NCBI RefSeq assembly: GCF_017875275.1
Contig: NZ_JAGGML010000001.1
Span: forward strand, 2,625,001 to 2,689,000
Source: Xanthobacter flavus
GTDB lineage: Bacteria; Pseudomonadota; Alphaproteobacteria; Rhizobiales; Xanthobacteraceae
Length of the DNA: 64,000 nucleotides
Direction: 5' to 3'
In this document: in pieces, positions 1 through 64,000 of the stretch
Numbering within the stretch: position 1 is the stretch's first letter
How the letters are laid out: every line of letters starts with the position of its first letter
The notes under the pieces: generated by a model
Told to the model about the DNA's origin: nothing
Databases searched by the model: none
The model's input: only the letters and a program-made list of their open reading frames with translations
Program-made: the position numbers and the translations under genes

Positions 1-319
1 CGAGGAGGGACGGTGACATGCCCGCCGCCGCCATCGCCTTTGCGGCGGCCCGAAGGTCCTCGACGTCCGACGCGAAGTTCACAGGTTCTCCCGTCCCACC
101 GCCGATCCCGGTCCCGGCGAAATCGAACCTCAAGACCCCGATGCCCGCACGCGACAGCGCGCGCGAGATGTGAACAGCGGCGCGACTGTCTTTCCCGCAC
201 GTGAAGCAGTGGGCGAAGATCGCCCAGCCCCGCGGCGTCCCTTCCGGCGGTTCGAGGTGCCCGGACAGCGGAGAGCCAGCCCCACTGACAAACGTAAATG
301 ATCTTCCTGCCATGTCCAT
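1..319 (-). CDS. Alpha/beta hydrolase of the hydrolase-OsmC fusion type (partial, 5' end only)
   Basis: An open frame on the minus strand runs off the left edge of the window. About 106 codons are present. The translation contains the segment IFAHCFTCGKDSRAAV and then GIGVLRFDFAGTGIGG, typical of the N-terminal hydrolase domain of bifunctional alpha/beta hydrolase-OsmC proteins. The OsmC half, a thiol peroxidase domain, would lie beyond the window and cannot be confirmed. A GGAGG at 324-328 sits 4 nt before the ATG at 319; a second in-frame ATG lies at 313. The gene is divergent from the LysR gene at 548 and shares its intergenic region. Confidence 0.7.
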   Translation of the reverse strand, partial: MDMAGRSFTFVSGAGSPLSGHLEPPEGTPRGWAIFAHCFTCGKDSRAAVHISRALSRAGIGVLRFDFAGTGIGGGTGEPVNFASDVEDLRAAAKAMAAAGMSPSLL

Positions 320-428
320 CAAACCTCCAGCACGCGGCTTGGCGGTTGCGCTCTCAGAACCTTCGACGGAGCTGAGCGGAGCGCACCGCCAACCGGTAAT
401 CGTCATCTCAGGCTATCATTTATATGTC

Positions 429-471
429 TGGCGCATATAGACAAGCCCCTATATCATGATTATATGCGCCA
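429..471. promoter_or_regulatory. Perfect 11-bp inverted repeat between the hydrolase and LysR genes
   Basis: TGGCGCATATA at 429-439 is matched by its exact reverse complement at 461-471, 21 nt apart. It lies in the divergent intergenic region between the hydrolase gene and the LysR gene. LysR proteins commonly autoregulate from such a site, so it is a candidate operator. It does not resemble the four-copy promoter module found elsewhere in the island. Confidence 0.5.
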
Positions 472-547
472 AGCATACTTCTGCGACCTGCTTTCCAAAG
501 GCGGTCTCACGGAAGAGGTATCAGTCAGGCGCGTGGGCCAAAGGACT

Positions 548-1423
548 ATGGAACTCAATCAAGTCAGCTATTTCATCAACTTGGCCGAGACGCTGAATTT
601 CACAGCGGCCGCTCGCTTGAGCGGTGTGTCACAGCCAAGTCTGACCCGCGCGATCCGCCGCTTGGAAGATGAGCTTGGCGGGCCGCTGATCTATCGCGAC
701 GGGAAGAACAGCCGCCTGACTGGCCTTGGCCATGACGTCGAGGCAGAATTCCGGCGCATGGTGGTCGCGATGAAGAGCGTTCGCAATCACTCGGAGCACT
801 GGGCGATGGGGGGGCACCGCGTGCTGGATGTCGCCGTCGCGCCCACCGTCGGACCAAAGGAATTTACGGCATTCTTCGAGAGCGCATTGGCGGAGATGCC
901 ATCCATCGAAATTAAGCTGCACTCGCTCCAGTCGAACGAGGACACATCGGAGGTGCTTTCAGGAAAATACCACGCGTGCATCATGCCGCGTGAAACAAGA
1001 CCGGAACGCAAGCTGGATGTGCATCCTCTATTTCGGGAGCGCTTCGTGCTCGGCTGTTCTGCAAACCATCCCTTGGCGGCCAACGAGATCGTGCGCGGCG
1101 AAGACCTGCTCGAGTTTCCATTCGTCGATCGCCTGAAATGCGAGTTTCGCGATCGGATCCTCGATCACTTCGCGCGACGGGACTTGCTCATGCGACCTCG
1201 CTTTCGATCAGATCGCGAGGACTGGGTGCAACGGGTCGTCGCTGACGGCCACGCCATATGCATTCTTCCGGAACGATCGCCGACCGTGCAAGGCCTCGTG
1301 ACTCGGCCGATCGACGGATTTGTCTTGGAGCGCGAAGTCGTGATCGCGACAGTATCCGGCTCCACGGCAACGGTCGAGATACGGAACATCGCGCAGCTGG
1401 CAGCCCGGTACGAGTGGAACTGA
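548..1423 (+). CDS. LysR-family transcriptional regulator
   Basis: This 291-residue protein has an N-terminal winged helix-turn-helix (LNFTAAARLSGVSQPSLTRA, about residues 17-36) followed by a LysR substrate-binding domain. The ATG at 548 has AAAGGA just upstream and begins with the usual MELNQVSYFINLAET opening; a longer frame starts at 464 but adds residues outside the family. The gene lies directly upstream of the msrB promoter and is divergent from the hydrolase/OsmC-type gene. I infer that it controls the island's redox genes through the four-copy promoter module. The inducer is unknown. Confidence 0.88.
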   Translation: MELNQVSYFINLAETLNFTAAARLSGVSQPSLTRAIRRLEDELGGPLIYRDGKNSRLTGLGHDVEAEFRRMVVAMKSVRNHSEHWAMGGHRVLDVAVAPTVGPKEFTAFFESALAEMPSIEIKLHSLQSNEDTSEVLSGKYHACIMPRETRPERKLDVHPLFRERFVLGCSANHPLAANEIVRGEDLLEFPFVDRLKCEFRDRILDHFARRDLLMRPRFRSDREDWVQRVVADGHAICILPERSPTVQGLVTRPIDGFVLEREVVIATVSGSTATVEIRNIAQLAARYEWN

Positions 1424-1446
1424 ATCACGACGTGAAGAGCTTCGGC

Positions 1447-1503
1447 GCTATGGAAACTATACGCGCAGCGTATTGGATAAATCTGGGGCGCACTGCGATA
1501 GTC
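1447..1503 (+). promoter_or_regulatory. Redox-regulon promoter module, copy A (before msrB)
   Basis: The pattern is CTATGGAAACTATA (1448-1461, a T-N11-A LysR-type box), 9 nt, TATTGGA (1471-1477), 20 nt, ATAGTC (1498-1503). The TTGGAT and GATAGT parts are spaced like -35 and -10 elements (18 nt). The start of msrB is about 65 nt further on. Three similar copies lie at 14368-14424, 14645-14702 and 18734-18790. Confidence 0.65.
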
Positions 1504-1569
1504 GGCGCAATGACTGCAAAGATAAATGACAGCGTGTCGAGCTCTCTAGATTAAGTATTGGAGACTATC

Positions 1570-2013
1570 ATGAAGTTTGAGAAGTCACAGGCAGCAGTTG
1601 ACCGCCTGACCCCCGAGCAACGCCGGATTACCCAGGATTCGGGGACCGAAAGGCCCTTCACGGGTGAGCACAACGACAACAAGGAGCCTGGCATCTACGT
1701 CGACATAGTGTCGGGAGAGCCGCTGTTCGCTTCAACGGACAAGTTCGATTCGGGTACTGGCTGGCCCAGCTTCACCAAGCCGATCGTTCCGGCAAACGTG
1801 AACGAGGTGCGGGACAGTGCACACGGCATGGTCCGGACGGAGGTCAGGTCGGTACACGCCGACAGCCATCTGGGCCACGTGTTCCCGGACGGTCCTTCCG
1901 ACCGCGGCGGTCTGCGCTACTGCATCAACTCTGCGTCCCTTCGCTTCATCCCGCGCGACGAGATGGAGTCCGAGGGATACGGTGAATATCTCGATCAAGT
2001 AGAGGAGGCTTAA
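1570..2013 (+). CDS. msrB: Peptide-methionine (R)-S-oxide reductase MsrB
   Basis: The protein reduces the R epimer of methionine sulfoxide in damaged proteins. Its 147 residues contain the [14 protein letters not shown] and RYCIN motifs of MsrB, with the catalytic Cys at about residue 118. The two CxxC zinc pairs of many MsrB proteins are absent, and the position that often holds the resolving Cys is Thr63, so recycling probably uses an external thiol. The ATG at 1570 follows GGAG; an in-frame TTG at 1558 is less likely. One nucleotide separates it from msrA. Promoter module A lies upstream. Confidence 0.93.
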
Positions 2014-2014
2014 C

Positions 2015-2554
2015 ATGCATCAGCGCGCTGTTCTCGCAGGAGGATGTTTCTGGGGCATGCAGGATCTGATCCGCAAGCGGCCCGGCATCATCTCGACCCG
2101 TGTGGGTTACACGGGCGGCGATATTCCGAACGCCACGTATCGTAATCACGGCACGCATGCCGAGGGGATCGAGATTGTCTTCGACCCGACAGTGACGAGC
2201 TACCGGAACATCCTGGAATTCTTCTTCCAGATCCACGATCCGACGACGCTGAACCGCCAGGGCAATGATCGTGGGCTCTCCTACCGGTCGGGCATCTATT
2301 ATGTCGACGAGGAGCAGAAGCGCGTCGCCGAGGATACGATCGCCGATGTGGATGCCTCGGGGCTGTGGGATGGCAAAGTGGTGACCGAGGTCCAGCCGGT
2401 CGGCGAGTTCTGGGAGGCCGAGCCCGATCACCAGGATTATCTGGAGAAGCGCCCGGGCGGCTACACCTGCCACTTCGTCCGTCCCGGCTGGGTGCTTCCG
2501 AAGCGCCAAAAGGTTGACGACGTACAGCCAGCGGCCGGGACCGCGGCGGAATAG
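2015..2554 (+). CDS. msrA: Peptide-methionine (S)-S-oxide reductase MsrA
   Basis: The protein reduces the S epimer of methionine sulfoxide. Residues 10-14 form the GCFWG motif with catalytic Cys11. The rest ([21 protein letters not shown] and the [10 protein letters not shown] region) is characteristic of the family, and the length (179 residues) is normal for a single-domain MsrA. It starts one nucleotide after the msrB stop codon, with GAGGAGG inside the msrB end acting as ribosome binding site, so the two are co-translated. A second, divergent MsrA variant lies at 19408. Confidence 0.95.
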
Positions 2555-2600
2555 GCTTCACTGCCGTTGCCACTGCGCCGGTCCGGTCCGCAATCTTCGT

Positions 2601-2625
2601 GACCGCGTCGTTCAGCGACGCGGTC
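2601..2625 (+). terminator. Perfect 10-bp hairpin after msrA
   Basis: GACCGCGTCG (2601-2610) and its exact reverse complement (2616-2625) enclose a 5-nt loop. It sits in the 140-nt gap between msrA and the glutathione transferase gene. There is no T-run, so it may be an attenuating or mRNA-stabilising hairpin rather than a full intrinsic terminator. Confidence 0.4.
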
Positions 2626-2694
2626 ATCGAACCCTACTTCAGAGTGACGGCTCGTTCCAGTCAGTCGCCATCGCAACACCAGGATCGCAGATTT

Positions 2695-3399
2695 ATGCCA
2701 GACCTCTCGTCCTTTCCGATCACGCAGCGCTGGCCGGCATCTCATCCCGATCGCCTGCAACTCTACGCAGCCCCTACGCCCAATGGCGTCAAGGTCTCGA
2801 TCATGCTTGAGGAGACTGGCCTGGCGTACGAGCCCCACCTGATCGACATCTCGAACAACGAGTCGAAGGATCCGGCGTTCGTGTCGCTGAACCCGAACGG
2901 ACGCATACCGGCGATCATCGATCCGGCTGGCCCTGACGGTAGACCCATCGCCTTATGGGAATCCGGTGCGATCCTCCTCTATCTGGCCGACAAGACGGGT
3001 CAGTTCATCTCCACCGAACCAGGCCAGCGTTACGAGACCCTAGCGTGGGTGTTCTTTCAGATGTCGGCCATCGGGCCGATGTTCGGTCAGCTCGGCTTCT
3101 TCCTGCGATTTGGCGGCAAGGACTATGAGGACAAGCGGCCGCAACAGCGCTTTATCGACGAATCCACGCGTCTGCTGGGGATTCTGGATCGCCGGCTGGA
3201 AGGCCGCGACTGGATCGTCGACGACTATTCGATCGCGGACATCGCGACGCTCGGCTGGGTGAATGCGCTGGTGGAATTCTACGCTGCGGGTGACATCCTT
3301 GGCCTCAGCAGCTTTTCGAACGTCCGCGCATGGCTTGGACGCGGGCTGGCTCGACCGGCCGTCCAGCGTGGCCTCCACATTCCCGCGAGGCCAGCATGA
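2695..3399 (+). CDS. Glutathione S-transferase family protein (YfcG/Ure2-like)
   Basis: The 234-residue protein has an N-terminal thioredoxin-fold half (LYAAPTPNGVKVSIMLEETG, then NPNGRIPAIID and ESGAILLYLADKTG) and a helical C-terminal half. The AAPTPNG segment resembles the Asn-containing active site of YfcG/Ure2-type enzymes, which act as disulfide-bond oxidoreductases or glutathione-dependent peroxidases. I chose the ATG at 2695 because upstream residues (from 2599) fall in the hairpin region and look non-coding. Its stop overlaps the corA start by 4 nt. It fits with the methionine sulfoxide reductases before it. Confidence 0.88.
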   Translation: MPDLSSFPITQRWPASHPDRLQLYAAPTPNGVKVSIMLEETGLAYEPHLIDISNNESKDPAFVSLNPNGRIPAIIDPAGPDGRPIALWESGAILLYLADKTGQFISTEPGQRYETLAWVFFQMSAIGPMFGQLGFFLRFGGKDYEDKRPQQRFIDESTRLLGILDRRLEGRDWIVDDYSIADIATLGWVNALVEFYAAGDILGLSSFSNVRAWLGRGLARPAVQRGLHIPARPA

Positions 3400-4364
3400 G
3401 CATCATCGCCGCCTATTATTACAACGAAGGCAAGCGAGTTCGCGAAATCGCGCTCGATGAGCACGTCAAGTTGGGCGAGAGTCGCTCGGGCTTCTGCTGG
3501 ATCGCGCTTAGCGAACCCACCCCCGAGGAACTACTCGCGATCCAAAGGACATATAATCTTCATCCGTTGGCGATCGACAACGCGATGCACCCGCTGTGCC
3601 CGCCCAAGCTCGAGGTCTACAACGATGAGTTGTACGTCGTCGCGCAGACCGCCGAGCTGGTCGGCGACCGGATCAGCTACGGCAAGATGGCGATCTTCAC
3701 CGGTCACAATCACCTTATCACCGTGCGGCACGGCAATGCCGGAGCGCTGGGCAAACTTCGGGAGCAACTCGAGGCATCGCCGACGCAGTTCGGCAAGGGT
3801 GTCGACTATGTGCTGCACGCGATCTTGCATCGCGTGGTCGACCAGTATCTGCCCATCTTCGAAATGATCGAGGACGACGTCCTGGCGATGGAGCGACGGT
3901 CGCTGCACGATTTCCTCGGGCCAGAAGAGGTGGCGCGAATCTTCGAACTAAGGTCCGAACTCACGCGGTTCCAGCGCACGCTCGGGGCTATGGCCGAGCT
4001 GGTGCGAAAGCTCGTTCGCGGCCACTTTCCCTGCATCAGCGCCGAAATGACACCATATTTCCACGACGTCGCGGACCATGTCCACCGCGTGCAGTCCATG
4101 GTCGACGGCCTCCTGCTTGTCCTGTCCACGGTCTTTGAGGCCAGCAGCCTTCTGGAAGCGCAAAGGATCGGTGTGGTCACCCGCCAGCTCGCGGCCTGGG
4201 CGGCGATCTTGGCGGTCCCGACGGCGATCGCCGGAATATACGGCATGAACTTCAAGCACATGCCGGAACTGGACACGCCATATGGCTACTTCGTCGTGCT
4301 CGGAGTGATAGCGGTGTTCTGCCTTCTCCTGTTCGTGCGCTTCAAGAAGGCCAAGTGGCTATGA
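3396..4364 (+). CDS. corA: CorA-family magnesium/divalent cation transporter
   Basis: The 322-residue protein has a long cytoplasmic N-terminal domain and two C-terminal membrane helices, about residues 262-284 and 297-317. Between them lies the signature YGMNF (the GMN selectivity motif of CorA). The start ATG overlaps the stop of the glutathione transferase gene (ATGA), so the two are translationally coupled. It probably moves Mg2+ or another divalent metal across the inner membrane. Why it belongs to a redox operon is not clear from sequence; metal supply under oxidative stress is a guess. Confidence 0.92.
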   Translation: MSIIAAYYYNEGKRVREIALDEHVKLGESRSGFCWIALSEPTPEELLAIQRTYNLHPLAIDNAMHPLCPPKLEVYNDELYVVAQTAELVGDRISYGKMAIFTGHNHLITVRHGNAGALGKLREQLEASPTQFGKGVDYVLHAILHRVVDQYLPIFEMIEDDVLAMERRSLHDFLGPEEVARIFELRSELTRFQRTLGAMAELVRKLVRGHFPCISAEMTPYFHDVADHVHRVQSMVDGLLLVLSTVFEASSLLEAQRIGVVTRQLAAWAAILAVPTAIAGIYGMNFKHMPELDTPYGYFVVLGVIAVFCLLLFVRFKKAKWL

Positions 4365-4458
4365 GTAACGCACTTCGCGAGCTTCTCCGTCCGCTGCCGA
4401 GTCGCAGCGCGCTTTGTGCGCGAGCGTGTCCAATCCAGTTCAAGATGAAGGTACTTCC

Positions 4459-5031
4459 ATGTCCTCCCAGGTGACCGACGTTCTAGAAGCAGTCCAGTCA
4501 TTCATCGCCAAAGGCTATGACCGCGAATACCGCGTCAAGGACGGCAATCTCGTCGATCTCGAACTAGGGTCAACCCTCGATGCATGCAGCATTCGCGTCG
4601 ATGCGGCGTTGCGCCTCGAGAGCGGGGACGACGGCGAAGATGCCTCCAACATCTACGCGATCACCGATCCGGCGACAGAGCATAAAGGCCTGTTGATCGA
4701 CGCCTTCGACGTGTTCCACGAAATCTGCCCCCGCGACTTGTCCGAGCGCCTTGTGGCGCATCGGGAAACAGCACCGGCAGGTGACCAGGACGCGCCGAGC
4801 AAGCACGGACTACGGAAAGTCTACAAGAGCGAGTTTCACAGCGATCCCGAGCGCTACGTTCTGCGCGAGGGCTTTCCAGACTTCCCGCCATGCCCTTTCG
4901 GCCAATCCTTCAGCATCCTCGGCTTCGATACTGCCGAGCAGGAATATGTCTGGCTCGTCACGAGTATCATTCGAGATCCTCGGCTGATCCGAGTTCCATA
5001 CCAGGGCGAAGACGTCATCAGCGACGAATAG
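4459..5031 (+). CDS. Conserved protein with a domain often labelled phosphoribosylpyrophosphate synthetase-like
   Basis: This 190-residue protein has an N-terminal part (YAITDPATEHKGLLIDAFDVF, about residues 69-89) that resembles small bacterial proteins frequently annotated as phosphoribosylpyrophosphate synthetase without evidence for that activity. The C-terminal half (YVLREGFPDFPPCPFGQSF and onward) is not recognised. The ATG at 4459 follows GAAGG. It lies between corA and a GreA-like gene on the same strand. No function can be assigned; the name should not be read as an enzyme activity. Confidence 0.65.
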   Translation: MSSQVTDVLEAVQSFIAKGYDREYRVKDGNLVDLELGSTLDACSIRVDAALRLESGDDGEDASNIYAITDPATEHKGLLIDAFDVFHEICPRDLSERLVAHRETAPAGDQDAPSKHGLRKVYKSEFHSDPERYVLREGFPDFPPCPFGQSFSILGFDTAEQEYVWLVTSIIRDPRLIRVPYQGEDVISDE

Positions 5032-5043
5032 CGGTGTCGCCTA

Positions 5044-5070
5044 GCCCGGGGGAGGTTAACCTCCGGGCGC
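5044..5070 (+). terminator. GC-rich hairpin between two island genes
   Basis: GCCCGG and CCGGGC flank the palindrome AGGTTAACCT, giving a strong hairpin 13 nt after the stop codon at 5031. There is no T-run behind it. It probably limits readthrough into, or stabilises the transcript before, the GreA-like gene. Confidence 0.4.
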
Positions 5071-5120
5071 TACACATCTGCAAGCTGAACTTTAAACACA
5101 TCGCAAATTAGGAGGTGATT

Positions 5121-5570
5121 ATGGACTGGAACAAGGACCACATCCGACAAACGATGCTCTCGCTGGAGACCGCAGCCTTGCACAGTGCTCGTGAGAACTA
5201 CCTGGACTATGTCTCTACCGCTCGGCTCGACCGGAGCGAACCGATCGAAAACGACGAACTAGCTCAGGCCGAGGTCGCGAGCGACTTCGCTGAAGCGCTC
5301 GATGACACGCTCCATGACTATGCGGATAAACTCGAAAAGCTCAGGACGATCGATTTCGGCCCCAAGTTGGCCGTCGGCGAAGGCGCTGTCGTCAAGCTGT
5401 CCGGCCGCCACTTTGTGATCGCGGTGTCAACGAGCAAGTTTACCTGTCAGGGGCGTGAGCTCATGGGCATTTCCACGATGGCGCCGATCTTCGAAGCGAT
5501 CGAGGGTGCCCGAGCCGGGGAGACCGTGCAGTTCAACGGCCGGGACCTCACCGTAGAAGACGTGGAATAA
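5121..5570 (+). CDS. GreA/GreB C-terminal-domain protein
   Basis: The 149-residue protein has a helical N-terminal region (LETAALHSARENYLDY) and a C-terminal FKBP-like domain of the GreA/GreB type (VVKLSGRHFVIAVSTSKF, then MGISTMAPIFEAIEGARAGE and FNGRDLTVEDVE). Such proteins are listed as transcription elongation factors, but the acidic coiled-coil tip that GreA inserts into the RNA polymerase channel is not evident. They may bind the polymerase secondary channel. A near-perfect Shine-Dalgarno (AGGAGGTGAT, 5110-5119) fixes the ATG at 5121. Confidence 0.72.
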   Translation: MDWNKDHIRQTMLSLETAALHSARENYLDYVSTARLDRSEPIENDELAQAEVASDFAEALDDTLHDYADKLEKLRTIDFGPKLAVGEGAVVKLSGRHFVIAVSTSKFTCQGRELMGISTMAPIFEAIEGARAGETVQFNGRDLTVEDVE

Positions 5571-5676
5571 AGCCCTCCACCGCAGCCGGCGCGCTAGTGC
5601 CGAACGCCCTGCATCTCTTTCTGCATGCATACGGTCACTTGCAACCGCATTGACCTGGCTCATCAGAGGCAAACTC

Positions 5677-6078
5677 ATGACAACACCTTCATTCTTCATC
5701 ACCCCCGGATACGGGACGCGCCTGCATGACGCGCTTCATTATTCTCAGGCAATGCGCATTGGTGACCGCGTGGAGATCTCCGGACAGGGCGGATGGAACG
5801 ACGATCTCGTCATTCCGGAGTCGATTGAGGAAGAGATCGAGCAGGCGTTCAAGAACGTGGAACGGACGCTCGCGACCGCCGGAGCACGCTGGCCGCATGT
5901 GGTCCACGTCAATTCCTATCACGTCGGTGGTTTCCCTCCCGTGATCAACGAAACAATGGCCAAGCTGTATCGCCACTACATGCCCGACCGCGCTCCAATC
6001 TGGACGCAGTTGGGAATCGAAGCGCTGGGGCTTCCAACCATGCGTATCGAAATTCGCGTAACAGCTATCATCGCCTGA
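5677..6078 (+). CDS. RidA-family enamine/imine deaminase
   Basis: The 133-residue protein matches the RidA (YjgF) fold: a VEISGQGGWNDD strand, an EEEIEQAFKNVERTLATAG helix and a final RIEIRVTAI strand with the substrate-binding Arg. RidA proteins hydrolyse reactive enamine/imine intermediates, and some turn into chaperones when N-chlorinated by hypochlorous acid. That second role would suit an island full of oxidant-repair genes, but the sequence alone does not show it. The ATG at 5677 is preceded by AGAGG; an in-frame start at 5650 is less likely. Confidence 0.88.
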   Translation: MTTPSFFITPGYGTRLHDALHYSQAMRIGDRVEISGQGGWNDDLVIPESIEEEIEQAFKNVERTLATAGARWPHVVHVNSYHVGGFPPVINETMAKLYRHYMPDRAPIWTQLGIEALGLPTMRIEIRVTAIIA

Positions 6079-6108
6079 CCCCGCGGTTCGTGCAGGCGCC
6101 GTGCCGCG

Positions 6109-6922
6109 CTAATCCCGCACGCCCTGCGCCCGCTTCTCGATGCAGATCATCGTATCGAGAGATCCGGTTATCATCGGCGTGCTCGGAGAACGGGGGGCCG
6201 CCTTGGCCTGGTTGGCGCGCCTCGGCTGCCTGCGGGCGATGGCCAGCACTGCCAGGAGCGCGAGCAACGCCGCCGCATAAAGGAACAGGCCGCCAGGGCC
6301 GACGATATTCATTGCAGCTGCTCCTATTAAGGGGCCAGCGGCTGTCCCGATCCCGTTGAGCAACAGAAGCCCGCGCGCGGTGCCGAGTAGCCGACCGGCC
6401 GGAAGATCGTCGTTTGCGACGGCGAGACACAACGAATAAATCGGGATGCCAAAGCCGCCAAACAGCGCACCCGCCGCAAGGAGCAGCGGCAGAGGCGCTT
6501 CCACCGCCAACGCTACGCCGATGGCAGACGCTGCGGACGCCAGCGCCGCACCGGCGATGACAAGATTCCGGGGCACTCGATCCGAAAGCCAACCGAGTGG
6601 CCAATGGAAGGCGAGCGTTCCACCAAGAACCGCAGCCATGAAGGCGGAGATACCGCCCACATCGAGGCCGATGCTCTGTGCGAAGTTCCCGCCCATGCCC
6701 CAGAAACCACCGATAGCCAGGCCGGCCAGGAAAGCGCCAGCCGCAGCGAGAGGTGATACGAGGACGAGGTCCCTCAACGCGACCCGTTCCTGTTCCACCT
6801 GGGCCGGCGGATGAATGGGCAGCAAGGTGATCGGAACCACCGCCGCTGATATCAGCAGCGACACGATGAGGAACAATGTCACGTCGGCGGGCGGTGCGAT
6901 GTCCGAGATGGTCAGATTTTGA
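6109..6922 (-). pseudogene. MFS transporter, C-terminal half (gene split by insertion)
   Basis: Read on the minus strand, the frame begins at QNLTISDIAPPADVTLFLIV and continues through the last helices of a major facilitator superfamily protein. Its missing N-terminal half is found at 10804-11289, where it ends with GSWAIGQALL. Joining the two at CTTCAAAATC restores one frame across the break (codons TTA CTT CAA AAT CTG). The halves are separated by about 3.9 kb. An apparent start further upstream (7284) only reads antisense through the neighbouring HEPN gene and is not real. Confidence 0.82.
6915..6922. repeat. Insertion-flanking direct repeat GATTTTGA, left copy
   Basis: GATTTTGA here and at 10795-10802 flank the 3.9 kb segment that splits the MFS gene. 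Read on the minus strand it is TCAAAATC, the anticodon-loop sequence of tRNA-Leu(CAA), also present in the intact tRNA at 24573-24580. It looks like the crossover core of a tyrosine recombinase. Confidence 0.65.
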
Positions 6923-7746
6923 AGCTGTTGCTGCATGGGCCATATGCATCGGGTGCATGGGTCGATGACCCCGGCGGCAGGTACTTCGCTGACTATGACC
7001 TCCTGGTCCTGGTCAGCAGCGAAAGGCTGGCGGATGTCGGGGAGTTTTGGCTTGAATGCGAAAGGAGCCTGTTGTTCGCTTCGGTGAATCGAGAACACCT
7101 CAGAACGCCTGTGCGGCTCACGATCCTGAGCTTCGAGCGATTCAGCAACGAGATTTACCAGGGAAATCGATACTTCCAGAACATCATGGAAGAGTGCGTT
7201 GTGTTGCATGATGCGGACCCTACCGTTTGGCCCGACTGCAACGCGGTGGCGGCGCTCGATGTAGTTGCACAGGCCGACCGCCACCGAGCGGAAGGCTTCG
7301 CGCTTGTTGCCGAGTTCCTCGGATCAGCGAAGCTGTCTGCCGCGAATGGCTGGTTCCGGAAGGCCGCGTTCGACCTGCATCAAGCCACCGAACGACTCTA
7401 CAATATCGCCTTGTTGGTGCTCCTAGGGCGCACCCCACACACCCATAACATCGTCGACCTGCGGAAGCTTGCCGAGTCTGCGAGTGAGCAGCTTCGCGTC
7501 GTGTGGCCGACTGAGACCAAAGAAGATCGCAGGTGCTTTGAGCTGCTTCGTGCTGCCTATAACAAGTCCAGATATAACCGGCACTATCGGGTCGCTGCCA
7601 GCGAAGCTGCTTGGATGATCGAGCAGGTCGAGTATTTGTCCGACCTCGTCAACGACGCGTGTGACAGGTGGATCGACGGATTAAACAGTTCCCGGGACCA
7701 ACTCGTGAAGATCCCTACGACAGACGGGGCAGATGATCGGCGTTAG
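6919..7746 (+). pseudogene. MNT-HEPN protein (nucleotidyltransferase plus HEPN domain), 5'-truncated
   Basis: The 275-codon frame opens with a TTG inside the junction repeat and at once enters a minimal-nucleotidyltransferase motif (LLLHGPYASGAWV, then YFADYDLLVLV). The usual G-S is G-P and ARG is ASG here, so that domain may be inactive. From about residue 115 onward a HEPN domain follows, with KSRYNRHYRV resembling its R-x4-6-H site. Relatives have roughly 40-60 residues before this motif; here they are replaced by antisense MFS sequence. HEPN/MNT pairs often act as toxin-antitoxin or defence modules. Expression is doubtful. Confidence 0.62.
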
Positions 7747-7842
7747 GGAACCAGCGAGGCTGTCGACCGAGACAATTTCAGGGGTGAGCAGACCGCGGTC
7801 GATAGCGAACGCCCGCAAATTCACAACGCGGGAGATGTGAAC

Positions 7843-8133
7843 ATGCGGAGACGAAACTTTCGGACACCCTTTACGAGACAGCGATTGTCGCAGGCAGAAG
7901 TGGAATTCCAGGCACCGCAGGAGGCGATCAATTGCGACCAGCGCAAACTCCTTACCGCCGTCACCGCTCTGCCCGAGCCTATGAGGGACGTTTTCTTACT
8001 CAACAGGATTTCAGGGCTTTCATACGCTGAGATCGCACATCACCTCGACCTTGATATCATTATGGTGGAGAGCAGGCTTAGCGAAGCGCTCATTGCACTA
8101 GACCAAGCTGTCTTCTCCGAAGCCTCTGGCTAG
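7843..8133 (+). CDS. Sigma-70 region 4 helix-turn-helix protein (ECF-like, region 4 only)
   Basis: The 96-residue protein contains LPEPMRDVFLLNRISGLSYA followed by EIAHHLDLDIIMVESRLSEAL, the region-4 helix-turn-helix that contacts -35 promoter elements. Region 2, needed for melting and -10 recognition, is absent: the roughly 40 residues before are basic and unlike it. A GGGAG 8 nt upstream supports the ATG at 7843; a GTG at 7837 is also in frame. It may be a truncated ECF sigma factor or a small regulator. No anti-sigma gene is adjacent. Confidence 0.65.
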   Translation: MRRRNFRTPFTRQRLSQAEVEFQAPQEAINCDQRKLLTAVTALPEPMRDVFLLNRISGLSYAEIAHHLDLDIIMVESRLSEALIALDQAVFSEASG

Positions 8134-8446
8134 GTGCATCACGGACTAGGATGGTGCGGCTGCAATCTGTCGATGGCGAGCCGCGCTTCAATCGCTAGCG
8201 GTCGCCTCTGCGCCAGCAGCGGTCATTACCGACTTGGTTGAAAGGCGATATTCCGCTCTTCACACAGACCCCGGTTTTCAGTCGAACACCGTAGGCCTTG
8301 TCGGCGTGATCGCGGATCGCTGCTGGCCTCTCGGCGATACTGACCGCGGCAGGCGCAGACCGACATGAACGTGATGCCCGGCGAGGGCGAGAACGGCGAA
8401 GACCTCGTAGGCATAGGGCGCTGTGGTCGGGCAGAGGCCGCCTGCC
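8134..8446. other. Intergenic stretch without a recognisable gene
   Basis: Between the sigma-like gene and the convergent reductase gene there are 313 nt. Short frames exist on both strands but none has a ribosome binding site or a recognisable domain. A minus-strand frame (APYAYEVFAVLALAGHHV) could be a gene remnant, but I cannot name it. Confidence 0.4.
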
Positions 8447-9100
8447 CTATCTCGGTGGGAGCGGTGTCGCCTTGGCAAGGTTAGCAACCAGCTCGGGACG
8501 CGTTTGATGGTCGTGCGCGTGCCATGCGGGCTGACCCGGACCGCTACGCCAGGACTCGCTAAGCGGGCTGTTGTCCGCCGTGTCGAAGCCGAACTGGTCG
8601 TACAGTCGCGTGACCAGCGCCACCGCTTCGGGATAGTCGCTCGACACCGACAGCGCGTGCCGCCCCGGCGTGCCAGCGGGCCGCGCCGACAGCAACAGGC
8701 GCGGCGCCTGGATATGCGTGAACGCCTTCGCGACCTTGGACGTTGGCAGCTGGTCCTGCCGCAGTTCGTGCTCGGTCTTCGCGCCGGTATCGACGAGGGC
8801 ATAGCGCCCGTCGCGCCACGGCATATAGTTGTTGGTGTCGAGCACGATCTTGTTCGCCAGTTGCGCCACGGGCATGTCGTTGACCAGCTTGAGCGGGACC
8901 GCGATCACGACGAACTCTCCCGCCTCCGCCGCACCGGCAGCGGTCGCGGCGCGGGCAGACGGCCCGAGCTCCGCGACCAGCCCGGCCAGGGTTTCGGGCC
9001 CGCGCGAGTTGGCGATGACCACCCGATAGCCGTTGGCGATGGCGGCGCGGGCAATCTGGCTGCCGACCTCGCCTGCGCCGATGATGCCGATGGTGGTCAT
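8447..9100 (-). CDS. NADPH-dependent F420 reductase-like oxidoreductase
   Basis: The 217-residue protein opens with a Rossmann dinucleotide motif (TIGIIGAGEVGSQIARAA) and continues with NSRGPETLAGLVAELG and VLDTNNYMPWRDG, typical of the F420-dependent NADP reductase superfamily (coenzyme F420 use itself is not implied). The ATG at 9100 gives the normal N-terminus; an upstream frame overlapping bdcA adds residues that do not fit. It lies 19 nt after the bdcA stop on the same strand and is probably co-transcribed with it. A second member of the family is at 21179. Confidence 0.8.
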   Translation of the reverse strand: MTTIGIIGAGEVGSQIARAAIANGYRVVIANSRGPETLAGLVAELGPSARAATAAGAAEAGEFVVIAVPLKLVNDMPVAQLANKIVLDTNNYMPWRDGRYALVDTGAKTEHELRQDQLPTSKVAKAFTHIQAPRLLLSARPAGTPGRHALSVSSDYPEAVALVTRLYDQFGFDTADNSPLSESWRSGPGQPAWHAHDHQTRPELVANLAKATPLPPR

Positions 9101-9119
9101 CGGCGTTCGCGCCGCCGGA

Positions 9120-9833
9120 TCAGGCACCGAACGCGCCGTCGATGGTGTGCATGGCGCCCGTAACGAACCCCGCCTCCTGGCCGGCGAGCCACGCCACCAT
9201 GCCCGCGACTTCCTCCGGCCGGCCGTGGCGCTTGATCGCCATGAAGCCGTGCAGCAGCTCCTTCATGGGTCCGTCCGCCGGATTGGCGTCGGTGTCGATC
9301 GGGCCGGGCTGCACCACGTTAATCGTGATCCCGCGGGACCCGAAGTCGCGTGCCAGCCCGCGCGCCATCCCTTGCAGCGCAGACTTGCTGAGCGCGTAGG
9401 AGGACATGCCGGGAACGGGCATCCGGTCGCCGTTCACCGATCCGATGACGATGATCCGGCCGCCCTGGGGCATCTGGCGCGCGGCCTCGACCGAGGCATG
9501 ATAGGGCGCGTGGATATTGATCCGGAACAGCCGGTCGATTGCGTCCGGATCCTGCTCCAGCGCATCGCCGAAAACACCGATTCCGGCATTGACGACCAGC
9601 ACGTCGAGCGCGCCACTGTCCTTCACGCGCGCGATCACCGCGTCGCGATCCGCGCTGTCCGTCTCGACAGCAGTGCTGCCCGTTTCGGCCGCCAGCGCGT
9701 GGGCCGCGTCACGCGAGCCGGAATAGGTAAAGGTCACATTCGCGCCATCGGCCACAAAACGCCGAACGATCGCCGCGCCGATCCCCCGACTGCCACCCAG
9801 CACGAGAACGGATTTCGCCTCAAACGCACCCAT
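9120..9833 (-). CDS. bdcA: BdcA-like short-chain dehydrogenase (c-di-GMP-binding biofilm dispersal protein)
   Basis: The 237-residue protein has LGGSRGIGAAIVRRF as cofactor motif, VVNAGIGVFGDALE, IGSVNGDRMPVPG and the catalytic YALSK. From memory of the family, these segments and the length match Escherichia coli BdcA closely. BdcA is reported to bind cyclic di-GMP and promote biofilm dispersal; any enzymatic substrate is unknown. The ATG at 9833 (MGAFEAKSVLVLGG) follows AGGAGAG. It is divergent from bdcR, the same arrangement as in enterobacteria. Confidence 0.88.
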   Translation of the reverse strand: MGAFEAKSVLVLGGSRGIGAAIVRRFVADGANVTFTYSGSRDAAHALAAETGSTAVETDSADRDAVIARVKDSGALDVLVVNAGIGVFGDALEQDPDAIDRLFRINIHAPYHASVEAARQMPQGGRIIVIGSVNGDRMPVPGMSSYALSKSALQGMARGLARDFGSRGITINVVQPGPIDTDANPADGPMKELLHGFMAIKRHGRPEEVAGMVAWLAGQEAGFVTGAMHTIDGAFGA

Positions 9834-9904
9834 CGGACTCTCCTTGATCAATAACTTACGACCCGCTACATAAACGGTTCGAAACATTCGTCAAGGTATT
9901 TGTA
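9834..9904. promoter_or_regulatory. bdcA/bdcR divergent intergenic region
   Basis: This 71-nt AT-rich spacer separates the two divergent genes and must hold both promoters and the BdcR operator. Short complementary pieces such as AACGGTTCG and CGAAACATT are visible around 9874-9890, but no perfect long palindrome. Its assignment as operator region rests on the bdcA/bdcR layout. Confidence 0.4.
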
Positions 9905-10498
9905 GTGGCTCAAACAAAAATACGCCGTGCACGAGGCAGACCGCGCCTGTTCGACCCGGACGAAGCGGTCGCGACCGCCCAGCGGCTGTTCCATTCGCGT
10001 GGCTACGATTCCGTCAGCATCGCGCACCTGACCCAGGCGATCGGGATAAACCCGCCGAGCTTTTATGCCGCCTTCGGCAGCAAGGCCGAGCTCTACAGCC
10101 GCATTCTCGATCGCTATGCCGGCACCGGCGCGATCCCGCTGTTCGATCTGCTGAAAGCCGATCTCCCGGTCGCGGAATGCCTCGTCGCGGTGCTGGAAGC
10201 GGCGGCGCGGCGCTATGCCGCCGATCCGGACGCGGCGGGATGCCTCGTTATCGAGGGGGTGCGCTGCACCGACCGCGAGGCACGCGAGGCGGCCGGAACG
10301 TTCCTTGCGGCGGCGGAGGGGGCGATCCATCGCTTCGTCGCCGCGCGCCATCCCGATCAGGCCGAGCGCGTGACCGACTATATGAGCACCGTCATGGCCG
10401 GCCTGTCCGCCAGCGCTCGCAACGGGCACGATCTCGATCGCCTGCTCGCCGCCGCCCGGCTCGCCGGGGCTGGTCTTGAGCAGGTGGTTCGCGGTTAA
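9905..10498 (+). CDS. bdcR: TetR-family regulator BdcR
   Basis: The 197-residue protein has an N-terminal TetR helix-turn-helix (AVATAQRLFHSRGYDSVSIA, then LTQAIGINPPSFYAAFGSKA, about residues 22-62) and a ligand-binding helical C-terminal domain. It starts with GTG at 9905, 71 nt from the divergent bdcA start. The length and the RGRPRLFDPDEAV opening agree with BdcR, the repressor of bdcA in Escherichia coli. Its inducer is not known. Confidence 0.85.
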   Translation: MAQTKIRRARGRPRLFDPDEAVATAQRLFHSRGYDSVSIAHLTQAIGINPPSFYAAFGSKAELYSRILDRYAGTGAIPLFDLLKADLPVAECLVAVLEAAARRYAADPDAAGCLVIEGVRCTDREAREAAGTFLAAAEGAIHRFVAARHPDQAERVTDYMSTVMAGLSASARNGHDLDRLLAAARLAGAGLEQVVRG

Positions 10499-10526
10499 TC
10501 TGCAAACTCGGCAAATGATCAGGACG

Positions 10527-10664
10527 TTATCGACCGGAAAGGTTGGTCGCGAACACCGCGTCGCGCTGCCGCTTCAGCGTTTGCGTGCCATCCGACTTGG
10601 ACACCTGGATATGGCCGATGGGCAATGCGCACTCCTCCAGAAAAGACTGAAAGCTCCCGGGCAC
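10527..10664 (-). CDS. Short open frame or gene remnant next to the tRNA fragment
   Basis: A 45-codon frame starts with GTG and reads PGSFQSFLEECALPIGHIQV and then KSDGTQTLKRQRDAVFATNL. It looks protein-like and could be the C-terminal end of a lost gene. I do not recognise the family. It lies between bdcR and the tRNA-Leu fragment, where an attachment-site-proximal gene of a mobile element is expected. No clear ribosome binding site is seen. Confidence 0.3.
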   Translation of the reverse strand: MPGSFQSFLEECALPIGHIQVSKSDGTQTLKRQRDAVFATNLSGR

Positions 10665-10750
10665 TGCGGCTTATCGTGCGGACGCGAAGCTGACATGCTG
10701 AAGGTCCGAAACGAGTCAAAAGCGGCCAATGGCCGGGATCGAACATTCCG

Positions 10751-10803
10751 TGGTGCGGGTGGCCGGGGTCGAACCGGCACTCCTCTCGGAACTGGATTTT
10801 GAG
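10751..10803 (-). pseudogene. tRNA-Leu 3' half (anticodon loop to CCA)
   Basis: On the minus strand the sequence runs from ACTCAAAATCCAG through the variable arm and the T-arm (GGTTCGACCCCGGCC) to the encoded CCA. The 5' half is missing; MFS coding sequence joins directly at the anticodon loop. It differs at several positions from the intact tRNA at 24529, so it came from another tRNA-Leu gene. A decayed second T-arm-like piece (GTTCGATCCCGGCC) lies next to it at about 10731-10744. It resembles the tRNA segment carried by an integrating element's attP. Confidence 0.75.
10795..10802. repeat. Insertion-flanking direct repeat GATTTTGA, right copy
   Basis: This copy lies at the boundary between the tRNA-Leu 3' half and the N-terminal half of the MFS gene. 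It pairs with the copy at 6915-6922, 3,880 bp away. The MFS side lacks one T compared with the reconstructed uninterrupted gene, which fits an exchange between ACT and CAAAATC. Confidence 0.62.
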
Positions 10804-11289
10804 TAACGCCTGCCCGATTGCCCATGAGCCCATAGAGACAACTCCGAATATCGACAGGAGCTGCCCGCGCGTGGATGGCAATGCGTGGGCGTTGAGCCAA
10901 CTCTCCGTTGCGAGGATCATGCCCGCGTAGGCGAAGCCGGTAATCAGGCGAAGCGGCATCCAGGCGATCGGCTCCACGAACGCCACATGGAGAAGGGCGG
11001 TCATCGAGGCAATCGCCGCGAAGCCGGCGAAGGTTCTGACATGTCCCACGGAGACGATGATCGGTGGCAACACGAGCGCGCCGATCGTGAAACCCGCGAA
11101 GTAGAAGGACATCATCGCGCTGATCGCGCCGGTCGAGAACCCCTCATGGCCGGCTCTCACGATCAGGAGCGTGCTCAGCAGGCCATTGCCCAGCAGCAGA
11201 GCGGCGACGCTCAGCAGCAGCGCCGCCACCGGCGCGAGAACGAGGCCGCGCTTGCCCGCCGACCTCATGGTATCCATCGCCGGGCTCAT
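10804..11289 (-). pseudogene. MFS transporter, N-terminal half (gene split by insertion)
   Basis: The frame encodes the first half of an MFS transporter: a start at 11289, helices LVLAPVAALLLSVAALLLG and FYFAGFTIGALVLPPIIVSV, the loop RGQLLSIFGVV, and an abrupt end after WAIGQALL where tRNA-Leu sequence begins. The C-terminal half is at 6109-6922. The ATG overlaps the stop of the DM13 gene upstream (ATGA), so it was the last gene of that operon. The substrate is unknown; the split protein is almost certainly non-functional. Confidence 0.82.
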
Positions 11290-11777
11290 TCTCGGGCCTG
11301 ACGTGAGGGTTGATACTCTGCCGCACTGATGAACTGGTCGAATGCTTCGCACCAGATGACGACCGTGTTGTAGTCGCGGACATCGATGCCGGCAGGCACC
11401 TCGACGATGAAGCCGTTGAACGTCTTCACGTCGCCCACGCGGACTGATCTGTCCTTGATCAGGAGAAAGGCCTCCTTCGTGTCGACGAAACGTGGTGCGA
11501 GGTAGAGCTTGTAGTCGGGACCAGGGGCGAGGCGCCCGATATGGGCGATACGGTCGCGCGAGACCCGGATCTCGCCTTCCCCCCAGTGAAGCAGGTCGCT
11601 GCCTTTGAGATCGCGGGCCAGACGCCCTGCGTAGAGCGTCTCGGCTGAGATGGTCCGCAAGGCCGCCGCGTCCGGGGCCTGGGGAGCGGTCAGGATCGGC
11701 AGCGTGTAGACACCGCCCGCGAAGCCCATGGCGAGCATCGCGAGATGGGTGGCAATCAGGATGACCCAGCGCCGCAT
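11286..11777 (-). CDS. Membrane-anchored DM13-domain protein
   Basis: The 163-residue protein has one N-terminal membrane helix (VILIATHLAMLAMGFAGGVY) and a soluble domain ending in YNTVVIWCEAFDQFISAA, the conserved Cys-containing strand of the DM13 domain, which is proposed to act in electron transfer. The Cys sits at about residue 147. It starts 3 nt after the thioredoxin-like gene and its stop overlaps the MFS start. With a thioredoxin-like partner it probably works in extracytoplasmic thiol or electron transfer; this is inference. Confidence 0.78.
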   Translation of the reverse strand: MRRWVILIATHLAMLAMGFAGGVYTLPILTAPQAPDAAALRTISAETLYAGRLARDLKGSDLLHWGEGEIRVSRDRIAHIGRLAPGPDYKLYLAPRFVDTKEAFLLIKDRSVRVGDVKTFNGFIVEVPAGIDVRDYNTVVIWCEAFDQFISAAEYQPSRQARE

Positions 11778-11780
11778 CGG

Positions 11781-12251
11781 TTACACCAGCTCCAGTCCCT
11801 TCACGAGCTGATCGGCGTCGAGATGGAAGTCCGAGAATACGATGCGGCCGCCAGCGTCCATCACGGAGAACCAGGGCGTTCCCCGCGTGCGGTAGTCCTC
11901 CATGAAGGTGGGAAGCGTCGCGCCGGCAGGTGGCTCGTCGTGACCGAACGCGACAGGAAGCGCATACTTGAGCTGGTTCACGCGCAGCTTCTCGAAGGTG
12001 TTCTCATCCGCTCCTTCGAAGACGGTCTGGATCACCGCGAAGCCCACGCCCTTGGCGCTCAATGCACCATGCAACCTTTGTAGCGTCGGAAATCCATGCA
12101 AATGGCAGCCACGGCACCAGTGCTGGAAGGCGAAGAGGACTTTCGGGCCGGTGCCGAGATCCGACAGCTTGAGCGGCGCGATGCTTTCTCCATCCACGCC
12201 AATCCATCTCTGCACCCGCAGCTCGGGGGCTTGTCGTTCGTCGACGCTCAT
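11781..12251 (-). CDS. Thioredoxin-fold protein (TlpA/AhpC-TSA type)
   Basis: The 156-residue protein contains QHWCRGCHLHGFP with Cys46 and Cys49 as a CxxC redox pair, followed by AVIQTVFEG and TPWFSVMDAGGRIVFSDFHL, a thioredoxin-fold end. No signal peptide is seen with the ATG at 12251; an upstream GTG at 12308 gives no secretion signal either, so the protein is probably cytoplasmic. It is the first gene of a tight three-gene cluster with DM13 and MFS genes and may belong to the longer operon that begins with the alcohol dehydrogenase at 14273. Confidence 0.8.
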   Translation of the reverse strand: MSVDERQAPELRVQRWIGVDGESIAPLKLSDLGTGPKVLFAFQHWCRGCHLHGFPTLQRLHGALSAKGVGFAVIQTVFEGADENTFEKLRVNQLKYALPVAFGHDEPPAGATLPTFMEDYRTRGTPWFSVMDAGGRIVFSDFHLDADQLVKGLELV

Positions 12252-12401
12252 CTGATCCTCCAATTCCGATGCAGAAGTCCGATGAGTGGTCGCGTGTGGC
12301 GATGGCACGCGAACCTCACCGCCTTGATCCCTACAGGTTGTAGGATGCGAGTTCGCCGACAGATACCTCGTGGCCAGCGCCGCCGTTCTTCCGTCGGTGT
12401 G

Positions 12402-12707
12402 TCACCGCCGCCCCTCAATGACAAAGGCGCGATAGCGGGAACCGGCAAAACGGTGCGCAGCGATGGTTTGGTAGGCGGGGCTATGATACCAATCACGGGC
12501 GGCCTGCATCGTCGGGAACCGCAAAATTACGGCCCCTTCGACGGGCGGCCCCTCCAAATGCTCCATCGCGCCATAAGCGGCGAGAAAGGTTACGTCGTGG
12601 CCATCGAACGATGGGCCGACGCCTGCAGAATAGGTTGCGAGTTCTTCCGGATCGGTGGTTTCTTCGCGGGTGAAGACGACGAACGCTTCCATCTTAAAGT
12701 CTTTCAT
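12402..12707 (-). CDS. DUF1330 family protein
   Basis: The 101-residue protein has the compact DUF1330 pattern: AAYGAMEHLEGPPVEGAVIL, RFPTMQAARDWYHSPAYQ and RYRAFVIEG at the end. The fold is a dimeric alpha-beta ferredoxin-like barrel; no activity is established. I chose the ATG at 12707; a longer frame upstream overlaps the neighbour and is out of character. It lies 47 nt after the HbpS/GlcG-like gene on the same strand and is probably in its operon. Confidence 0.78.
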   Translation of the reverse strand: MKDFKMEAFVVFTREETTDPEELATYSAGVGPSFDGHDVTFLAAYGAMEHLEGPPVEGAVILRFPTMQAARDWYHSPAYQTIAAHRFAGSRYRAFVIEGRR

Positions 12708-12754
12708 AAGGTCGGATCTGCAGGCCACCGCCGCTGGCGATGGCCTTAAAGTCG

Positions 12755-13186
12755 TCAGGCTGGCAGCTCGAACCCGATTTTCGTGAGTGCCTCGACGCAC
12801 GCATCCTGATCCTGCTGATAGTTGCCTCCGGAGATGCCGATCCCGCCGATCAACTTCCCGTCTTCCAGGATCGGATAGCCTCCGCCGACAGCGACCATCC
12901 GGGGGCGATAGGCCAGCGGCGCCACTTTCGGATCGTTCGAAACATAGTCGTTCCAGACATGGGTCGGATACCCAAACGAGGCGGAACTCCAAGCCTTGTC
13001 GATGGCAACATCGACGGTGAGAAACGGCGCGTCATCAGTGCGCTCGAACGCGCGCAGGTTACCGGTGGCGTCGACGACGGCGACCGCAGCCGGGATGCCG
13101 ATTGTACGTGCCGCGGCGATCGCCGCGTCGATGAGGGCGACGGCGGTTTCGCGGTTGATCGAGGCGGTGGCAATGGATTTCGTCAT
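12755..13186 (-). CDS. GlcG/HbpS-family heme- or cofactor-binding protein
   Basis: The 143-residue protein carries AIAAARTIGIPAAVAVVDAT, the KAWSSASFGYPT region and GGGYPILEDGKLIGGIGISG, all typical of the GlcG/HbpS family. HbpS of Streptomyces binds heme and takes part in redox sensing; other members are uncharacterised. The ATG at 13186 has AAGGAA upstream. It is 73 nt downstream of the alcohol dehydrogenase gene and presumably follows it in the transcript from promoter module B. Confidence 0.8.
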   Translation of the reverse strand: MTKSIATASINRETAVALIDAAIAAARTIGIPAAVAVVDATGNLRAFERTDDAPFLTVDVAIDKAWSSASFGYPTHVWNDYVSNDPKVAPLAYRPRMVAVGGGYPILEDGKLIGGIGISGGNYQQDQDACVEALTKIGFELPA

Positions 13187-13259
13187 GGAATTTCCTTCGC
13201 CGTGGCGTAATCCGTCCGGCGTTCTTGAGGTTAGAAAAGACGTTCGGCGGTGGCAGTCA

Positions 13260-14273
13260 TCAGAAGCCTTCGAGGACAATCTTGCCTCTTGCTGCGCCAC
13301 TTTCGATTAGTGCGTGCACCGTCTTCAGATTGGCGGCATTAATTGGCGACAATTTTTCGGTTAGCGTCGTGCGAATTTTGCCGTCGTCCACCAGCACCGC
13401 CAGCGAATTGAGGATCTTGCCCTGCTCATCCATGTCGGGCGTGCCGTAGAGCGACCGTGTGAACATCAGCTCGTGGTGGATCGACACTGCCTTGCGCTTG
13501 AACAGCATGACGTCGAGTGCCTTGGGATCGTCGATGAATCCGAACCGTCCTTGCGGGGCGATCAGTTCGGCGATGTCGGCGACATGCTGCTCGGTATGCG
13601 TGGTCGAGAACACGAAAGCGGGAGCGCCGATGCCGAGCTCGGCAATCTGTGGCGCGAGCGGCCGAGAGTGGTCGATGACATGATGAGCCCCAAGCCCTTT
13701 AACCCACTCCTGGGTTTGCGGCCGAGAGGCGGTGGAGATGACGATGAGATCCGTGCGCTGTCGCGCGATCTGGATGGCGATCGACCCGACCCCGCCCGCA
13801 CCACCGATGATGAGGATCGCCAGCGCCGCACCGGGGATAGGCTTTGTCACATCCAGGCGGTCGAACATCGCTTCCCATGCCGTCAACGTCGTGAGCGGCA
13901 GCGCCGCCGCTTCCGCCCAGTCGAGCGACGCGGGCTTACGACCGACGATCCGGGCGTCGACGAGATGGAACTGCGCATTGGTGCCGGACCTTATGAGCGA
14001 TCCGGCATAATAGACCTCGTCGCCTGCCGCGAACTGCGTCACGTCGGGGCCGACCTCGCGCACGATCCCGGCCGCATCCCATCCGAGCACCTTCCAGTCG
14101 CCATCGGCGGGCGGCGTGCTGCTGCGGATTTTGTAATCGACCGGATTGACGGAGACGGCCTTGACCTCAACCAGGATATCGTATCCTGCAGCGACAGGCC
14201 AAGGCAGATCGATGTCGACCAGCGCGGCGTCCTCGGCGATGGGTCCCGGAACCTTGTAACCAACGGCTTTCAT
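13260..14273 (-). CDS. Zinc-type alcohol dehydrogenase/quinone oxidoreductase
   Basis: The 337-residue protein belongs to the medium-chain dehydrogenase family. It has a GroES-like N-terminal half (VSVNPVDYKIRSS, GWDAAGIVREVGPDV) and a Rossmann half with IIGGAGGVGSIAIQIARQRT for NADPH. The catalytic zinc ligands are not conserved, so it is more likely an NADPH:quinone or enone reductase than an alcohol dehydrogenase; such enzymes detoxify quinones and reactive carbonyls. It is the first gene of a minus-strand run, and promoter module B lies about 100 nt upstream of its ATG. Confidence 0.87.
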   Translation of the reverse strand: MKAVGYKVPGPIAEDAALVDIDLPWPVAAGYDILVEVKAVSVNPVDYKIRSSTPPADGDWKVLGWDAAGIVREVGPDVTQFAAGDEVYYAGSLIRSGTNAQFHLVDARIVGRKPASLDWAEAAALPLTTLTAWEAMFDRLDVTKPIPGAALAILIIGGAGGVGSIAIQIARQRTDLIVISTASRPQTQEWVKGLGAHHVIDHSRPLAPQIAELGIGAPAFVFSTTHTEQHVADIAELIAPQGRFGFIDDPKALDVMLFKRKAVSIHHELMFTRSLYGTPDMDEQGKILNSLAVLVDDGKIRTTLTEKLSPINAANLKTVHALIESGAARGKIVLEGF

Positions 14274-14367
14274 CAGTGTCTCCAGCTTTCTGTATCCTGA
14301 AGTCTTGATCGATCAGACCGAAAATTATTTCGAACTATACTCAGGATTTAAAGATTTCGCGTGGTCA

Positions 14368-14424
14368 GACTATGACGGTATGGGCGCAACATATCCAATA
14401 GCGGCACGACATAGTTTCCATACC
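14368..14424 (-). promoter_or_regulatory. Redox-regulon promoter module, copy B (before alcohol dehydrogenase)
   Basis: On the minus strand: GGTATGGAAACTATG (14424-14410), 9 nt, TATTGGA (14400-14394), 20 nt, ATAGTC (14373-14368). The spacings equal those of copy A exactly. The expected transcription start is about 90 nt before the alcohol dehydrogenase ATG at 14273. The last base of the T-N11-A box is G here. Confidence 0.65.
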
Positions 14425-14644
14425 TCTGAGCCGGATTCAGAAGATTATCGATAGTAGCGGTTTATTGCGGCTCGGCGGGTGAGATCCGGATTGAGGCGAT
14501 AAGCGCCCAAGCGGTTGAGGATTCGACCTCTCAGCGGTAGCATTGGCAGGGGCGATCTCGCCCCCGAGCTCACACTACCGCTGGCAAGCCACGGCGTCCG
14601 GTCGAAATCCGCCAACGGAGATGCGCCTGTAGTGCCGCTGTAAG

Positions 14645-14702
14645 GCTATCAAAATTATAGCCACAGGGTATTGGGAAATCATGCCGGCCTGACGCTATAG
14701 TC
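14645..14702 (+). promoter_or_regulatory. Redox-regulon promoter module, copy C (before the molybdoenzyme)
   Basis: GCTATCAAAATTATAG (14645-14660), 9 nt after its T-N11-A box, then TATTGGG (14669-14675), 21 nt, ATAGTC (14697-14702), with TATAGT as a good -10. It faces the molybdoenzyme operon, whose ATG is at 14879, leaving a leader of about 170 nt. Confidence 0.6.
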
Positions 14703-14878
14703 TACACGCAATAACCACGACTCAAAATGATCCAACACTTTTCTATGCTAATAGAGCATCCGGTATCTGAGTTTGAGTGAATTGGCTCGTTCGGCGGTTG
14801 TGCGTGCAAAGGTCTTTTTTACAGAGTTCCGAGCTGAATCCGGTTCTGGTCTGTCGTGACAAGCAAGGAGGTTTCGCT

Positions 14879-15484
14879 ATGGTCACCAGAGGTTTCACCG
14901 GCCGCGGTTCAGGCGGCGACCAGTCCGATCGGATTCCGCCAGGTCAGCATCTCGTGGAGAATTTCCCTGTTCTGACGGCCGGGCCAACGCCGAGCGTGGA
15001 GCCCTCCGATTGGAAATTCACCGTCAAGATCGGTCCGAAGCCCGTCAAAGTGTGGAACTGGAGCGAGTTCAACGCCCTACCCAAGACCAAGATGACCCGA
15101 GACATTCACTGCGTCACGTCCTGGTCCAAGCTGGATACCGCGTGGGAGGGCGTACTCGTAGAAGACATCCTTGTAGATGCAGGGCTCGATCGGCCCACCG
15201 ATTTCGTTTTGGCGCACTGCTACGATAATTACTCGACAAACGTCCCGCTGGCGGATCTTCTCTCCGGGAAAGCGATGGTCGCCCTCAACTATGCGGGCAA
15301 ACCGCTTCCCCGCGATCATGGAGGGCCGGCGCGTCTTCTGGTTCCGCACCTTTACTTCTGGAAGTCCGCCAAATGGGTGAACGCGCTGCAATTCACAACG
15401 CGTGACGAGGCCGGATTTTGGGAGCTGCGCGGCTATCACATCTACGGCGATCCGTGGCGCGAGCAACGATACACCAATGACTGA
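14879..15484 (+). CDS. Sulfite-oxidase-like molybdopterin oxidoreductase
   Basis: The 201-residue protein is a stand-alone oxidoreductase molybdopterin-binding domain. DIHCVTSWSKLD provides the Mo-ligand Cys at about residue 78, followed by DNYSTNVPLADLL and the PRDHGGPARLLVP segment. There is no twin-arginine signal, unlike periplasmic MsrP (YedY), so it should be cytoplasmic. AAGGAGG before the ATG at 14879 fixes the start. It overlaps the flavin reductase gene by 8 nt, so the pair probably forms an NAD(P)H-driven oxide reductase. The substrate is unknown; a sulfoxide or N-chlorinated compound is a guess. Confidence 0.85.
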   Translation: MVTRGFTGRGSGGDQSDRIPPGQHLVENFPVLTAGPTPSVEPSDWKFTVKIGPKPVKVWNWSEFNALPKTKMTRDIHCVTSWSKLDTAWEGVLVEDILVDAGLDRPTDFVLAHCYDNYSTNVPLADLLSGKAMVALNYAGKPLPRDHGGPARLLVPHLYFWKSAKWVNALQFTTRDEAGFWELRGYHIYGDPWREQRYTND

Positions 15485-16220
15485 AAACGGCGCGCAAATC
15501 GCGTGGCAGCCATGCGTAATCGATGAAATCGTTCATCAAACCCCGAGTATCAAGAGCTTCTTCCTGCGGTTGAGCAAACCGTTCGCGCACATCGCAGGGC
15601 AGCACGTCGATGTCCGGCTGACCGCGCCCGATGGCTACAGTGCGATGCGCAGTTACTCGATCGCGTCTTCGGCAATCTCGTCTCCGACCGTCGAACTCGC
15701 TATCGAGCGCCTGCCGGATGGCGAAGTTTCGCCGTTCTTTCACGATGTCGCAGCGATCGGCGACGAAATCGAGCTTCGTGGTCCGCTCGGCGGCCATTTC
15801 CTATGGCCTGAACCTGCCATAGACCCAGTGCTGCTGATCGGGGCAGGCTCGGGCCTCGTGCCGTTGATGGCAATGATCCGGCAGCGCCGCGCGCTGGCCC
15901 AGGTCGTGCCGACAGCGCTGCTCCTGTCCGCACGAACCGCTGAGGACGTTCTCTTCTCAAAAGAGCTTCATTCCATCGAAGTCAGCGATCCGGCATTCGT
16001 CCTGGCGCTGGCAATTACGCGAGAGAAACCGATCCGCCCATCGGACTTTGCGCGACGGATCGACGGCGCGATGGTCCAGGAAATCCTGGCTCGGCTTCCC
16101 CGAAAGCCCACACAAGTCTTTGTTTGCGGGTCCAACGGATTCGTCAACATCGCGACCGAGGGCGCGCTGCTGGCCGGCCTAGACCCCTCCATTGTCAAAA
16201 CCGAGCGCTACGGCGGCTAG
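15477..16220 (+). CDS. FAD/NAD(P)-binding ferredoxin-reductase-type protein
   Basis: The 247-residue protein has the FAD-binding motif RSYSIASS (about residues 59-66), an NAD(P)-binding GAGSGLVPLMAMIRQRR and the terminal VFVCGSNGFVNIATEGALL. No iron-sulfur cysteine cluster is present. It overlaps the molybdoenzyme gene and most likely passes electrons from NAD(P)H to that enzyme. Pairs of a cytosolic sulfite-oxidase-like protein and such a reductase are widespread in bacteria, but few have an assigned substrate. Confidence 0.87.
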   Translation: MTENGAQIAWQPCVIDEIVHQTPSIKSFFLRLSKPFAHIAGQHVDVRLTAPDGYSAMRSYSIASSAISSPTVELAIERLPDGEVSPFFHDVAAIGDEIELRGPLGGHFLWPEPAIDPVLLIGAGSGLVPLMAMIRQRRALAQVVPTALLLSARTAEDVLFSKELHSIEVSDPAFVLALAITREKPIRPSDFARRIDGAMVQEILARLPRKPTQVFVCGSNGFVNIATEGALLAGLDPSIVKTERYGG

Positions 16221-16288
16221 CGGCGCAAGCTACTTCGCGTCCCGCCGATCGTGGACGTGCAGCCCACGGATTAATTTTGGAGATCATC

Positions 16289-17554
16289 ATGAGCCGCTTT
16301 GCCGAACCCGTCTTCGTTGCCGCCGGCCTTCGGACGCCTTTCGGCCGCGGTGGAGGCGCGTTGGCTGCCTACGATGCCATCTCTCTGTCCGTGCCTGTCG
16401 TGCAGGCGATGGCGGCGCAGGCGGAGCCTGATCTCCTCGTCTGGGGAACCGTGATCCCAAACCTGGGCTGGAGCAACATTGCTCGCGAAACCTGGCTTGA
16501 CGCCAAGCTAACTCCGAGTGTTCCGGCATTTTCCGTCGTCCTAGCATGCTCTACCAGCATGACGGCGACCTTCGCCGCGGCAGGGATGCTGGGCGGAGGA
16601 ACGGACCTCACGATGGTCGGCGGGTCCGAAGTCATGAGCCGCCCGTCAATCGCCCTGACGGCCGAGGCATCGAAGCGGCTCACCGACCTCTTTGCGCAGG
16701 ATGCGATGGCCGCGCTTGCCGCCCTCCAGTCTCTTACCCCACGCGACTACGTGCTTCCCACGAAGGGCTGGGCCAATCGGATCACCGGCAGGACGATGGG
16801 TGATCATATGGAAGAGACCGCTAAGGCTTGGCGAGTCTCGCGCGAGGCGCAGGATGATTGGGCGCTCAAGAGCCACCAGCGGGCAGTCGCTGGTTGGGAA
16901 CGTGGCTTCTTCGACGATCTCGTGATTTCGCTGCCAGAGCTGGCGCGCGATGCGAACCCGCGCGCCGATACGTCGCCCGAACGGCTGGCCGCACTCAAGC
17001 CCGCCTTCGATCGCGACAGCGGGAGGGGAACCCTGACCGCTGGCAACAGCTCACCGATTACGGATGGAGCCGCCGGGTGTTGGATTGCCACCGAAGCCGG
17101 TGTGGCGAGACTCCCGGAGGGCACCCCCTACGCCCGGCTCGTCGACTACGAGATCTCTGCCGTCGATCTCCACACCGAGGGCCTGCTGATGGCGCCCTCC
17201 TATGGCATTCCGCGCCTGCTCGCGCGGCATCAACTCAGCTTCTCCGACATCGCACTCTGGGAAATCCACGAAGCCTTCGCAGCCCAGGTCCTGGCGAACG
17301 TCGCGGCCATCACCGATCGGGAGTGGGTGCGCGCGACAGCCGGTGTCCAGGCGGCTATGGGCGATTTCGACTGGGACCGCGTCAATCCCAATGGAGGCTC
17401 GGTCGCCCTGGGCCATCCGTTCGGCGCTACAGGCGCGCGCGACCTCAGCCAGGCGGTGAAGGAACTTTGGGCCATGCCGCCCGGATCGCGCGCAATCGTC
17501 AGCATCTGCGCCGACGGCGGTCAAGGCACAGTCGCCCTCCTCGAACGCGGCTGA
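16289..17554 (+). CDS. Thiolase (acetyl-CoA C-acyltransferase)
   Basis: The 421-residue protein has the thiolase nucleophile in VVLACSTSMTATFA (Cys at about residue 87), the catalytic His in WEIHEAFAAQVLANVAAI, NPNGGSVALGHPFGATGAR and a final CADGGQGTV where most thiolases have C-x-GGG. It should split or condense acyl-CoAs. A TTTTGGAG precedes the ATG at 16289. It lies 68 nt after the flavin reductase gene and is probably in the same transcript, although its metabolic link to the redox genes is unclear. Confidence 0.88.
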   Translation: MSRFAEPVFVAAGLRTPFGRGGGALAAYDAISLSVPVVQAMAAQAEPDLLVWGTVIPNLGWSNIARETWLDAKLTPSVPAFSVVLACSTSMTATFAAAGMLGGGTDLTMVGGSEVMSRPSIALTAEASKRLTDLFAQDAMAALAALQSLTPRDYVLPTKGWANRITGRTMGDHMEETAKAWRVSREAQDDWALKSHQRAVAGWERGFFDDLVISLPELARDANPRADTSPERLAALKPAFDRDSGRGTLTAGNSSPITDGAAGCWIATEAGVARLPEGTPYARLVDYEISAVDLHTEGLLMAPSYGIPRLLARHQLSFSDIALWEIHEAFAAQVLANVAAITDREWVRATAGVQAAMGDFDWDRVNPNGGSVALGHPFGATGARDLSQAVKELWAMPPGSRAIVSICADGGQGTVALLERG

Positions 17555-17606
17555 CGGTAGATCAACGCCATGACAGCGATCCGCTTCCAACTGTCGGAGA
17601 CGCGAT

Positions 17607-17879
17607 ATGACAACTGATGTGCTGCTGTACAGCACGAATTGGTGCCCGTTCTGCCGCCGGGCGAAGACGCTCCTCAAGGAGAAGGGCGTGCAATGGAAGG
17701 AACTCGATATCGAGGCGGATCCGGTTCACCGGCAGGCCATGACGGAAGCGTCGGGTCGAAACACCGTGCCGCAGATCTTCATCAACGGCACGCATGTCGG
17801 TGGCTCCGACGAGCTTTTCGAGCTCGATGTCAGAGGCGAACTCGACAAACTCCTCGGGCGCACGCCGCGCGCCAACTGA
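17607..17879 (+). CDS. grxC: Glutaredoxin
   Basis: The 90-residue protein has the dithiol motif CPFC (Cys13, Cys16), TVPQIFINGTHVGGSDEL for glutathione binding, and the usual length of a bacterial glutaredoxin 3. It reduces mixed disulfides and could recycle the Msr enzymes of the island. It follows the thiolase gene by 52 nt and precedes the DUF427 gene on the same strand. Confidence 0.93.
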   Translation: MTTDVLLYSTNWCPFCRRAKTLLKEKGVQWKELDIEADPVHRQAMTEASGRNTVPQIFINGTHVGGSDELFELDVRGELDKLLGRTPRAN

Positions 17880-17945
17880 GGGGGCGCGGCCCGGGCAGAC
17901 ACCCCATGACCCCGCGCCGGTTTTTGAACGGGAAAGGAGAGTCCG

Positions 17946-18227
17946 TTGGTCTCAGCTATCTGGAATGACGCCACCATCGCCACAAGCAACGAGACGGTCG
18001 TCGTCGAGGGAAACCACTACTTCCCACCGTCGGCGGTCGATTTTGGCCTGCTTGAGATGAGCCCGCACACGTCCGTCTGTCCGATCAAGGGCACCGCGCG
18101 CTACTTCCATGTTCGTGTGGGCGATGCGCTCAACGCGAACGCGGCCTGGACCTATCCCGATCCGACGCCGGAAGCCGAGGGCATTCGGGATCACGTCGCT
18201 TTCTGGAAGGGCGTGGACGTTGCATAG
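17946..18227 (+). CDS. DUF427 family protein
   Basis: The 93-residue protein has the DUF427 pattern: VVVEGNHYFPPSAVDFGLLE, HTSVCPIKGTARYFHV and the WTYPDPTPEAEGIRDHVAFW end. The fold is a small beta protein and the function is unknown. It starts with TTG at 17946, 5 nt after AGGAGA, and no ATG gives a complete domain. It follows the glutaredoxin gene and lies in the redox operon, which is the only functional hint. Confidence 0.85.
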   Translation: MVSAIWNDATIATSNETVVVEGNHYFPPSAVDFGLLEMSPHTSVCPIKGTARYFHVRVGDALNANAAWTYPDPTPEAEGIRDHVAFWKGVDVA

Positions 18228-18393
18228 CAGACCGGTCAGGCGGCGGCTTCGCTGATGGCCCTGTGCAAGCGCCGGCATCTAAAATCTTCCGCCCATCCCG
18301 AAACGGCTCGGCTGAAGGACACTGCCCCGGGCCGTTCGGCGCCAACAGCGTCGAATCCTTGCGTCTCTGCCGGATCAAGACGGGTGGATTGAG

Positions 18394-18660
18394 ATGGAGC
18401 ATGCCGGGTTCGATGCCGCTTTCGCCAAGCTTGCGGAGGGATACAGCGAAGGCGCCTACGAAGGCCGGCGTTTCGGCCTGACTGTCCGGCGATCCGGGGA
18501 TGGGCGCCGCAACAGCCTGTTCGCCAGGGAGTTGGCCGGGACCGACATTGTCAGCTTCAACCTCTACCGCGTTACGTCAGACAAAACCTTGCTGAAGCCG
18601 TGCGAGATGTCCGCCGAAAAGGTCGTGGCGTTCGTGCTGGATTTCAGACCGGCCCCCTGA
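18394..18660 (+). CDS. Small conserved protein, function unknown
   Basis: The 88-residue protein reads YEGRRFGLTVRRSGDGRRNS, then LFARELAGTDIVSFNLYRV and LLKPCEMSAEKVVAFVLDF. It is compact and beta-rich with one Cys in a CEM motif. I recall similar small proteins near methionine sulfoxide reductases, sometimes annotated as such, but there is no Msr catalytic motif. A GGTGGA lies before the ATG. It sits 166 nt downstream of the DUF427 gene and just before promoter module D. Confidence 0.6.
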   Translation: MEHAGFDAAFAKLAEGYSEGAYEGRRFGLTVRRSGDGRRNSLFARELAGTDIVSFNLYRVTSDKTLLKPCEMSAEKVVAFVLDFRPAP

Positions 18661-18733
18661 CGGGCAGGTGGCGGTCCCGGCCGACCGGTCCGCGTGCGAC
18701 GCCCGCTCCCTACGACTGCGCAGGTCGCTCAAA

Positions 18734-18790
18734 GGTATCGAAACTATAGCCGCTGGTCATTGGACTTCGTCTGGCGATGAATTCATCTTC
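18734..18790 (+). promoter_or_regulatory. Redox-regulon promoter module, copy D (before dps)
   Basis: GGTATCGAAACTATAG (18734-18749), 9 nt after its T-N11-A box (18736-18748), then CATTGGA (18758-18764). The third box at the expected distance is ATCTTC (18785-18790), only a partial match to ATAGTC. It lies about 70 nt before the dps start codon. Confidence 0.55.
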
Positions 18791-18858
18791 TATGCATCGC
18801 CATCCGTGGGGAAATCGGTGCTGGCTCCCGTGTAAGCCAGATTGAGAAAGTCTAAGCG

Positions 18859-19353
18859 ATGACGAATAACAATTCCGCCACCCTTCCGACACCTTCTGAT
18901 CTTGACGAATGCGCAGCGATGACTGTCGCCGACGCTCTGAAGATTATTCTCGCGAACAGCTTCGCGATCTACCTGTAGACAAAAAATTTCCACTGGCACG
19001 TCTCCGGACCCTACTTCAGGGACTATCATCTGCTTCTTGATGAGCAGGCCGCAGAGATCCTCGCCGCCACCGATGCGATCGCCGAGCGCGCGCGAAAGAC
19101 GGGTAACACCACTATTCGATCGATCGGCGATATCGCGCGCCACCAGACCATCAAGGACAATGATGCTGAGTTCGTGACGCCGCAGGACATGCTGGGCGAG
19201 CTCCGCGCCGACAATCTCCACATGGTCGAGTCATTTCGCCGCGCAAAGGACGTCGCGGACAAGGCGAAGGATAATGCGACGTCCGGCCTTATCGATGCCT
19301 GGACGGACGAGGCTGAGCGCCGTGCGTGGTTCCTCTTCGAAATCAGCCGCTAG
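18859..19353 (+). pseudogene. dps: Dps-family ferritin with an in-frame amber codon
   Basis: Read through, the 164-codon frame encodes a full Dps/starvation ferritin: ANSFAIYL-stop-TKNFHWHVSGPYFRDYH, LLLDEQAAEILAATDAIAER and the C-terminal helix. The ferroxidase ligands (HWHV, the DYH and LLLDEQ region) are all present. Codon 40 is TAG (18976-18978) where relatives have Lys, so one A-to-T change from AAG explains it. Dps binds DNA and oxidises iron with peroxide. It lies under promoter module D, before a variant msrA. It is either a recent pseudogene, a sequencing error, or needs amber suppression. Confidence 0.82.
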
Positions 19354-19407
19354 CACTGCGCAGGGCAAACCTACGTCAGGAATGACGTCTGGGCGTGGGA
19401 GGTGATG

Positions 19408-19986
19408 ATGGCGAAGGCCGGCTTTGGAGGGGGATGCCATTGGTGCACAGAAGGAGTGTTCCAGGCGTTGCGCGGCGTCGCCCAGGTCGACCAGGGCTTT
19501 GTCCAGTCGGACGCGCCGGCAGATACCTGGTCAGAAGGGGTGATCGTCACCTTCGATCCATCGGTTGTTCCGTTGGCGACGCTGTCCGAGGTGCATCTCA
19601 GAACGCATTCCGCTGCCAGGGCCCGCTCACCTCGCAGCAAGTACCGCAGCGCGATCTACATCTTTGAAGAGAGCCAGCGGCCGGAGGCCGAACTGGCGAT
19701 CGACCGCTTCACCGACGCGTCGGGCAAGCCGGTGCACACCCTGGTCCTCCCGTTTAAAGGTTTCAGGGCGTCGGACGAGCGTTACCAGAACTACTATCGA
19801 ACCGACCCGAGCAGGCCCTTCTGCCGCCGCTACATCGATCCCAAGCTGGATCATATCCGACGGCACTTTTCGGAACTGGCGCTCCCTGAAGCGAAGCCGA
19901 CTGTCGGGGAGATCGACATGAAGTCGGAGCCGGGGCCTGTCAGGGCTTCACGAACCGATAGGCGAAGCGATCGGTTTTGCCCTTGA
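19408..19986 (+). CDS. MsrA-family protein with a GCHWC active site
   Basis: The 192-residue protein belongs to the MsrA family: GFGGGCHWCTEGVFQALRGV, VIVTFDPSVVPLATLSEVHL, SKYRSAIYIFEE and the NYYRTDPSRPFCRRYIDPKL end. The usual GCFWG is GCHWC, with the catalytic Cys at residue 10, His replacing Phe, and a second Cys at 13. GGGAGG precedes ATGs at 19405 and 19408; the latter has better spacing. The last 47 nt overlap the convergent methyltransferase gene. It follows dps and may be co-transcribed from promoter module D. Confidence 0.82.
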   Translation: MAKAGFGGGCHWCTEGVFQALRGVAQVDQGFVQSDAPADTWSEGVIVTFDPSVVPLATLSEVHLRTHSAARARSPRSKYRSAIYIFEESQRPEAELAIDRFTDASGKPVHTLVLPFKGFRASDERYQNYYRTDPSRPFCRRYIDPKLDHIRRHFSELALPEAKPTVGEIDMKSEPGPVRASRTDRRSDRFCP

Positions 19987-20572
19987 TCGAGGGATCGAAC
20001 ACCTTGATCGAGTGCGGATCGTCCTCGTTCGCGAGTATGGTGCTTACCGCGTCCAGCACGAAGCCGGCCGCCTCGACCTCCTCGCGGACGGACGCGGGAT
20101 CGATCCGATGCAGCGACTGGGCGTCGCTCGTGCCCGACCCAGCGGCGGCGGCGTGGTCGACGATGACGTAGGACCCACCCGGCTTAAGCCGCTCGTAGAC
20201 GGCTCGATTGAAGTTGGCCGCCGTCGCGCCCTTGTCCTGGATCAGCGCGGTGTGGAGATCGTGGTAAAACAGGTGCAGCCACAGGACATCCGCGGGCTGC
20301 GTGGCCTTCGGCATCGCCACGAGGTCCGCCGAGACGGCCTCGACGTTCTCTCGGCCCGGCTCCTTCGCAAGCGTCCGCATGCTGCCGACCGGATCGTTCT
20401 TGAAGTGGGCGACTTCGGCCGGCACGAAGCTGTAGACCCGTCCTTCGGGTCCCACGACGTCGGAGAAGAGGCGGGTCCAGTCGCCGTCGCCTGGGTAAAC
20501 GTCGATGACGGTGCAGCCCGCATCGACGCGTGCGAACCGGATTAATTCGGATAGCTTGGATTGGTCGTACAT
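19940..20572 (-). CDS. Class I SAM-dependent methyltransferase
   Basis: The 210-residue protein has a methyltransferase core: GCTVIDVYPGDGDWTRLFSD as SAM-binding motif I, LWLHLFYHDLH, LKPGGSYVIVDHAAAAGSGT and a C-terminal substrate part (EVEAAGFVLDAVSTILANED). AGGAGAG lies before the ATG at 20572. Family members are predicted methyltransferases without a known substrate. It is the last gene of the five-gene minus operon and overlaps the variant msrA gene tail to tail. Confidence 0.83.
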   Translation of the reverse strand: MYDQSKLSELIRFARVDAGCTVIDVYPGDGDWTRLFSDVVGPEGRVYSFVPAEVAHFKNDPVGSMRTLAKEPGRENVEAVSADLVAMPKATQPADVLWLHLFYHDLHTALIQDKGATAANFNRAVYERLKPGGSYVIVDHAAAAGSGTSDAQSLHRIDPASVREEVEAAGFVLDAVSTILANEDDPHSIKVFDPSIKGKTDRFAYRFVKP

Positions 20573-20680
20573 CGGGCTCTCCTTTACGTTTGAGCAGTCG
20601 ACGAGGGCGCGCGGGGTGCGAGAGGCGATGCAAGGCTGATCCACCGTATGCTCCGATGCGATGGCCGCAGATGGTCAGCG

Positions 20681-21094
20681 CTATGCCGGCCCGGACGCGT
20701 CCACCTGCGCGGCCCGAGCCAGTGCCTGCGTATCGACATATTCCCGGATGCTGGTCAGCCTGCCGTTTCGGACCGTGATGGCGAAGATCCAGTCATCCTC
20801 GAACGTTCTGTTCGTGGCCTTGATCTTCCCCCTGGCGAAACCGACGACCAGGACTCGATCTCCCTGCGCCACGAACTCTCGCGGTTCTGTGGACGTTTCT
20901 ATCGACTTGGATGAGGTCTCAAGCAAATCCGCCAGCCCCGCATGTCCGCGGTGTATGCCGGCCAGCGGCCAGTCTTCGCCCGGGATGATCCACTCGATGT
21001 CTTCGGCGACTAGTGCCAGCAGTGCCTTCCTGTCGCCGCGGCCGATCGCGGCGAAGAAGTCCTTCACGGTCTGAACGTTCTTCTCAATGCTCAT
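20681..21094 (-). CDS. SnoaL/NTF2-like protein
   Basis: The 137-residue protein has the cone-shaped NTF2-like fold signature: VKDFFAAIGRGDRKALLALV, AEDIEWIIPG, GLADLLETSSKS and VVGFARGKIKATNRTF. Members include small isomerases and many proteins of unknown role. I chose the ATG at 21094 (MSIEKNVQTVKDFF), preceded by GGAGAAAT. It sits 108 nt before the methyltransferase gene in the minus operon. Confidence 0.82.
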   Translation of the reverse strand: MSIEKNVQTVKDFFAAIGRGDRKALLALVAEDIEWIIPGEDWPLAGIHRGHAGLADLLETSSKSIETSTEPREFVAQGDRVLVVGFARGKIKATNRTFEDDWIFAITVRNGRLTSIREYVDTQALARAAQVDASGPA

Positions 21095-21178
21095 GGGAAT
21101 TTCTCCATTTCGCACGGACCGCATCGCGCTCGATCCGATCCGTGCATCGTGCCCCTGCCGGTGGGTACGTCCTGTTCG

Positions 21179-21778
21179 TCAGCCGAACTTGACCAGGTCC
21201 TTGAAGATCAGATGACCCCAGCTATTTCCGTGCGCCTGGACGAGCAGCCCGCCTTCCGAAAGCCCGCCAAGCTTGATCGGTGCGAAGCCGAGATTTTCCG
21301 CGAGCGTACCGATTTGCGATGCAGCATTGTCGTCGTCGCTCGCCAGGAATACGACTCTTCTGCCACCATGTACGGCCGGGGACTGGTCGAGGACGGCCGC
21401 AACCAGATGGTTGAAGCCCTTGACCACTTTTGCTCCAGTGAAGGCCCGCGCGACGACCCTTGCGGACGGCTGTCCGCCCAGTTCCTCATCAGGCACGCCG
21501 TAGGCATTGGTCACGTCGACGATGATCTTCCCCTGCCAGGAGGGGAGCGCTTTCGCGACATCCGGGTGCGACTGGAAACGAACGGCCAAAAAGATGACGT
21601 CCGCCTTGACCGCCTCCGCGAGCGTCGTGGGGGTGATCCCGGGTCCGATCGCCGTCGCTGCCGACGCGAAGCTTTGCGGGTCGCGCGTGGTGGCCACGGA
21701 TACGGCGATGCCCTTGCGAGCAAACGCCTTGGCGAGGGTTTGGCCGATCTCGCCGAAGCCGATGATTGCGTAGTTCAT
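21179..21778 (-). CDS. NADPH-dependent F420 reductase-like oxidoreductase
   Basis: The 199-residue protein begins with a Rossmann motif (YAIIGFGEIGQTLAKAFARK), followed by VIFLAVRFQSHPDV, IIVDVTNAYG and VVKGFNHLVAAVLD. It is a relative of the gene at 8447, in the same superfamily, but clearly divergent. Such proteins use NADP(H) and act on unknown substrates. AGGAGAATG precedes the start at 21778. It is the third gene of the operon divergent from the LysR gene at 23550. Confidence 0.82.
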   Translation of the reverse strand: MNYAIIGFGEIGQTLAKAFARKGIAVSVATTRDPQSFASAATAIGPGITPTTLAEAVKADVIFLAVRFQSHPDVAKALPSWQGKIIVDVTNAYGVPDEELGGQPSARVVARAFTGAKVVKGFNHLVAAVLDQSPAVHGGRRVVFLASDDDNAASQIGTLAENLGFAPIKLGGLSEGGLLVQAHGNSWGHLIFKDLVKFG

Positions 21779-21805
21779 ATCATTCTCCTTTGATTTTCGG
21801 TGCTG

Positions 21806-22573
21806 TCAGAGCCTGTAGCCGCCGCTCGCCTCGATCGTCTGGCCGGTTACCCAATGGCCGTCATCGGACGCCAGGAACGCCACGACGGCGGCGATTTCCG
21901 AAGGCTCGCCGAAGCGTCCCAGCGCGATTTGGGCCTCGATTGCCTTTACGAGTTCGGGATTTTCTCGGAAGGCAGCATTCGCGTCTGTCCGCGTGAATCC
22001 CGGCGCGACGGCGTTCGCGGTTATTCCGCGCGGTCCCAGCTCGGACGCGAGCGCATGGGTCAGATTGTTGATGGCCGCTTTGGCCATCGAGTAGATCGGC
22101 GCGGCTGTCACCGGCTTCGTGGCGGCGGCGGAAGAGATGTTGATGATGCGTCCGCCATCGGCGAGACGACTCAGGGCGGCCTGAACGATGAAGAAGGGCG
22201 CCCGGGCGTAGACCGCAATCAGAGTGTCCCAACTGTCCGGCGTCGCGTCGTTGAAGCCGACCCAGCCGGCATTGCCAGCGTTGTTGACCAGAATGTCGAG
22301 GGCCTTGCTTCCGTTCCGCTTGGTGAACTCGTCGTCGAGTCTCTCGAACAAGGCCGGGACGGTCGCCGGGTCAACGAGGTCCGCCTGGATCGCGAACGCA
22401 GTCCCTCCAGCTTTCTGGATGGCCACGACCGCCTCGTCTGCGCCGGATTTGCTGGCGTTGTAGTTCAGCGCGACCGTCGCACCGTCCTTTGCAAGACGTT
22501 CGGCGATGGCGCGGCCAATGCCCCGTGATGCCCCGGTAACGAGAGCTGTTTTGCCCTTTAGTGATTGTGTCAT
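21806..22573 (-). CDS. Short-chain dehydrogenase/reductase
   Basis: The 255-residue protein has TGASRGIGRAIAERLAKDGA for NADP(H), DILVNNAGNAGWVG, INISSAAATKPV, the catalytic YSMAK and PGFTRTDANAAF, the classical SDR layout. GAGGAAAATAAA precedes the ATG at 22573, which lies 13 nt from the preceding SDR gene, so the two are co-transcribed. The substrate cannot be told; the operon context suggests carbonyl detoxification. Confidence 0.9.
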   Translation of the reverse strand: MTQSLKGKTALVTGASRGIGRAIAERLAKDGATVALNYNASKSGADEAVVAIQKAGGTAFAIQADLVDPATVPALFERLDDEFTKRNGSKALDILVNNAGNAGWVGFNDATPDSWDTLIAVYARAPFFIVQAALSRLADGGRIINISSAAATKPVTAAPIYSMAKAAINNLTHALASELGPRGITANAVAPGFTRTDANAAFRENPELVKAIEAQIALGRFGEPSEIAAVVAFLASDDGHWVTGQTIEASGGYRL

Positions 22574-22586
22574 TTTATTTTCCTCC

Positions 22587-23321
22587 TCAGAGTTGGGCCA
22601 GGCCGCCGTCGACGGCGACCTCGCTGGCGGTCATGAAGCTGCTGTCCGACGATGCGAGGAAGGCTGCCGCCGCCCCTAGTTCTGCCGGAGCGCCCATGCG
22701 CTGAAACGCAGTCATTGAGCCGTAGGCCTTCAGGCCGTCCTTACCGAGCGCCTCGGTCGCGAGTTCGGTCGCAATGGCCCCGGGCGACAGGACGTTTACC
22801 CGGATGCCGGTGCCCTTGAGATCCTCTGCCCAGGTCCGGGCTAGGTTGCGCACGGCCGCCTTGCTTGCGCTGTAGGCGGTGAACGCCGGGGCGCCCGTGG
22901 TGCCGGCGCTCGATCCGGTCAGGATGATCGAGCCGCCTTCGCCCATCAGCGGCAACGCCTTCTGGACCGTGAAGATCGTACCCTTCACATTGACGTCGAA
23001 GGTTTCGTCAATGTGCTTGGCGGTAATCGCGCCGAGCTTAAGCTGGCTGCCCACCCCGGCATTGGCGAAGACGATGTCGAGGATTCCGCGCTCGGCCTTG
23101 ACCGCCGCGTAGAGCCGGTCGAGGTCGGCCTCATCGGAGACCGAGCCCGCCACCGCGCGGGCATTGGGCCCAAGCTCGGCTACAGCGGCGTCGAGCGCTT
23201 CCTGCCGGCGGCCGAATAGGAAGACGAAGGCGCCTTCCTCGATGAAGCGCTTCGCTGCGGCGCGGCCGATGCCAGTAGCGCCGCCGGTGATCACGGCGGT
23301 CTTTCCATTCAGTCTGTTCAT
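22587..23321 (-). CDS. Short-chain dehydrogenase/reductase, first gene of the operon
   Basis: The 244-residue protein has ITGGATGIGRAAAKRFIEEG, DIVFANAGVGSQ, ILTGSSAGTTGAPAFTAYSA and the catalytic YSASK, with PGAIATELATEAL after it. The ATG at 23321 (MNRLNGKTAVITGG) has GAAGG 9 nt upstream; an in-frame ATG at 23330 lies too close to it. The gene is divergent from the LysR gene at 23550, an arrangement in which the LysR protein usually controls the neighbouring operon. Confidence 0.9.
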   Translation of the reverse strand: MNRLNGKTAVITGGATGIGRAAAKRFIEEGAFVFLFGRRQEALDAAVAELGPNARAVAGSVSDEADLDRLYAAVKAERGILDIVFANAGVGSQLKLGAITAKHIDETFDVNVKGTIFTVQKALPLMGEGGSIILTGSSAGTTGAPAFTAYSASKAAVRNLARTWAEDLKGTGIRVNVLSPGAIATELATEALGKDGLKAYGSMTAFQRMGAPAELGAAAAFLASSDSSFMTASEVAVDGGLAQL

Positions 23322-23549
23322 GTCATGCATCCTTCGTTTCGCCGTGTCGGGTCTATGGCTGTGCGGGGAGGTTCCCCCAGACCCACAACATGGGTTCGCC
23401 GGAGGTAGGCGGTGAGTGCGGAATCGCGCACATCGGTGGTGCGAAAACGATCCGGCTAGCCCATAAAGCGCCACGACGATCGCGCGCCCTCTAGCTTACT
23501 GTGTTAGAATGAACTTCGGAAGCCGCGCCACGCGGCGCGGAAATGCACC

Positions 23550-24443
23550 ATGATCGACTGGGATGACGTTCGCTACTTTCTTGCCGCCGCGCGCGGAGGC
23601 TCAGTGCGCGCCGCCGCCAAGCACCTGGGGGTGAACCACGCGACGGTGTTGCGACGCATCGCCCAGCTTGAGGGACGCCTGGGGGCGCAGATGTTCGAAA
23701 AGCTGCCTTCGGGCTACCGGTTGACGGAAGCGGGCGAGGAGGTCCTCGAACTCGCGGAGCAGATGGAAGCGTCGTCGAACCGGCTGGAGACGCGCGTCTT
23801 CGGTCGTGACCAGAGCGCGCGCGGGCTTTTGCGGGTGACGCTTCCACCGTTCGTCGCCACACACCTGCTCATGCCGGATCTCGCCGACTTCGCGCGTATG
23901 CATCCTGACATCGAGATGGAGATCTCGTCGTCCGGCGAGCTTGCAAACCTGACCAACCGAGAGGCCGACGTCGCGATCCGGATTGTCGCCGACCGCAAGA
24001 CCCTGCCGCTCAATCTTCACGGCCTGAAGGGACCAGAGCTGTTCAGCGGCGTCTACATGTCTCGCGATCGACTAGCCGCGTGGCGTGCGGGCGCGCCGGA
24101 TCCCATGCGGTGGATCGTCATAGACAATCATGGACTCCCGGTCTGGGCGCGCGAGGGAGAGGTTCACACCACGGGAGTTCCGTTCAGGACGCCGGACGCC
24201 GAGACGCAGATCGTAGCCGCGCAGCAAGGGATCGGGATGACGAAACTGCCGTGCTTCGTCGGCGATGCCGACGCTCTATTGGTGAGAGTGCCGGGCACCG
24301 ACCTGCCCATGCACGGGACGCTCTGGCTTCTCACACAGGGGGAGACGCGCAAGACGAAGCGCGTGCGGCTCTTCACTGAGTTCGTATCCCGCAGGCTCGC
24401 CGCCTACGCGCCGCTTCTCGCGGGGCTCATATCGCACGATTGA
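23550..24443 (+). CDS. LysR-family transcriptional regulator
   Basis: The 297-residue protein has the N-terminal helix-turn-helix (FLAAARGGSVRAAAKHLGVN, then HATVLRRIAQLEGRLG) and a substrate-binding domain. The opening MIDWDDVRYFLAAARGGS is typical of a LysR branch that often sits beside SDR genes. It is divergent from the five-gene SDR operon, with 228 nt between, and probably regulates it. The intergenic region shows no copy of the four-fold promoter module, so this LysR is the less likely regulator of those four promoters. Confidence 0.9.
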   Translation: MIDWDDVRYFLAAARGGSVRAAAKHLGVNHATVLRRIAQLEGRLGAQMFEKLPSGYRLTEAGEEVLELAEQMEASSNRLETRVFGRDQSARGLLRVTLPPFVATHLLMPDLADFARMHPDIEMEISSSGELANLTNREADVAIRIVADRKTLPLNLHGLKGPELFSGVYMSRDRLAAWRAGAPDPMRWIVIDNHGLPVWAREGEVHTTGVPFRTPDAETQIVAAQQGIGMTKLPCFVGDADALLVRVPGTDLPMHGTLWLLTQGETRKTKRVRLFTEFVSRRLAAYAPLLAGLISHD

Positions 24444-24528
24444 TACCCGGCAGGTCTCCGTCGAACGCGAACGACCCACCGCCGCCGGTCCGCCGCGATA
24501 GCCTGCTGAGTTTGACCTGATTTAAGAA

Positions 24529-24613
24529 TGGTGCGGGTGGTCGGAATCGAACCGACACTCCTTTCGGAACCGGATTTTGAATCCGGCGCGTCTACCAGTT
24601 CCACCACACCCGC
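24529..24613 (-). tRNA. tRNA-Leu(CAA), intact, island-borne
   Basis: The 85-nt gene folds completely. Acceptor strands GCGGGTG and CACCCGC pair fully, the anticodon stem is CCGGA/TCCGG around the loop TTCAAAA (anticodon CAA), there is a long variable arm, the T-arm is GGTTCGATTCC, and CCA is encoded. It lies 157 nt inside the broken host tRNA-Leu gene. Both halves are consistent with each other, so it is not a chimera formed by integration. It probably supplies the UUG-decoding function that the host lost. Confidence 0.93.
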
Positions 24614-24770
24614 ACATTTGCCGCCGATTCTAGCCGACGCTCTCTGCACCTATACTGCACCTAGAGCGAAAACCGAATATCGCCAGCCACTTTTCCTTCC
24701 TTCTCAAACCCCTGAAAACACGACGTTTTCAATTCATCGTGTTTTTCTGTGGATTGGTAGACAAACCACT
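24614..24770. other. Right end of the island, between the intact tRNA and the broken host tRNA
   Basis: These 157 nt are AT-rich, contain no gene and include a strong hairpin (24715-24745). They presumably carry the recombination arm of the integrated element next to the crossover in the host tRNA anticodon loop. Confidence 0.5.
24715..24745. terminator. AAAACACGA hairpin downstream of the broken tRNA
   Basis: AAAACACGA (24715-24723) and TCGTGTTTT (24737-24745) form a perfect 9-bp inverted repeat with a 13-nt loop and T-runs on both strands. It would end transcripts coming from either side. Confidence 0.55.
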
Positions 24771-24809
24771 TTTTGAGTCCGCTGCGTCTACCAATTCCGC
24801 CACGCCCGC
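24771..24809 (-). pseudogene. Host tRNA-Leu(CAA), 5' half only
   Basis: From 24809 downward the minus strand reads GCGGGCGTGGCGGAATTGG and then TAGACGCAGCGGACTCAAAA, the acceptor, D-arm and anticodon 5' strand of a tRNA-Leu(CAA). After TCAAAA the tRNA stops and island sequence begins (AGTGGTTTG), which cannot pair with the anticodon stem. This is the attachment-site scar of an element that crossed over in the anticodon loop. The missing 3' half should lie at the far left end of the island, outside the window. Confidence 0.82.
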
Positions 24810-24921
24810 AGCCGAAGCCTCTTTATAGGCTTGCCGGCCGGGCGCCAACAGGAAAGCGGCGGGCCTGTCGCCCGTCCGCCCCGGATGTCGGTGCTTGCGG
24901 TGTCGGTCGCCGCAAACAGAC

Positions 24922-26397
24922 TCAGGCGCCGCGCGGCACGGCGCTCGATCCCCAGCCCACAGGCAGGCGCACGATGCTGCGCATCGCGGCGCGGGGCAAC
25001 GCGATGTCACGGCGTTCCGGCTGCGGGTCCGGCACCAACGCGGCCAGGAAATCCTCGGCCCAGCGGTTGATGTCGTGGGCTTCCAGCACCCGCATCATCC
25101 GGCGGTGCCGCTCGCGGCGTTCCACCAGGGGCATCTCCAGCGCCCGGCGCAGGGCGACGGCAACGCCCTCCGTGTCGTGCGGGTTGACGATGAGCGCGCC
25201 CGTGCCGAGTTCGCTGGCCGCCCCCGCGAACTGGGACAGGAGCAGCACGCCGGGATCGGCCGGATCCTGGGCGGCAACGAATTCCTTGGCGACGAGATTC
25301 ATCCCGTCGCGCAGCGGCGTCACCAGCGCCACATTGGCGCGGCGGTAGAAGCCGGCGAGCGCCGAGCGGGAATAGGTGCGGTTCACATAGCGCAGCGGCG
25401 TCCACGAGACGTCGCTGTAGGCGCCGTTGATCTGGCCCGCCTTGTGGGAGACGTTCCGATCCATGTCCTGGTACTCCGGCACGTCCGTCCGGCTCTTGGG
25501 CGTGATCTGCACGAAGGTCACGCGGTCGTGCCAATCCGGTTCCTTGCGCAGGAACTGCTCGTAGGCATCGAGCCGGTTGGGAATGCCCTTGGAATAGTCC
25601 AGCCGGTCCACGCCGATGATGAGCTTGCGGCCGGAGAGACTTTCGTCGAACGCCTTCACGAAGCGGGTGCGGCTCGCATGCCGCGCCCGCCGCGCGAAGG
25701 CGCCCGTCTCGATGCCCACGGGGAAGGTGCCAAGCCGAACGCGACGGCCGCCGATGTCGCATCCCGTGCCATCGGGCGTCGATTGGCCGCCGCGGGTCTC
25801 GAGGTAGCGCGCGAAGTTCTCCCGGTCGCCCTCCGTCTGGAAGCCGACGAGATCGTAATAGGCCAGCGCTCCCACGGTATCCGCATGCTGGGGCAGGGCC
25901 TGGATGATGTCGGCCGGCGGCATCGGAATATGCAGGAAGAAGCCGATCCGGTTGTTGTGGCCCCGCTCCCGCAGGTATTTCGCCAGCGGCATCATGTGGT
26001 AGTCGTGAATCCACAGGATGTCGTCGGGCTTGATTATCTTTTCCAGATGATCGGCGAACATGCGATTGACGCGGATGTAGCCGGACAGGTCGGAGCGGTA
26101 GAATTCGGACAGGTCCACCCGATAGTGCAGGACCGGCCACAGCACGCGGTTGGCGAAGCCGTTGTAATATTCCTGATAATCCTCGTTGGCCAGGTCCACC
26201 ACCGCATAGGTGACGCCCCCCTGGTTCGTCGCCTGGGGTGTATCGGAGGGGTCCGGCGAGATCCGGCCGCTCCAGCCGAACCAGATGCCCCCGCGATCCT
26301 TGAGGGCGGCGTTGACGGCGACGGCGAGACCCCCGGCCGGCGCGCCGGACTTCTGGGGGAGAGCCACTCGGTTCGATACGACCACGATGCGGGACAC
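24922..26397 (-). CDS. otsA: Trehalose-6-phosphate synthase OtsA
   Basis: The enzyme makes trehalose 6-phosphate from UDP-glucose and glucose 6-phosphate. The 491-residue protein is a full glycosyltransferase-20: IWFGWSGRI, ILWIHDYHMMPLAKYLRERG, FPVGIET, GVDRLDYSKGIPNRL and PLRDGMNLVAKEFVAAQ. I chose the GTG at 26397 (VSRIVVVSNRVALP) because AAGGAGGTGACC lies just before it; the longer frame upstream overlaps otsB. It is 5 nt after the otsB stop codon. An EcfG-type promoter lies before otsB. Confidence 0.95.
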   Translation of the reverse strand: MSRIVVVSNRVALPQKSGAPAGGLAVAVNAALKDRGGIWFGWSGRISPDPSDTPQATNQGGVTYAVVDLANEDYQEYYNGFANRVLWPVLHYRVDLSEFYRSDLSGYIRVNRMFADHLEKIIKPDDILWIHDYHMMPLAKYLRERGHNNRIGFFLHIPMPPADIIQALPQHADTVGALAYYDLVGFQTEGDRENFARYLETRGGQSTPDGTGCDIGGRRVRLGTFPVGIETGAFARRARHASRTRFVKAFDESLSGRKLIIGVDRLDYSKGIPNRLDAYEQFLRKEPDWHDRVTFVQITPKSRTDVPEYQDMDRNVSHKAGQINGAYSDVSWTPLRYVNRTYSRSALAGFYRRANVALVTPLRDGMNLVAKEFVAAQDPADPGVLLLSQFAGAASELGTGALIVNPHDTEGVAVALRRALEMPLVERRERHRRMMRVLEAHDINRWAEDFLAALVPDPQPERRDIALPRAAMRSIVRLPVGWGSSAVPRGA

Positions 26398-26402
26398 GGA
26401 GG

Positions 26403-27134
26403 TCACCTCCTTCGTTGTCGCGGCTCGGCCGCGAGATGGGTGATAAGAGCGCGCACCGAGCGCGGGTTCGGAAGCAGGGCCTGGGCGCCGTCCCGGGGCA
26501 CACCGACAGCGACGGCGATGCCCCCGGCGCGGTTCACCGCGCGGAAGCCGGCCTCGTCGGTCACGTCGTCGCCGATGAAGACGGGCCGGCGACCGGCGAA
26601 AGGCGTGGTGGCCATGAAACGCCCCACGGCCGCGCCTTTGTCGATTCCCTGACGGCGCACCTCGAAAACGCAATGGCCGGGCATGATCTCGATGCCTTGC
26701 CGCCGACCAACCAATTGCGCCAGCGCGCGCTTCAGCACCGGCGCGATTTCCGGCCGGGCGCGGTAATGGATGGCCACCGCGTTTTCCTTGTCCTCGGCCA
26801 GTACGCCCTCGAACTCCGCGGCGGTGGTGCGCAGGTCGTGGCGCAGATCCTCGTCAAGGGCAGGCGCGCGCTCCGAGGGTCGCCCGGCGGAAAGGCGAAT
26901 GTCCGCGCCATGAACGCCCGCGGCAGCGAACCGGCCAGCGCCGAACAGATCATCGAGTGAGGCGAGCGAACGCCCGCTCACCAGCGCCAAGGCCCCCTTC
27001 GCGCGAGCGGCCAGGGCGAAAAGGGTGTCGGGCAGGCCGCTCGGCACCACCACGGCGTCCGGCCGCGGGGCGATGTCGATCAGGGTGCCATCCACGTCGA
27101 GGAAAAAGGCGTGAGTCGCAGGATCGAGGGCCAT
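26403..27134 (-). CDS. otsB: Trehalose-6-phosphate phosphatase OtsB
   Basis: The enzyme removes phosphate from trehalose 6-phosphate. The 243-residue protein has the HAD motif FFLDVDGTLIDIAPRPDAV, LALVSGRSLASLDDL, KGAAVGRFM and IGDDVTDEAGF. GGGAGCC before the ATG at 27134 sets the start; an upstream start at 27194 adds nothing conserved. Its stop codon lies inside the otsA ribosome binding site, which couples the two genes. Confidence 0.94.
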   Translation of the reverse strand: MALDPATHAFFLDVDGTLIDIAPRPDAVVVPSGLPDTLFALAARAKGALALVSGRSLASLDDLFGAGRFAAAGVHGADIRLSAGRPSERAPALDEDLRHDLRTTAAEFEGVLAEDKENAVAIHYRARPEIAPVLKRALAQLVGRRQGIEIMPGHCVFEVRRQGIDKGAAVGRFMATTPFAGRRPVFIGDDVTDEAGFRAVNRAGGIAVAVGVPRDGAQALLPNPRSVRALITHLAAEPRQRRR

Positions 27135-27224
27135 AAAGGCTCCCGGAATTTCAGAATCCACGGCGGGAAGCGATCCTTTGGGCATACCGAGCACGAGCCA
27201 GACCTTTGGAATATCCGGTAAGAT

Positions 27225-27249
27225 AACGCCTCTGCGGCGCCACGGTTCC
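27225..27249 (-). promoter_or_regulatory. EcfG-type general-stress promoter of otsBA
   Basis: On the minus strand: GGAAC (27249-27245), 16 nt, CGTT (27228-27225), the consensus of the alphaproteobacterial general-stress sigma factor EcfG. It lies about 91 nt before the otsB start. Trehalose synthesis is a classical EcfG target. Confidence 0.7.
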
Positions 27250-27313
27250 CCCTCAGCTTCGACTCAATGCCGCCACAGGGAGGCGCGAACAGCTTGGCTT
27301 CGGCTTTAACTGC

Positions 27314-27338
27314 GGAACCGGAGCGGTTCGGCGGCGTT
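27314..27338 (+). promoter_or_regulatory. EcfG-type general-stress promoter before the membrane protein gene
   Basis: GGAAC (27314-27318), 16 nt, CGTT (27335-27338), 26 nt before the ATG at 27365. It is back to back with the otsBA promoter, with 64 nt between them. Confidence 0.7.
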
Positions 27339-27364
27339 CGTCTCGGCGTTACGGGAGACAGCAT

Positions 27365-27766
27365 ATGCTTGGCTTGCACAGGAGTTCGACCGACGGGTTT
27401 TCCCGGCGCCTTTCGGCGTTGCGGGACGAACTCGACACCCTTCAGTCGTCGTTTCACAAGCGGGAGCGCGAATGGGGGCGGCTTGCGTCGAACGTCGCGT
27501 CCGATGCGCACGACTGGGTGGCTGAGCGGGCGGAAGCGCTGCCGAGCCTGTCCTTCGACAGCCTGCGCCGGCATCTCCCGGCGCTGCCCCATCGCCCATT
27601 CCGCGCTGAGGCTTCAGCCCTGCCGGTGATCGCGGCAGCGGTGGCGGTGGGCGTCGGAGTCGGGTGCGTGCTATATGCCGTTACGTCGCGCGGCCGCCGG
27701 ACCGCTCGCGGCGCGCGCGCGGATGCGGGCGAGCAGGGGCCTGAGACGGTGGATAACAGCTTCTGA
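27365..27766 (+). CDS. Small single-helix membrane protein (ElaB/YqjD-like)
   Basis: The 133-residue protein has a charged N-terminal part (RRLSALRDELDTLQSSFHKR), one membrane helix near residues 81-99 (ALPVIAAAVAVGVGVGCVLY) and an acidic tail. The layout resembles ElaB/YqjD/DUF883 proteins, which are C-terminally anchored and in some cases ribosome-associated under stress; sequence support is weak. An EcfG-type promoter sits directly upstream, so it is probably a general-stress gene divergent from otsBA. Confidence 0.68.
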   Translation: MLGLHRSSTDGFSRRLSALRDELDTLQSSFHKREREWGRLASNVASDAHDWVAERAEALPSLSFDSLRRHLPALPHRPFRAEASALPVIAAAVAVGVGVGCVLYAVTSRGRRTARGARADAGEQGPETVDNSF

Positions 27767-27868
27767 CGCGCCTGCGTCGAGGCACATGGGATCGCCTTTC
27801 CGGCCCGGAGCCGGTCAAGGGTTAGAATGGATGTCCGGCATGCCGCCGGCAGGGCAAGGGAGAAAAAG

Positions 27869-28138
27869 ATGAAAGCGGCTCTCATGATTGGCGTGATGGC
27901 GCTCGCGCTCGGCGGTTGCAGCGAATATTCGCGGCAGGATCGCGCGGTGGGCGGTGCTGCCATCGGCGCGGGCACCGGCGCGCTCATCGGCGCGGCTGCC
28001 ACCGGCACCGGCACGGGCGCGCTTGTGGGCGGCCTCATCGGCGCCGGCACTGGCGCCATCATCGGCGCCGAGACCACCCCCCGCGCCTGCTGGGCGCGCG
28101 ATGCCTATGGCAACCGCTATCGCGTGCAGTGTCCCTGA
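27869..28138 (+). CDS. Small glycine-zipper lipoprotein
   Basis: The 89-residue protein has a lipoprotein signal (MKAALMIGVMALALGGC, lipobox LGGC with Cys17) followed by glycine-zipper repeats (GGAAIGAGTGALIGAAAT, GTGALVGGLIGAGTGAIIGA) and a short basic C-terminus. Such proteins associate with the outer membrane. AAGGGAG precedes the ATG at 27869; the longer frame from 27827 lacks a signal. A strong terminator follows at 28191. Confidence 0.85.
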   Translation: MKAALMIGVMALALGGCSEYSRQDRAVGGAAIGAGTGALIGAAATGTGTGALVGGLIGAGTGAIIGAETTPRACWARDAYGNRYRVQCP

Positions 28139-28190
28139 TTTGAGGGGCTGCCCCGCGCTGGTTCTGGCGTGGGGCGCACCGTTAAAAACG

Positions 28191-28215
28191 AAAGGCGCCC
28201 CTAAGGGCGCCTTTT
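28191..28215 (+). terminator. Intrinsic terminator after the lipoprotein gene
   Basis: AAAGGCGCCC and GGGCGCCTTTT form a 10-bp stem with loop CTAA and a T-rich tail (TTTTGCGTTTCTT). Confidence 0.85.
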
Positions 28216-28299
28216 GCGTTTCTTCTGACCGCCATAGCGGCGCCATTAGGTCGCTCTTTACCTTAGCGGTTTATGACCGAGGCATCTCCAAGTGACTTC

Positions 28300-28336
28300 A
28301 GGGCGGCCCGAACCCAATCGGACCGCCCTGTTTTTT
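28300..28336. terminator. Second intrinsic terminator, near the DUF1328 gene
   Basis: AGGGCGG (28300-28306) and CCGCCCT (28323-28329) pair across the 16-nt interval, followed by six T residues. Its T-run lies on the plus strand, yet the DUF1328 gene ends just beyond on the minus strand, so it may serve both sides. Confidence 0.65.
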
Positions 28337-28355
28337 ACCCCTTCGCTTTCCCCGA

Positions 28356-28532
28356 TCAGACGGGGCCTCGTCCCCGCCGCATCAGCCCCATGACCGCGGA
28401 GATGACGAACAGAATGATCGCGACGAAGAAAATGATCTTCGCGATCTCGATCGCCGTGCCCGCGATTCCGCCGAAGCCCAGGACTGCGGCGATCAGCGCG
28501 ACGACAAGAAAGGTAATCGCCCAGCTCATCAT
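28356..28532 (-). CDS. DUF1328 family membrane protein
   Basis: This 58-residue frame encodes two hydrophobic helices: [20 protein letters not shown] and [18 protein letters not shown], joined by [12 protein letters not shown], which is the DUF1328 (YtjA) pattern. AAGGAG lies before the ATG at 28532. The family is small, inner-membrane and often stress-induced, with no known function. A degenerate EcfG-like site (GGAAC-N16-AGTT) lies about 105 nt upstream. Confidence 0.9.
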
Positions 28533-28731
28533 TGCCGTGTCTCCTTGCTATTTACCGGGATAATCGTGCACCGCCGGCTGAAGCGGGTGGGTGGACCAGA
28601 TCACATCTCGCCGACGTGCAGTTGTTACACGGGCAGACAACTTCCAATGGCTCCGCTTGTTCCCTGTCTTCGCCGCCGATCCGCCGCAAAGAACGCTTTG
28701 CCGGTGGCGCCACGTTTGGTGAACGAAGGGC

Positions 28732-28756
28732 GGAACAAATCCGCTCGCCCCGCGTT
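28732..28756 (+). promoter_or_regulatory. EcfG-type general-stress promoter before the hydrophilic protein gene
   Basis: GGAAC (28732-28736), 16 nt, CGTT (28753-28756), 34 nt before the ATG at 28790. It is the third exact match to this consensus within 1.6 kb. Confidence 0.7.
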
Positions 28757-28789
28757 TTCTCGGCGATCTGGACACGCAGGAGGAGGCGG

Positions 28790-29128
28790 ATGAGCGAATT
28801 GCGAAACGAATCCCTGCCGGTTGATTCCGCATTGCGGAACACGGGCGCGCGTCGCCATGAAGGTGCCGACGAAGGCGCATTGGCGGGCGTGGATACCTCT
28901 CCTCACGGCTATGATCCGGTCGAGTTCGGTCCCGGCGAAAGCCGCCGCGATTTCCCCCCGCGCCGCGAGCGTGGCGCGGATGAGGAGCGTCGGCTGCTCA
29001 AGGAGATCAGCGCGGCGTTCGAGGGGCCGGACAAGCGGCACGATATGGACGATGGTCCGGGCGTGAATGCGGACGGCCCCGAAACACACCCTGACACCGC
29101 GCATCTCTCGCGCCTGTATCGCGAATGA
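28790..29128 (+). CDS. Small hydrophilic protein, unknown function
   Basis: The 112-residue protein is strongly charged and rich in Asp, Glu, Arg and Gly (DEERRLLKEISAAFEGPDKR, HDMDDGPGVNADGP), with no membrane segment or recognised domain; it is probably disordered. AGGAGG 5 nt before the ATG at 28790 supports translation. The EcfG-type promoter upstream suggests it is a general-stress protein. No relatives with a known role come to mind. Confidence 0.7.
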   Translation: MSELRNESLPVDSALRNTGARRHEGADEGALAGVDTSPHGYDPVEFGPGESRRDFPPRRERGADEERRLLKEISAAFEGPDKRHDMDDGPGVNADGPETHPDTAHLSRLYRE

Positions 29129-29249
29129 TGTCCGATGCCAGAACCTTATTGCAACGCACGCGGGCGTGGCTCATCTTGAGCTCGCCCGCGTCTGTCAGAA
29201 GACCCTCGCCATGAGATCGGCTCGCTTCCAAGGCCCCCTCGATACCCCC

Positions 29250-29501
29250 ATGACGACGCAGCACCAGAAAGAGGCAGGCGGCATGCGAACGCCTCACCGC
29301 CGCGACATCTCCGCCCGTCAGGATCTGCTGGGCCGCGAGCTGCGCCAGTTATTCGACGATTACACGCAGGAAGACATGCCGGACGATCTGCAGGATCTTG
29401 CCGAGCGTCTTCAGGCGGCCTTCGAGGGTCGGGAGCCCGACGGTGAAGCAGGAGCCGCCGATGGCGCCGCCCAGCCGGCGGCCGAGCCGAAGAAGGACTA
29501 G
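29250..29501 (+). CDS. NepR-like small protein
   Basis: The frame encodes RQDLLGRELRQLFDDYTQED followed by MPDDLQDLAERLQAAFEG, which resembles the core of NepR, the anti-sigma factor that holds EcfG until phosphorylated PhyR releases it. The tail is acidic and Ala-rich. Starts at 29250 and 29283 are possible; neither has a strong ribosome binding site. No phyR or ecfG is in the window, so it may be a NepR paralogue. The nearby EcfG-type promoters make the reading attractive. Confidence 0.52.
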   Translation: MTTQHQKEAGGMRTPHRRDISARQDLLGRELRQLFDDYTQEDMPDDLQDLAERLQAAFEGREPDGEAGAADGAAQPAAEPKKD

Positions 29502-29751
29502 GCCCGGCCCTGATCGCTGCGGGCGTTTCTGCGGCAAGGCTCTGATCCCAGTTCTGGCGGCAGCGCGATCGGCGACGATCCCTGCCGCCTGAATCATTTT
29601 CTGAAATCGTCCTGGACCCCCATTTCCTCCGCTTGCGATTGCGTAGCGGAAGGGCATGGGGGTTATATTTTTCAATGGGCTGCGATCATTTTTGCGGTCA
29701 TCGGCGGTGCGCCTTAACCCCTTTGCAAGGCCGGCTCCGCAAGGTGGGGCC

Positions 29752-31023
29752 ATGTCGCGCGACACGCCCCGCATCTTCCTCGCCCTCCTTCTTCTGGCCG
29801 GCGCCCTCTCGGGCTGTCGCTTCGGCCTGGAGGAACGCGATTCGTGGCGCTCCCAGGCCGAGGAGCAATGCCTTGCCGCCAAGGCCGTGGTGGCATCCGC
29901 CTATATGGAGCCGGTTCCCGCCGTCCAGGGTCCGGGCGCCTGCGGCATGGACCATCCGTTCCGTGTCAGCGCGCTGGCGCAGGGCAATGTGATGCTGGAG
30001 CCGGCCGGCCGGCTGGCCTGCCCCGTGATCTACCAGGTGGACATGTGGGTTCAGGAGGTGGTGCAGCCGGCGGCGTTGGCGTGGCTCGGCCAGCCGATTG
30101 TCGCCATCAGCCAGATGTCGGCCTATTCCTGCCGCGGCATGAACGGCGATCCCAATGCGAAGATTTCCGAGCATGCGTTCGGCAACGCGCTCGATATCGG
30201 CGGTTTCCGGACTGCCGACGGTCGCTGGATCACGGTGAAGAACGGCTGGAAGGGCTCGCCCGAGGAGCGCGGCTTCCTGCTTCAGGTGCAGGCGGGCGCA
30301 TGTGAGCGCTTCACCACCGTGCTCGCGCCCGGCTCCAACATCTTCCACTACGACCACATCCATGTGGATCTGATGCGCCACGCCAAGGGGCGGACCATCT
30401 GCAAGCCGGCGCCGCGCCCGATGCCCGCGCCGACCATGCCCACGAAGGCCCCGCCCATGGTCTCCACAATGGAGCCCGTGGCGCCCGCACCGTCCGTGGC
30501 GGAGGCCCCGGCGGTCTACGCGCCGCCGGCGCAGCAGGTGTCCGCCCCGGCGGAGCAGCCATCCTTCTTCTCCACGCTGTTCGGCGGACCGCGCCCGGCG
30601 CCGCAGCCGCAGCCCGAGCCGGTTGCCGCCGAGCCGCCGCCGCCCCTGCCGCCGGTGCAGAGCATGCGCCCGCCCGAGACGCAGATCATCGCCTCGCCGG
30701 CACCGACCCCTGCCGGGTATCCGGCCCCCAGCTATCCCTCGCCCAGCTACCCACCGTCGAACTATCCGCCCGCGTCCGTCGGCCACGCGCCGGCGCCCGC
30801 CGCCGCCCGTGCCGCGCCGCCACCATCGGCGCCGCCGTCCCAGACGAAGGGCGCGTCTCAAGGCCTGCCGCCCGGCTGGCAGGTGGGGCCGCAGGGCGTG
30901 CCTATGTCCTATTCGTCGAACAGCAATCCGGAGACCGGCTCCATCAAGCGGAAGTATTACACCGCGCCCATTCCGCAGCCCTCGACCATCCCGCTGCCCA
31001 AGGCCAAGGCCGGAGAGGACTGA
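29752..31023 (+). CDS. Extensin-like domain lipoprotein
   Basis: The 423-residue protein has a lipoprotein-type signal (FLALLLLAGALSGC), an extensin-like C-terminal-family domain (CGMDHPFRVSAL, AYSCRGMNGDPNAKISEHAF, GNALDIGGFRT, FHYDHIHVDLMRHAKGRTIC; about residues 60-220) and a long Pro/Ala-rich tail. The conserved His residues (SEHAFGNALDI, YDHIHVDL) resemble metal sites of D-Ala-D-Ala peptidases, so a cell-wall role is likely. AAGGTGGGG precedes the ATG at 29752; a start at 29656 would precede the signal. Confidence 0.85.
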   Translation: MSRDTPRIFLALLLLAGALSGCRFGLEERDSWRSQAEEQCLAAKAVVASAYMEPVPAVQGPGACGMDHPFRVSALAQGNVMLEPAGRLACPVIYQVDMWVQEVVQPAALAWLGQPIVAISQMSAYSCRGMNGDPNAKISEHAFGNALDIGGFRTADGRWITVKNGWKGSPEERGFLLQVQAGACERFTTVLAPGSNIFHYDHIHVDLMRHAKGRTICKPAPRPMPAPTMPTKAPPMVSTMEPVAPAPSVAEAPAVYAPPAQQVSAPAEQPSFFSTLFGGPRPAPQPQPEPVAAEPPPPLPPVQSMRPPETQIIASPAPTPAGYPAPSYPSPSYPPSNYPPASVGHAPAPAAARAAPPPSAPPSQTKGASQGLPPGWQVGPQGVPMSYSSNSNPETGSIKRKYYTAPIPQPSTIPLPKAKAGED

Positions 31024-31027
31024 GCGC

Positions 31028-31798
31028 ATGTCACGCCCAGCGCGCGCGGATCTGCCGTTCGCGGGCATCGACGGCTGCCGGGGCGGCTGGGTCATCGCGC
31101 AATGGGACGGCGGCGATCATCTCCAGCTCTTTCGCCGCACCCGCGTGGAAGAGCTGTTCGATGCGCCGGATGCACCCGCCATCGCCTGCGTGGACATGCC
31201 CATCGGCTTGCCGGAGACCAGCGAGATCGGCGGCCGGGAGGCGGAGCGTGCGGTGCGCCCTTTGCTCGGTGGGCGGCAATCGTCTGTCTTCTCCGTCCCG
31301 GCGCGCGCGGCGGTCATGGCCGGCGTGGGACCGGGGGACGAACGGGAGCGCTTCGCCGCCGCCTGCGCCGCCGCCCTCGCCCATTCGAGCCCGCCGCGCA
31401 AGGTCTCCATCCAGTGCTTCAACCTCTTCCCCAAGATCGCGGAGCTGGACGAGCTGCTGCTGCGCCGGTTGGAACTGCGGGACCGGCTGATCGAGTGTCA
31501 CCCGGAGGTGTCGTTCCGCATCATGAACGGCGCTCCGCTGGACGTGGCGAAGAAGGTGAAGAACCGGCCGCATGGCCCCGGCCTCGACCTGCGCATCGGC
31601 CTCCTCGCCCGTGCGGGCGTGCCGGTCGATCTGCTCCACGCGAAGACCGCGACTGCGCTGCGCGCAGGGCTGGATGACCTCGTGGATGCCTGCGCCTGCG
31701 CCGTCACCGCCAAAAGAGTGTTGGAAGGCAAGGCCTTGCGCTTTCCCGACCCGCCCGCGCGCGACGCCTTTGGCCTGCCGGTGGCGATCACCGCCTGA
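31028..31798 (+). CDS. DUF429 family protein
   Basis: The 256-residue protein starts with FAGIDGCRGGWVIAQWDGGD and contains CVDMPIGLPE, SVFSVPARAAVMAG and LIECHPEVSFRIMNG, the DUF429 pattern. The fold is RNase H-like, and the Asp residues in GIDG and CVDMPIG match predicted metal ligands, so a nuclease activity is possible but not shown. It begins 5 nt after the extensin-like gene and was likely co-transcribed. Confidence 0.87.
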   Translation: MSRPARADLPFAGIDGCRGGWVIAQWDGGDHLQLFRRTRVEELFDAPDAPAIACVDMPIGLPETSEIGGREAERAVRPLLGGRQSSVFSVPARAAVMAGVGPGDERERFAAACAAALAHSSPPRKVSIQCFNLFPKIAELDELLLRRLELRDRLIECHPEVSFRIMNGAPLDVAKKVKNRPHGPGLDLRIGLLARAGVPVDLLHAKTATALRAGLDDLVDACACAVTAKRVLEGKALRFPDPPARDAFGLPVAITA

Positions 31799-31882
31799 GC
31801 GGCCTTCCCTTTAAGTCGAATTCCGGTGGTCCCGCGCGCCTCGCTATGCGCAAGGGATTGTCCTCTCGACGGAATTGCCGAC

Positions 31883-33409
31883 ATGCCCGAGACCCGCATC
31901 CGCCTCTCGTCTTTGCGTGACAGGATTGTCCCGGCCGAGGAGGCCGCTGCGCTCATCGGCGACGGCATGATCGTGGGCATGAGCGGCTTCACCCGCGCCG
32001 GCGAGGCGAAGGCGGTGCCCATGGCGCTGGCCGCCCGAGCCAATGCGGCGCACGCCCGCGGCGAGCCGCTGCGCATCACCCTCATCACCGGCGCCTCGCT
32101 GGGCAACGACCTCGACAAGCAGATGGCGGAAGCGCACCTGCTCTCCCGCCGCATCCCGTTCCAGTCCGATCCCGCCCTGCGCAAGGCGATCAACGCCGGC
32201 GAAGTGATGTTCGTGGACCAGCACCTGTCCGAGACGGTGGAGCATCTGCGCACCAACCAGCTCGGCCCGATCGATGTGGCGGTGATCGAGGCGGTGGGCA
32301 TCACCGCGTCCGGCGGAATCATTCCCACCACCTCGGTGGGGAATTCCGCCACCTTCGCCATTCTCGCGAAGAAAGTGATCGTCGAGATCAATCTCACCCA
32401 GCCGGCGGAGCTGGAGGGCCTGCACGACATCTACATCCCCACCCGCCGCCCGTTCCGCGAGCCGATCCCGGTGGTGACGCCGGAAAGCCGGGTGGGCCTG
32501 CCCTTCATTCCCGTGCCCCCGGAAAAGATCGCGGCCATCGTGGTGACGCGGAAGCTCGATTCCGCCTCCAACGTGCTGCCGCCGGACCCCGAGACCGCCG
32601 CCATCGCCGGCCATCTCATGGAGTTCCTGAAGCACGAGGTGAAGCTCGGCCGCATGACCAACCGCCTGCAGCCGCTGCAGGCCGGCATCGGCACCATCGC
32701 CAACGCGGTGATGCACGGCTTCATCGAGAGCCCGTTCTGCGACCTCACCATGTATTCCGAGGTGCTGCAGGATTCGACCTTCGACCTGTTCGACGCCGGC
32801 AAGCTGAACTTCGCTTCCGGCTCGTCCATCACCCTGTCCAAGGCGAAATACGACCAGGTGATGCCGCGCATCACCGACTACAAGTCGCGCCTCATCCTGC
32901 GGCCGCAGGAGATTTCCAACCATCCGGAAATCATCCGCCGCCTCGGCCTCATCGGCATCAACACGGCGCTGGAATTCGACATCTACGGCAACGTCAATTC
33001 CACCCATGTGGGCGGGACCCACATGATGAACGGCATCGGCGGCTCCGGCGATTTCGCCCGCAACGCCTATCTGTCGGTGTTCGTCACCAAGTCCATCGCC
33101 AAGGGCGGCGCCCTGTCCTCGGTGGTGCCCATGGTGAGCCATGTGGACCACACCGAGCACGACGTGGACATCCTCGTCACCGAGGTGGGCCTCGCGGACC
33201 TGCGGGAGCTGGCCCCGCGCGAGCGGGCGCGCACCATCATCGCCAATTGCGTGCATCCGCTCTATCGCGATGCGCTGTCCGACTATTTCGATCGCGCCAC
33301 GGCGCGCGGCGGGCACACGCCGCACATCATCGAGGAGGCGCTCTCCTGGCATGTGCGGGCGCGGGAGGAGGGCAGCATGCTCCCGGAAAAGACACGGAAG
33401 ATCGCGTGA
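31883..33409 (+). CDS. Succinyl-CoA:acetate CoA-transferase/acetyl-CoA hydrolase family protein
   Basis: The 508-residue protein belongs to the acetyl-CoA hydrolase/transferase family: GMIVGMSGFTRAGEAKAVP near the start, LTMYSEVLQDSTFDLFDAGK with the catalytic Glu region, GGTHMMNGIGGSGDFARNAY, SVVPMVSHVDHTEHDVDILV and VGLADLRELAPRERA. These match class I CoA-transferases such as the acetate-specific AarC type. It exchanges CoA between short acids. The ATG at 31883 is used; upstream codons from 31826 are not conserved and no strong ribosome binding site is seen. Confidence 0.9.
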   Translation: MPETRIRLSSLRDRIVPAEEAAALIGDGMIVGMSGFTRAGEAKAVPMALAARANAAHARGEPLRITLITGASLGNDLDKQMAEAHLLSRRIPFQSDPALRKAINAGEVMFVDQHLSETVEHLRTNQLGPIDVAVIEAVGITASGGIIPTTSVGNSATFAILAKKVIVEINLTQPAELEGLHDIYIPTRRPFREPIPVVTPESRVGLPFIPVPPEKIAAIVVTRKLDSASNVLPPDPETAAIAGHLMEFLKHEVKLGRMTNRLQPLQAGIGTIANAVMHGFIESPFCDLTMYSEVLQDSTFDLFDAGKLNFASGSSITLSKAKYDQVMPRITDYKSRLILRPQEISNHPEIIRRLGLIGINTALEFDIYGNVNSTHVGGTHMMNGIGGSGDFARNAYLSVFVTKSIAKGGALSSVVPMVSHVDHTEHDVDILVTEVGLADLRELAPRERARTIIANCVHPLYRDALSDYFDRATARGGHTPHIIEEALSWHVRAREEGSMLPEKTRKIA

Positions 33410-33535
33410 GCGCCACGGCGGCGTCACCGTGCCGCCGCGGCGCGGGGAACTAATCCCAAGCGCAGCCGTTCGTTCGGTCACGAATCCGTGCTATCTCGCG
33501 ACCGCGAAATTACGTGCTGCGAAGGAATGGTGCCC

Positions 33536-35035
33536 ATGTTCCCGACGCCGAAGCCGGTCCTGACGCCCAACACCTACGCCTACGAATCCGAGCCCATGGT
33601 GAAGCCGACCGGCTTCCGGGAGTATGACGCCCGCTGGTTGTTCCAGAAGGAAATCAACCTGATGGGGGTGCAGGCTCTGGGCATGGGCCTTGGCACGCTG
33701 ATGCACGAGATGGGCGTGAAGCCGGAGATCGTCACCGGACACGACTTCCGCTCCTATTCCTCCTCCATCAAGCTGGCGCTGGTGTCCGGCCTCATGGCGG
33801 CGGGCATCAAGGTCCACGACATCGGCCTTGCCATGTCGCCCATGGCCTATTTCGCCCAGTTTGCCCTCGACGTGCCGGCGGTGGCGATGGTCACCGCCTC
33901 GCACAACGACAATGGCTGGACCGGCGTGAAGATGGGCGTCAACCGTCCCCTCACCTTCGGCCCGGACGAGATGACCCGGCTCAAGGAAATCGTGCTCGGC
34001 GCGAAGTTCGACCTCAAGGGCGGCGGCGCCTACGTGTTCGTCGAGAACTTCCCCGAGGTCTACATCAAGGACCTTACCGACCGGCCGAAGCTGAAGCACC
34101 CCATCAAGGCGGTGGTCGCCTGCGGCAACGGCACGGCCGGCGCCTTCGCTCCGAAGATCCTGGAGGCGCTGGGCGTCGAGGTGGTGCCGCTCGATACCGA
34201 GCTGGACCACACCTTCCCCAAGTACAATCCCAATCCCGAGGACATGGAGATGCTCCATGCCATGCGGGACGCGGCGCTGGAGCACAATGCGGACGTGGCC
34301 CTCGGCTTCGACGGCGACGGCGACCGCTGCGGCGTGGTGGACAACACCGGCGAGGAGATCTTCGCCGACAAGGTGGGCGTGCTGCTTGCTCGCGACCTCG
34401 CCAAGATCTACCCCAACTCCACCTTCGTGGTGGACGTGAAGTCCACCGGCCTGTTCGCCACCGACCCAGAGCTGATCAAGCTCGGCGTGAAGGCGGACTA
34501 TTGGAAGACCGGCCATTCCTACATGAAGCGCCGGGTGAACGAGACCGGCGCGCTGGTGGGCTTCGAGAAGTCCGGCCACTACTTCTTCAACAAGCCGGTG
34601 GGCCGCGGCTATGACGACGGCCTCGTCTCCGCCATCGCCGTGCTCGACATGCTGGACCGCAACCCCGGCAAGAAGCTCTCTGAATTGCGCGAGGCACTGC
34701 CCAAGACGTGGTCCTCGCCCACCATGTCCCCCCACTGCGCGGACGAGGTCAAGTACGGCGTCGTCGCCAAGGTGGTGGAGCATTACGAGAAGCTGGCCGC
34801 CGAAGGTGCCACCGTCACCGGCCAGAAGATCCGCGACCTCGTGACGGTGAACGGCGTGCGCGTCACCTGCGAGGACGGCTCCTGGGGCCTGCTGCGCGCC
34901 TCCTCCAACAAGCCCGAGCTGGTGGTGGTGGTGGAAAGCCCGGTCTCCGAGGCCCGCATGCGGGAGATGTTCAAGGAGATCGACGGCGTGCTGCGCCAGC
35001 ACCCCGGCATCGGCGAATACAACCAGACGATCTGA
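33536..35035 (+). CDS. Phosphomannomutase/phosphoglucomutase
   Basis: The 499-residue protein is a complete alpha-D-phosphohexomutase. It has the phosphoserine loop VTASHNDNGWTGVKMG, the metal loop GFDGDGDRCGVVDNTGE, the sugar-binding GFEKSGHYFFNKPVGRGYDD and the C-terminal RASSNKPELVVVVES. It interconverts hexose 1- and 6-phosphates for polysaccharide precursors. GAAGGA precedes the ATG at 33536. It is a single gene, with a higA-like pseudogene convergent behind it. Confidence 0.93.
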   Translation: MFPTPKPVLTPNTYAYESEPMVKPTGFREYDARWLFQKEINLMGVQALGMGLGTLMHEMGVKPEIVTGHDFRSYSSSIKLALVSGLMAAGIKVHDIGLAMSPMAYFAQFALDVPAVAMVTASHNDNGWTGVKMGVNRPLTFGPDEMTRLKEIVLGAKFDLKGGGAYVFVENFPEVYIKDLTDRPKLKHPIKAVVACGNGTAGAFAPKILEALGVEVVPLDTELDHTFPKYNPNPEDMEMLHAMRDAALEHNADVALGFDGDGDRCGVVDNTGEEIFADKVGVLLARDLAKIYPNSTFVVDVKSTGLFATDPELIKLGVKADYWKTGHSYMKRRVNETGALVGFEKSGHYFFNKPVGRGYDDGLVSAIAVLDMLDRNPGKKLSELREALPKTWSSPTMSPHCADEVKYGVVAKVVEHYEKLAAEGATVTGQKIRDLVTVNGVRVTCEDGSWGLLRASSNKPELVVVVESPVSEARMREMFKEIDGVLRQHPGIGEYNQTI

Positions 35036-35056
35036 GGCGGTATCGCGTGCCGTGGA

Positions 35057-35367
35057 TCAGGCGGCCGGAGCCAATGGCTTCGCCCGCTCGATCCGCGCGC
35101 GCTCCTCGGGCGAGTTCAGCGTCCGCCAGAGATCCGTCCGGCGCTGGACGTTCAGCCAGAAATCGACGCTGTTGCCGAACACCCGCGCCAGAATGAGCGC
35201 CGTCGCGGCCGTGACGGAGCGACGGTCGTTGCACAGTTCGTGACGTGCTTCCTCGGAACGCCCATCGCCTCGGCCAGCGGCGCCTGGGTGAGGCCGAGCG
35301 GCTCCATGAATTCCTCCACGAGGATTTCGCCGACCCCTGCCGGCTTGCGCTTGGTCCTGTTTGCCAT
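35057..35367 (-). pseudogene. higA: HigA-like antitoxin gene with a one-base frameshift
   Basis: The frame starts at 35367 (RKPAGVGEILVEEFMEPLGL, TQAPLAEAMGVPRKHV) and then shifts. In the next frame the sequence continues NELCNDRRSVTAATALILAR, VFGNSVDFWLNVQRRTDLWR and SPEERARIERAKPLAPAA to a stop at 35057. Loss of one A near 35240 explains it (GTCACGAACTG for GTCAACGAACTG). No HigB toxin gene is adjacent. It is a recent pseudogene or a sequencing error; it lies 4 nt behind the sugar kinase gene. Confidence 0.8.
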
Positions 35368-35371
35368 CCCC

Positions 35372-36316
35372 TCAATGCGCCGTGGCGCCCTCCTGGGTGG
35401 CGCGGGGGATGATGGCGCCGCGGTGCATGATGACTTCGGCGGCGAGGCGGTGGCCGGCCTGGGCGGCGGCTTCGGGCGTCGCGCCGGCGATGCGGGCGGC
35501 GAGATAGCCGGCGTTGAAGCTGTCGCCGGCCCCCGTGGTGTCGAGGGGAGAGACGGTGCGCTCCACCGGCACCTCCACGGTGCGCCCCTCGGCATGGACC
35601 AGCGCGCCGCCGGCCCCGTTCTTCACCACCACCTCGCTCACCCCGTAGGTGGTGATGCGCTCGATGGTGGCGGCGGGCGAGGCATCGCCCCACAGGGCCG
35701 CCTCGTCCTCGAAGGTGGGCAGCGCCATGGAGGACCGCTTCAGCGCCTCGGCGAACACGGTGCGGGCGCGGGCGAGATCACCGCCCCAGCCGCGCGGGCG
35801 GAAATTGCCGTCGAACACCCGCCAGGCCGGCGGTCCGCTGCGGCTGTCACCGGTCCCGCCCGCCATCTCCAGCGCGGCGAGGAAGCGGCCGAGCCCCTGG
35901 TTGGAATAAAGCGAGAGGGTGATGCCGGAGTAATAGACGGCACCCGCGCCCACCAGCGCCGCCGCCACGTCCTGCCAGCCATCCGCCTCGAAGAGGGAGC
36001 GGGCGGGGGAGGTGTCGCGCCAGTAATGGAAGCTGCGCTCGCCGGCGTCGTCCGTGGTGATGAGATAGAGGCCGGGCACCTTGCCCTTGGCGCGCGGCAC
36101 CAGGCTCATGTCAACGCCTTCCGCCGCGCCGAGGGCGAGGATGTCGCCGGAGAAGGCGTCGTCACCCAGCGCCGTGGCATAGGCCACGTCCGCGCCGGCG
36201 CGGGCGAGATAGACCGCCGTGTTGAAGGTGTCGCCGCCGAAGGCGAGGCCGAAGCGCCCGTCGGAACCGCGGGCGAGTTCCACCATTACCTCGCCCACAC
36301 AGACCACTTTCGCCAC
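35372..36316 (-). CDS. PfkB-family sugar kinase (2-keto-3-deoxygluconate kinase-like)
   Basis: The 314-residue protein has the ribokinase-family pattern: VCVGEVMVELARGSDGRFGL and GGDTFNTAVYLARAGADVAY near the N-terminus, and SPLDTTGAGDSFNAGYLAA with the catalytic Asp near residue 265. These fit KdgK, the kinase for 2-keto-3-deoxygluconate, but other sugar acids are possible. It stands alone, with the higA-like pseudogene downstream. A sugar-acid role would match the HpcH/HpaI aldolase at 39595, though the two are not in one operon. Confidence 0.88.
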   Translation of the reverse strand: MAKVVCVGEVMVELARGSDGRFGLAFGGDTFNTAVYLARAGADVAYATALGDDAFSGDILALGAAEGVDMSLVPRAKGKVPGLYLITTDDAGERSFHYWRDTSPARSLFEADGWQDVAAALVGAGAVYYSGITLSLYSNQGLGRFLAALEMAGGTGDSRSGPPAWRVFDGNFRPRGWGGDLARARTVFAEALKRSSMALPTFEDEAALWGDASPAATIERITTYGVSEVVVKNGAGGALVHAEGRTVEVPVERTVSPLDTTGAGDSFNAGYLAARIAGATPEAAAQAGHRLAAEVIMHRGAIIPRATQEGATAH

Positions 36317-36374
36317 GGCTGCCTCCGTTCATCGCGCCCTGCGCCTGGCGCCGGACCCTATCACAGGGCGAGGC

Positions 36375-37079
36375 TCATTCCATCGGCGGCGGCACCGCGT
36401 GGGTCCAGGTGCCCGCGCGGGGCGCCGGACCGCTCGGCCCGGAGACGCCCGGGCCGGCCTTGGCACCGTCAGAGGTCGCCTGCCGCGCGCCGTAGCGGGC
36501 CTTGAGGTCGGCGGCGCGGGCACGGTTGGCGGCGATGAGGCAGAGGGAGCGCTGCTCGAAATTGCCGATGCCGCGCGGCCCCTCGAATGGCGCGACGCCC
36601 TGGCAATCGAGATTGCGGAACAGCAGGAATCGCGACTGCGCCTCGTCGAGCTGCGTCTTCCAGCGGGCGCGCTGGGTGCCTTGCAGGTCGGTCCGCGCCT
36701 CGATCACGGTGAAGGCGTTGGCCAGCTCCGCCTCAAGCGCCTGCTCGGAGGTGCGGGTGACATCATAAAGGCAGCGATTGTACTGCCCGCCGGAGACCTT
36801 TTCGCGCGGGCAAGCGACGACCACCTTCGCGCGCTCCGGCATCGCCGCATCGCCGCCGGTTCGGACGGCGGGCGCGGTCAGCTGCGAAGTGGCTCCGGGC
36901 TGCGGGTCGGTGTCGGCGGAATGGCCCGGCGCCGGCTCGGGCTCCGGCAGAGCAGGGGCGACCATGGGGGCGGGACCGTCCGGCGGCGGGCGGGTCAGCA
37001 CCAGCAGCACAGGCGAAAAGGCCAGCAGCACGAGGGCGAGGGCGAGAAGCGCCCGCCGCCCTGGTCGCCGCCGCGCCAT
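36375..37079 (-). CDS. LprI/DUF1311-type protein with an N-terminal membrane anchor
   Basis: The protein of about 234 residues has an N-terminal hydrophobic helix (ALLALALVLLAFSPVLLVLT), a Pro-rich linker, and a Cys-containing helical domain (YNRCLYDVTRTSEQALEAEL, RWKTQLDEAQSRFLLFRNLD, then CQGVAPFEG and RSLCLIAANRARAADLKARY). The Cys spacing resembles DUF1311/LprI, a family that includes lysozyme inhibitors. It is presumably anchored in the inner membrane facing the periplasm. A GTG at 37085 is an alternative start. It lies 9 nt after the aminotransferase gene. Confidence 0.72.
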   Translation of the reverse strand: MARRRPGRRALLALALVLLAFSPVLLVLTRPPPDGPAPMVAPALPEPEPAPGHSADTDPQPGATSQLTAPAVRTGGDAAMPERAKVVVACPREKVSGGQYNRCLYDVTRTSEQALEAELANAFTVIEARTDLQGTQRARWKTQLDEAQSRFLLFRNLDCQGVAPFEGPRGIGNFEQRSLCLIAANRARAADLKARYGARQATSDGAKAGPGVSGPSGPAPRAGTWTHAVPPPME

Positions 37080-37088
37080 CCCCACGCC

Positions 37089-38276
37089 TCAGGCCACCTT
37101 GCGGTTGGCGGCGAGGAAATCGCCCATGCGGCCGAGCGCGGCGGTGATGTTCTCGCGCGAGGTGGCGTAGGACAGGCGCAGATAGCCCTCGCCATGGACG
37201 CCGAAATCCGGCCCGCCGATCACCGCGACGCCCGCCTCCTCCAGCAGCGCGGAAGCGAGCTTCTTGGCCGAGGTCCAGCCGGTGCCGGTGATGTTGGGGA
37301 AGGCGTAGAAGGCGCCCTTGGGCGTCGCGCAGGTGACGCCGGGCAGCGCGTTCAGCCCCTCCACGACGATGCGGCGGCGGGCGTCGAACTCGGCGGTCAT
37401 GGCGAACACCGCATCCTGTGGACCTTCGAGGGCGGCGATACCGGCATACTGCGTCGCGGCGTTGACGCACGACCAGCAGTTCACCGCCAGCTTGCGCACC
37501 TGATCGTAGAGGCTCTTCGGCCAGATCGAATAGCCGAGGCGCCAGCCGGTCATGGCATAGGTCTTCGACCATCCGTTGAGCAGGATGAGCCGGTCGCGGA
37601 TCTCCGGATAGGCGAGGAGCGTGCGGTGCTCTTCCCCGTCGAAGAGGAAGCGATCGTAGATCTCGTCCGACATGAGCGCGACATGGGGATGGGCGGCAAG
37701 GCCCTTCACCAGCTTGTCGATCTCCGCGGCCGGGGTGACGCCGCCGGTGGGGTTGGCCGGCGAATTGATGATGAGCAGCCGCGTCTTCGGCGTGATGAGC
37801 GCCAGCGTCTCCTCGGCCGAGAAGGCGAAGCCGTTCTCCTCGCGGATCGGCACGGGGATGGGCGTCGCGCCGGTGTGCTCGATCATGGAGCGGTAGATGG
37901 GAAAGCCGGGATCGGGATAGAGAATTTCCGCGCCGGGCTCGCCGAACAGGCGGATGGCCGCATACATCGTCACCTTGCCGCCGGGCACGATCATCACGAG
38001 GTTCGGGTCCATCTCCACGCCGTAGCGGCGGTTGAGATCGCCCGCCACCGCCTCGCGCAGCGGCAGGATGCCCACCGAGGGCGTGTAGCCGTGCTGGCCA
38101 TCGCGCAGCGCCTTCACCGCCGCCTCGACGATGTGGGCGGGCGTCTGGAAGTCGGGCTGGCCGATGCCGAGGTTGAGAATGGAGCGCCCCTCCGCCTGAA
38201 GCGCCGTGGCGCGGGCCAGAACGGCGAAGGCATTCTCCTCGCCGATGCGGTCGAAGGCGGGATTGGTGGTGAGCAT
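37089..38276 (-). CDS. Class I/II pyridoxal-phosphate aminotransferase
   Basis: The 395-residue protein is complete. LNLGIGQPDFQTPAHIVEAA, NSPANPTGGVTPAAEIDKLV, LMSDEIYDRFLFDGEEHRT and the pyridoxal-phosphate Lys in GWSKTYAMTGWRLGYSIWP are clear. It transfers amino groups between an amino acid and a keto acid; the family includes aspartate and aromatic aminotransferases, and the substrate cannot be fixed. It is the first gene of a pair with the LprI-like gene. Confidence 0.92.
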   Translation of the reverse strand: MLTTNPAFDRIGEENAFAVLARATALQAEGRSILNLGIGQPDFQTPAHIVEAAVKALRDGQHGYTPSVGILPLREAVAGDLNRRYGVEMDPNLVMIVPGGKVTMYAAIRLFGEPGAEILYPDPGFPIYRSMIEHTGATPIPVPIREENGFAFSAEETLALITPKTRLLIINSPANPTGGVTPAAEIDKLVKGLAAHPHVALMSDEIYDRFLFDGEEHRTLLAYPEIRDRLILLNGWSKTYAMTGWRLGYSIWPKSLYDQVRKLAVNCWSCVNAATQYAGIAALEGPQDAVFAMTAEFDARRRIVVEGLNALPGVTCATPKGAFYAFPNITGTGWTSAKKLASALLEEAGVAVIGGPDFGVHGEGYLRLSYATSRENITAALGRMGDFLAANRKVA

Positions 38277-38448
38277 GGCCGGCAGATCCTCGGGCGCGCG
38301 GCGTCTCGTGCGCCGCGTTCAAAAAGGACGCCTTGGATAGCACCGAAGGCCGCAGGTGGGGAGTGGGCGAAAATCTGCTGCAGCGCGCAAAGCGTAGCCA
38401 TGGTCAGCATGTTACGAGGGGCCGCGTGCCGAATCGCGAGGAGCCCTC

Positions 38449-39561
38449 ATGCCAGCACCGACCCCCCGCCCGCCGTTCCAGGACACCGAGATCGCGATCG
38501 TCGGTGCGGGCATCGTCGGGCTTTCGGTGGCCCATGTGCTGACGCGCCTTGGCATTTCCGTGCGCTGCTTCGATGCCGGAGCGGCCGGCGGCGCGCAGTC
38601 GGCGGGCGGCTCGCGCATCATGCGCGCGGCCTATAACGACCCGAAGATGCTCTGGCTCGCGCGGAAGGCCAGCACCGGCTGGGCACGGTGGGAGGAGGAG
38701 GCCGGCCGCCCCCTCATCGAGCGCACCGGCTCCTTCCTCATCGTCTCCGAGGCCGAGGCCGAGCTGAAGCGCCTCGCCGGGCTCGATCTGAAGGTCCGCT
38801 TCGTCTCCCCCGCCGAGCAGGAAGAGCTGCTGCCGGTGCATCGGCCCTGGGCGAAGCCGGTGATCCTGGAGGAGGAGGCCGGCACCATCCGCGCCCGCGA
38901 CAGCATCCAATGGCTTGCCGCGACGCTGGGCGATGCGCTCCACGAGCATACGCCGGTGCTGGGCCTCACCCAGCGCGCCGGGCATGTGCTGGTCTCCACC
39001 CGCAGCGCCATCTACCGGGCGCGGCGTGTGCTGGTGGCGGCGGGGATGCAGACGCCGATGCTCTCCGGCGCCATGGGCGTGAAGGTGCCGCAGGTCTACA
39101 GCGTCCACCAGCGCCTGCTCTTCCCCATGACCGGCGATCTCGCCGCGCGGCCCATGGTCTCCTTCCGCGACAAGAGCGACCACCGCCACGGCGTGCTCTA
39201 CACCTACGGCCTGCCGGCGCTGCATGACGGCCTGTTCGCCGTGGGGCTGGAGCCGAGCGACACCGACCGCAGCGGCGGCGGCCATCCCGACCAGGTGATC
39301 GAGCACACGCTGGCGCTGGCGGCGCAGACGCTGCCCGGCCTCGACACCGCGCGCTTCACCATCGAGAGCTGCGTCTCCACCTCGCTGGAGCATCCCGACG
39401 ACGGCGCGCCGTGGGAATCCGAACGGCTGGAAGTGGTGCGGCGCGGCGCGGTGGACTTCTTCGCCGGCGGCCACCTCTTCAAGTTCGCCCCGGCGCTGGG
39501 CGAAATGCTCGCCGGCATGGTGCTGGGCGAGGAGGTGCCCGCTATGCTCCGCCCGGAATAA
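38449..39561 (+). CDS. FAD-dependent amine oxidase (DAO/sarcosine-oxidase family)
   Basis: The 370-residue protein has an FAD motif EIAIVGAGIVGLSVAHVLTR, GGSRIMRAAYND (typical of monomeric sarcosine or N-methyltryptophan oxidases) and the GGHLFKFAPALGEMLAGMVL end that binds flavin. It oxidises an N-methyl or amino compound, releasing peroxide; the exact substrate is unknown. It is followed 33 nt later by an aldolase gene and may be in the same transcript. Confidence 0.87.
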   Translation: MPAPTPRPPFQDTEIAIVGAGIVGLSVAHVLTRLGISVRCFDAGAAGGAQSAGGSRIMRAAYNDPKMLWLARKASTGWARWEEEAGRPLIERTGSFLIVSEAEAELKRLAGLDLKVRFVSPAEQEELLPVHRPWAKPVILEEEAGTIRARDSIQWLAATLGDALHEHTPVLGLTQRAGHVLVSTRSAIYRARRVLVAAGMQTPMLSGAMGVKVPQVYSVHQRLLFPMTGDLAARPMVSFRDKSDHRHGVLYTYGLPALHDGLFAVGLEPSDTDRSGGGHPDQVIEHTLALAAQTLPGLDTARFTIESCVSTSLEHPDDGAPWESERLEVVRRGAVDFFAGGHLFKFAPALGEMLAGMVLGEEVPAMLRPE

Positions 39562-39594
39562 GCTTCGCCGATAAGAATCCCCCGAGGAAGCCCC

Positions 39595-40362
39595 ATGCAA
39601 CTGCCCGAGAACCCGTTCAAGCGTGCGCTCCATGCCAGCACCCAGCAGATCGGCCTGTGGTGCGCCGTGCCGTCCAATTATGTCTCGGAAATCCTCGCCG
39701 GCGCGGGCTTCGACTGGCTGGTGCTCGACACCGAGCATGCACCCAACGAATTGCCGAACGTCTTCAACCAGCTCCAGTCCATGGTGGGCTATGCCACCCA
39801 GCCGGTGGTTCGGGTGCCGTGGAACGATGCGGTGACCCTGAAGCGCTTCCTCGACATCGGCACCCAGAGCTTCCTCATCCCCATGGTGCAGGACGCCGAG
39901 GAGGCGCGCGCGGCGGTGGCGGCGACGCGCTATCCGCCGGACGGCATCCGCGGCTATGCGGTGGCCTCCCGCGCCACCCGCTTCGGCCGCATCGGCGATT
40001 ACTTCACCCGCTATGCCGACGAGATGTGCGTGCTGGTGCAGGTGGAGACCATGGAAGCGCTGGAGAAGGTGGAGGAGATCGCCGCCGTGCCGGGTGTGGA
40101 CGGCATCTTCATCGGCCCCGGCGACCTCTCCGCCTCCATGGGCCTCCTGCACCAGCCCACCCACCCGAAGGTGGTGGAGGCCATCGAGGACGGGCTGAGG
40201 CGCATCACGGCCGCCGGAAATCGCGGCGGCGTGCTGGTGGTGGGAGACGAGGCGCTGGCCCGCCGTTACATGGCGGCCGGCTCGGTCTTCACCGCCGTGG
40301 GCGTGGATGCGGCCCTGTTCGCCCGCAGCGCCGATGCGCTGGCGAAGCAATACAAAGTCTGA
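39595..40362 (+). CDS. HpcH/HpaI-family aldolase
   Basis: The 255-residue protein has the family layout: IGLWCAVPSNYVSEILAGAG, FDWLVLDTEHAPNELPNVFN, QPVVRVPWNDAVTLKRFLDI, QVETMEALEKVEEIAAVPGV with the metal-binding Glu, and DGIFIGPGDLSASMG with the Asp. Members are class II pyruvate aldolases that cleave keto acids such as 4-hydroxy-2-oxoheptanedioate or 2-keto-3-deoxyglucarate. AGGAAG before the ATG at 39595 is the ribosome binding site. Confidence 0.9.
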   Translation: MQLPENPFKRALHASTQQIGLWCAVPSNYVSEILAGAGFDWLVLDTEHAPNELPNVFNQLQSMVGYATQPVVRVPWNDAVTLKRFLDIGTQSFLIPMVQDAEEARAAVAATRYPPDGIRGYAVASRATRFGRIGDYFTRYADEMCVLVQVETMEALEKVEEIAAVPGVDGIFIGPGDLSASMGLLHQPTHPKVVEAIEDGLRRITAAGNRGGVLVVGDEALARRYMAAGSVFTAVGVDAALFARSADALAKQYKV

Positions 40363-40368
40363 CGGCCC

Positions 40369-41997
40369 TTACTCGCGCAGCATTCGGCGGATGACCTTCC
40401 CGGTGGTGGTGAGCGGCAGCTCGTCCACGAATGCGATCTCGCGGGGATATTCGTAGGACGCGAGGCGGGTGCGCACGAAGTCGCGGATCTCGGCTTCCAG
40501 CTCCGGCGTCGGCTCCACGCCGGGCATGGGCACGATGACCGCCTTGACGATCTCCGTGCGCAGCGGGTCCTTCTTGCCCACTGCGGCGGCCATGGCGACG
40601 GCGGGGTGCTTCAAGAGCACGTCCTCGATCTCCGCCGGGCCAATGCGGTAACCGGCCGAGGTGATCACGTCGTCGTCGCGGCCGAGGAAGTGGAAATAGC
40701 CCTCCTCGTCCCGCGTCGCGAGATCGCCGGTGAGGAGCCAGCCGTCCTTCACCTTGTCCGCGGTGGCCTCGGGGCGGTTCCAATAATTCAGGAACATCAC
40801 CGGGTCGGGCGTGCGCACGGCGATCTGGCCCATCTGGCCCGGCGGCAGGATGCGCCCGTCCTCGCCCAGCACCGCCACGTCGTGGCCGGGCACCGCCTTG
40901 CCGGTGGCGCCGGCCTTGGCGACGCCCAGCGCTGCCGAGGAGCCGATGACGTAATTGCATTCGGTCTGGCCGTAGAACTCGTTCACCGGCACGCCGAGGG
41001 CCTCGCGGCCCCACTCGAACGTCTCCGCCCCGAGCGCCTCACCGGCGGAGCCCACCGTGCGCAGATCGAAGCCGAATTTTGTGCGCGGGTTCCGCACCTG
41101 CCGCATCATGCGCAGCGCGGTGGGCGGGATGAAGACGTTGCGCACCTCGGCGGTCTTCATCAAGGCGAATGCGGCTTCGGGATCGAACTTGCCGCGCGGC
41201 TGCGCCACGACAGGCACGCCCAGCGCCAGCGCGGGCAGCACGGTGTTCAGGAGGCCGCCGGCCCAGGCCCAGTCCGAGGGCGTCCACATGCGGTCGCCCG
41301 GCTGTCCGATGCCGTCATGGGTGAAGGTGACGCCGCTGACATGGGCCAGCAGCACCCGGTGGCCGTGTAGCGCGCCCTTGGGCTGTCCCGTGGTGCCGGA
41401 GGTATAGATCATCAGCGCCGGATCATCCGGGCCGGAGGCGATGGGAAGCGGGCGGTCCGAGGCCGCCTCCACCAGAGCGGAGAAGCCCACGGCGCCATCG
41501 CGCGGGCCGTCCACATTGATCACGAGATCCAGCGGCTCGGGCCGTGCGATCAGCTTGGCGAGGCCGGCATCGTCGGTGACGAGGGCGCGGGCGCCGGAAT
41601 CCAGCAGGCGATAGGCGATGGCATCCACGCCGAACGCGCCGGCGAGCGGCACCGCGATCGCGCCCATCTTGTAGACGGCGAGATGGGTGACGAGCACATC
41701 CAGCGACTGGGGGAGGAGAATGGCGACCCGGTCGCCTGGCCTGATGCCGGAGGCGACGAGCGCATGGGCCAGACGGTTCGAAAGCCGCGCCAGCGCACCG
41801 TAGGAGACGGGCGCGAAGCCGTTGCCCGAGGGCAGGAAGAGCGCCGGACGGTTCGGATGCTGCGTCGCGATGGCGTCGCAGGCGTGCACCGCCATGTTGT
41901 AGCGCTCCGGAACCATCCAGAGGAAAGCCCGGCGCCGGCGCTCATATGCGCTGGTTTCTGCGTCCGATCCCGGAGCGCCCGTGCTGTGCGCCAGCAT
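40369..41997 (-). CDS. AMP-binding acyl-CoA synthetase
   Basis: The 542-residue protein has the P-loop-like MIYTSGTTGQPKGALHGHRV, VNEFYGQTECNYVIGSSAAL, GWLLTGDLATRDEEGYFHFL and the C-terminal TTGKVIRRMLRE with the catalytic Lys. It activates a carboxylic acid to its CoA ester; the layout is nearest to medium-chain or benzoate-type synthetases. The ATG at 41997 may be early, since conserved sequence begins near MVPERYNMAVHACDAIA, about 27 codons later. It is convergent with the aldolase gene. Confidence 0.9.
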   Translation of the reverse strand: MLAHSTGAPGSDAETSAYERRRRAFLWMVPERYNMAVHACDAIATQHPNRPALFLPSGNGFAPVSYGALARLSNRLAHALVASGIRPGDRVAILLPQSLDVLVTHLAVYKMGAIAVPLAGAFGVDAIAYRLLDSGARALVTDDAGLAKLIARPEPLDLVINVDGPRDGAVGFSALVEAASDRPLPIASGPDDPALMIYTSGTTGQPKGALHGHRVLLAHVSGVTFTHDGIGQPGDRMWTPSDWAWAGGLLNTVLPALALGVPVVAQPRGKFDPEAAFALMKTAEVRNVFIPPTALRMMRQVRNPRTKFGFDLRTVGSAGEALGAETFEWGREALGVPVNEFYGQTECNYVIGSSAALGVAKAGATGKAVPGHDVAVLGEDGRILPPGQMGQIAVRTPDPVMFLNYWNRPEATADKVKDGWLLTGDLATRDEEGYFHFLGRDDDVITSAGYRIGPAEIEDVLLKHPAVAMAAAVGKKDPLRTEIVKAVIVPMPGVEPTPELEAEIRDFVRTRLASYEYPREIAFVDELPLTTTGKVIRRMLRE

Positions 41998-42125
41998 CCC
42001 GACCCGTGCCTTTCCGCCCCAATCCTTATGTTGCGGCGCACGCTACAGGCTCGGGGGCGGAAGGTCCACCCGGCGGTTAGCCGGGCACCTTGAAGCGGAA
42101 AAGGCGATCGGATCAGGCAAGCGGA

Positions 42126-42317
42126 TCAGCGCCGGACGCCTTCTTCCTGCATCAGAGCCTCGGTGGCGGCGATGGCGCCTTCCAGCTCGGAAATCTTGCG
42201 CAGCATACCGTCGGAGGGGAGGGTCGAGCCCCTGGCTGCGGTGAGGATCAGCTCGCGCTGCGCCGCCTTGAGGCGATCGAGAAGGCTTGCGAGGTTGGCC
42301 TCGGCCTGTTGCGCCAT
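42126..42317 (-). CDS. Small coiled-coil-like protein, unknown function
   Basis: The 63-residue protein reads MAQQAEANLASLLDRLKAAQ, RELILTAARGSTLPSDGMLR and KISELEGAIAATEALMQEEG: two helices around a turn, likely forming a coiled coil. No family is recognised. The ATG at 42317 gives the whole helix; upstream codons in this frame belong to another shadow. It lies between the acyl-CoA synthetase and the cold-shock gene on the same strand. Confidence 0.6.
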   Translation of the reverse strand: MAQQAEANLASLLDRLKAAQRELILTAARGSTLPSDGMLRKISELEGAIAATEALMQEEGVRR

Positions 42318-42466
42318 GTTCGTGTTCAACTCCGGGAACGTCCGCGGCCGCGCCTGCGGAAGCGGCAGAAATGGAAACGGTGCCGCGCTTTCGCCCGGCA
42401 CCGCTGGTTGCATCGCGCCTCGCCACCGCCCGGACGAGCCGGCCGGCGGCGAAGGAATATGCGAAA

Positions 42467-43162
42467 TCAGTCGGCGAGCTCGATGCCGCGAGCTTCCGGA
42501 CCCTTGGGGCCCTGACCCACCTGCACCACAACGCGCTGGCCCTCGGCGAGGTCGCTGAGGCCGGAACGGGAGATGACGGTGACGTGCACGAACACGTCCT
42601 TGCCGCCGCCTTCCACCGCGATGAAGCCGAAGCCCTTCTCGGGGTTGTACCACTTCACGGTGCCCACGCGCTCCTCGGTGGGACCGGTCGCAGCACGGGG
42701 GCCGCCGCCGGCGCGGGGGGCGCCGCCGAAGCCGCCGCCACCACCGCCGAAGCCACCACCACCGGGACGGTCGCCGAAGCTGCGGCGGGCCGGGGCGGCC
42801 TCCGCGGTCGAGGTGTCGACTTCGAGCACTTCAGTGACCTGACGGCCCTTCTGGCCCTGGCCGACGCGCACCGACAGCTTGGAGCCGGGGGGCACGCTTT
42901 CCTGGCCGGCGGCCTCGAGGGCACGGGCATGGAGGAAGACGTCGCCCGAGCCGTCCGACAGCTCGACGAAGCCGAAACCCTTCTCAGGGTTGAACCACTT
43001 CACGGTGGCGTCGATCGTCGGGCCGGAAGGGGCGGGGGCGCTGAAGCTGCTGCTGGGCGAGGAAAAAGGACGGTCCCCTCCGAAGCCGCGGTCACGCGGC
43101 GGCGCAAAGTCGTCGTCAAAGCCACGGCGGCGCGGCTCTCGGAAGTCTCGGTTACGGCTCAT
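42467..43162 (-). CDS. Double cold-shock-domain protein
   Basis: The 231-residue protein has two cold-shock domains. The first contains DATVKWFNPEKGFGFVEL and SGDVFLHA (about residues 63-83), the second GTVKWYNPEKGFGFIAVEGG and KDVFVHVTVI, near the C-terminus. Each has RNP1 (K-G-F-G-F) and RNP2 (V-F-x-H) RNA-binding motifs. A Gly-rich linker and an Arg-rich N-terminus join them. Such proteins melt RNA structure and in alphaproteobacteria act in cold and stationary phase. The ATG at 43162 follows GGAAATACACATG closely. Confidence 0.93.
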   Translation of the reverse strand: MSRNRDFREPRRRGFDDDFAPPRDRGFGGDRPFSSPSSSFSAPAPSGPTIDATVKWFNPEKGFGFVELSDGSGDVFLHARALEAAGQESVPPGSKLSVRVGQGQKGRQVTEVLEVDTSTAEAAPARRSFGDRPGGGGFGGGGGGFGGAPRAGGGPRAATGPTEERVGTVKWYNPEKGFGFIAVEGGGKDVFVHVTVISRSGLSDLAEGQRVVVQVGQGPKGPEARGIELAD

Positions 43163-43582
43163 GTGTATTTCCGTTGAGGTCAGTCGCCAATTTTGGCTTA
43201 GGGCCATCCACCACTGCTGGACAATGATGCGTTTCTACGTGCCACACTTTAACTTGCACGTTTCGGGCGTCTTGAAATCCGCCTTCGCACAACGCCTGTT
43301 CCAGCCACCCGCGTCTCGCCTCGCAGCCTATATGACAGGTCGGAAAACATGCCCACGCACTCGGGCGCACGGCTCCGACCAACATGCAGACTAACACATC
43401 TCTCCCGCTTTGGTACATGAATGTTGAACGACGGCGCTGCTTGATGATGATGCCGCGCCGCAACGGCCGTTCTGTCCTGCCGGGCCTCGCCGGCGGAGGC
43501 GGTGGTCGGGCCGGCCGCAGGGCGATGGGAAGACTTCTAGTTTGATTGTACCTCGTTCTATTTTGCGGCGGCGCATCTATTC
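43163..43582. other. Leader region of the cold-shock gene and divergent promoters
   Basis: There are 420 nt without a gene between the cold-shock gene and the divergent nitroreductase gene. Cold-shock genes usually have long structured 5' leaders, so part of this region may be one; several short inverted repeats are visible but no motif I can name. Confidence 0.4.
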
Positions 43583-44296
43583 ATGAGCCCGCCCGCGCCC
43601 GCGTCACAGGAAGCCAGCATGGCCGAACCCGCCGCATCCGAATCCGCCCTTGGCGAGACCGTGCCGCGCCCGCACGCCCATGGCACGGCACCGGCCTACG
43701 CGGCACCGCTGGCGGATGTTCCGGTTTCGGCGGAGACCCTGGAACTGCTGGAGACACGCCGCTCCCTCCCGCTCCGCGCGCTGCTCGCGCCCGGCCCGAC
43801 TCCGCAGGAACTGGACCGGATGCTTGCCATCGCCGCGCGGGTGCCGGACCACGGCCGGCTGGTGCCCTGGCGCTTCATCGTCATCGAGGGGGCGGCGCGG
43901 GAGGCGGCCGGCGTGCGGCTCGATGCCCTCTATGCGGAGCAGAACCCCGGACTCGCACCGGACAAGGCGCGCATGTGGCGGGACTACCTGATGCGGGCAC
44001 CGCTCACCATCGTGGTCGTGAGCCGTGCGGACCCGGCGTCGAAAATTCCGGAGCTGAACCAGATTCTCTCGGCCGGAGCCGCCGCGATGAATCTGGTGGT
44101 GGCGGCGACGGCGCTGGGCTTTTCCGCGCTGTGGCTGCTGAAATGGCCGGGGCGCGATCCCGCCGCGGCCGCGCTGCTCGGGGTCGAAGCGAGTGAGAAA
44201 GTGGCCGGCTTCATCCATATCGGCCGGCCGGCGGCACGGGTGGAGGATCGTCCGCGACCGTCGCTGGCCGATGTGGTGACGCGATGGACCGCCTGA
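43583..44296 (+). CDS. Nitroreductase family protein
   Basis: The 237-residue protein has the FMN-binding nitroreductase layout: LETRRSLPLRALLAPGPTPQ, AARVPDHGRLVPWRFIVIEG, NQILSAGAAAMNLVVAATAL and ALWLLKWPGRDPAAAALLG, like YdjA-type enzymes. It reduces nitro or quinone compounds with NAD(P)H. The start may be at 43583 or at 43619; the N-terminal 50 residues are an unusual Ala/Pro-rich extension. It is convergent with a small membrane protein gene. Confidence 0.85.
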   Translation: MSPPAPASQEASMAEPAASESALGETVPRPHAHGTAPAYAAPLADVPVSAETLELLETRRSLPLRALLAPGPTPQELDRMLAIAARVPDHGRLVPWRFIVIEGAAREAAGVRLDALYAEQNPGLAPDKARMWRDYLMRAPLTIVVVSRADPASKIPELNQILSAGAAAMNLVVAATALGFSALWLLKWPGRDPAAAALLGVEASEKVAGFIHIGRPAARVEDRPRPSLADVVTRWTA

Positions 44297-44302
44297 CGCA
44301 GC

Positions 44303-44545
44303 TCAGCCCAGCGACATTTCCACCGCATAGGCGCGGCGGAAATACTTCACCGAAATGTAAAGGGCGGCGAGGCTGAACAGGGCCATCAGGGCATATTCGC
44401 CGATGTCGCCGAGATGCATCAGGCCGGCCAGTGCCCAGCCAGCGGCGATGGCGGTGGCGACGGCTTGGGTCGCAACCAGCGTCGTGGCGCTCACCACGGT
44501 AAACAGGCTGCCGCCCCCCGTCTTGCCCACACCCGAACCCGCCAT
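44303..44545 (-). CDS. Small two-helix membrane protein
   Basis: The 80-residue protein has a helix around residues 17-43 (VVSATTLVATQAVATAIAAG) and another at 52-68 (ALMALFSLAALYISVKYF). No family or function is recognised. GGAGACTGGA precedes the ATG at 44545. It may form a homodimer; its position between a nitroreductase and a gamma-glutamyltransferase gene gives no hint. Confidence 0.65.
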   Translation of the reverse strand: MAGSGVGKTGGGSLFTVVSATTLVATQAVATAIAAGWALAGLMHLGDIGEYALMALFSLAALYISVKYFRRAYAVEMSLG

Positions 44546-44715
44546 TCCAGTCTCCTGTACCGTTCGGCGCGATTCCCGCCGAACCGCGCGGCGGGCGTCG
44601 GACGCTGGAGTCTTTCGCCGGCCGCTGCTCTATATAGGGCGGAAACTGCGCTGGGCGCGGCGCCGGGTCAAGTCCGGCCGGCCCGGTCCCCTCCCGCTTT
44701 GCCCCGAGGACCCTC

Positions 44716-46323
44716 ATGCTGGCCGCCGAAGAGTATGAAAGCACCCACGCCGCCCGTGGCATCGTCGCCGCGCCGCATCACCTCGCCGCCACGGCCGGGC
44801 AGGAGGTGCTGGCGGAAGGCGGCAACGCCGTCGAGGCGATGATCGCGGCGGCGGCGGCCATCGCCGTGGTGTATCCGCACATGAATCATGTGGGCGGCGA
44901 CGGCTTCTGGCTCATCCGCGAGCCGTCCGGTCGGGTGCGCTACATCGAGGCGTGCGGTTTCGCCGGGAGCCTCGCCACCATCGCCCGCTACCATGACCTC
45001 GGCTTCGAGACGATCCCCACCCGCGGCCCGGATGCCGCCGTCACCGTGCCCGGCGCGGTGGGCGGCTGGGCTCTGGCGCTCGATGCGGCGCGCAGCCATG
45101 GCGGGCGGATGACCCTGCGCCGGCTGCTGGAGCCGGCCATTCGTTTCGCGCGGGAAGGCGTGGCGGTGACGCGCTCCCAGACGCGGCTCACCCGCGAGAA
45201 GCGCGCGGAGCTGGAGAGCGCGCCCGGCTTCGCCGAGGTGTTCCTGCCGGGCGGCGCCGTGCCGGAGGAGGGATCGCTGCAGCGCCAGCCGCGCCTTGCC
45301 GATACGCTGGACCACCTCACTGCCGCCGGCCTCGCAGACTTCTACCGGGGCGACGTGGCGCGCGAGATGGCGGCGGACCTGGAGCGCATCGGCAGCCCGG
45401 TGACGCGCGCCGATCTCGCGCGCTATACCGCCCGCGAGCGGCCGCCGCTGGAGATGAAGATCGGCCGCGCCCGCCTGTTCAACGCCCCGCCGCCGACGCA
45501 GGGCCTCGCCTCCCTCCTCATCCTCGGCCTGTTCGACCAGCTCAAGGTGGCGCGGGCGGAGACCTTCGAGCACATCCACGGCCTCGTGGAGGCTACCAAG
45601 CGCGCGTTTCTGGTGCGCCAGCAGGTGGTGTGCGATCCCGAACACCTGCCGCACGATCCCGCCTCCTTCCTCGATCCCAAGTCGCTGGCGCAGCGGGCGG
45701 CGAAGATCGACATGAAGCGGGCGCTGCCGTGGCCGCACGAGGCGAAGCCGGGCGACACCATCTGGATGGGCGCCGCAGACGCCTCGGGGCTGGCGGTATC
45801 CTACATCCAGTCCATCTATTTCGAGTTCGGCTCGGGCTGTGTGCTGCCGTCCACCGGCGTGCTCATGCAGAACCGAGGCTCCAGCTTCGTGCTGGACCCG
45901 AAGTCGCTCAACCCGCTGCTGCCGGGCCGGCGCCCGTTCCACACCCTCAACCCCGCGCTCGCGGAACTCGCAGATGGGCGCATCCTCGCCTATGGCACCA
46001 TGGGCGGGGAGGGCCAGCCGCAGACGCAGGCGGCGGTTTTCACCCGCCATGCCCTGTTCGGCGTGCCGCTGGGCGAGGCCATCGCCCGGCCGCGCTGGCT
46101 CCTGGGCCGCACCTGGGGCGACCAGGAGACCAACCTCAAGCTTGAAGCGCGCTTCGACGGCAATATCGTCGATCGTTTGCTGTCGGTTGGGCACGAACTC
46201 GTGGTTCTGCCGGAAGATTACTCCGACACCATGGGGCATGCCGGTGGCGTGGTCATCCACCCGAGCGGCCAGCTGGAAGGGGCCCACGATCCGCGCGCGG
46301 ACGGCGGGGCGGCGGGCGTCTGA
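44716..46323 (+). CDS. Gamma-glutamyltransferase family protein
   Basis: The 535-residue protein matches gamma-glutamyltransferases of the cytoplasmic YwrD type. VLAEGGNAVEAMIAAAAAIA and YPHMNHVGGDGFWLIREPSG lie near the start, and GDTIWMGAADASGLAVSYIQ holds the catalytic Thr that is freed by self-cleavage. There is no signal peptide. It may transfer gamma-glutamyl groups from glutathione or hydrolyse them. GAGGACCCTC precedes the ATG at 44716. Confidence 0.9.
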   Translation: MLAAEEYESTHAARGIVAAPHHLAATAGQEVLAEGGNAVEAMIAAAAAIAVVYPHMNHVGGDGFWLIREPSGRVRYIEACGFAGSLATIARYHDLGFETIPTRGPDAAVTVPGAVGGWALALDAARSHGGRMTLRRLLEPAIRFAREGVAVTRSQTRLTREKRAELESAPGFAEVFLPGGAVPEEGSLQRQPRLADTLDHLTAAGLADFYRGDVAREMAADLERIGSPVTRADLARYTARERPPLEMKIGRARLFNAPPPTQGLASLLILGLFDQLKVARAETFEHIHGLVEATKRAFLVRQQVVCDPEHLPHDPASFLDPKSLAQRAAKIDMKRALPWPHEAKPGDTIWMGAADASGLAVSYIQSIYFEFGSGCVLPSTGVLMQNRGSSFVLDPKSLNPLLPGRRPFHTLNPALAELADGRILAYGTMGGEGQPQTQAAVFTRHALFGVPLGEAIARPRWLLGRTWGDQETNLKLEARFDGNIVDRLLSVGHELVVLPEDYSDTMGHAGGVVIHPSGQLEGAHDPRADGGAAGV

Positions 46324-46396
46324 CGGCTTGAGCTTGACGCCCGACGCGCTGCACGCCGACCATGCCCGCCAATAAAGACAATCGGGAGCGGCGCCC

Positions 46397-47284
46397 ATGG
46401 TGGGGAGGGACGGGATCGCACGGGAGACAATCGGGCGACGGTCGGTGATGAAGGGCATGGCTGGCCTCGGCCTCGCGGCGCTGGCCGCCGGCCGGACCCA
46501 TGCGGCGGGCGAGCAGACGCTGTCCGGCGAGCCGCCCACCCATGGGCCGGTGCAGCTCACGTCCGAGCGCGTGCTGGGGCAGAGTGCCATCCCCGTCTAT
46601 CGCTACCGCGTGGTGAAGGTGCATCCGCACGACACCTCCTCCTACACGGAGGGCTTCGTGCTGGAGGGCGGCACCATCTATGAGGGGACCGGCCTCTACG
46701 GCCGCTCGCGGCTGATCGAGTGGGAGCTGGCGACCGGACGGGTGCTGCGGGAGCGGGCGCTGGACCCCAACGTCTTCGGCGAGGGCGTGACGGTGATGGG
46801 CGAGCGCATTTACCAGCTCACCTATCTGGACAACCACGCCTACGTCTACGACCGCAGGACGTTCGAGCGGATCGGTGCCTTCCGCTACACCGAGCAGGGG
46901 TGGGGGATGACCCATGACGGCACCCACCTCATCACCAGCAACGGCTCGTCCTCCATCGTCTTCCGCGATCCCGCCACCTTCGAGCGGGTGCGCACCATCT
47001 TCATCTCCGATGCGGTGGCGCCGGTGGGCTTCCTCAACGAGCTGGAATATGCGGACGCCAAGCTCTACGCCAACGTCTGGCAGAGCCATTTCATCGCCAT
47101 CATCGATCCGGCGGATGGGAAAATGCTCGGCTGGATCGACCTGTCCGGCCTCAATCCGGACCCGGCCAAGCTGGTCTATCCCTACGTGCTCAACGGCATC
47201 GCCTTCGACAAGGCCACCGGCCATCTGCTGGTCACCGGCAAGTGCTGGCCGCATGTGTGGGAGATCGCGCTGGAATTGCGCTGA
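46397..47284 (+). CDS. Glutaminyl-peptide cyclotransferase (secreted)
   Basis: The 295-residue protein begins with a twin-arginine-like signal (GRRSVMKGMAGLGLAALAAG, cleavage near THAA) and continues with a bacterial glutamine cyclotransferase domain: PHDTSSYTEGFVLEGGTIYE, QLTYLDNHAYVYDRRTFERI, GWGMTHDGTHLITSNGSSSI and FLNELEYADAKLYANVWQSH. The enzyme forms N-terminal pyroglutamate; it should act in the periplasm. It follows the gamma-glutamyltransferase gene by 73 nt and may share a transcript. Confidence 0.9.
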   Translation: MVGRDGIARETIGRRSVMKGMAGLGLAALAAGRTHAAGEQTLSGEPPTHGPVQLTSERVLGQSAIPVYRYRVVKVHPHDTSSYTEGFVLEGGTIYEGTGLYGRSRLIEWELATGRVLRERALDPNVFGEGVTVMGERIYQLTYLDNHAYVYDRRTFERIGAFRYTEQGWGMTHDGTHLITSNGSSSIVFRDPATFERVRTIFISDAVAPVGFLNELEYADAKLYANVWQSHFIAIIDPADGKMLGWIDLSGLNPDPAKLVYPYVLNGIAFDKATGHLLVTGKCWPHVWEIALELR

Positions 47285-47740
47285 GTCCAGGAGGGGCCGG
47301 GGAGGGGCCGGGAGAAGGTCGGCCATTCGGGCCTGACATGAATCCGGCTGCCGTCCGGGGAAGACGACAGCCGGGGAGCTTCGGCTGCGCCGGCGGGCAG
47401 GGCCCGCGGCGCCGCACGGGTCACAGCCCGACGCAGATCGCGCCGCTGCTAGGTCTTGACGTCAACTTGACCTCCTTGCTCGGTGCCACGCACGCAGCCC
47501 GGCCTTTGCGCCCGCAGGTGCTGGCGCGCCGGACCCCGGCGGGGCTTTCTTGATCTTGCTTGGGATGTTGCCGATCGCGGGCTTTGGGGAGCGGACTTTG
47601 GGGGAGCATGAGACGTCTCCATGCCGGCGCCCCCGCCTGCTCAGCACTGTCATCATAGCGTGCCGGGAGGCGGCGTACACCCCGCCCAGGCTGCCGCGCG
47701 AAAACTTGATCTGGACAGGCGCCGGGGTGGGCGTCCGCAC

Positions 47741-47762
47741 AAAAAAGCCGGCCGAAGCCGGG
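47741..47762 (-). terminator. Distal terminator of carD
   Basis: On the minus strand CCCGGCTTCGGCCGGC (47762-47747) forms a stem with a TTCG tetraloop, followed by six T residues. It lies about 20 nt behind the first terminator and acts as a back-up. Confidence 0.85.
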
Positions 47763-47774
47763 TGCGTCATCTTA

Positions 47775-47802
47775 GAAAAAAGAACCCGGCCGAAGCCGGG
47801 TT
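47775..47802 (-). terminator. Proximal terminator of carD
   Basis: On the minus strand AACCCGGC-TTCG-GCCGGGTT (47802-47783) is a perfect 8-bp hairpin with a stable tetraloop, followed by CTTTTTT. It is a typical intrinsic terminator, 38 nt after the carD stop codon. Confidence 0.9.
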
Positions 47803-47840
47803 CCTGTCGCTCGCCGTGTAAAACTGGCAGTCGTGGACGC

Positions 47841-48428
47841 TCAGGCGGCCTCTTCGGCTTCCATGTCCTGGTCGAGGTCGGCCTCGTCCGCCACCTTGGC
47901 GGCGCCGCGGCGCGGACCCTTGAGGAGGTTCTGCTCGATGAGCTTCACCGACTCGGTCTCGGTGATGTTCTGCACCGCCGAAAGCTCGCGGGCCATGCGA
48001 TCGAGGGCGGCCTCGTAGAGCTGGCGCTCGGAATAGGACTGCTCGGGCTGGGCCTCGGACCGGTAAAGGTCGCGCACCACTTCGGAGATGGCGACGAGGT
48101 CGCCGGAATTGATCTTGGCTTCGTATTCCTGCGCGCGGCGGCTCCACATGGTGCGCTTGACGCGGGCGCGACCCTGCAGGGTCTCGAGCGACTTCTCGAC
48201 GATGTTGGTCTCGGAGAGCTTGCGCATGCCGACGCTGGCGATCTTGGCGAGGGGCACCCGCAGCGTCATCTTGTCCTTTTCAAACGAGATCACGAAGAGT
48301 TCGAGCTTGAAACCGGCGACTTCCTGTTCCTCGATGGCCATGATCCGGCCAACACCATGGGACGGGTAAACAATGTGCTCGCCCGTCTTGAAGCCGAGAC
48401 GGGCCTGCGCGTTCTTCTTTGCCGACAT
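47841..48428 (-). CDS. CarD-family transcriptional regulator
   Basis: The 195-residue protein has an N-terminal CarD/TRCF RNA-polymerase-interaction domain (FKTGEHIVYPSHGVGRIMAI, FVISFEKDKMTLRVPLAKIA) and a helical C-terminal DNA-binding part (SRRAQEYEAKINSGDLVAIS, EVVRDLYRSE). The family binds the polymerase beta subunit and stabilises open complexes at many promoters, including ribosomal ones. The ATG at 48428 follows GGAGTGTC; the longer frame upstream is not conserved. Two tandem terminators follow it. Confidence 0.92.
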   Translation of the reverse strand: MSAKKNAQARLGFKTGEHIVYPSHGVGRIMAIEEQEVAGFKLELFVISFEKDKMTLRVPLAKIASVGMRKLSETNIVEKSLETLQGRARVKRTMWSRRAQEYEAKINSGDLVAISEVVRDLYRSEAQPEQSYSERQLYEAALDRMARELSAVQNITETESVKLIEQNLLKGPRRGAAKVADEADLDQDMEAEEAA

Positions 48429-49002
48429 GCTCTTGACACTCCTGATCCGGCCCGCGAAAAACGGGGCCGAACCTGTTGGTGCGCCGGCCGGCCGGTCCGG
48501 TCCCGGTACGGCGCGCACCTTCAGCTGCGGATATGGGTTGCGGCCGGAACGCCCGCTACCCCGCTCTGCCAGACGATGCAAAGACAGCCATGTCGCCGCG
48601 CCGCATGAAGACGGCCGGCACAATATTCTCGCCCCTTTGTTCCCGAGAATGCGCCCTAGAACATGCGCGAACACATTGCGGGCGCGATGTGGCTGGTAGT
48701 GGAAGCAATCGACTGTAAAGTCACGTATATCACAATTTTTGTCGGAATCAAAGCGCGCATGTCGCCAACCTTACCTACGCGGGCGAGGGGCGGGGACTTG
48801 CGCGACGACTGGTCCTCACTGCGCGCTGACTTGCGGCGCATCGGGGAGCATTCCGCAGCGTCGCGCCGCCGTCCGGGTCGACTCCCTCATATAAGCATTT
48901 CTTTATATCCTTATTGCCCCCATGCCCCTGCCATGCTAAATGGCGCGCCATGACCGGCGGCTTTACGCCCGCCGCCCGAGACGATCTCAAGCGGAGCGAT
49001 CC
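48429..49002. other. Divergent intergenic region of carD and ahcY
   Basis: There are 574 nt without a gene. The region becomes AT-rich near 48700-48760 and again at 48886-48920, where promoter elements and the dyad described separately lie. No known riboswitch pattern is recognised. Confidence 0.45.
48889..48908. promoter_or_regulatory. AT-rich dyad upstream of ahcY
   Basis: ATATAA (48889-48894) and TTATAT (48903-48908) form a 6-bp inverted repeat with 8 nt between, about 95 nt before ahcY. SahR-type ArsR regulators control methionine-cycle genes in some alphaproteobacteria, and I recall AT-rich dyads as their sites, so this is a candidate; no regulator gene is adjacent. Confidence 0.3.
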
Positions 49003-50400
<1,398 letters not shown>

Positions 50401-50871
50401 TCGCCGCGTCCCGCGTCGGTCCCCGGTTCTCGCGAACGCCGGCCCTCGGGCCGGCGTTCTGCGTTGGAGACCGGGTGGTCACGCCGCGTGCGGCACCGCA
50501 TTGTGTTCACCTGCGAACGGAGATAGGTGTTGGGAACCCGCGACGCGCGGGAAGCGGTTCCACGGTCGCCATGCGGCGTGTCGTCGGGACGTTCGATCCG
50601 GGGCATGCCGCGTTCCGGAGCGAAGGCTTCCTGCAAGGACCGGGGCGGGTTCAGGCCTCAGGATGCTCGAGGCGGAGATCTGCAGCGGGGCGTGTTGAGG
50701 GGACTAGTTGCGGGGGCTTGGCCTTGAACGGTTACGTGCGACTCTCGCGAGACTCCTTTCTGCGCGATGCATCTCTTTGCGATGCCCATCCTACCGCTGG
50801 CCGGTGCTCCGGCTGCGTTTCGCCGCGCGCACCCCTGACGCTCGCGCCCGGCTGAGAGGCAGCCGCCCTCC
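50401..50871. other. Intergenic stretch between ahcY and kup
   Basis: These 471 nt carry the ahcY terminator at the left end and presumably the kup promoter at the right. No frame with a ribosome binding site or domain is seen. Confidence 0.5.
50434..50459 (+). terminator. Terminator after ahcY
   Basis: GAACGCCGGCCC (50434-50445) and GGGCCGGCGTTC (50448-50459) form a 12-bp stem with a two-base gap (in practice an 11-bp stem with a small loop), followed by TGCGTT. Confidence 0.8.
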
Positions 50872-52758
50872 ATGTCCACCAGCTTTTCCCGCGACCGTTC
50901 GCGCACCCTGCCGTTCGCTGCGGAGATCGGCGCCCTCGGCGTCGTCTTCGGCGATATCGGCACGAGCCCGCTCTACGCCCTCAAGCAGGGCGTCCTGGCC
51001 GTGGGCGGAACCAATTTCATCGGCGCCGACGTGCTCGGCCTGCTGTCCCTCATCACCTGGAGCATCATCCTCTCGGTGACGGTGAAGTACGTCTTCCTCG
51101 TGCTCCGGGCCGACAACGACGGCGAAGGCGGCATCCTCGCGCTCGTCACCCTGCTCGATCTCCATCGCAGCGCCATCGGGCTGAGGTGGTACCTGCTTGC
51201 GGCGGGCCTGCTTGGGGCCGCCATGCTCATCGGCGACGGCGTGCTCACCCCGGCCATCTCCGTGCTCTCGGCCATCGAAGGCCTGCAGGTCATCTCGCCG
51301 GAGCTGGAGCACTGGGTGGTGGCGCTCACCTGCCTGGTCTTGCTCGCCATCTTTTTTTCCCAGCGGCTCGGCACCGAGCGCATCGCTTCCTTCTTCGGTC
51401 CCGTGATGCTGCTGTGGTTCGGATCGCTGGCGGCGCTCGGCGTCTACGGCATCGTCCAGGCGCCGCAGGTGATCGCCGGCCTCGATCCGCGCCACGGCAT
51501 CATGCTGATGGTCGAGCATCCCGGGCTCGCCGGCGTCATCCTTGGCGCCTGCTTCCTGGCGGTGACGGGCGGCGAGGCGCTCTATGCGGACCTCGGCCAT
51601 TTCGGCCGGCCGGTCATCGCGCGGGCCTGGTTGTTCGTGGCCATGCCGGCGCTGCTGCTCAATTATTTCGGGCAGGGCGCGATCCTGCTGGTGGACCCGA
51701 GCGCGGTCCGCAATCCCTTCTACGACCTCTGCCCCGACATGTTCGACGTGCCGCTCTTGTTCCTCGCGACGGCGGCCACGGTGATCGCGTCCCAGTCGAT
51801 CATCACCGGCGTGTTCTCGCTGGCGAAGCAGGCCATCGAGCTGGGCTATCTGCCGCCCATGCGCATCCGCTACACCTCCGAGCACAACGAGCAGCACATC
51901 TATGTGGGCCGGCTGAACTGGCTGCTGATGATCGCCTGCATCGCGGTGGTGCTGGGCTTCGAGGCCTCCGAGCGGCTGGCCTCGGCCTACGGCATCGCGG
52001 TGGCGTTCGCGATGGTGACCACCTCCATCCTGTTCATCGCCCAGGTCAAGCGGGCGTGGGGCTGGCCCTCCTTCGCGGTGTGGGCCATGGCGGCCGGCCT
52101 GCTGACGGTGGACCTCGCCTTCGCCTCGGCCAACATGACGAAGATCCACGACGGTGGCTGGCTGCCGCTCTCCATCGCGGCGGTCATCATCTTCGTGATG
52201 GTCAGCTGGCGGCGCGGCCTCGAGGCCGTGGTGGCCCAGCAGGTGCGCTTCACCGAACCTCTCGACAATTTCGTCGCCCGCAAGGACCGGGTGAACGATG
52301 TCGAGGCGCCGCGCACTGCCATCTTTCTGTCTCGTGCGGGTGCGATGACGCCCGTGGCCCTTTCCCGAATGGCGGACCTGCTCAAGGTCCGGTTCGAGAA
52401 GGCGGTCATCGTCTCGGTCTGGATCGCCGCCCGTCCGCGGGTGTCGGTGGAGGACAGGGTCAAGGTGACCACCCTCAACGAGGGGTTCGTGCGGGTCGAT
52501 CTGCGGTTCGGCTACATGCAGCAGATCGACGTGCCGTCGGTGCTGGGTCCGGCGCTGAGCGCGCGGGGCATCGATCCGGACGCGGCGATCTATGTGATCG
52601 GCCACGAGCGGATCATCCCGCCCGATGAGGTCATCAAGCTGAGGGACGTGGTCGCCCACGTCTTCGCGTTCCTCGCGCGCAATGCCGAGCGCTCGGTCGA
52701 CCGTTTCGGCCTGCCGCGCGCCCGGACGGTGGAGATCGGCTATCCGGTGAAGCTCTGA
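50872..52758 (+). CDS. kup: Kup-family low-affinity potassium transporter
   Basis: The 628-residue protein has the N-terminal GALGVVFGDIGTSPLYALKQ signature, about 12 membrane helices up to residue 450, DNDGEGGILALVTLL, FLAVTGGEALYADLGHFGR and a C-terminal cytoplasmic domain. It imports K+ with protons. It begins 54 nt after the last stop in the intergenic region, with AGCCGCCCTCC upstream being a weak ribosome binding site. Length and motifs are normal. Confidence 0.95.
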   Translation: MSTSFSRDRSRTLPFAAEIGALGVVFGDIGTSPLYALKQGVLAVGGTNFIGADVLGLLSLITWSIILSVTVKYVFLVLRADNDGEGGILALVTLLDLHRSAIGLRWYLLAAGLLGAAMLIGDGVLTPAISVLSAIEGLQVISPELEHWVVALTCLVLLAIFFSQRLGTERIASFFGPVMLLWFGSLAALGVYGIVQAPQVIAGLDPRHGIMLMVEHPGLAGVILGACFLAVTGGEALYADLGHFGRPVIARAWLFVAMPALLLNYFGQGAILLVDPSAVRNPFYDLCPDMFDVPLLFLATAATVIASQSIITGVFSLAKQAIELGYLPPMRIRYTSEHNEQHIYVGRLNWLLMIACIAVVLGFEASERLASAYGIAVAFAMVTTSILFIAQVKRAWGWPSFAVWAMAAGLLTVDLAFASANMTKIHDGGWLPLSIAAVIIFVMVSWRRGLEAVVAQQVRFTEPLDNFVARKDRVNDVEAPRTAIFLSRAGAMTPVALSRMADLLKVRFEKAVIVSVWIAARPRVSVEDRVKVTTLNEGFVRVDLRFGYMQQIDVPSVLGPALSARGIDPDAAIYVIGHERIIPPDEVIKLRDVVAHVFAFLARNAERSVDRFGLPRARTVEIGYPVKL

Positions 52759-52942
52759 GCGTCCGCTCCGGCACCGGCGGCTCGTCCGATCCCAGCCTCA
52801 GGCAGGGCTTATAGTGTTTCACGAACCGAAAGACGGCCTGACCGCGATCGACGCGCCTCAAAAAAAGGCTCCCCATAGGGCAGGGGACCAAACTACAACA
52901 GGGGCGTCCGACGTCGTCGCGGGCGGGGGGAACGGTGACGAT

Positions 52943-53986
52943 ATGGCTGCGCGCACTCTGGCGGTGAGAGTATCGACGTTCTTCAAGGAGCGCGTGGGCC
53001 TGCATGGCCTTGGCTTCATCCTGAGCCTGATCGTGATCGCCTTTGCGGCGGTCGTGCTCTACCGGATGTTGCACAACCTCAAATGGTCGGATGTGCTGGA
53101 TGCCCTGCGCGAGAAGAATCCGCGCGACGTAGCCATCGCCTTCTTCCTGGTGGCCGGCGCCTATCTGACGCTCACCTTCTATGACTGGTTCGCTTTGCGC
53201 ACCATCGGCAAGGGCCATGTGCCCTATCGCACGGCGGCGCTGGCCGGCTTCTGCTCCTATTCGGTGGGCCACAACGTGGGCTTCACCGTCTTCACCGGCG
53301 GCTCGGTGCGCTACCGCATCTATTCCGCCTGGGGCCTCGGCGCCATCGACGTGGCGAAGATCTGCTTCGTGGCCGGCCTCACCTTCTGGCTCGGCAACAT
53401 CGCCGTGCTCGGCCTCGGCATCACGCTGCACCCCGAGGCGGCCACCGCCGTGGACCAGCTGCCGCCCTTCGTGAACCGGCTCATCGGCGTCGGCGCCTTG
53501 TGCGCGCTGGTGGCCTACATCACCTGGGTGTCGCTGGCGCCACGCACCATCGGCCGCTCGAGCTGGTTCGTCACGCTGCCGCGCGGCCCCACCACCCTGT
53601 TGCAGGTGGGCATCGGCATCCTCGACCTCAGCCTGTGCGCGGCCGCCATGTACATGCTGATGCCGGCCTCGCCCTATATCGACCCCATCAGCCTGTCGGT
53701 CATCTTCGTCACCGCCACCCTGCTCGGCTTCGCGAGCCACGCGCCGGGCGGTCTCGGGGTGTTCGACGCGGCGCTGCTGGTCGCGCTGCCGCAGTTCGAC
53801 AAGGCGGAACTGCTCGGCGCGCTGCTGGTGTTCCGGCTGTTCTATTACATCGTGCCGTTCGCCTTCGCCCTGACCCTGCTCGGCGCGCGCGAACTTAGCC
53901 TGCGCCTGGCCGGCAAGGAGCAGGCCGCCGCCGCGAAGGCCGAGGCGGAAGCAAGGGCCGCCGCGTCCAAGACGCCGGCGGAGTAG
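52943..53986 (+). CDS. Lysylphosphatidylglycerol-synthase-type membrane protein (UPF0104)
   Basis: The 347-residue protein has about eight membrane helices and the UPF0104/MprF-flippase pattern: FCSYSVGHNVGFTVFTGGSV, RYRIYSAWGLGAIDVAKICF, and GFASHAPGGLGVFDAALLVA. It lacks the soluble aminoacyl-transferase domain of MprF, so it probably handles lipid flipping or hopanoid transport rather than lysylation. The ATG at 52943 fits the first helix; a GTG at 52814 would add 43 hydrophilic residues. It has an Ala-rich acidic C-terminus. Confidence 0.78.
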   Translation: MAARTLAVRVSTFFKERVGLHGLGFILSLIVIAFAAVVLYRMLHNLKWSDVLDALREKNPRDVAIAFFLVAGAYLTLTFYDWFALRTIGKGHVPYRTAALAGFCSYSVGHNVGFTVFTGGSVRYRIYSAWGLGAIDVAKICFVAGLTFWLGNIAVLGLGITLHPEAATAVDQLPPFVNRLIGVGALCALVAYITWVSLAPRTIGRSSWFVTLPRGPTTLLQVGIGILDLSLCAAAMYMLMPASPYIDPISLSVIFVTATLLGFASHAPGGLGVFDAALLVALPQFDKAELLGALLVFRLFYYIVPFAFALTLLGARELSLRLAGKEQAAAAKAEAEARAAASKTPAE

Positions 53987-54070
53987 GCAAGTTCAACGTC
54001 CGATTTGCCGGTGTTAACCGGCGGCACGGCCGCCGGAGCCGTTGCCAACGCCGTGCATCCGATATAAAAA

Positions 54071-54082
54071 GCGAGCGCTCGC
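54071..54082. promoter_or_regulatory. Perfect 12-bp palindrome upstream of acyl-CoA dehydrogenase
   Basis: GCGAGCGCTCGC is a perfect palindrome flanked by A5 on the left and TCGTTTTT on the right, 33 nt before the start of the dehydrogenase gene. It is a likely repressor operator, and the TetR gene behind the pair is the natural candidate. Confidence 0.6.
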
Positions 54083-54114
54083 TCGTTTTTCTGATCGCAC
54101 CTGAGGGCGCATCC

Positions 54115-55328
<1,214 letters not shown>

Positions 55329-55332
<4 letters not shown>

Positions 55333-56345
55333 GCGATCAGACCTCCTCCCTCGGCTTCGATTCCGCCGCGCTGGATGCGTGGCTCAAGGCCCGCGTGCCT
55401 GGTCTCTCCGGCGCGCCGCGCTTCGAGGCCATTTCCGGCGGGCAATCCAACCCCACCTTCTTCGTCACCTATGACGATCGCGCCCTCGTGCTGCGCAAGC
55501 AGCCACCGGGCGAGCTTCTGCCGTCCGCCCATGCGGTGGATCGCGAATACCGCATCATGCACGCCCTGGCCGGCACCGGCGTGCCGGTGCCGCCCGTGCT
55601 CGCTTTGTGCGAGGACAGGTCCGTCATCGGCACCCTCTTCTATGTCATGGAGAAGGTGGACGGCCGCGTCTTCCATGACTGCACCCTGCCCGGCGTGACG
55701 CCGCAGGAGCGCCGGGCCATGTACGCGGCCATGGCGCAGACGCTGGCAGCGTTGCACAACGTGGACCCCGCCGCCGTCGGGCTGTCCGACTTCGGCCGCC
55801 CCGGCAATTATTTCAGCCGCCAGATCGCCCGCTGGACCCGCCAGTGGGACCTCTCCAAGACCCGCGAGGACGCCAACATCGACCGCCTCGTGGCCTGGCT
55901 GCCGGAGCATGTGCCGGCGGACGAGACCAGCCGCATCGCCCATGGCGACTACCGCATCGGCAACCTCATGTTCCATCCCACCCGGCCCGAGGTCGTGGCG
56001 GTGCTGGACTGGGAATTGTCGACGCTCGGCCATCCCCTCGCGGACCTCGCCCATTGCGCCATGGCCTGGGTGTCGCGGCCGGAGGAATATGGCGGCATCG
56101 ACGGGCTCGACCTCGATGCGCTGGGCATTCCCGCCCGTGCCGATTTCGTCGAGGCCTATCAGGCCGCCGCGACCCACGGGGCGCAGCTGACCGCCTTCCA
56201 CATGGCGTTCGCCTTATTCCGTTGGGCGGTGATCTTCGAAGGCATCGCAGCGCGGGCCAGGGCCGGCAATGCGGCAGCCGAGGGCGCGGCAGATACCGGC
56301 CGCCTCGCCGAAGCCTTCGCCGCGCGGGCGGCGGCCTTCACCTGA
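55329..56345 (+). CDS. Aminoglycoside-phosphotransferase-fold kinase (ACAD10/11 partner)
   Basis: The 338-residue protein has an APH fold: ISGGQSNPTFFVTYDDRALV, LRKQPPGELLPSAHAVDREY, the catalytic loop SRIAHGDYRIGNLMFHPTRP and the metal site AVLDWELSTLGHPLADLAHC. It starts with GTG at 55329, overlapping the dehydrogenase stop. In human ACAD10/11 the kinase domain phosphorylates 4-hydroxyacyl-CoA before the dehydrogenase acts; a similar joint role is likely. It is not an antibiotic resistance gene. Confidence 0.9.
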
Positions 56346-56348
56346 GCG

Positions 56349-57062
56349 TCAGGCCAGCGCCTTCAGCACGAAGGCGTTGACCTTTTCCGCATAGGCCGGA
56401 GCCTCGATGCCGCGCTCACGGTATTTGCTGCGCTTCACATACCAGTCCTGCAGCAGCGGCTTGATGAGCGTCGCCGCAAACAGCGGATCGCCCGCGGCGA
56501 ACGTGCCCTGTCCCATGCCTTCCGCGATGGCGTCGGCGAGGATGCGCTCGGTGGTGCGCTCGCTCTCCACCGCGCGCTTGCGGGCTTCGGGCGGGAAGGC
56601 CTTCGCCTCCATGTAGGCGAAGACGAACCAGGGGTGCATGGCCTCGGTCAGGAGGATGTGCCGCTCGATGAGCCAGGCGAGGTGCCGGGCCGGGTCCGCG
56701 CGCACCGCCTGCGGCGCTCCGGCGAGGGCGCCTTCCGCCGCCTCTGCCACCTCCTCCAGAATCATGAGGAGCAGCGTGTCCTTGCTGTCGAGGTAGGAAT
56801 AGAGCCCGCCCATGCTGAGGCCGGATTCCTCCGCCAGTTGGCGCAGCGTCATGGCGTGGAAGCCGTGGCGGTTGGCGAGCGTCAGCGCCGCGCCGAGGAT
56901 GCGGGCGAGATTGGCTACCGCAAGATGCGGCTTGCGCACCTTGATGGTGTCGCGATGGCGGGCAAGGATGCGCGCGGCGCTGGCCTCGAGGGAATGATCC
57001 GGCGCCTGGGATGCCAATGGGGATGCCGCGATCCGCGCGTCCGTCGCCTGTTCCTCGCCCAA
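56349..57062 (-). CDS. TetR-family transcriptional regulator
   Basis: The protein has a TetR helix-turn-helix ([53 protein letters not shown]) and a helical ligand domain. No ATG lies near the expected start; TTG at 57062 is used here and a longer frame from 57224 is less likely. The gene converges with the dehydrogenase/kinase pair, 3 nt from its end, and is divergent from the glucan exporter. It probably represses the pair through the palindrome at 54071, with an acyl-CoA as ligand. Confidence 0.82.
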
Positions 57063-57222
57063 TCGAGACCCCCGCCAAAGCTGTCCGCAGACTGCGGGCG
57101 GCCCGCCGAATGTCAAGCGAGGCGCTGCCTGCCCGGGCGCGGCACGGGGGCATTTGTCCCATCCCCTTGCAACATGGCCCCGCCTTCGCTTTTGTGGCGC
57201 AAAGGGACCGGAGCCCGTCCGC

Positions 57223-59019
57223 ATGAGCCTTCTGCGCGTCTATGCCCGCACCATCAGCCTCCTCGGACCGGAGGCCCGGCTGGGGGCGCTGCTGGCTGGC
57301 TCGAACCTCGCCCTGGCGGTGTCCCAGTTCGCCGAGCCCATCCTGTTCGGCCGCATCATCGATGCGCTGGCCACCGCCCAGGCCGCCCAGCGGTTGCCGC
57401 ACACCGACGACCTCGTGCCGCTGCTCGCGGCCTGGGTGTGCTTCGGCCTGTTCAACATCGGCGCCGGCGTGCTGATCTCGCTCCACGCCGACCGCCTCTC
57501 CCACCGGCGCCGGCTGGGCGTGCTGACGCAATATTTCGAGCATGTGCTGCAACTGCCGCTGAGCTTCCACGGGGAAACCCATTCCGGCCGCCTGCTGAAG
57601 GTGATGCTGGAAGGCGTCGACGCCCTGTGGGGGCTCTGGCTGTCCTTCTTCCGGGAGGATTGCGCGGCGATCCTCTCCCTCATCATCCTCGTTCCGGTGG
57701 GCATCTACCTCAACTGGCGGCTGGGGCTGGTGCTGATCGTGCTGATGGCGGTGTTCGGCGCCGTTACCGCTTATGTCATCCGCCGCACCGAGGCCATGCA
57801 GCGGCAGGTGGAGGAATACAATTCCGACCTCGCCGAGCAGACCTCCGACGCGCTGGGCAACGTGGCGGTGATCCAGAGCTACACCCGCACCGAGGCCGAG
57901 GTCTCGGGCCTCCGCGACACGGTGAACCGGGTGCTGGCGGTGCAGATTCCGGTGCTGTCGTGGTGGGCCATGGTGTCCATGGCCACCAAGGCGGCGACCA
58001 CCCTCACCATCCTCGCCATCCTGCTCATCGGCACGTGGCTCTACATGCAGGGCCTCGCCAACATCGGCGACATCGTCACCTATGTCGCCTTCGCCAACAT
58101 GCTCATCGGCCGCCTCGACCACACCGTGTCCTTCTTCAACCGGCTGATGATGTCGGCGCCGCAGCTCGCCCAGTTCTTCGATGTGCTGGACACGGTGGGC
58201 GCGGTGCGCGACCGGCCGGGGGCCAAGCCCCTGCCGCCGGTGAAGGGCGACGTGACGTTCGACGACGTGTCCTTCTCCTATGACGGCAAGCGCACGGCGG
58301 TGGCGGACGTGTCGTTCCACGCCGAGCCCGGCCAGACCTTCGCTTTCGTCGGCACGACTGGCGCGGGCAAGTCCACCGCCCTCGCCTTGCTGCACCGGGT
58401 GTTCGACCCCCAATCGGGCGCCATCCGCATCGACGGCGAGGACATCCGGGACGTCACGCTCTCCTCCCTGCGCCACGCCATCGGCGTGGTGTTCCAGGAG
58501 CCGCTGCTGTTCAACCGCTCCATCGCCGACAACCTCAGGGTGGGCAAGCCCGACGCCACCGAGGCGGAGATGCGCGAGGCGCTGGCCCGCGCGCAGGCGC
58601 TGGAGCTGGTGGAGCGCAACCCGCTCGGCCTCCAGGCGGTGGTGGGTGAGCGCGGCCGCGCGCTTTCCGGCGGCGAGCGCCAGCGCCTGTCCATCGCCCG
58701 CGCGCTGCTCAAGAACCCGCCCATCCTGATCCTCGACGAGGCGACCAGCGCGCTGGACGCGGCCACCGAAGTGAAGGTGCAGGCGGCGCTGGACGAGGTG
58801 ATGAAGGGCCGCACCACCTTCGTCATCGCCCACCGCCTCGCCACCGTGCGCAATGCCGACCGCATCCTGGTGTTCGAGCATGGGCAGGTGGTGGAGGCCG
58901 GCACGTTCGAGGAGCTGGTGCGCCTTGGTGGACGCTTCGCGGCGCTCGCCCGCGCACAGTTCATGGCAGGCGCGGAAGAGACCGAGCGGCCGGCGTCGGC
59001 GTTGATCGTCGAGACGTGA
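57223..59019 (+). CDS. ndvA: Cyclic beta-glucan ABC exporter (NdvA/ChvA-like)
   Basis: The 598-residue protein fuses an ABC membrane domain (six helices; [20 protein letters not shown] opening, [20 protein letters not shown]) with an ATPase domain: Walker [15 protein letters not shown], signature [18 protein letters not shown], Walker [17 protein letters not shown]. The N-terminus and overall length match NdvA/ChvA, which exports cyclic beta-1,2-glucan to the periplasm in rhizobia and relatives. The glucan synthase gene is not in the window, so the substrate is inferred from family. Confidence 0.88.
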
Positions 59020-59241
59020 ACCAGCGCGGCGGCTCGGGGTTGCGTACCGTCAAGGACAAGCTGAAGTCTTCGTCGTAAAGGTTTCGCGCATTAAAGGAGT
59101 AGGGCAGAATTGTGGCAGACTAGGCGAGGCTTCGACCTGTGCCGCATCGGCCGTGCGCCCCATTGCGCCTTTTCCGCGCAAGCGAAACCGGTTATGGAAG
59201 GGCAGTTCCTGCGCGCGATTTCTCAACAGGGAGCGGATCGG

Positions 59242-60606
59242 TTGGCGCCCACGACATCACGTTTCGCCCTCCGAGCCTCGTTTATCGGCTGCCTGCTGGC
59301 CGTTTTCGGGCTCGTGCTCGCCGCCGCCGCCCCGGCCCGTGCCAATCCGATCCTGCTGGTTGAGGCCGATACCGGCCGGGTGATCGAGCAGAAGGAGGCC
59401 GGGCGCCCCTGGCATCCCGCTTCCGTCACCAAGCTGATGACGGTCTATGTGGCGCTCAACGCCGTGCGCAACGGCCGGCTGAAGTTCGATACGCCCATCC
59501 CCGTCTCGCCTGCGGCGGCGTCGCAGCAGCCGTCCAAGATGGGCTTCAAGGTGGGCACCGTCGTCACCCTCGACAACGCCCTGAAGATGGTTCTGGTGAA
59601 GTCGGCCAACGACATGGCCTGGCTGGTGGGCGAGGGGGTCGCCGGCTCCATGCCTGCCTTCGTCGCCGAGATGAATGCCACCGCCGCCCACCTCGGCATG
59701 ACCGGCACCCATTTCGAGAACCCCAACGGCCTGCCGGACCCCGACCAGGTGACCACGGCCCGCGATCTCGCCATCCTGGCGCGCGCCATCATCTATCATT
59801 TCCCGGAGCAGGAGGCCCTGTTCCGCATCCCCGCCATCAAGATCGGCAAGGTGGTTCTGCGCAACTACAACCGCCTGATCGACCGCTATCCCGGCGCGGA
59901 CGGCATGAAGACCGGCTTCGTCTGCGGCTCCGGCTACAATCTCGTCGCCACCGCGACGCGCGGCAACAAGCGCCTCATCGCCGTCATTCTCGGCGCCCGC
60001 TCCGGCACCGCCCGCACCGAGCAGGCTGCGCTGCTGTTCGAGAAGGGCTTCCAGTCGTCCTGGTCGGTGTTCGGCGCCGCCGCCCCGCTCCTGTCCGCAA
60101 TCCCCAACAGCAGCGGGCCGATCTATGACATGCGGGCCGAGGTGTGCGGCGGCAAGCGCGCCGTGACCGCGTCCGAGGCGGACGACGAGCCCGATCCGCA
60201 GGCGAGCTCCAGCTTCTCCTTCGCGACGCCCGCGCTGCCCAAGTCCGGCGCCGAGCTGCTGCAGACCCTGCCGCCCTCCATGCCGCCCGTTCCGGTCTAT
60301 GTGGGCACGCGCAACGCGGTGGAGGACTACGCCACCGCCTACGAGCCCGATCCGCCGAAGAAGCCCAAGGCGGCTGCCGGATCGAAGCCCGACAGCAAGT
60401 CCGCCGCCACCTCCGACAAGCCCAAGGCCAGCGGGGACAAGCCCAGCGGGGATGCGAAGAAGCCGGCCTCCGCCGAAAAGAAGCAGGTGCAGCCGCAGGG
60501 CGCCGTCGCTGCCGGAAGCACGGCCACGCCGAAGCCCAAGCCCAAGCCGGCCCCCGCGCCCGCCAAACCCGAGGCAACCGCACCGGCCCCCAAACCGGCG
60601 ACGTAG
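59242..60606 (+). CDS. D-alanyl-D-alanine carboxypeptidase (penicillin-binding protein)
   Basis: The protein of about 454 residues has a signal peptide (ASFIGCLLAVFGLVLAAAAP, cleavage after ARA), the three active-site motifs SVTK, SAND and KTG (in PGADGMKTGFVCGSGYNLVA) and a long Lys/Ala/Pro-rich C-terminal tail in place of a membrane anchor. It trims peptidoglycan stem peptides. GGGAG is 7 nt before the TTG at 59242; an ATG at 59194 would give an overlong signal. The tail (KPKPKPAPAPAKPEATAPA) is low-complexity. Confidence 0.88.
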   Translation: MAPTTSRFALRASFIGCLLAVFGLVLAAAAPARANPILLVEADTGRVIEQKEAGRPWHPASVTKLMTVYVALNAVRNGRLKFDTPIPVSPAAASQQPSKMGFKVGTVVTLDNALKMVLVKSANDMAWLVGEGVAGSMPAFVAEMNATAAHLGMTGTHFENPNGLPDPDQVTTARDLAILARAIIYHFPEQEALFRIPAIKIGKVVLRNYNRLIDRYPGADGMKTGFVCGSGYNLVATATRGNKRLIAVILGARSGTARTEQAALLFEKGFQSSWSVFGAAAPLLSAIPNSSGPIYDMRAEVCGGKRAVTASEADDEPDPQASSSFSFATPALPKSGAELLQTLPPSMPPVPVYVGTRNAVEDYATAYEPDPPKKPKAAAGSKPDSKSAATSDKPKASGDKPSGDAKKPASAEKKQVQPQGAVAAGSTATPKPKPKPAPAPAKPEATAPAPKPAT

Positions 60607-60773
60607 ATCGCCGGCCAACCCTGGCGTTTCGGAGACGCTGGTCGCCGGTTCCTCGCAGAACATCGGCGACATAAGGCGGCAGGTCTTCGCCTGCTGCCAA
60701 CCGCACTCTTGACCCCGCAGACCGTCTCGTAGAGGCAGGGAGGCAATCCATCCCTCCTGCCGGGAAACGTCCC

Positions 60774-61939
<1,166 letters not shown>

Positions 61940-61943
<4 letters not shown>

Positions 61944-62497
61944 GCGCCCGCGTCCCCACATCCGAAGCGGTGCTCTCCTTCTGGCAGGCCGCCGGCCGCG
62001 AGAAGTGGTTCGGCGGCGGCCCGGCCTTCGACGCCGAGGTCCGCGACGCCCTGCTGCCAGCCCATGAGGCGGCGGCGGCAAGCGCTCTCGACGGCTGGCA
62101 GGGCACCGCGCCCGGCGCGCTCGCCCGCATCATCCTGCTGGATCAGGTGCCGCGGAACGTTTTCCGGGGCACGCCGCAGGCCTTCGCCACGGATGCCATG
62201 GCGCTGGCGGCGGCTCAGAAGGCGCTGGATCGGGGGTTCGACAAGGACCCGTCCATTCCCGATGCGCTGCGCAGCTTCTTCTATCTGCCCTTCATGCATG
62301 CCGAGGACCGGGCGGCGCAGGCGAGATGCGTCGCGCTCTATCGTGCTTTGGGGCAGGAGGAGGGTGTGCGCTATGCCCTCATCCACCAGGAGTGCATCGA
62401 CCGTTTCGGCCGTTTCCCCCATCGCAATGTCATCCTCGGCCGCGCGACCACGCCGGAAGAGGCAGACTATCTCGCGAACGGCGGCTTCAGCGGCTGA
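61940..62497 (+). CDS. DUF924 family protein
   Basis: The 185-residue protein has the DUF924 pattern: VLSFWQAAGREKWFGGGPAF, LARIILLDQVPRNVFRGTPQ, FFYLPFMHAEDRAAQARCVA and HQECIDRFGRFPHRNVILGR. The family is all-helical and uncharacterised. It is translationally coupled to the CobW-like gene (ATGA overlap) and overlaps the flavoprotein gene tail to tail by 11 nt. Confidence 0.88.
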
Positions 62498-63749
62498 GGC
62501 GGGCCTTTGCGCCTTCTCCGACGGTCCGGCCGGTGGCGATGACCGCCTGAAGGAGATACCCGCCGGTGGGCGCCTCCCAATCCAGCATCTCGCCGGCAAC
62601 GAACACCGGCGGCAGATGGGGCGGCAGTCCGAGCAGCGAAAAGTCCGGGCCGATGCAATCCCAGGCGATGCCGCCGGCGGACGAGATCGCCCGTTCCAGC
62701 CCGGCATGCCCGATGACGGTCAGCGGCAACGCCTTGATGAGGCGGGCGAGCGTCGCCGGATCAGGCCGCGCGGGGCCGGTCGCCTCGCGGATGAGCCCCA
62801 CCGCCACCGGCGCGAGCCCCGCCGCCTTGCGCAGGAAGGTGGAGAGCGAGGCGCTGCCCGGCCCGCCGCCGAGCCGCTTCGCCAGCTCTGCGCCGTCGAG
62901 GTCGGGCCGTAGATCCACGTGCAGGATCACGGGGCCGTCCGCCAGCGCCCGCCGGAGCGGCGCAGAGAGGGCGTAGACGGCCCCGCCTTCCAGCCCGGAC
63001 GCGCTCACCATGGCCTCGCCCTTCACCGTCACGCCGTTGAAGGTGAGGGCGATGCGCTTCAGCGGCGTGCCGGCGAACTTCTGCCGGAAGACCTCGGACC
63101 ATGGGACGAGAACGCCCATATTGGCCGGCACGAAATTCTTCACCGCCACGCCGAGGGCTCGCAGCGCCGGAACGAACCCGCCATCCGATCCCAGCCGCGG
63201 CCAGGAGGCGCCGCCGAGGGCGAGGATGACGGCATCCGCCTTCACCTCGGCCAGTCCGTCCGGCGTCTCGAACAGCAGGGCACCGGCGGCGTCGAAGCCC
63301 CGCCAGTCATGGCGGGGATGGAAGGTGACGCCGTTTGCCGCCAGCCGGCCCAGCCAGGCGCGCAGCAAAGGTGAGGCCTTGAAACTCTTCGGGAAAACGC
63401 GGCCGCTGGAGCCGACGAACGTCTCCTCCCCCAGCCCCGCCGCCCAGTCGCGCAGCGCCTGCGGCGGGAACGCGGCCAGCGCGGGGGCGAGGCGTTCCGC
63501 CGCCGTGCCGTAGCGGGCGAGGAAGGCGTCGGCCGGCTCGGAATGGGTGAGGTTGAGCCCGCCGCGCCCCGCCATCAGGAATTTCCGCGCGGCGGATGGC
63601 ATGCGGTCGTAGAGCGCCACCCGCATCCCCGCCGCTGACAACACCTCCGCGGCCGCGAGCCCGGCGGGGCCGGCGCCGACGATGGCGATGTAGGGGGAAG
63701 GCTGGGTCACGATCTGGTCCAAGGTTTGGGGGCGACCGGGTGTAAGCAC
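62487..63749 (-). CDS. TIGR03862-type NAD(P)/FAD-dependent flavoprotein
   Basis: The protein of about 420 residues has the FAD motif YIAIVGAGPAGLAAAEVLSA, ARKFLMAGRGGLNLTHSEPA, ADAVILALGGASWPRLGSDG and the end VAGEMLDWEAPTGGYLLQAV, which is the HI0933/TIGR03862 flavoprotein family, related to BaiN. The substrate is unknown. GTG starts at 63749 (with GGAG upstream) and 63707 are both possible. Confidence 0.88.
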   Translation of the reverse strand: MLTPGRPQTLDQIVTQPSPYIAIVGAGPAGLAAAEVLSAAGMRVALYDRMPSAARKFLMAGRGGLNLTHSEPADAFLARYGTAAERLAPALAAFPPQALRDWAAGLGEETFVGSSGRVFPKSFKASPLLRAWLGRLAANGVTFHPRHDWRGFDAAGALLFETPDGLAEVKADAVILALGGASWPRLGSDGGFVPALRALGVAVKNFVPANMGVLVPWSEVFRQKFAGTPLKRIALTFNGVTVKGEAMVSASGLEGGAVYALSAPLRRALADGPVILHVDLRPDLDGAELAKRLGGGPGSASLSTFLRKAAGLAPVAVGLIREATGPARPDPATLARLIKALPLTVIGHAGLERAISSAGGIAWDCIGPDFSLLGLPPHLPPVFVAGEMLDWEAPTGGYLLQAVIATGRTVGEGAKARLSR

Positions 63750-63890
63750 GGCCGGGCTCCGGACGCCAGCATTCTCGGCTCTGCGGCCTGCAAAGCCGTG
63801 GACGGCGGGGATTTGGCGCAGCGGCCATCGACGTGCGGGCGCGCGATGCTATGTATGGGACAGGCCAGCGACGGCCCCGAAGGCAGCCAG

Positions 63891-64000
63891 ATGAGCGACG
63901 AGCAGCAGATCGACGACCAGCAGGACGGACCGGGCTTCGACCTCGGCCTGCCCGAGGCTGCGCCGACGCCTGCCGCCCCAGCGCCCGCCCAGACCGCACC
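63891..64000 (+). CDS. Start of an unidentified protein (cut by the window edge)
   Basis: An ATG at 63891 opens a frame that runs to the edge: SDEQQIDDQQDGPGFDLGLP, EAAPTPAAPAPAQTA. It is acidic and then Pro/Ala-rich, probably a disordered N-terminal tail. No domain is reached, so no function can be given. AAGGCAGCCAG lies just upstream. Confidence 0.55.
   Translation, partial: MSDEQQIDDQQDGPGFDLGLPEAAPTPAAPAPAQTA

Follow-up and report, generated by a model that had tools for sequence, protein, structure and literature searches.

ICEMh1/ICEPmu1-like ICEs of the Pasteurellaceae integrate in the anticodon loop of a tRNA-Leu (UUG), with the direct repeat GATTCAAAATC. According to the passages of PMC6861422 on these elements, they carry a full-length tRNA-Leu at one end with a disrupted copy adjoining it and a second disrupted copy at the other end. 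ICEBs1 (PMC3715440) and SGI1 (PMC2297512) show that a tyrosine integrase uses imperfect copies of attB, tRNA-type or other, and disrupts protein genes there. In the ICEBs1 attB, 5-bp arms enclose a spacer of 7 bp (PMC3715440), as in the attB described below. Here, a 3.9-kb insertion in an MFS transporter gene of Xanthobacter flavus, itself cargo of a tRNA-Leu ICE, is compared with these systems. The window is the whole 64,000-nucleotide stretch analyzed, and its features are listed in Table 1.

The surrounding ICE

The left end of the ~82-kb ICE, attR, lies at genome positions 2567710–2567716. About 180 bp from attR is a tyrosine integrase gene (2567895–2569316) encoding 473 aa with Phage_integrase and Arm-DNA-bind_3 domains. 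Left of the window are genes for a relaxase and a trb-type type IV secretion system. The transfer proteins, a coupling protein among them, are a DUF3363 relaxase-like protein, T4SS-DNA_transf, and TrbB-, TrbE-, TrbL-, and TrbI-type proteins. From this gene content, the 82-kb element is predicted to be a self-transmissible ICE.

Integration of the ICE has split a chromosomal tRNA-Leu(CAA) within its anticodon loop, at the 7 bp CTCAAAA. The 5′ half at attL and the 3′ half (2567662–2567716) rejoin as a canonical tRNA-Leu(caa); in the relatives G001 and G009 this tRNA is uninterrupted and preceded by the same 5′ flank. G062 has an independent ICE end, which also terminates at this core (24779). 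A 94% identical integrase in G262 likewise lies beside a tRNA-Leu 3′ half after GGTCTCTCAAAA, as is also seen in G010. No CAA-type tRNA-Leu other than the complete spare tRNA carried beside attL was found in the genome. The spare tRNA occurs with a conserved 5′ flank in only 4 of 392 genomes (G000, G062, G063, and G262).

The anticodon-loop target, the complete spare tRNA, and the split tRNA copies at either end match ICEMh1/ICEPmu1 as described in PMC6861422, layout alone being compared. The Xanthobacter ICE differs from the elements described there in host group and in its 7-bp core, CTCAAAA. Window positions 1–18873 are ~96% identical to a stress-gene block (msrAB, GST, CorA, RidA, MFS, DM13, OsmC, and others) of IncU and other gammaproteobacterial plasmids, including pFBAOT6, pKAM339_1, and many more. 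That block lies in plasmids with its MFS gene intact, whereas the Xanthobacter block lies in a tRNA-Leu ICE, where the MFS gene is cargo.

Table 1. Features of the window around the interrupted MFS gene and the ICE right end
Feature	Position	Strand	Basis
ICE, right-hand part (of ~82 kb)	1..24777	.	att sites, integrase, transfer genes
MFS transporter, C-terminal half, starts ...ACATCGCACCG (IAPPADV)	6109..6902	-	plasmid and empty-site comparison
Left junction microhomology GATGT, common to MFS and nucleotidyltransferase genes	6898..6902	+	empty site, alignment
Nucleotidyltransferase-HEPN gene, 5′-truncated by left junction	6898..7746	+	HEPN domain; DNA alignment to Brevundimonas homologue
Inserted foreign DNA, 3,897 bp, single copy in genome	6903..10799	.	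empty-site and plasmid alignment
Sigma-70 region 4 domain protein, 98 aa	7837..8133	+	in insert
NADP-dependent F420-type oxidoreductase	8447..9127	-	in insert
Short-chain dehydrogenase	9120..9887	-	in insert; remote plasmid matches, among them one annotated as bdcA
TetR-type regulator	9905..10498	+	in insert
Serine recombinase (resolvase) gene, 5′ fragment	10545..10648	-	87.5% to Sphingobium plasmid gene
tRNA-Leu(CAA) 3′ half, spare type, anticodon loop to CCA	10751..10803	-	tRNA comparison
Right junction CTCAAAA, hybrid core (native MFS CTCAACA)	10797..10803	-	empty site and tRNA comparison
MFS transporter, N-terminal half	10800..11289	-	intact 98.7% plasmid copies; flank contiguous with plasmid
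Complete spare tRNA-Leu(CAA) carried by ICE, beside attL	24529..24613	-	tRNA search
attL, ICE right end: chromosomal tRNA-Leu(CAA) 5′ half cut at CTCAAAA	24771..24809	-	rejoining, relatives

The interrupted MFS gene and its two junctions

The MFS gene is interrupted in the window, and copies at ~98.7% identity stay intact in many plasmids; the CDS is uninterrupted in pFBAOT6 and others. By blastn, pFBAOT6 aligns with window positions 1–6902 (96.3%) and 10795–14754 (96.9%), segments that adjoin in the plasmid. These comparisons bear out the original prediction of an MFS gene split by a 3.9-kb insertion. The empty site, present in two plasmids, is GGCGGTGCGATG^TTGAGTAACGCC, and the insertion added 3,897 bases with zero target bases lost. 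Native joint codons are GCG TTA CTC AAC ATC GCA, and the native protein reads ...WAIGQALLNIAPPADV... at the joint. The predicted in-frame rejoining at CTTCAAAATC (...QALL-QNLTISDIA...) thus fails in detail: the empty site has a different joint, and uninterrupted homologues lack CTTCAAAATC. From the sequence itself, a joint at the shared TCAAAATC would read CTC AAA ATC TGA, a stop. The exact insert ends are ambiguous over GATGT at 6898–6902 on the left and TTGAG at 10799–10803 on the right.

At the right junction lies a hybrid core: the C comes from MFS, the exchange falls within TCAA, and the final bases come from the tRNA. As had been proposed, the insert ends here in the 3′ half of a tRNA-Leu, in this case tRNA-Leu(CAA), and the break falls in the anticodon loop. 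This half shares 52 of 53 positions with the spare tRNA carried by a related ICE in G262 and is 88% identical to that of the surrounding ICE. G262 sequence downstream of the tRNA departs from the insert immediately past the CCA end. Two candidate sources were rejected. The insert is not the flank of the host's chromosomal tRNA-Leu: the tRNA 3′ half belongs to the 85-nt spare type, not to the 87-nt chromosomal type of the genus. A locus in G006 matches the tRNA half at 98%, but it terminates a different element, whose 418-aa integrase lies near guaA, and otherwise has nothing in common with the insert.

At the left junction the hybrid core is absent: TGTCCGA is present, compared with the expected TGTTGAG or TTTTGAG, which excludes simple circle integration. 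Homology of the nucleotidyltransferase-HEPN gene to a Brevundimonas MAG gene is unbroken as far as 6898. The insert had been described as bounded by two GATTTTGA repeats, with its left end at 6915. The left copy (6915–6922) reads ATT TTG AAG (Ile-Leu-Lys) within this continuous coding homology, 13 bp inside the insert, and the true end is 6903. The direct repeats were accordingly rejected as element ends; the right junction alone is a hybrid core, and the left is a truncated gene. With its 5-bp microhomology alone, the left junction looks like end-joining. The genome has two Ku genes, making end-joining possible in this host.

The MFS target CTCAACA matches the ICE core CTCAAAA at 6 of 7 positions and also as CTCAA-ATC over 9 bp. 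Only 19 of 164,110 island positions (both strands) match CTCAAAATC at ≤1 mismatch, so the chance of a random breakpoint at such a site is ~1e-4 per exact phase. The 5-bp inverted arms are absent at the MFS core (CGTTA-CTCAACA-TCGCA vs attB GCGGA-CTCAAAA-TCCGC).

Gene content of the insert

The insert (6903–10799) encodes no transposase or integrase, and no terminal inverted repeats were seen; its gene content confirms the expected lack of an integrase. The Sphingobium plasmid homologue of its resolvase fragment comes before an integrase/AAA-ATPase pair. The nucleotidyltransferase-HEPN gene is missing ~60 5′ codons relative to its Brevundimonas homologue. That homologue, the single relative that a genome contig search gave (68%), has conjugation genes and a serine recombinase as neighbors. 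Rather than a complete integrative element, the insert is a mosaic fragment. Plasmids, 392 family genomes, and 385 class genomes yielded no donor for it, and a search with the nucleotidyltransferase protein alone found none among viral contigs. The insertion breaks the MFS gene, and no function beyond cargo is proposed for the insert.

Origin of the insertion

The 3.9-kb segment is probably (roughly 0.6) the scar of off-target recombination inside the ICE, catalyzed by its own integrase or one of the same family. This reading draws on an insert whose boundary coincides precisely with the loop of a tRNA-Leu(CAA) of the spare type, a target that is a near-copy of the core, an empty site showing exact, lossless insertion, and an ICE cut in the same tRNA loop. 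It is weakened by a left junction without a core, an MFS site without arms, an insert without an integrase, a donor that was not found in the searches above, and the mismatch between the insert and G262 beyond the tRNA. The integrase would have catalyzed exchange between the MFS pseudo-site and a spare tRNA carried by a related ICE. Such an exchange would give the junction of MFS N-terminal half, CTCAAAA, and tRNA 3′ half, and would import DNA downstream of the donor tRNA. The other end may have been sealed by end-joining via the 5-bp GATGT in the nucleotidyltransferase gene, with no proper second att exchange. In a one-step variant, a fragment would be captured at an integrase-made break; in another, closure would follow deletion of a larger integrated element, integrase included.

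The latter variant, counted within the off-target reading, is a tentative one: a whole related ICE or a mobilized smaller element would have entered the MFS pseudo-core through normal strand exchange, and a later deletion would have removed its integrase end and fused the nucleotidyltransferase gene to MFS. The hybrid core at the right junction fits this history, as does the Brevundimonas homologue near conjugation genes and a serine recombinase, a setting expected of ICE cargo. The deletion would, however, need to have ended within a few bases of the original att junction, leaving no element remnant and taking no MFS sequence. A rather unlikely alternative dispenses with a recombinase: end-joining of the Ku/LigD or alternative type would have used microhomology on either side to fit a broken fragment that happened to end in tRNA-Leu into an MFS break. 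In its favor, each junction is readable as a 5-bp microhomology, the two positions adjoin, and no target sequence is missing; the Ku genes are present; and the mosaic insert has truncated genes at or close to its two ends. Yet the fragment would have to end at the exact tRNA-Leu cut position of the ICE family and meet a target matching 6/7 of the core, where core-like sites make up ~1e-4 of positions.

The original prediction is supported in part. Its central idea, a recombinase directed at the anticodon loop of tRNA-Leu that used a secondary site in a protein gene, survives and gains from the ICE context, in which the ICE integrase cuts tRNA-Leu(CAA) at that very point and CTCAACA is one base off its core. 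The predicted complete 3.9-kb element with GATTTTGA repeats and an attP targeting tRNA-Leu does not survive and is now very improbable. The tRNA-Leu 3′ half cut in the loop would suit such an element, but the left GATTTTGA is internal, the native joint lacks CTTCAAAATC, and the empty site refutes the literal form. A transposon of, for example, Tn402/Tn5053-like type is equally improbable. The resolvase gene fragment recalls one, but no transposase is present, the two ends share no inverted repeat, and the target is not cleanly duplicated: the left has native GATGT, the right GATTT, which derives from the tRNA.

At the secondary sites of ICEBs1 and SGI1, a complete element with two hybrid att junctions lies in host DNA, whereas the 3.9-kb scar has one hybrid core and no integrase and lies in ICE cargo. 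No counterpart of the scar is reported in the passages of PMC6861422 on ICEMh1/ICEPmu1. The scar is a fresh instance of a known event type and not a new system. Off-target recombination here would mean that an integrase target sequence was used or misused within the cargo of the integrase's own ICE, the apparent partner being a related ICE's spare tRNA. A speculative and improbable idea is that spare tRNAs are recombination hubs: their anticodon loops would themselves be targets of the shared integrase, and related ICEs would swap terminal cargo by recombining spare-tRNA loops with loop-like heptamers in cargo genes. If so, a tRNA half in an unexpected location would flag an exchange of cargo between ICEs. 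The imported tRNA-Leu(CAA) is apparently the sole one left in the host genome, which would make the ICE hard to lose. If confirmed, the off-target event would offer a concrete mechanism for the gain and disruption of cargo genes in such ICEs.

The interrupted MFS gene

In plasmid pFBAOT6 and others alike, the MFS coding sequence is intact and flanked by genes for RidA and a DM13 protein. Blastn aligned the window to pFBAOT6 in two pieces (1-6902 and 10795-14754) that adjoin in the plasmid. The empty site, read directly from two plasmid records, is GGCGGTGCGATG-TTGAGTAACGCC. The plasmid matches the window up to and including GATGT on the left and from TTGAG onward on the right, leaving 3,897 extra bases in the window, with no MFS bases lost. 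The native protein reads ...WAIGQALLNIAPPADV... at the joint; the QNLTISD residues taken previously as the start of the C-terminal MFS half are translated insert.

The original prediction was that 3.9 kb of DNA, bearing a tRNA-Leu 3′ half at one side, interrupts an MFS gene. It holds for the split and fails for GATTTTGA repeats as the bounds of that DNA. The left copy, at 6915, is coding sequence 13 bp into the insert, where it specifies Ile-Leu-Lys in a nucleotidyltransferase-HEPN protein. Unbroken DNA homology to a Brevundimonas gene crosses it and reaches 6898, which rules it out as a junction. The exact spare-tRNA loop match there (Table) is probably codon chance.

The first 18.9 kb of the window is a gene block already known from gammaproteobacterial plasmids. 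Many plasmids of enterobacteria and of Aeromonas share the block with the ICE of this genome at ~96%, which points to recent transfer between classes.

Table. Features of the insert, the ICE and related loci (plain coordinates are window positions).
Feature	Coordinates	Remark
Shared gene block	1-18873	msrAB, GST, CorA, OsmC, RidA, MFS, DM13, thiolase, glutaredoxin
Left junction, GATGT	6898-6902	
Extra bases	6903-10799	Absent from pFBAOT6
Loop match, TTCAAAATC	6915-6923	13 bp within left junction, in nucleotidyltransferase coding sequence
Nucleotidyltransferase-HEPN gene, 3′ part		Leftmost in insert; ~60 codons missing
Sigma-70 region 4 protein		Second from left
F420-type oxidoreductase		Third from left
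Short-chain dehydrogenase		Fourth from left
TetR regulator		Fifth from left
Resolvase gene, 5′ end		Sixth from left
T-arm-like repeat, TTCGATCCCGGCCA	10727-10741	After tRNA 3′ half
tRNA-Leu(CAA) 3′ half	10751-10803	Rightmost in insert
Right junction, TTGAG	10799-10803	
Complete (spare) tRNA-Leu(CAA)	24529-24613	Just inside attL
Near-inverted D-arm copy, GGATTGGTAGAC	24751-24763	Island side of attL
tRNA-Leu 5′ half	24771-24809	Right end of the ICE
Further tRNA-Leu 3′ half	G000:C1:2567662-2567716	This genome, 57 kb left of window
Gabija pair (GajA, GajB); CBASS cyclase with patatin-type effector	L057:10464-13635; L057:17856-19691	ICE left end
Spare tRNA-Leu and upstream region	L086:12029-12113	Agrobacterium vitis plasmid CP146241; ~92% identical
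Different element	L137:7054-8824	G006; 418-aa integrase downstream of guaA

The ICE and its relatives

Searching the genome with the tRNA region located the further tRNA-Leu 3′ half. This and the 5′ half, 82 kb apart, rejoin at CTCAAAA as a canonical tRNA-Leu(caa), which is uninterrupted with the same 5′ flank in two close relatives. The chromosomal tRNA-Leu(CAA) is therefore split at its 7-nt anticodon loop by the 82 kb element. Its interior encodes a relaxase-like protein, a coupling protein, and trb-type secretion genes, and so the element is predicted to be an ICE. A 473-aa tyrosine integrase lies ~180 bp from attR at the left end. The remaining leucine tRNAs found read tag, gag, cag, and taa, so the ICE-borne spare is apparently the only CAA-type left. 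The near-inverted D-arm copy, which G062 and G063 share and G262 nearly matches, is possibly part of attP.

Only 4 of 392 family genomes (this one, G062, G063, and G262) carry the spare tRNA with its conserved 5′ flank. The most similar integrases are in G063 (96%) and G262 (94%). In G262 and G010 the integrase adjoins a tRNA-Leu 3′ half that follows GGTCTCTCAAAA, and G062 has an independent right ICE end at the same core. The spare-tRNA region of plasmid CP146241 encodes a tyrosine integrase and AlpA, and the spare gene seems, from these sequences, to move on mobile elements across orders. The end of the G006 element is marked by a spare-type tRNA-Leu 3′ half, with CCCCTTCAAAA before it; the same loop may thus serve a second integrase family. 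The ICEMh1/ICEPmu1-like ICEs target tRNA-Leu for UUG and have their direct repeat at its anticodon loop; one end bears a full-length tRNA with a disrupted copy beside it, and the opposite end bears another disrupted copy (PMC6861422). Compared by layout alone, the ICE here has the same arrangement.

Origin of the insert and its junctions

The insert contains no integrase or transposase, no inverted repeats were seen at its ends, and the genome has a single copy of it. Searches of plasmids and of family and class samples turned up no close donor, so the insert may be a mosaic put together earlier. The G262 spare matches its tRNA half at 52/53 positions, whereas the spare of its own ICE is 88% identical. 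The T-arm-like repeat is perhaps a leftover of another tRNA-end integration.

In its native form the MFS site reads GCGTTA-CTCAACA-TCGCACC. The heptamer at its centre is one base away from the ICE core CTCAAAA, with CTCAA-ATC matching over 9 bp, and CTCAAAATC with ≤1 mismatch occurs at only 19 of 164,110 island positions on both strands. Exchange at the right junction falls within TCAA, the preceding C being MFS and the following base tRNA, inside the same anticodon loop used by the ICE family. That target and donor end should coincide in this way is difficult to attribute to chance. Normal integration gives a hybrid core at both sides. The left junction is instead GATGT, common to the MFS and nucleotidyltransferase genes, with no hybrid core, and the arms flanking the MFS core do not form inverted repeats; we therefore infer that the right junction was integrase-made and the left end-joined. 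In a single event, a break made by the integrase would have captured a fragment, and two Ku genes are present in the host. Alternatively, full integration would have been followed by deletion. The precise conservation of MFS bases favours the single event.

Two elements with established secondary-site integration are ICEBs1, which has in its attB a 7-bp spacer (PMC3715440), equal in length to the ICE core here, and SGI1 (PMC2297512). The insert resembles these integrants at one junction, but the other fails the definition. The original interpretation of a secondary-site element is partly supported and improved by the ICE context, its observation being partly confirmed, and the 3.9 kb insertion is a variant of a kind of event already known.
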